Positions 1 through 11,920 of a stretch of DNA of 11,920 nucleotides are shown here, one piece after another; position 1 is the stretch's first letter; each line of letters starts with the position of its first letter. Under the pieces are notes generated by a model that saw only the letters and a program-made list of their open reading frames with translations, made no database searches and was not told the origin of the DNA. The DNA is from Dehalococcoidia bacterium (lineage in GTDB: Bacteria; Chloroflexota; Dehalococcoidia; GIF9; AB-539-J10). Location of the stretch: the NCBI GenBank assembly GCA_023128875.1, contig JAGMDB010000110.1, forward strand, positions 1 through 11,920. Reading direction: 5' to 3'. The position numbers and the translations under genes are program-made.

Positions 1-53
1 GCGGCTGCCTTCTAAGCAGCGGGTCGTGGGTTCGAAGCCCGCCAGGGACGCCA
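1..53 (+). tRNA. tRNA-Arg (anticodon UCU), 5' part cut off by the window edge
   Basis: Only the 3' portion is present. The anticodon arm has a perfect 5-bp stem (GCTGC at 4-8 with GCAGC at 16-20) around the loop CTTCTAA, so the anticodon is TCT at 11-13, which reads AGA (Arg). The T arm follows (GTGGG at 26-30, loop TTCGAAG, CCCGC at 38-42), then the 3' acceptor strand CAGGGAC, discriminator G50 and an encoded CCA at 51-53. The acceptor and D arms lie before the window. The recombinase gene begins about 100 bp downstream, so the 3' end of this tRNA is the likely attachment site of an integrated element. Confidence 0.93.
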
Positions 54-153
54 CAAAGCTAACTAGAGCCACTGCTTGACAAAAACCGCCCCAAAATGTC
101 ACCACCAAAAGCCATCCTCTACTGTAAACTACCAGTATGAGGAGTTTGAAGTG

Positions 154-1083
154 ATGACACTCCAAGATGCACTGATAGCCTATCGCACTTATGCCCGGGC
201 TGAAGGCAAAAGCCCAAAAACTATCCGCTGGATTATGTCAAGTGTCACCTACTTTGCCGACTTCCTCAGCCCCGACAACCAGGATATAGCCAGCATTTCC
301 AGCAATGACCTTAGACGCTTTATCATCGCCCTTCAAGGCAAGCATAAGTTCAGCAATCATCCCTATAACAGACCTCAACAGGCCAAGCTGTCACCACAAT
401 CTATCGAGGCCTATGCTAGGGCTATCAGGGCATTCTTTGGCTTTCTCCATCGGGAGGGATTTATTGAAAGCAATCCGATGGAAAAAGTGAAAATGCCCAA
501 AGTACCGGAGATATTAGTGCCTACTTTTTCGCAGAAGGAGATTGAGAAACTCTTAGCCCAGCCGGACAAGCATAGCAATGAAGGCTTTAGGGACTACTCC
601 ATTCTGTTGACTTTTTACGACACTACAGTCAGGCTCTCAGAACTTGCCGAGCTTAAGGCTGCCGACATTGACCATGAACAAAACCTTTTCAAGGTTATGG
701 GCAAGGGTAAAAAGGAGCGCTATGTCCCATTCGGCCGGCGGGTTGCCAGAGCCCTGATGAAGTACCAGCTAAAGCACCGTCCGGAGCCTGTAGGCACCGG
801 TAACTTTTGGCTTAGACGTGATGGGCAACCATTGCCAGCTGGTAGGATAGAGAAGCTTGTCAGTATGTATGGTAAGAAGGCGGGATTTAAACGTTGCTAT
901 CCCCACAAGCTGCGACATACGAGTAGCGTCATGTATCTGAGGAATGGTGGCGATGTTTTCTCTCTGCAAAGCAAGCTAGGCCATAGGAACCTCGTTATGA
1001 CCCGTCGCTATAGCAACCTTGCGGACAGTGACGTCAGGGATAGCCACCTCAGGCATTCGCCTGGCGATAGGCTGCATCTTTAA
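154..1083 (+). CDS. Tyrosine recombinase/integrase (XerC/XerD-like phage integrase family)
   Basis: A site-specific recombinase that would cut and rejoin DNA at attachment sites through a phosphotyrosine intermediate. The reading frame is open from a TTG at 76, but the better start is ATG154 (or GTG151), preceded by ATGAGGAG at 137-144; this gives 309 aa, the usual XerC/D size. The N-terminal SAM-like core-binding domain covers roughly residues 1-115 and the catalytic domain roughly 125-300. The full catalytic set is visible (numbered from ATG154): R160 in TVRLSEL, K184 in MGKGKKER, H251 and R254 in HKLRH, H277 in LGHRN and the nucleophile Y286 in RRYSNL. It appears intact and functional. It lies directly after a tRNA-Arg 3' end in the same orientation, the standard arrangement for an integrative element. 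Its 3' end overlaps the convergent zinc-ribbon gene by about 35 bp. A dedicated Xer of the host is less likely given the tRNA position and the accessory genes behind it. Confidence 0.94.
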   Translation: MTLQDALIAYRTYARAEGKSPKTIRWIMSSVTYFADFLSPDNQDIASISSNDLRRFIIALQGKHKFSNHPYNRPQQAKLSPQSIEAYARAIRAFFGFLHREGFIESNPMEKVKMPKVPEILVPTFSQKEIEKLLAQPDKHSNEGFRDYSILLTFYDTTVRLSELAELKAADIDHEQNLFKVMGKGKKERYVPFGRRVARALMKYQLKHRPEPVGTGNFWLRRDGQPLPAGRIEKLVSMYGKKAGFKRCYPHKLRHTSSVMYLRNGGDVFSLQSKLGHRNLVMTRRYSNLADSDVRDSHLRHSPGDRLHL

Positions 1084-1582
1084 GATGGTAGTCGATTGGG
1101 AGAGAGCGACCCGAGCAGTTTGCGTCAATGTTAACTACTAGCTTGGGATACGTCAGTTTGGAGTCGAAATTTGTTTCCTTTATCCTTACACCGGAACTGG
1201 TGACAAAGTAATCCACTGCCGGCGGTGCTGGAAGGCTATGGACACCGCCACCGGGATGGTAGACAACACTGATATAATGGGGAGTGACTCGTATAATACG
1301 AATATCCCCCAGTTCCCTTTTCTGCCGCTGGAGCTGCCTCTTCCCATAATTGAACACACCTTGAAGTTTGGCGAAATGTTGCTGGCTGGAGGTCAATGGC
1401 TCGCCGAGCGTTACTTCCTTCTCTGGCTGGGGAACGGGCTCAAAGGAATAGCCTCGCCATCCGCAATCCCTCTTCTTACAAATAAACATGCCTCCCACGT
1501 TCCGGTAAAGCTCACCGCCACAGACAGGGCAAGGTCTTCTCGTAACAGCACCTGGCTGAAAATCATCGCTAGTCAGTGACAT
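1049..1582 (-). CDS. Unrecognised protein with an N-terminal zinc ribbon
   Basis: A 177-aa protein on the minus strand. The N-terminus carries four cysteines in a zinc-ribbon pattern: C18-x2-C21 (CPVCGGEL), then C35-x4-C40 (CKKRDCGWRG). The rest has a Gln/Arg/Lys-rich stretch (about residues 78-92) and a probable beta-rich C-terminal part with no family I recognise. The start ATG at 1580-1582 is preceded on its own strand by an AGGGG-type ribosome site about 7 nt upstream and by a TATAAT promoter about 45 bp upstream. The zinc ribbon suggests nucleic-acid or protein binding, but no function can be assigned. It is convergent with and overlaps the recombinase 3' end. An open frame on the plus strand (1238-1579) covers the same DNA but lacks recognisable motifs. 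Confidence 0.7.
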   Translation of the reverse strand: MSLTSDDFQPGAVTRRPCPVCGGELYRNVGGMFICKKRDCGWRGYSFEPVPQPEKEVTLGEPLTSSQQHFAKLQGVFNYGKRQLQRQKRELGDIRIIRVTPHYISVVYHPGGGVHSLPAPPAVDYFVTSSGVRIKETNFDSKLTYPKLVVNIDANCSGRSLPIDYHLKDAAYRQANA

Positions 1583-1620
1583 TTGAAGCCCCTTTTTGTC
1601 AGTGTCCTAAGTCAACATTC

Positions 1621-1629
1621 TGCTATGAT
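1621..1629 (+). promoter_or_regulatory. Putative extended -10 element for the accessory genes
   Basis: TGCTATGAT at 1621-1629 fits an extended -10 (TGn plus TATGAT, 5 of 6). There is no good -35 at 16-18 bp. A second option is TATAAG at 1635-1640 with TCAACA at 1612-1617, 17 bp apart. Either would drive the gene starting at 1682. It shares bases with the opposing TATAAT. Confidence 0.33.
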
Positions 1630-1656
1630 TATAGTATAAGACGCTCAATATATAAA
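1628..1656 (-). promoter_or_regulatory. Putative promoter of the zinc-ribbon gene
   Basis: On the minus strand a perfect -10 TATAAT (ATTATA on the plus strand, 1628-1633) is spaced exactly 17 bp from a weak -35 TTTATA (plus-strand TATAAA, 1651-1656; 4 of 6 consensus). It lies about 45 bp upstream of the minus-strand ATG at 1582. It overlaps a plus-strand extended -10, so the two divergent genes may compete for polymerase. Confidence 0.45.
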
Positions 1657-1681
1657 ATCAAGAACTAGTGGGAGGTTTCTC

Positions 1682-1966
1682 ATGGAGATGAAAAACCTGA
1701 AGAAAAGCGAAGAGGAGGTAACCATTCCTGCGGACGAGGCATGCAATACGGCGCACGCTTTACGGACCATACGCCTGCTAGAAAAGGGGGCTCGACAGGC
1801 CTTTTTGGACGGCGATGTCACTGTCGAGGACACTAAAACAATCTTGGATCGAGTGAAGGAAGCCAACAAGCGTTGTGAGACTGGTAATGTTAATGCCTGC
1901 CTTATCCTCCAGGAGCTGGTTAAGGGTCTGACGGGTCTGACGGAAGGTATATCAGAAACTAGTTGA
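1682..1966 (+). CDS. Small unrecognised helical protein of the accessory region
   Basis: A 94-aa protein with a strong ribosome site (GGGAGG at 1670-1675, 6 nt before ATG1682). It is highly charged and appears all-helical: the segment around residues 20-60 (AHALRTIRLLEKGARQAF, then TKTILDRVKEANKRC) has heptad-like spacing. It contains three cysteines (residues 21, 61 and 69 approximately). No signal peptide, membrane segment or known domain is visible. Its TGA stop overlaps the upstream end of the next open frame, so it is probably cotranscribed with the HTH gene that follows. Its position right behind an integrase suggests an accessory role in the element, but no function can be assigned. 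Confidence 0.68.
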   Translation: MEMKNLKKSEEEVTIPADEACNTAHALRTIRLLEKGARQAFLDGDVTVEDTKTILDRVKEANKRCETGNVNACLILQELVKGLTGLTEGISETS

Positions 1967-2007
1967 CGTTCTCAGGTCTGAAAAAACACTCGCTCGCTTG
2001 CAGGGGT

Positions 2008-2574
2008 ATGAACTCTGAAGCGATGTCCGAAACAAAGAGGCATTATGCTATTAGCAAAAAGGCTGCCATATTCCGTCTTTTTGAGGAGGGGAAGCGCCCC
2101 ATGGATATTGCCGATTCTTCCGTGTCGCGAAAAACTCTCTACCAATATTTCTGTGAATGGAGGAAGGAGAGGGGATTACAGGGGAGGCAGACTGGCTTCG
2201 CTATCAAGAAGTTCAACAGAAAGGCATACCTTGACTCTCAAGAAAATGAGAGGCAGAAGAAAGAAAGGGAGAGCATCACCAGGCTTGTTATGGATTGGGA
2301 GGTTATATCAAAGGCCTTAAAGGGGTGGGATGGGGACCTTGAACATACAGGTCAGAGGATCTATTTGCCGGGAAGTCGGGGTTATAGATGGCTTAGGCAT
2401 GTTTTGAGACTCAGAAAGGATCCGCTTGGGAAAAGCCTTTACATGACGAGAGAGGAAAACCTGACTCTGTATCAAAAATGGGTGGAGCTTGGTGGGAAAG
2501 CCCAAGATAGAACCGATTTCAAGAAACTCTGCCGTGAGGAGGGGGTAGGGTTTCCTTCTGATATTAAAGCCTGA
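2008..2574 (+). CDS. HTH-domain DNA-binding protein of the accessory region
   Basis: A likely DNA-binding protein of 188 aa if started at ATG2008. Around residues 15-55 it shows a homeodomain/resolvase-like HTH: KKAAIFRLFEEGKRPMDIA, then SRKTLYQYFCEWRKERG as the recognition helix and following helix. A basic linker follows (KKFNRKAYLDSQENERQKKE), then an unrecognised domain rich in Trp, Tyr and Arg (GYRWLRHVLRLRKD). The start is uncertain: the frame is open from TTG1963, which overlaps the stop of the gene before it; ATG2008 has AGGGG only 1 nt upstream; ATG2023 gives a natural N-terminus (MSETKRHYAISKK) but has a weak ribosome site. The same HTH type occurs twice in the next gene, so both may be regulators or replication/excision factors of the element. 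No enzymatic motif is visible. Confidence 0.68.
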   Translation: MNSEAMSETKRHYAISKKAAIFRLFEEGKRPMDIADSSVSRKTLYQYFCEWRKERGLQGRQTGFAIKKFNRKAYLDSQENERQKKERESITRLVMDWEVISKALKGWDGDLEHTGQRIYLPGSRGYRWLRHVLRLRKDPLGKSLYMTREENLTLYQKWVELGGKAQDRTDFKKLCREEGVGFPSDIKA

Positions 2575-2661
2575 CAAAAAGAAAGGTGACAACCCAATTT
2601 ACCGCTCAAAGGTGCTAAAATATCAATTTTTATAGCTGCTTACCGAAACTGCTAAACCATA

Positions 2662-2667
2662 TATAAT
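2662..2667 (+). promoter_or_regulatory. Possible -10 box before the tandem-HTH gene
   Basis: A perfect TATAAT lies at 2662-2667, 20 bp before ATG2687, in the 112-bp gap after the previous gene. No convincing -35 sits at 16-18 bp; TTACCG at 2640-2645 with a 16-bp spacer is the best candidate. The distance to the ATG would leave a very short leader containing the GGGAAGGAG ribosome site. Confidence 0.3.
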
Positions 2668-2686
2668 TAAACTGGGAAGGAGTATT

Positions 2687-3085
2687 ATGACTGAGTGTAA
2701 TTGCAATTACTGCACTATTAATCCCAATGCCTGGGAAGAAGATAAGGAAATTTTGCGCCTGCACAAGCTAGGAACGCCAGCTGTTGAGATTGCGGCCAGG
2801 CTGAATGTTTATCCAGAGCTTGTCCGTCGCCGTCTCCGCAGAGCTGGCTTTGAGCCTGTCCCCGCCCCAAAGTTCCTCAAAGCTGAGGAGCTGCGCAGCG
2901 ACATAATAAGACTCCATCAACAAGGGCTGCCGCCTCTAAAAATAGCAGAAAGGCTTGGTGTTGAATCTACTGTTGTCTATCGGCGTCTGCGGGACGCAAA
3001 GCTTGAGCCTCGCCCTAGCCCCGAAGATATAAAGAGAACCCTAGAATCACTTGACGAAATCATAGCACTGGGGAAGAGACATTAG
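2687..3085 (+). CDS. Tandem-HTH protein; frame ends early at a probable frameshift
   Basis: As it stands the frame encodes 132 aa, with a good ribosome site (GGGAAGGAG) just before ATG2687. Two homologous HTH units lie in tandem: residues 21-61 (EILRLHKLGTPAVEIAARLN, then VRRRLRRAGFEP) and residues 72-112 (DIIRLHQQGLPPLKIAERLG, then VVYRRLRDAKLEP), 51 residues apart. The pattern matches the homeodomain-like HTH found in resolvases and transposases, so DNA binding is likely. The N-terminus has three close cysteines (C4, C6, C9) that could bind metal. The frame stops at 3083-3085, but removing one base near GGGG at 3070-3073 lets it continue to 3257 with plausible helical protein, giving 189 aa. 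The gene is therefore probably frameshifted, by mutation or by sequencing error. It follows another HTH gene in the same direction. Confidence 0.72.
   Translation: MTECNCNYCTINPNAWEEDKEILRLHKLGTPAVEIAARLNVYPELVRRRLRRAGFEPVPAPKFLKAEELRSDIIRLHQQGLPPLKIAERLGVESTVVYRRLRDAKLEPRPSPEDIKRTLESLDEIIALGKRH
2747..3022 (+). repeat. Internal duplication: two HTH units in one gene
   Basis: The two units (2747-2869 and 2900-3022) align over 41 residues without gaps. Shared positions include the IxRLHxxGxPxxxIAxRL core and the RRLRxAxxEPxPxP end. The similarity is at protein level; the DNA copies have diverged. Confidence 0.7.
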
Positions 3086-3257
3086 CTATCTTGCCAACAG
3101 AAGTCTGGACCTTACCGATGCCCTCAAGGCGTGCGTCAAGATGCTTGACACCGAGAAGCTGCCCAAGCTTCTTGAGCAAGCCGATACATGTATCAAAAAC
3201 ATTTCCAATGTGATGACCGGAGCGGTAGCCCAAGCAACGGAGAGACCAGGGAAATAA
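3066..3257 (+). pseudogene. Probable displaced 3' part of the tandem-HTH gene
   Basis: In the frame shifted by one base from the upstream gene, the DNA is open from the TAG at 3063-3065 to the TAA at 3255-3257. It has no ATG or ribosome site near its beginning. It encodes a well-behaved helical segment (RSLDLTDALKACVKMLDTEK, then LPKLLEQADTCIKNISNVMT). Joined to the preceding frame by dropping one G at 3070-3073, the junction reads LDEIIALGRDISYLANRSLD with no break in character. An overlapping minus-strand frame has no recognisable domain. This is direct reading of the sequence; that the two parts form one gene is inference. Confidence 0.6.
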
Positions 3258-3297
3258 GGGTCAGAGAAGTAATTTAAGCAGGTTCGGTGGGCAAGCT

Positions 3298-3726
3298 TTG
3301 GAGGAGAAGACACTTTCAGACTTCGTTGATTTTTCAGGTGTTCTAGTGCAGAAATTTGATAATGTGCAGATAGATGGCAATACCTTAGTCTTAGTCTACG
3401 ATAATCAGAAAACAGAACTGCAAATCAAAGGAGATACTGGACTTATTGCTCGCACAATAGCAGAGGAGTTTGGAGCAAGAGGGCTAAAGCTAGAAAAGCG
3501 CAGAATTAGCCTATCTGAACTTCGTAATCTACAAGTGATTGACTTCGAAAAGCAAGCAAAGCTTAAAGACTATATAGATGATTTGGTCTTTACTCTATAC
3601 TTCAATGTTCCTTTGAAAGAGGTCGGTTTAGACAAGTCAGAAGAAATACAGAAAGCTTGCTCAGCGAGTAGATACTACCAACTTGGTAGTTGTGTTCGCA
3701 GGTTTGCACCATCAACATTAGGTTAA
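3298..3726 (+). CDS. Unrecognised protein, possibly truncated or displaced at its C-terminus
   Basis: A 142-aa frame starting at TTG3298, with GGTGGG 6 nt upstream as a weak ribosome site; no better start is visible. The N-terminal half looks like alternating strands (VLVQKFDNVQIDGNTLVLVY, then KTELQIK), followed by a helix (LIARTIAEEFGARGLKLEKR). The second half is helical up to about residue 120 (SEEIQKACSAS). The last 20 residues coincide with a perfect 17-bp inverted repeat at 3674-3690 and look unrelated, so the original C-terminus may have been lost. No signal peptide, membrane segment or known family is evident. It is the last open frame of the accessory part; no gene is seen for 360 bp after it. 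Confidence 0.5.
   Translation: MEEKTLSDFVDFSGVLVQKFDNVQIDGNTLVLVYDNQKTELQIKGDTGLIARTIAEEFGARGLKLEKRRISLSELRNLQVIDFEKQAKLKDYIDDLVFTLYFNVPLKEVGLDKSEEIQKACSASRYYQLGSCVRRFAPSTLG
3674..3690. repeat. Perfect 8-1-8 inverted repeat
   Basis: ACTACCAA (3674-3681), a single C, then TTGGTAGT (3683-3690): a 17-bp perfect palindrome with a one-base centre. The centre is too small for an RNA hairpin loop at full stem length, so a dimeric protein binding site or chance is more likely than a terminator. It lies inside the 3' end of the preceding frame. Confidence 0.55.
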
Positions 3727-3987
3727 GCGAACTGACTCAATCACTGTCGCAAACCACTCTTTCTGAGGCAAATCCTTCTCAAGCACTTTTCATCCGAGCC
3801 CTATTGACACTACATGCTCATAGTAAAATGAAATCAGTGCACATTCCGTCAAATTGTAGATTATCGTCATTGTCGGTATCTTAGACTAATGAGACTTGAT
3901 TTGTTTTGGGTCTTTGATTTCTCTTTTCTGTCGAGACTTAAAGCAGTAGGCTGTTGGCATGATGGGTTAATATTTTGTTAATTTATA

Positions 3988-4016
3988 TTGCATTTTTTTA
4001 ATAAATATGCTATAAT
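3988..4016 (+). promoter_or_regulatory. Putative promoter of the YheO/DauR-like regulator
   Basis: A perfect extended -10, TGC plus TATAAT (4008-4016), sits 17 bp after TTGCAT (3988-3993; 3 of 6 consensus). The TSS would be near 4023, leaving a leader of about 65 bases before TTG4089. The -10 lies at the end of the first copy of a 21-bp direct repeat, so a protein bound there would block polymerase. Confidence 0.55.
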
Positions 4017-4066
4017 TAAAGCAATATTTCTATTGGTTGTCAATATTTTTTAATAAATATGGTATA
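3994..4066 (+). repeat. Two 21-bp direct repeats, one mismatch, 52 bp apart
   Basis: Copy one at 3994-4014 and copy two at 4046-4066 share TTTTTTAATAAATATG, then C or G, then TATA. The single difference is C4010 versus G4062. The start-to-start distance is 52 bp, close to five helical turns, which would put both on the same face of the DNA. Copy one overlaps the -10; copy two lies just upstream of the ribosome site. This suggests a pair of operator sites, perhaps for autoregulation by the adjacent regulator, but the AT-richness raises the chance of coincidence. Confidence 0.6.
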
Positions 4067-4088
4067 TTTTTTAACGGAGAATATCTAA

Positions 4089-4772
4089 TTGGAAAAGAGT
4101 AGCTCTAAAATTAGGTTGAGCAAGGAAGATAAAGCAATTTTCCGTAGTTTAGAGGCAATCGTAGAGGGTGTAGCTGAAGTATTTGGGAGTAATTGCGAAG
4201 TGGTTCTTCATTCTTTAGAAGACACCAGCCGTTCGGTTGTTAAGATAGTAAATGGCAATGTCACTGGGAGAAAGGTAGGGTCTCCCCTAACTAATTTTTT
4301 GGCAGAGATACTAAAGAAAGCTGACTCGTTAGAAAAAGATGTGATTGGTAGCTATTATAATAGACTAGACGATGGCAGGCTATTAAAGTCGGTTTCTACA
4401 CTAATTAGAAACACCCACGGCAAACCTATTGGTTTTATGTGTATTAACATCGATTTATCTGCCCCTTTGTTAGACTTCCTAACAGGATTTCTGCCCATGC
4501 ATGGCGAATCTTCTAAGAATATAATCGAACATTTCCCAATAAACATTAAAGACTTGATCTCCAAGACGTTGGAGATAGTAATGACTGACGTAAATAATCG
4601 GAGAGAGGTTCCCTCTTCTGAGAGAAACAAGTTGATTACACAGGAGTTATATAAAAGAGGACTCTTTAATGTAAGAGGAGCCATTGATTTGGTTGCGAAG
4701 GAAATGGGTGTCTCAAGATACACGGTGTATAACTACATTAGGGAAGCAAAGTATGAAGAACTGCTTCTGTAA
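4089..4772 (+). CDS. YheO/DauR-family transcriptional regulator (PAS-like domain plus HTH)
   Basis: A 227-aa cytoplasmic DNA-binding regulator. The start is TTG4089, supported by CGGAGA at 4075-4080, 8 nt upstream. The N-terminal YheO-like PAS domain (about residues 15-130) shows the family pattern CEVVLHSLEDTSRSVVKI, NGNVTGRKVGSP and later GKPIGFMCINIDLS. The C-terminal DauR-like HTH (about residues 165-225) ends with the typical GVSRYTVYNYIREA recognition helix. Family members sense a small molecule and control nearby catabolic or uptake genes; DauR controls D-arginine use in Pseudomonas. Here the gene precedes ridA and the cluster in the same direction, so it probably regulates that cluster and itself. 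The effector cannot be deduced. Length and domain order are normal for the family. Confidence 0.88.
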   Translation: MEKSSSKIRLSKEDKAIFRSLEAIVEGVAEVFGSNCEVVLHSLEDTSRSVVKIVNGNVTGRKVGSPLTNFLAEILKKADSLEKDVIGSYYNRLDDGRLLKSVSTLIRNTHGKPIGFMCINIDLSAPLLDFLTGFLPMHGESSKNIIEHFPINIKDLISKTLEIVMTDVNNRREVPSSERNKLITQELYKRGLFNVRGAIDLVAKEMGVSRYTVYNYIREAKYEELLL

Positions 4773-4774
4773 TG

Positions 4775-4811
4775 AAAGGAGGTGATTTCGGAGAGAGAAT
4801 AGATGATGTAA
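4775..4811 (+). other. Ribosome site followed by a two-codon ORF (ATG ATG TAA)
   Basis: Between the regulator and ridA there is a consensus ribosome site AAAGGAGGTGAT (4775-4786), a second GGAGAG (4790-4795), then ATGATGTAA at 4803-4811. ATG4803 has GGAGAG 7 nt upstream, so a Met-Met peptide could be started and stopped. The same nine bases behind a GGAGGTGA site recur at 6711-6730. It may be a start-stop leader, the relic of a lost gene, or chance. Confidence 0.3.
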
Positions 4812-4879
4812 ACAATTACAGATGGCAACTAATCTTAGAAGTAGGGATGTTTTTAGAATGAAGAAAGGAGAATGTTTAG

Positions 4880-5269
4880 ATGGCAGAACTAAAAAAAATA
4901 GAAACAGACAAAGCACCGGGAGCTGTAGGGCCTTACTCTCAAGGTACACAGATAGGCGGATTTGTATTTGTTTCCGGTCAACTTCCCGTTAATCCAAAAA
5001 CTGGACAAAAGGTTGAAGAAGACATTAAGGTTCAAACAGACCGCGTCATAGAGAACATAAAGGCAGTTCTCGAAGCCGCAGGTTCAGACCTAAGTCAAGT
5101 TGTTCGCTGTGATGTTTTTTTGAAAGACATGAACGATTTTAAGGATATGAACGAAGTTTATGCCTCCAAATTTGTTACGGAGCCGAAGCCAGCGAGACAA
5201 GCCGTTCAAGTTGGACGACTGCCAATTGATGCCATGGTTGAGGTCTCCTGTATCGCCTATAAGGGGTAA
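4880..5269 (+). CDS. ridA: RidA family reactive imine/enamine deaminase (YjgF/YER057c/UK114)
   Basis: A 129-aa protein that hydrolyses reactive enamine/imine intermediates released by PLP enzymes and amine oxidations, forming trimers in the cytoplasm. The family pattern is complete: GPYSQG near the N-terminus (Y19), VSGQLPVNP at 31-39, the substrate-carboxylate-binding R106 in PARQAVQVGRLP and the active-site E121 in AMVEVSCIAY. Full length is normal. AAAGGAG lies 9 nt before ATG4880. It sits 24 bp before the flavoprotein gene and so is probably cotranscribed with it. Its presence implies that the pathway makes imine-type intermediates, for example by oxidation of an amine or lyase action on an amino acid. 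The presence of R106 favours the canonical RidA activity over non-deaminase paralogues. Confidence 0.93.
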   Translation: MAELKKIETDKAPGAVGPYSQGTQIGGFVFVSGQLPVNPKTGQKVEEDIKVQTDRVIENIKAVLEAAGSDLSQVVRCDVFLKDMNDFKDMNEVYASKFVTEPKPARQAVQVGRLPIDAMVEVSCIAYKG

Positions 5270-5293
5270 CAATTATTTGAAGGAGGGGCAATT

Positions 5294-6055
5294 ATGAAGA
5301 TCAAAGTATTAGGGATTAACGGAAGTGCCAGGCGGCGAGGAAATACCTCGATCATGATTAACGAAGCTTTACAGGGTGCATCTGAGCTAAAAGATGTGGA
5401 AACAGAATATATTGCTTTAGCAGAGCACAAGATTTTGGGAGGGTGCCTAGCGTGCTATATTTGCCATAAAGAACCCAGTTTAGAGAAGCTCTGTAGGGGT
5501 TACAAAGAACCAGACGATGTTAATATGATAGTGCGAAAGATGTTAGAGGCAGAAGCATGGATTATCGGCACCCCTGTTTATTTCGGGGGAATGACAGCAC
5601 AGTTAAAAGCATTAATAGACCGAACACATCCTGTCCAGCCCTGTGGACGAGCATTTAGAAATAAGGTTTGCGGTGTTGTTACTATGGCTGTTGAAAGAGC
5701 AGGGGGGGCAGAGGCGACAATGGATGACATACGCCATTGGCTTGGGAACATGGACGCAATCTACATTGGTAGCGGCCCTGCACGACCTACCCCAGCGTGT
5801 GGTAGTTTCTGGGGAGCTCAAGGTGTTCAAGGATGGCCTAACTATATTCCTACAACTAAACCAGAGGCCCGTAGTGCAGTCAAGCAGGATATTATAGGAA
5901 TGCAGGCGGCGAGAAACTTAGGAAGGCGGGTTGTCGATTTGGCAAAGGCGGTTAAAGCCGGCTATGCGTCTTTAGGAGAAGGAGAGACATATTGGGGGTA
6001 TGGCCCTGTAATAGAAATCCACGGCGGAAAGTATGATAAGTATCAAGAGAAGTAA
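5294..6055 (+). CDS. Flavodoxin-fold NAD(P)H oxidoreductase, iron-sulfur flavoprotein-like
   Basis: A 253-aa protein of the NADPH-dependent FMN reductase/flavodoxin-like superfamily. The FMN phosphate loop is GSARRRGNTS (10-19). The second FMN-binding segment is IIGTPVYFGGMTAQLKALID at roughly 90-109. Between them is a cysteine cluster, C51-x2-C54-x2-C57 with C67 ten residues further on. Iron-sulfur flavoproteins carry CX2CX2CX4-7C there for a 4Fe-4S cluster; here the last gap is nine, so cluster binding is likely but not certain. The C-terminal extension (about 155-253) is longer than in simple FMN reductases and contains Pro, Gly and Trp-rich segments (ACGSFWGAQGVQGWPNY). AAGGAGGGG lies just before ATG5294. 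It could supply or accept electrons for the pathway or reduce the substrate ring. The reaction is unknown. Confidence 0.85.
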   Translation: MKIKVLGINGSARRRGNTSIMINEALQGASELKDVETEYIALAEHKILGGCLACYICHKEPSLEKLCRGYKEPDDVNMIVRKMLEAEAWIIGTPVYFGGMTAQLKALIDRTHPVQPCGRAFRNKVCGVVTMAVERAGGAEATMDDIRHWLGNMDAIYIGSGPARPTPACGSFWGAQGVQGWPNYIPTTKPEARSAVKQDIIGMQAARNLGRRVVDLAKAVKAGYASLGEGETYWGYGPVIEIHGGKYDKYQEK

Positions 6056-6114
6056 AGGTAAGCCAAATTTGTGGAAACTTTAAAAGTAAAAGGATAAAAG
6101 GAGGACAAATAAAA

Positions 6115-6699
6115 ATGGCGGAAGAGAAAATGAAATACGCAAGTGTTGTTGCTGAGGCTAAAAAGAAATGGGATAATTTAACCGATAACGAGAAGGCAAT
6201 CTCCCATCGTGTTTTTAGAAGAGGAATAGAGCGCTGGATTTTAATGTGGGATATTTTAAAGGCGATCGAGGAGAAGTTTGGTATTAATGTGTGGGATATA
6301 GTAAGAGAAGAGATCTGGAAGCACTCTTTCGCGGCAGGACAGAACTTAGCTAAGAAATATGAGAGGCATGGCGTGGTAGAGTTATATGATGCCTTTAATT
6401 CGCAATTTGAGGGTTTGGTCCAGGCTGAGTGGCTTGAATTGAACGACAAAGTTTTACACAAGTGGAATCACGCCTGCCCGAATTATCAGCATCTTAAAGA
6501 CTTGGGGAAGACCGAAGAAGAAATAAAAGAAATGGCACCATACTATTGTCTACAGGACATAGGTATTATGACCGGGTTTAACCCGGATCTTGAGGTTTTC
6601 CCTCAATCGCGTTTATTGATGGCGGGTGACCCCCACTGCACTTACCGTGTTGAGGACCACGGTGAGAAATCCGGTAAAAAGTTTGGTTTTGTAGTATAA
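6115..6699 (+). CDS. L-2-amino-thiazoline-4-carboxylate (ATC) hydrolase family protein
   Basis: A 194-aa cytoplasmic protein resembling the ATC hydrolase family. The characterised Pseudomonas member opens the thiazoline ring of L-ATC on the way to cysteine. The C-terminus gives the clearest match: GFNPDLEVFPQSRLLMAGDP followed by HCTYRVE, the family's Gly-Asp-x-x-Cys-x-x-Arg ending. The middle contains HACPNYQHLKDLG and YYCLQDIGIMTGF, where the conserved cysteines of the family lie. The N-terminal half is helical (IERWILMWDILKAIEEKFG). AAAAGGAGG lies about 10 nt before ATG6115, 59 bp after the flavoprotein gene. A second protein of this family begins at 11553, so the two may act in sequence or together. 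Most members of the family are uncharacterised, so the substrate should not be assumed to be ATC. Family assignment is from remembered motifs. Confidence 0.72.
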   Translation: MAEEKMKYASVVAEAKKKWDNLTDNEKAISHRVFRRGIERWILMWDILKAIEEKFGINVWDIVREEIWKHSFAAGQNLAKKYERHGVVELYDAFNSQFEGLVQAEWLELNDKVLHKWNHACPNYQHLKDLGKTEEEIKEMAPYYCLQDIGIMTGFNPDLEVFPQSRLLMAGDPHCTYRVEDHGEKSGKKFGFVV

Positions 6700-6710
6700 A
6701 CCTACACTTT

Positions 6711-6730
6711 GGGAGGTGAAAATGATGTAA
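6711..6730 (+). other. Second ribosome site plus ATG ATG TAA
   Basis: GGGAGGTGA (6711-6719) is followed at once by ATGATGTAA (6722-6730), with 5 nt between GGAGG and the ATG. It lies 46 bases before the ATG of the TRAP lipoprotein gene. It resembles the element at 4775-4811 in sequence and in its place between two genes. Confidence 0.3.
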
Positions 6731-6776
6731 TAAAGTATTTTTAGCAGACCAAAAATCTAAGCAAAGGAGTTTTTAG

Positions 6777-7868
6777 ATGAAAAGGAAAATATTGTTAAGT
6801 ATGTTGGCTTTGTTGTTAGCCATCAGCTTGGTTGCTATCGGCTGTGCTAAACCAGCACCAGCCCCAGCGCCAGCCCCAGCGCCTACGCCAGAACCAATAC
6901 CAGCAGGCCCAGAGTATACGTGGAGGTGGCAGTGTCTATATCACCCTGGTCTTTCGTTTGACTATTGGGGTAAAGGAATTGCTGACATGATTGAGGAAAT
7001 GTCTGGAGGGCGGATTGAAATTGAGGTGTTCCACGGGGGTGCCTTATGCCCAAACAAGGAGATATATACCGCTCTAGGTCAAGGGCAGTTTGAGATGGCT
7101 ACGAATGTTGGTGCCTTTTGTGCTGGCATTATACCTGTAGGATACATTGAGTTTACCCCGCCTGGTGGTCCTAGAACCGGGGAAGAACTAGACTTGCTGT
7201 TTTACAACTACGGATGGCTTGAATTGCTGCAACAAGTTTATAATACAGGCAACATCCATTACATCGCTCAGAACCCGTGCGGTTGGCGCAACTTGGTTTC
7301 GACAAAGCCGATACGTAGTGTAGATGACCTCAAGGGTATGAAGGTAAGGTGCACCGGATTAGATGCGTTATTGTTAGAGAGACTAGGGGCAGTGCCAACT
7401 TATATACCTACAGGGGACATTTATACAGGTCTGGCATTGGGTACCGTTGATGCCAGCCTTTATGGTGGCCCAGCCACGCACTGGGACCAGAAGCTTATGG
7501 AAGTCGTTAAGTATGAAATACTGCCCAACATTGAGACAGCTTCCTCTAATACACTTATAAATCTGGATGTGTGGGACTCACTGCCAGAAGACCTTAAACT
7601 CATAATCCAGGTAGCAGCTCGTTACCAGGGTTCAGAAGGCTATCGTGCACGCGAGATAGAGTGTCGTGACCGCATTGAGAGGATGAAGAAAGAGTATGGC
7701 ATCGAGTTCATAGTGCTGCCTGAATCTGAGGTAGCTAAGATACGCGCCGCCGGTATAGAAGTCTTGAGGGAGAAAGCTGCGGTGGATCCCACTACTGCTA
7801 AAATGTTGGAGATAATGGAAGATGCCATGGAGTACTTCGAGTGGAGATACGCTGGAATTATAAGGTAA
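6777..7868 (+). CDS. dctP: TRAP transporter solute-binding lipoprotein (DctP family)
   Basis: The extracytoplasmic binding protein of a tripartite TRAP carboxylate transporter, 363 aa. The N-terminus is a lipoprotein signal: KRK, a hydrophobic core and lipobox VAIGC with C23 as the lipidation site. An Ala-Pro repeat linker (about 24-42) follows, which would tether the domain to the membrane. The DctP core then shows the expected features: LKGMKVRCTG with R191, the Arg that usually pairs with a substrate carboxylate, LERLGAVPTYIPTGDIYTGL (199-218) and the G-x-VDA motif LGTVDAS (221-227). Late helices look normal and the length fits. AAAGGAG lies before ATG6777. The permease genes dctQ and dctM follow about 1.8 kb further on, separated by an MmgE/PrpD gene, which is unusual but still supports one operon. 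The ligand is probably a mono- or dicarboxylate; its identity is not deducible. Confidence 0.93.
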   Translation: MKRKILLSMLALLLAISLVAIGCAKPAPAPAPAPAPTPEPIPAGPEYTWRWQCLYHPGLSFDYWGKGIADMIEEMSGGRIEIEVFHGGALCPNKEIYTALGQGQFEMATNVGAFCAGIIPVGYIEFTPPGGPRTGEELDLLFYNYGWLELLQQVYNTGNIHYIAQNPCGWRNLVSTKPIRSVDDLKGMKVRCTGLDALLLERLGAVPTYIPTGDIYTGLALGTVDASLYGGPATHWDQKLMEVVKYEILPNIETASSNTLINLDVWDSLPEDLKLIIQVAARYQGSEGYRAREIECRDRIERMKKEYGIEFIVLPESEVAKIRAAGIEVLREKAAVDPTTAKMLEIMEDAMEYFEWRYAGIIR

Positions 7869-7959
7869 GATTCTGAAGATGGACTGACGGCACTCCTTCA
7901 GGAGGACAGTAGGGGTGGTGTTACCCTAATTGAGGGTGCTGTGGGAAAGATTGTGTTGT

Positions 7960-8018
7960 AAAATTAACAGCATCGGTAGGGAGTGTGATTAGTGTTTCCC
8001 GCTGATGCTGTTAATTTT
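7960..8018. other. Long inverted repeat / stem-loop between dctP and the MmgE/PrpD gene
   Basis: AAAATTAACAGCATC (7960-7974) pairs perfectly over 15 bp with GATGCTGTTAATTTT (8004-8018). The stem can extend inward with G-U and G-C pairs and a further GGGA (7979-7982) with TCCC (7997-8000), leaving a 14-base loop. The 3' arm ends in TTAATTTT, and the 5' arm begins with AAAA, so an intrinsic terminator or attenuator acting on either strand is possible, though GC content of the stem is modest. The first possible ATG of the downstream gene (8005) lies inside the 3' arm. The stretch before it (7869-7959) has only a small ACCCT/AGGGT inverted repeat at 7923-7937. Confidence 0.75.
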
Positions 8019-9504
8019 GTGGGGCGTGGCTAGTTATTGTGCTGACTTTAGAAAGGAAAAGTGGGCGGAAGTGGAAGTCGCAAGAGAATTGGCAAGCTTT
8101 GTAGTGAAATCTGGTTTCACCGATTTGCCTGAGCAGATTGTGTGTGAAATGAAACGTGTTTTGTTGGACTCCATTGGCTGTGCCATTGGTGGCCTTATGA
8201 CGGAGAGGGGCAAGATAGTGGTTAAATTAGCCAGGAGATTAGGAGGACCGCAGGAAGCAACTGTGATTGCAACCAACGACAAGGTTTCCTGCGCTAATGC
8301 CGCTTTGGCAAATGGTGAATTAACTAATGCGCTAGAATTCGATGCTTTATCTCGCGCGGGACGGCACGATGCCCCAATAATAATTCCAGCAGCACTGGCG
8401 CTAGCCGAGAGTGTCCATGCTTCGGGTGAGGATTTGATATTGGCTATTGCTCTTGGCTTGGAGATTTCGGGAAGACTCAAATTAGCAGTAGGAGGAATTT
8501 CAACCCCCATTGCCGAAGGCCCTGAGAAGGGTAAAATACGATGGCCAAGGGTTCATGGGTTTAGTGTTATTACCTTGGGGGCGGCGGCTAGCGCCGGCAA
8601 AATTCTGACTCTTAACCAAAAGGAAATGGCTAACGCATTAGGCCTAGCCGGTTGCCTTTGCCCGCCTAGTATAGTGAGAAAGTGGATGGAGACCACGCCT
8701 ATCACCATGAGTAAGTATGGTCCCTGCGGATGGGCAGCTCATGTAGGCGTTATCTCAGCATTGCTTGCTGGGGCAGGATACACAGCAGATACTGGTCTCT
8801 TCAATAGTGAATTCGGCTTCTGGACGTATACTGGCAAAGCTAAAGGAGAGTGGAATATGGAGCCGGTGTTGGAGGGCCTGGGTGCGAAATGGCACTGCCA
8901 TCAAATTTGCTATAAGCAATACCCCTGTGGTGACTGTCTAATTAGCCTCCCGGAGATGCTCCTTCAGATCATGGAAGAAAACCATCTCCAGCCAGACGAC
9001 ATAGAGAGGATAAAAGCCCAGCCACATCCTGTTGCCCAATTTACAGCATGGAGAGAAAATGCGTTGACAACGCCGGACGATTATTGCTTTAACGCCCGGT
9101 ATTTATTAGCTTGTGCAGCCCAAAAGATTGAGCCGACTTATTGGCATGACCCAAATATACAGCGAAACCCGAAGATACAAGAATTCTTGCAGAGGGTAGA
9201 GTTTGCCATCATTATTGATGAGAAAGATTTTGGTTTAGCAAGGCTTGAAGACTCAAGTGCTTGGCAAATGAGGATCGAAGTTGTGGCCAAAGGGAAGAGC
9301 TTTAGGAAAAAGGCATCTTATGTAAGGGGGGCATCATGGCTGCCAGAAGAGTTTAGAATCACAGACGATGAACTCATCAAGAAGTTTGGTGACAATGCCT
9401 CAAGGGTTCTGCCTTTGGATAAGGCTAATAAAGTAACTCGAGCTATACTTGGGATAGAGAAGATGAAAAATGTCAATGAGCTTATGAAAATGCTTGCCTC
9501 ATAG
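8005..9504 (+). CDS. MmgE/PrpD family protein (2-methylcitrate dehydratase/aconitate decarboxylase superfamily)
   Basis: Up to 499 aa from ATG8005. The family includes 2-methylcitrate dehydratase (PrpD), cis-aconitate decarboxylase and iminodisuccinate epimerase. Matching segments are VARELASFVV (25-34), LLDSIGCAIGG (53-63), NGELTNALEFD (103-113) with GRHDAPIIIPAALALAE (119-135), HGFSVITLGAAASAGKI (184-200) and YKQYPCGD (303-310), the counterpart of the family KPYPC motif. The start is uncertain: ATG8005 lies in a hairpin arm and lacks a ribosome site, while homologues usually begin close to VARELA, so GTG8071 may be the true start although its GGCGGA is very close. The canonical DFDDTH is EFDALSRAGRH here, so the activity may differ from PrpD. 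It sits between the TRAP binding protein and permease genes, suggesting that it acts on the imported acid. The exact reaction is not assignable. Confidence 0.88.
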   Translation: MLLILWGVASYCADFRKEKWAEVEVARELASFVVKSGFTDLPEQIVCEMKRVLLDSIGCAIGGLMTERGKIVVKLARRLGGPQEATVIATNDKVSCANAALANGELTNALEFDALSRAGRHDAPIIIPAALALAESVHASGEDLILAIALGLEISGRLKLAVGGISTPIAEGPEKGKIRWPRVHGFSVITLGAAASAGKILTLNQKEMANALGLAGCLCPPSIVRKWMETTPITMSKYGPCGWAAHVGVISALLAGAGYTADTGLFNSEFGFWTYTGKAKGEWNMEPVLEGLGAKWHCHQICYKQYPCGDCLISLPEMLLQIMEENHLQPDDIERIKAQPHPVAQFTAWRENALTTPDDYCFNARYLLACAAQKIEPTYWHDPNIQRNPKIQEFLQRVEFAIIIDEKDFGLARLEDSSAWQMRIEVVAKGKSFRKKASYVRGASWLPEEFRITDDELIKKFGDNASRVLPLDKANKVTRAILGIEKMKNVNELMKMLAS

Positions 9505-9693
9505 TGCGGAGGCTAGGTACTGGTGGGCTATCATCAATTTGAAAAAGCACAAGTAGTAATGCTTACAAAGAGGACATTATACTAACAGTTTTTCAATCGC
9601 TTTAGGACCATACTTAAAGAAATATTATGGGTTAATTATTAAGCAAGCTTGTGTAAAGCTAGGTCTAAAAATTGGTTTAAGCAGAGGTTGCCT

Positions 9694-10206
9694 ATGAAAA
9701 TTTCTTTGAATACTATTGATAACATTAGTAAGGGGTCCGGGCAAGTTGCTCTGTATATGATGCTGGTGATGACGGGGTTAGTGTTTGTCGGTGTAATATT
9801 AAGATATGTGTTTAATGCTCCCTCTAAGTGGATTCCTGAATTATCTCAGTTTCTCTTCGGGACGAGTTTATTGCTAGCCGGAGCCTTTGCTCTTCAGCAG
9901 AATAAACATGTCAGGGTAGATGTAATCGTCAACCAACTTCGACCTAGGCTGCAAGCAATTTTAGACCTTTTTGCTTCACTGTTTTTCTGGGTCTTTTGTG
10001 TCGTGTTGCTGTATAAAGGTGGAGAAATGGCGTGGCACTCGGTTAGCCATTGGGAAACCACAGGAACATTCTGGAATCCCCCAATATGGCCTGTAAAGAT
10101 ATTTATAGTGCTATCAGCTCTACTAATACTCCTGCAGGGTGTAGCTAAAACTATTCGCGATTGGCGCAAACTTGCTGCCCTAAGCGAAAAGGGGAACATT
10201 AAGTGA
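9694..10206 (+). CDS. dctQ: TRAP transporter small permease (DctQ family)
   Basis: The small membrane subunit of the TRAP transporter, 170 aa, with four predicted membrane segments (about 18-36, 50-67, 92-108 and 132-150). Family signatures are RYVFNAPSKWIPEL (37-50, with E49) and the QQNKHVRVDVI segment (68-78, with H72). The frame is open from TTG9649, but ATG9694 is the better start: AGAGG at 9683-9687 lies 6 nt upstream and the N-terminus then matches the usual short cytoplasmic lead. The 189 bp before it, after the MmgE/PrpD gene, holds no gene; a TATACT near 9577 has no matching -35. Its stop overlaps the GTG start of dctM by four bases (GTGA), which implies translational coupling. Confidence 0.92.
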   Translation: MKISLNTIDNISKGSGQVALYMMLVMTGLVFVGVILRYVFNAPSKWIPELSQFLFGTSLLLAGAFALQQNKHVRVDVIVNQLRPRLQAILDLFASLFFWVFCVVLLYKGGEMAWHSVSHWETTGTFWNPPIWPVKIFIVLSALLILLQGVAKTIRDWRKLAALSEKGNIK

Positions 10207-11537
10207 ATCCAGCATTAGTCACAGCAGCCATGTTCGGTATGCTCGTAGTATGTATTTTACTAGGTGTTCCTCTTGCCTTCGCCTTAGGCTCTGTCGGCGT
10301 AATCTTCACTATTGCCTTGTGGGGATGGAATGGTCTATATGTGGTGGGTGCTCGTACCCTGGCTACAATGAGTTCAGAGATTCTAATATGCGTTCCACTA
10401 TTTATTCTCATGGGAGCATTATTACAGTACGCAGGCATGGCCGATGCTCTCTATACAATGGTACATCGATGGGCAGGTAAGCTACCTGGTGCTCTAGCGA
10501 TGGGAACTGTAGTTATATGTTACTTCATTGGTGCTATGTCTGGGGTGACCGGCGCCGCTGCGGTATCATTAGGCCTTATTGCCATCCCCTCCATGCTTAA
10601 GCGTAATTATGATAAAAAGGTAGCAGTAGGAACTGTAGCCGGGGGGTCAACTTTATGCCTTATTGTGCCTCCTAGTATCACCATGGTCCTTTTTTGCGCA
10701 ATGTCCTTGTTGTCAATAGGCCAAATGTTCATAGCCGGGGTTTTACCCGGGGCTGTAATCGCAGGCCTGTTCATAGCTTACTTACTAGTGCAAGGTATAC
10801 GACACCCGGACCGAATGCCTCCGCTTCCGGAGCAGGAAAGGCGAGCAATTACTCTCAAGGATAAGATCACTTCTACAGCGGTGGTGTTTCCTACTCTGTT
10901 CATCATTGCCTCTGTTTTAGGGTCGATTTTTACAGGGATGGCTACTCCTAATGAGGCGGCTGCCGTAGGTGTTGTGGCTACTATAGCGGTGTCTGCCCTT
11001 TATCACCGGCTTAAGTGGAAAGTTATTAAGGGAGCATCCGTTGAAGCCTTGAAGTCCAGCGTTATGATTATGTGGATTTTGGTGGGAGCACATATATTCA
11101 GTTCTGTCTACCAGGCTCTTGGAGCTAACCAGTTTATTGAAGACATACTATTGGGCTTGGGACTAAGTCCGTGGTATGTTCTCGGACTGGTGCTGTTTAT
11201 TGTGCTCGTGATGGGTATGTTTATTGATGCTGCGCCAATCATTGTATTGGTGGTTCCCCTTGTTTTCCCGATAATGGTGTCGCTCGGCTTTAATGCCTTA
11301 TGGTTTGCCATTCTTTTCAACGTCGCCGTGATGATAGGTTACCTGTCACCACCTTTTGGGCTAGTTCTGTTTTACATCAAGGGAGTATGTCCACCGGAGG
11401 TAAGCATGGGAGACATATACCGCTCTGTTATACCATTTATTGTGCTGGAGTTCATTAGTATAGGTATACTTATTGCCTTTCCGAATATAATTCTATGGCT
11501 TCCTCGCTTGGTTATAGGAAGGCGTATAGTAGGATAA
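10203..11537 (+). CDS. dctM: TRAP transporter large permease (DctM family)
   Basis: The large membrane subunit that carries substrate and couples it to a sodium or proton gradient, 444 aa, a normal length. It is almost entirely hydrophobic, with about a dozen membrane segments. Family landmarks are FILMGALLQYAG (67-78), GAMSGVTGAAAVSLG (110-124), GGSTLCLIVPPSITM (147-161) and the TRAP signature GMATPNEAAAVG (245-256), then SPPFGLVLFYIKGV near 380-395. It starts at GTG10203, sharing GTGA with the stop of dctQ. The two permease proteins and the lipoprotein encoded at 6777 make one complete TRAP system. Its stop TAA overlaps the ribosome site of the next gene. Confidence 0.95.
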   Translation: MNPALVTAAMFGMLVVCILLGVPLAFALGSVGVIFTIALWGWNGLYVVGARTLATMSSEILICVPLFILMGALLQYAGMADALYTMVHRWAGKLPGALAMGTVVICYFIGAMSGVTGAAAVSLGLIAIPSMLKRNYDKKVAVGTVAGGSTLCLIVPPSITMVLFCAMSLLSIGQMFIAGVLPGAVIAGLFIAYLLVQGIRHPDRMPPLPEQERRAITLKDKITSTAVVFPTLFIIASVLGSIFTGMATPNEAAAVGVVATIAVSALYHRLKWKVIKGASVEALKSSVMIMWILVGAHIFSSVYQALGANQFIEDILLGLGLSPWYVLGLVLFIVLVMGMFIDAAPIIVLVVPLVFPIMVSLGFNALWFAILFNVAVMIGYLSPPFGLVLFYIKGVCPPEVSMGDIYRSVIPFIVLEFISIGILIAFPNIILWLPRLVIGRRIVG

Positions 11538-11552
11538 GGAGGATATAATTAG

Positions 11553-11920
11553 ATGACCGCTGGAAAGAAAACCGTTGCTTTAAAGGAGGCCGAGGAGGAA
11601 GTCAGGAAGGTTTGTGTAAGGCTAGGGCTTTTACATCTTTCCTTTGCCCAAACTCTGGTTGAGGAGTTGGGAGAAAAGAAGGGGAAAGAGCTAGTCCTGA
11701 AAGCCATCAAAGTTTATGGCACAAAAATTGGTGAGCGAATAAAAGCTAGTGTAACTACTCAAGGACTGGAAAATATTCCGGCAAACTATAAAGGAGACCT
11801 TCCACAATACGGAATGCGGGACCTTACAGAAGTATTAGAGGTAGGCGGGGAAAAAAGGAAGAGGGTCTACGGCTGTGTTATGGGAAAGGTATGGAAGGAG
11901 CTCGGAGAGGATAAGCTGGG
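11553..11920 (+). CDS. Second ATC-hydrolase-like protein, 3' end outside the window
   Basis: The first 122 residues are present; the frame is still open at the window end. TAAGGAGG (11535-11542) precedes ATG11553 by 10 nt and starts within the dctM stop, so it belongs to the same operon. The N-terminal helical pattern LGLLHLSFAQTLVEELGEKK, then GKELVLKAIKVYGTKIGERI, followed by RKRVYGCVMGKVWKELGEDK, resembles the L-2-amino-thiazoline-4-carboxylate hydrolase family: an acidic E-L-G-x-x-K-G motif, A-I-x-x-Y-G, then a Cys followed by W-K-E-L-G. The Gly-Asp-x-x-Cys ending seen in the protein at 6115 would lie beyond the window. A role in processing the TRAP substrate is inferred from position. 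The assignment rests on motif recall and a partial sequence. Confidence 0.66.
   Translation, partial: MTAGKKTVALKEAEEEVRKVCVRLGLLHLSFAQTLVEELGEKKGKELVLKAIKVYGTKIGERIKASVTTQGLENIPANYKGDLPQYGMRDLTEVLEVGGEKRKRVYGCVMGKVWKELGEDKL

Follow-up and report, generated by a model that had tools for sequence, protein, structure and literature searches.

Gene content and layout of the locus

The window, i.e. the whole stretch of DNA analysed, is an entire contig of 11920 bases from a genome represented by 184 contigs (68.46% complete, 3.22% contamination). The sequence stops inside the last gene, and the terminal 120 bases of the contig match no other contig of the same genome. The following features were recognized.

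1..50, + strand: 3' part of a tRNA (Rfam tRNA 30 bits, gathering threshold 29), its 5' end removed by the contig edge
76..1083, + strand: tyrosine recombinase (integrase; Phage_integrase 108.5 bits)
3994..4069, + strand: direct repeat of 24 bases in two 92% identical copies, whose starts are 52 bases apart, just 5' of the regulator gene
4089..4772, + strand: YheO/DauR-type transcription regulator (PAS_6 134.7 bits, HTH_22 64.6 bits)
4880..5269, + strand: RidA-type imine deaminase (Ribonuc_L-PSP 136.6 bits; TIGR00004 158.1, cut-off 106.25)
5294..6055, + strand: NAD(P)H-dependent FMN reductase-like flavoprotein (FMN_red 108.8 bits)
6115..6699, + strand: ATC1, remote PF14196 protein (27.6 bits, cut-off 28.1)
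6777..7868, + strand: TRAP solute-binding protein DctP (DctP 141.4 bits, cut-off 23.4; NF037995 92.4, cut-off 50)
8005..9504, + strand: MmgE/PrpD family protein (MmgE_PrpD_N 175.7 and MmgE_PrpD_C 51 bits, cut-off 32.1 each)
9649..10206, + strand: TRAP small permease DctQ (DctQ 102.4 bits, cut-off 28.3)
10203..11537, + strand: TRAP large permease DctM (DctM 264.4 bits, cut-off 23.8; TIGR00786 291.9, cut-off 268.45)
11553..11918, + strand: ATC2, remote PF14196 protein (19.1 bits, E 0.0024, below the cut-off; the contig ends after 122 residues)

The nine genes from the regulator to ATC2 lie on one strand in the order listed, with successive gaps of 107, 24, 59, 77, 136, 144, −4 and 15 bases (range −4 to 144). 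The first-pass annotation of this DNA had described a single-direction run with short gaps and overlaps under a YheO/DauR-type regulator, and this layout is borne out, as is its gene set, every named gene being present at its place on the + strand with a profile match. Promoter-like and terminator-like sites in 3600–11920 are not above chance (9 found against 14.2, and 7 against 7.4, respectively). The pair of direct repeats, which was matched by none of 1000 dinucleotide shuffles of 3880–4090, is a possible operator or promoter of what would be a co-transcribed unit.

A tRNA and an integrase at the contig edge

The tRNA part at the start of the contig can be read from its sequence as tRNA-Arg with the anticodon TCT; ARAGORN reported no complete tRNA in the window. 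In a genome of the same order (G025), a 67% identical integrase adjoins tRNA-Arg(tct), the aligned place, without the operon cargo. The arrangement expected of a tRNA-targeted integrative island, an integrase gene adjoining a tRNA 3' end, is thus found both here and in G025. The tRNA part is likely to be the attachment site of such an island, which would have inserted at a tRNA-Arg gene and probably carries the operon as cargo. No second copy of positions 1–50 was reported within the window, where the contig stops at 11920. The compositions of positions 1–3750 (r 0.796) and 3751–11920 (r 0.817) both fall within the span observed over 13 further contigs from this genome (0.544–0.915), a test that is weak because L015, a relative from the same class, scores alike (0.648–0.802). 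The first-pass annotation began at 4089 and so omitted the tRNA part and the integrase (1–1083), which are relevant to the interpretation.

The encoded proteins

The TRAP system proposed in the first-pass annotation is complete, with DctP, DctQ and DctM each above cut-off. The closest solved relatives of DctP include 7ug8, annotated as 'Ketoacid-binding protein'; a further solved relative, 2zzv, presumably binds lactate. DctP has Leu at an aligned site that is acidic in four of its five best solved relatives.

In an alignment of the MmgE/PrpD protein with IDS epimerase, H121 corresponds to H99, K237 to K198 and K304 to K266; H85, D88 and H150 have N108, E111 and H184 as counterparts, the alignment being unsure for H184. 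The residue set for a C4-dicarboxylate isomerase is incomplete here, H85 being lost. Histidine occupies the H85 position in none of 15 aligned rows, picked for closeness to the window protein, which by its sequence is assigned to a subgroup without this residue. The best identity among the relatives found is 52%, to a protein of the same order (G030). The roles of the active-site His and Lys positions in MmgE/PrpD isomerases are treated in the accessible part of PMC12290011, according to which known substrates of the family have a common four-carbon dicarboxylate backbone.

The RidA gene product does not reach the stricter E. coli-type equivalog profile (114.1 against 222). The flavoprotein, earlier annotated as being of the iron-sulfur type, is a member of the FMN_red family; the 'iron-sulfur' part of the label depends on a motif formed by C51, C54, C57 and C67, CX2CX2CX9C. 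The compact motif of iron-sulfur flavoprotein (Isf) is CX2CX2CX4-7C. Among six readable relatives from the class, the first three cysteines are kept in five and the fourth in all six.

ATC1, scored with its neighbours in frame, obtains 28.1 bits and is therefore exactly at the PF14196 cut-off. Its residues C121, C145 and C175 align with the family cysteines C107, C127 and C156 of the canonical protein; in ATC2 only the first of these positions falls before the contig end. At the 28 positions invariant in 19 canonical sequences, ATC1 keeps 11 residues and lacks 17, and ATC2 keeps three, with 14 positions in gaps, mostly cut off (a separate 12-row profile, which held one divergent Azospirillum paralogue, is not purely canonical). 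A tree of 33 rows, from which L031 and L012 were left out, tentatively places both proteins outside the canonical clade with a fork support of 74/94, ATC1 being on a long branch in a region where long branches meet. ATC2 is 38% identical to the single relative found, and scans of genome contigs confirmed no relative of ATC1. A two-row alignment (A2) retrieved from the genome contigs L043 alone among the matches listed, which is the same locus as G375. In viral contigs neither ATC1 nor A2 had a match, and another alignment (A4) found one canonical-type PF14196 locus, L103; plasmids gave no match to ATC1, ATC2 or the relatives L004 and L008. A sequence search of the PDB with ATC1 reached a best E of just 0.047. 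What stands of the two 'ATC-hydrolase-like' proteins of the first-pass annotation is thus remote membership of PF14196, at or below the family border and apart from the canonical L-ATC hydrolases, and it is because of this position that the opening or alteration of a C–N/C–S ring attributed to them must be regarded as a guess.

Search for the same neighbourhood

Genome scans covered Chloroflexota, and other phyla were sampled via plasmids only. TRAP or RidA genes occur in none of 19 Chloroflexota PF14196/ATC-like loci and none of 16 Chloroflexota MmgE loci, and TRAP or MmgE/PrpD genes in none of 14 annotated plasmid regions surrounding a PF14196 gene, read from PLSDB gene tables that are incomplete. 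L012 (whose frame holds no PF14196 protein), L036 and L040 (both read in an incorrect register) and a Burkholderia region (no annotation) were set aside before counts were made. An exact counterpart of the neighbourhood described in the first-pass annotation, TRAP and MmgE/PrpD genes included, was not found in the Chloroflexota and plasmid loci read. The same 14 plasmid regions contain in the same run a transporter (7/14), an FAD-type oxidoreductase (6/14) and an M20/Zn-dependent hydrolase (10/14). Our literature search retrieved nothing linking ATC hydrolase with TRAP, or MmgE with a TRAP transporter and RidA, and none of the papers retrieved on thiazoline-4-carboxylic acid hydrolase concerns such an operon to judge by its title; the papers listed for DauR/YheO treat other topics.

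Part of the gene set does recur: RidA, two PF14196 paralogues, a transporter and a flavin oxidoreductase are found together on Azospirillum plasmids, with neither TRAP nor MmgE/PrpD. In A. argentinense Az39 and A. lipoferum 4B a single run comprises RidA, a cysteine-synthase-like gene, ATCa, five ABC transporter genes, ATCb, an M20 hydrolase and an FAD oxidoreductase. Among the matches listed, the two paralogues lie 5.2–5.3 kb apart in at least 12 of the 15 Azospirillum records that contain ATCa. ATCa resembles ATC1 in that its three cysteines are conserved but most of the 28 canonical residues are not (10 kept). The flavin enzyme belongs to the DAO family there and to FMN_red in the window.

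Interpretation and alternatives

The operon is best read as a variant of the ATC-type operon, a laterally acquired unit for the uptake and catabolism of an amino or imino acid. We give about an even chance to the full form of this explanation, a single catabolic operon, probably island cargo, whose TRAP transporter takes in a small carboxylic acid containing nitrogen and whose enzymes break it down in the manner of the Azospirillum operons. The idea of uptake plus degradation put forward in the first-pass annotation is kept as the best reading, and part of the gene set recurs in Azospirillum. Under the control of the YheO/DauR-type regulator, the TRAP transporter would import the compound, on which the two PF14196 paralogues, perhaps as two subunits, would act by hydrolysis or ring opening; the flavin enzyme would carry out redox chemistry, RidA would hydrolyse the resulting reactive imine, and the MmgE/PrpD protein would isomerise, epimerise or dehydrate the free acid via an enolate. 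In its favour are the single strand and short gaps of the nine genes, the complete TRAP set, the Azospirillum runs with their ATC1-like ATCa, the transporters, oxidoreductases and hydrolases in the annotated plasmid regions, the H121, K237 and K304 residues of the MmgE/PrpD protein and the tRNA–integrase edge, whose counterpart in G025 lacks the cargo. Counting against this explanation are the failure to find the exact set again in Chloroflexota or plasmids, the scores of ATC1 and ATC2 at or below cut-off and the 17 of 28 canonical residues missing from ATC1. The different family of the Azospirillum flavin enzyme and the far island border, which is not seen in the window, count against it as well. 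A more specific version, which we consider rather improbable, is an undescribed route whose substrate is a cyclic amino or imino acid: the two divergent PF14196 proteins would be the halves of a single enzyme and the MmgE/PrpD protein a racemase or epimerase, taking the ATC racemase step of the Pseudomonas route, so that both TRAP-imported enantiomers could be used. The two-paralogue principle, if true, would account for the Azospirillum operons too.

The PF14196 proteins might instead not be hydrolases. Among the families listed in a fold search, a weak structure model of ATC1 resembles Bet3/V4R/H-NOX-like ligand-binding domains (PoxR, MopR, DmpR), and published work describes PF14196 as similar to V4R and HNOB; ATC1 and ATC2 could then be sensors, carriers or chaperones holding the imported compound or a metal while the flavoprotein, RidA and MmgE/PrpD do the chemistry. 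This is somewhat unlikely. ATC1 differs from such domains in being a stand-alone protein encoded among metabolic genes, with no attached domain for DNA binding or signalling. We likewise regard as unlikely, to a slightly greater degree, an ordinary organic-acid catabolism in which TRAP serves a keto, hydroxy or dicarboxylic acid and MmgE/PrpD is its isomerase or dehydratase, RidA being housekeeping and the ATC-like proteins incidental. The ketoacid-binding relative of DctP and the four-carbon backbone reported in the accessible part of PMC12290011 would agree with it, but the Leu in DctP, the Asn at the H85 position and the placement of both ATC-like genes within the run, 59 bases past the flavoprotein gene and 15 past DctM, do not. 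Finally, the failure to refind the set in the 19 PF14196/ATC-like and 16 MmgE loci of Chloroflexota, together with the incompleteness, contamination and fragmentation of the genome, might suggest that the genes came together by chance on a segment acquired laterally, or that their proximity is an artefact of assembling a metagenome bin. However, nine genes on one strand with short gaps, best relatives of both the integrase and the MmgE/PrpD protein in genomes of the same order and, weakly, a composition inside the range of the other contigs make it very improbable that the genes are not one functional unit.

The preferred explanation of an ATC-type catabolic operon connects the little-studied PF14196 family with a recurring gene layout, in which two paralogues flank an uptake system and are accompanied by RidA and a flavin enzyme. 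Its confirmation would widen the role of the family beyond that of the one characterised thiazoline hydrolase, provide a context for MmgE/PrpD proteins without the H85 histidine and document lateral acquisition of catabolic cargo by Chloroflexota whose genomes measure about 1–2 Mb. Through the Azospirillum operons, the idea of paired paralogues can be tested in bacteria that grow in culture.

Comparison with known systems

In the L-ATC route of Pseudomonas, which according to the accessible part of PMC10821248 consists of ATC racemase, L-ATC hydrolase and carbamoyl-cysteine amidohydrolase, a PF14196 protein is central, as such proteins appear to be in the window. In contrast to that route, the window contains no amidohydrolase before the contig end, and ATC1 has only 11 of the 28 canonical residues. 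The first-pass annotation took the missing amidohydrolase as a hint of another substrate, but its absence is uninformative because the sequence breaks off at the contig end and other contigs of the genome contain four M20-family matches, two of them 24–29% identical to the Azospirillum M20 protein. With the MmgE/PrpD isomerases (IDS epimerase and methylsuccinate isomerase), the window protein shares the fold family and the His, Lys and Lys at H99, K198 and K266, and differs from them by Asn at H85.

The closest resemblance in layout is to the Azospirillum plasmid operon, in which RidA likewise comes first, the transporter genes lie between two divergent PF14196 paralogues and a flavin oxidoreductase is part of the single run. 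The Azospirillum operon differs in having an ABC rather than a TRAP transporter, an FAD oxidoreductase rather than an FMN_red protein, additional cysteine-synthase-like and M20 genes and no MmgE/PrpD gene; it also includes one canonical protein in its PF14196 pair, whereas both members of the pair in the window are non-canonical. The layout of the window operon thus resembles a known one, while its combination of TRAP, MmgE/PrpD, RidA and two PF14196 proteins recurs in none of the loci read.

Gene run and its genomic setting

The genome under study comprises 999,190 bases in 184 contigs, with a completeness of 68.46% and a contamination of 3.22%. Nine plus-strand genes extend from position 4089 to the end of the window, separated by 107, 24, 59, 77, 136, 144, -4 and 15 bases, and the first-pass annotation was right in describing co-directional genes with short gaps and overlaps (-4 to 144 bases). 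The window makes up one entire contig of 11,920 bases; its last gene is incomplete at the contig end, and the final 120 bases match no other contig of the genome. The features of the window are as follows.

1-50: 3' part of a tRNA, anticodon read as TCT (Arg), Rfam tRNA score 30 bits
76-1083: tyrosine recombinase (integrase), 25 bases past the tRNA part
1682-3726: four small genes between the integrase and the operon, two with helix-turn-helix domains (weak or clear)
4089-11918, plus strand: PAS_6/HTH_22 regulator, RidA, FMN_red flavoprotein, ATC1, DctP, MmgE/PrpD, DctQ, DctM and ATC2, in this order

The operon is probably the cargo of an island, the far border of which was not found in the window. 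Relatives of the integrase occur at 1e-40 in seven other genomes of the 41 nearest relatives, and tRNA genes of differing kinds are present at five of these seven loci. G025, from the order to which the host belongs, has an integrase that is 67% identical to that of the window and adjoins tRNA-Arg(tct); the alignment of the two loci (65%) is limited to the tRNA part and the integrase, with no match to the other window proteins in 12 kb of the G025 locus. The integrase relative of another genome (G026), beside tRNA-Lys, consists of two overlapping pieces with internal stops and is apparently a decayed copy. One of the two helix-turn-helix genes matches phage DNA-binding families, and the other two small genes are without a clear family. 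An open frame of 177 residues on the minus strand (1049-1582), with a weak zinc-ribbon match, overlaps the 3' end of the integrase by 35 bases.

Two 24-base AT-rich direct repeats (3994-4069) end 19 bases before the start codon of the regulator. No comparable pair arose in 1000 shuffles of 3880-4090, and the repeats may represent operators.

Putative functions of the encoded proteins

The five best solved relatives of DctP are 5cm6, 4pet, 4uab, 2zzv and 7ug8, the last named as ketoacid-binding. An Arg aligned in all of them except 4uab is kept in the window protein, and a Glu or Asp of the same four relatives is replaced by Leu; we take these positions to be those that bind carboxylate and metal. 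The ligand is probably a carboxylate, and perhaps not a simple keto acid.

For the MmgE/PrpD family, PMC12290011 proposes an enolate mechanism and gives H85, D88, H99, H150, K198 and K266 as putative catalytic residues of IDS epimerase; the corresponding residues of cis-aconitate decarboxylases are named in PMC7347537 and PMC12259180. In our alignment N108 replaces H85 and E111 replaces D88, the latter as in methylsuccinate isomerase, which likewise has Glu there; H121, K237 and K304 occupy the positions of H99, K198 and K266, and H184 possibly that of H150. His is absent from the H85 position in all 15 aligned rows, which were picked for closeness to the window protein. The nearest Chloroflexota relatives (L085, L086, L087, L088, L090 and others), all without this His, make up an uncharacterised subgroup. 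The window protein would be an enolate-type isomerase, epimerase or dehydratase with a substrate other than a plain C4-dicarboxylate.

RidA exceeds the cut-off of the Rid family profile (158.1 vs 106.25), and named imine deaminases are among its closest solved relatives. In the flavoprotein, C51, C54, C57 and C67 are candidate iron-sulfur ligands; the fourth cysteine is found in all six readable class relatives and the first three in five of them (two further rows were excluded from this count).

The amidohydrolase that the first-pass annotation had looked for in vain is not seen before the contig end (11920). Four M20-family matches lie on other contigs of the genome, and two of these share 24-29% identity with the M20 protein of Azospirillum; such matches are commonplace, since a control search was positive in all 14 named genomes. 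The classical route therefore stands as no more than a candidate.

We give an even chance to the reading that the run is one operon serving the uptake and catabolism of an amino or imino carboxylic acid, its reactions being putative. ATC1 and ATC2, remote members of PF14196 (the L-ATC hydrolase family), might instead be ligand-binding proteins, a rather doubtful alternative, and plain organic-acid catabolism seems slightly less probable still. That these closely spaced genes form no functional unit is highly improbable. The literature searched, covered at the level of search listings, contained no description of an operon like the proposed amino or imino acid system.

Recurrence within Chloroflexota

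All genome totals in these searches include the window's own genome. Relatives of ATC1, 22-39% identical across the matched part, occur in one other genome among 41 nearest relatives, four others among 393 of the class and seven others among 400 of the phylum. The PF14196 profile at 1e-5 finds eight others in 151 genomes, and ATC2 has a relative in one other of 201. DctP at 1e-25 has none in any other of 251 genomes. MmgE/PrpD at 1e-50 recurs in nine others of 294 class genomes, the best relative (52% identity) being in a same-order genome, and the flavoprotein at 1e-20 in eight others of 119 class genomes (31-43% identity).

The exact neighbourhood, the conservation of which had been named in the first-pass annotation as a test of its pathway idea, is absent from the 19 ATC-type and 16 MmgE neighbourhoods compared. 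The former (9.7-19.9 kb each; 11 around ATC1 hits and eight around PF14196 hits, including L023, which is not a true PF14196 locus) were compared with the window's regulator, RidA, flavoprotein, DctP, MmgE, DctQ and DctM and with three M20 hydrolases, and no match at 1e-5 was obtained. In the latter, from nine genomes and including two contigs of only 4.4 kb, neither the regulator and RidA nor the TRAP and ATC proteins find a match at 1e-4, and a flavoprotein relative (29% identity) is present in one. Genes near MmgE in four of them belong to the metallo-beta-lactamase, Lar_N, HAD, alpha/beta hydrolase, SDR and aldehyde dehydrogenase families.

Comparison with plasmid operons of Azospirillum

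A search with a canonical-kind PF14196 protein (L025) finds 85 plasmid records that carry a relative. Fifteen plasmid regions around PF14196 genes were examined; in the 14 annotated ones, counted by annotation within the same gene run, we found an M20 or Zn-dependent hydrolase (10), a transporter (seven), an FAD-type oxidoreductase (six), a PF14196 pair (three) and RidA (two), and no TRAP or MmgE/PrpD genes. A canonical-type PF14196 protein on an IMG/VR viral-collection contig is 54% identical to the Azospirillum one, and on a plasmid of Leptolinea sp. HRD-7 (Chloroflexota) a PF14196-like gene lies next to one annotated as cAMP-binding protein.

The fullest match to the window is offered by A. 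argentinense Az39 and A. lipoferum 4B, with RidA, a cysteine-synthase-like gene, the paralogue ATCa, five ABC transporter genes, its partner ATCb (on the canonical side), M20 and an FAD oxidoreductase. The run of A. brasilense MTCC4039 comprises M20, an FAD oxidoreductase (DAO family), ATCa, a transporter and ATCb, with RidA not found in the stretch examined. ATCa occurs in 16 plasmid records, 15 of them from Azospirillum, and among the matches listed ATCb lies 5.2-5.3 kb away in at least 12 of these 15; the Phyllobacterium relative has neither a transporter nor a second paralogue. The two ATCa proteins that were compared retain the three family cysteines and 10 of the 28 residues invariant in canonical sequences. 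The Azospirillum operons, with divergent PF14196 paralogues on either side of an ABC transporter, are of two types (L132, L134, L066), with ATCa proteins about 45% identical.

From these plasmid runs, a PF14196 pair around an uptake system, together with RidA and a flavin enzyme, emerges as a recurring arrangement in Azospirillum. In sequence, ATC1 and ATC2 show no special closeness to the Azospirillum PF14196 proteins. With neither of its paralogues canonical, the window appears to hold a TRAP/MmgE variant of that arrangement, and the two arrangements may have a common function.
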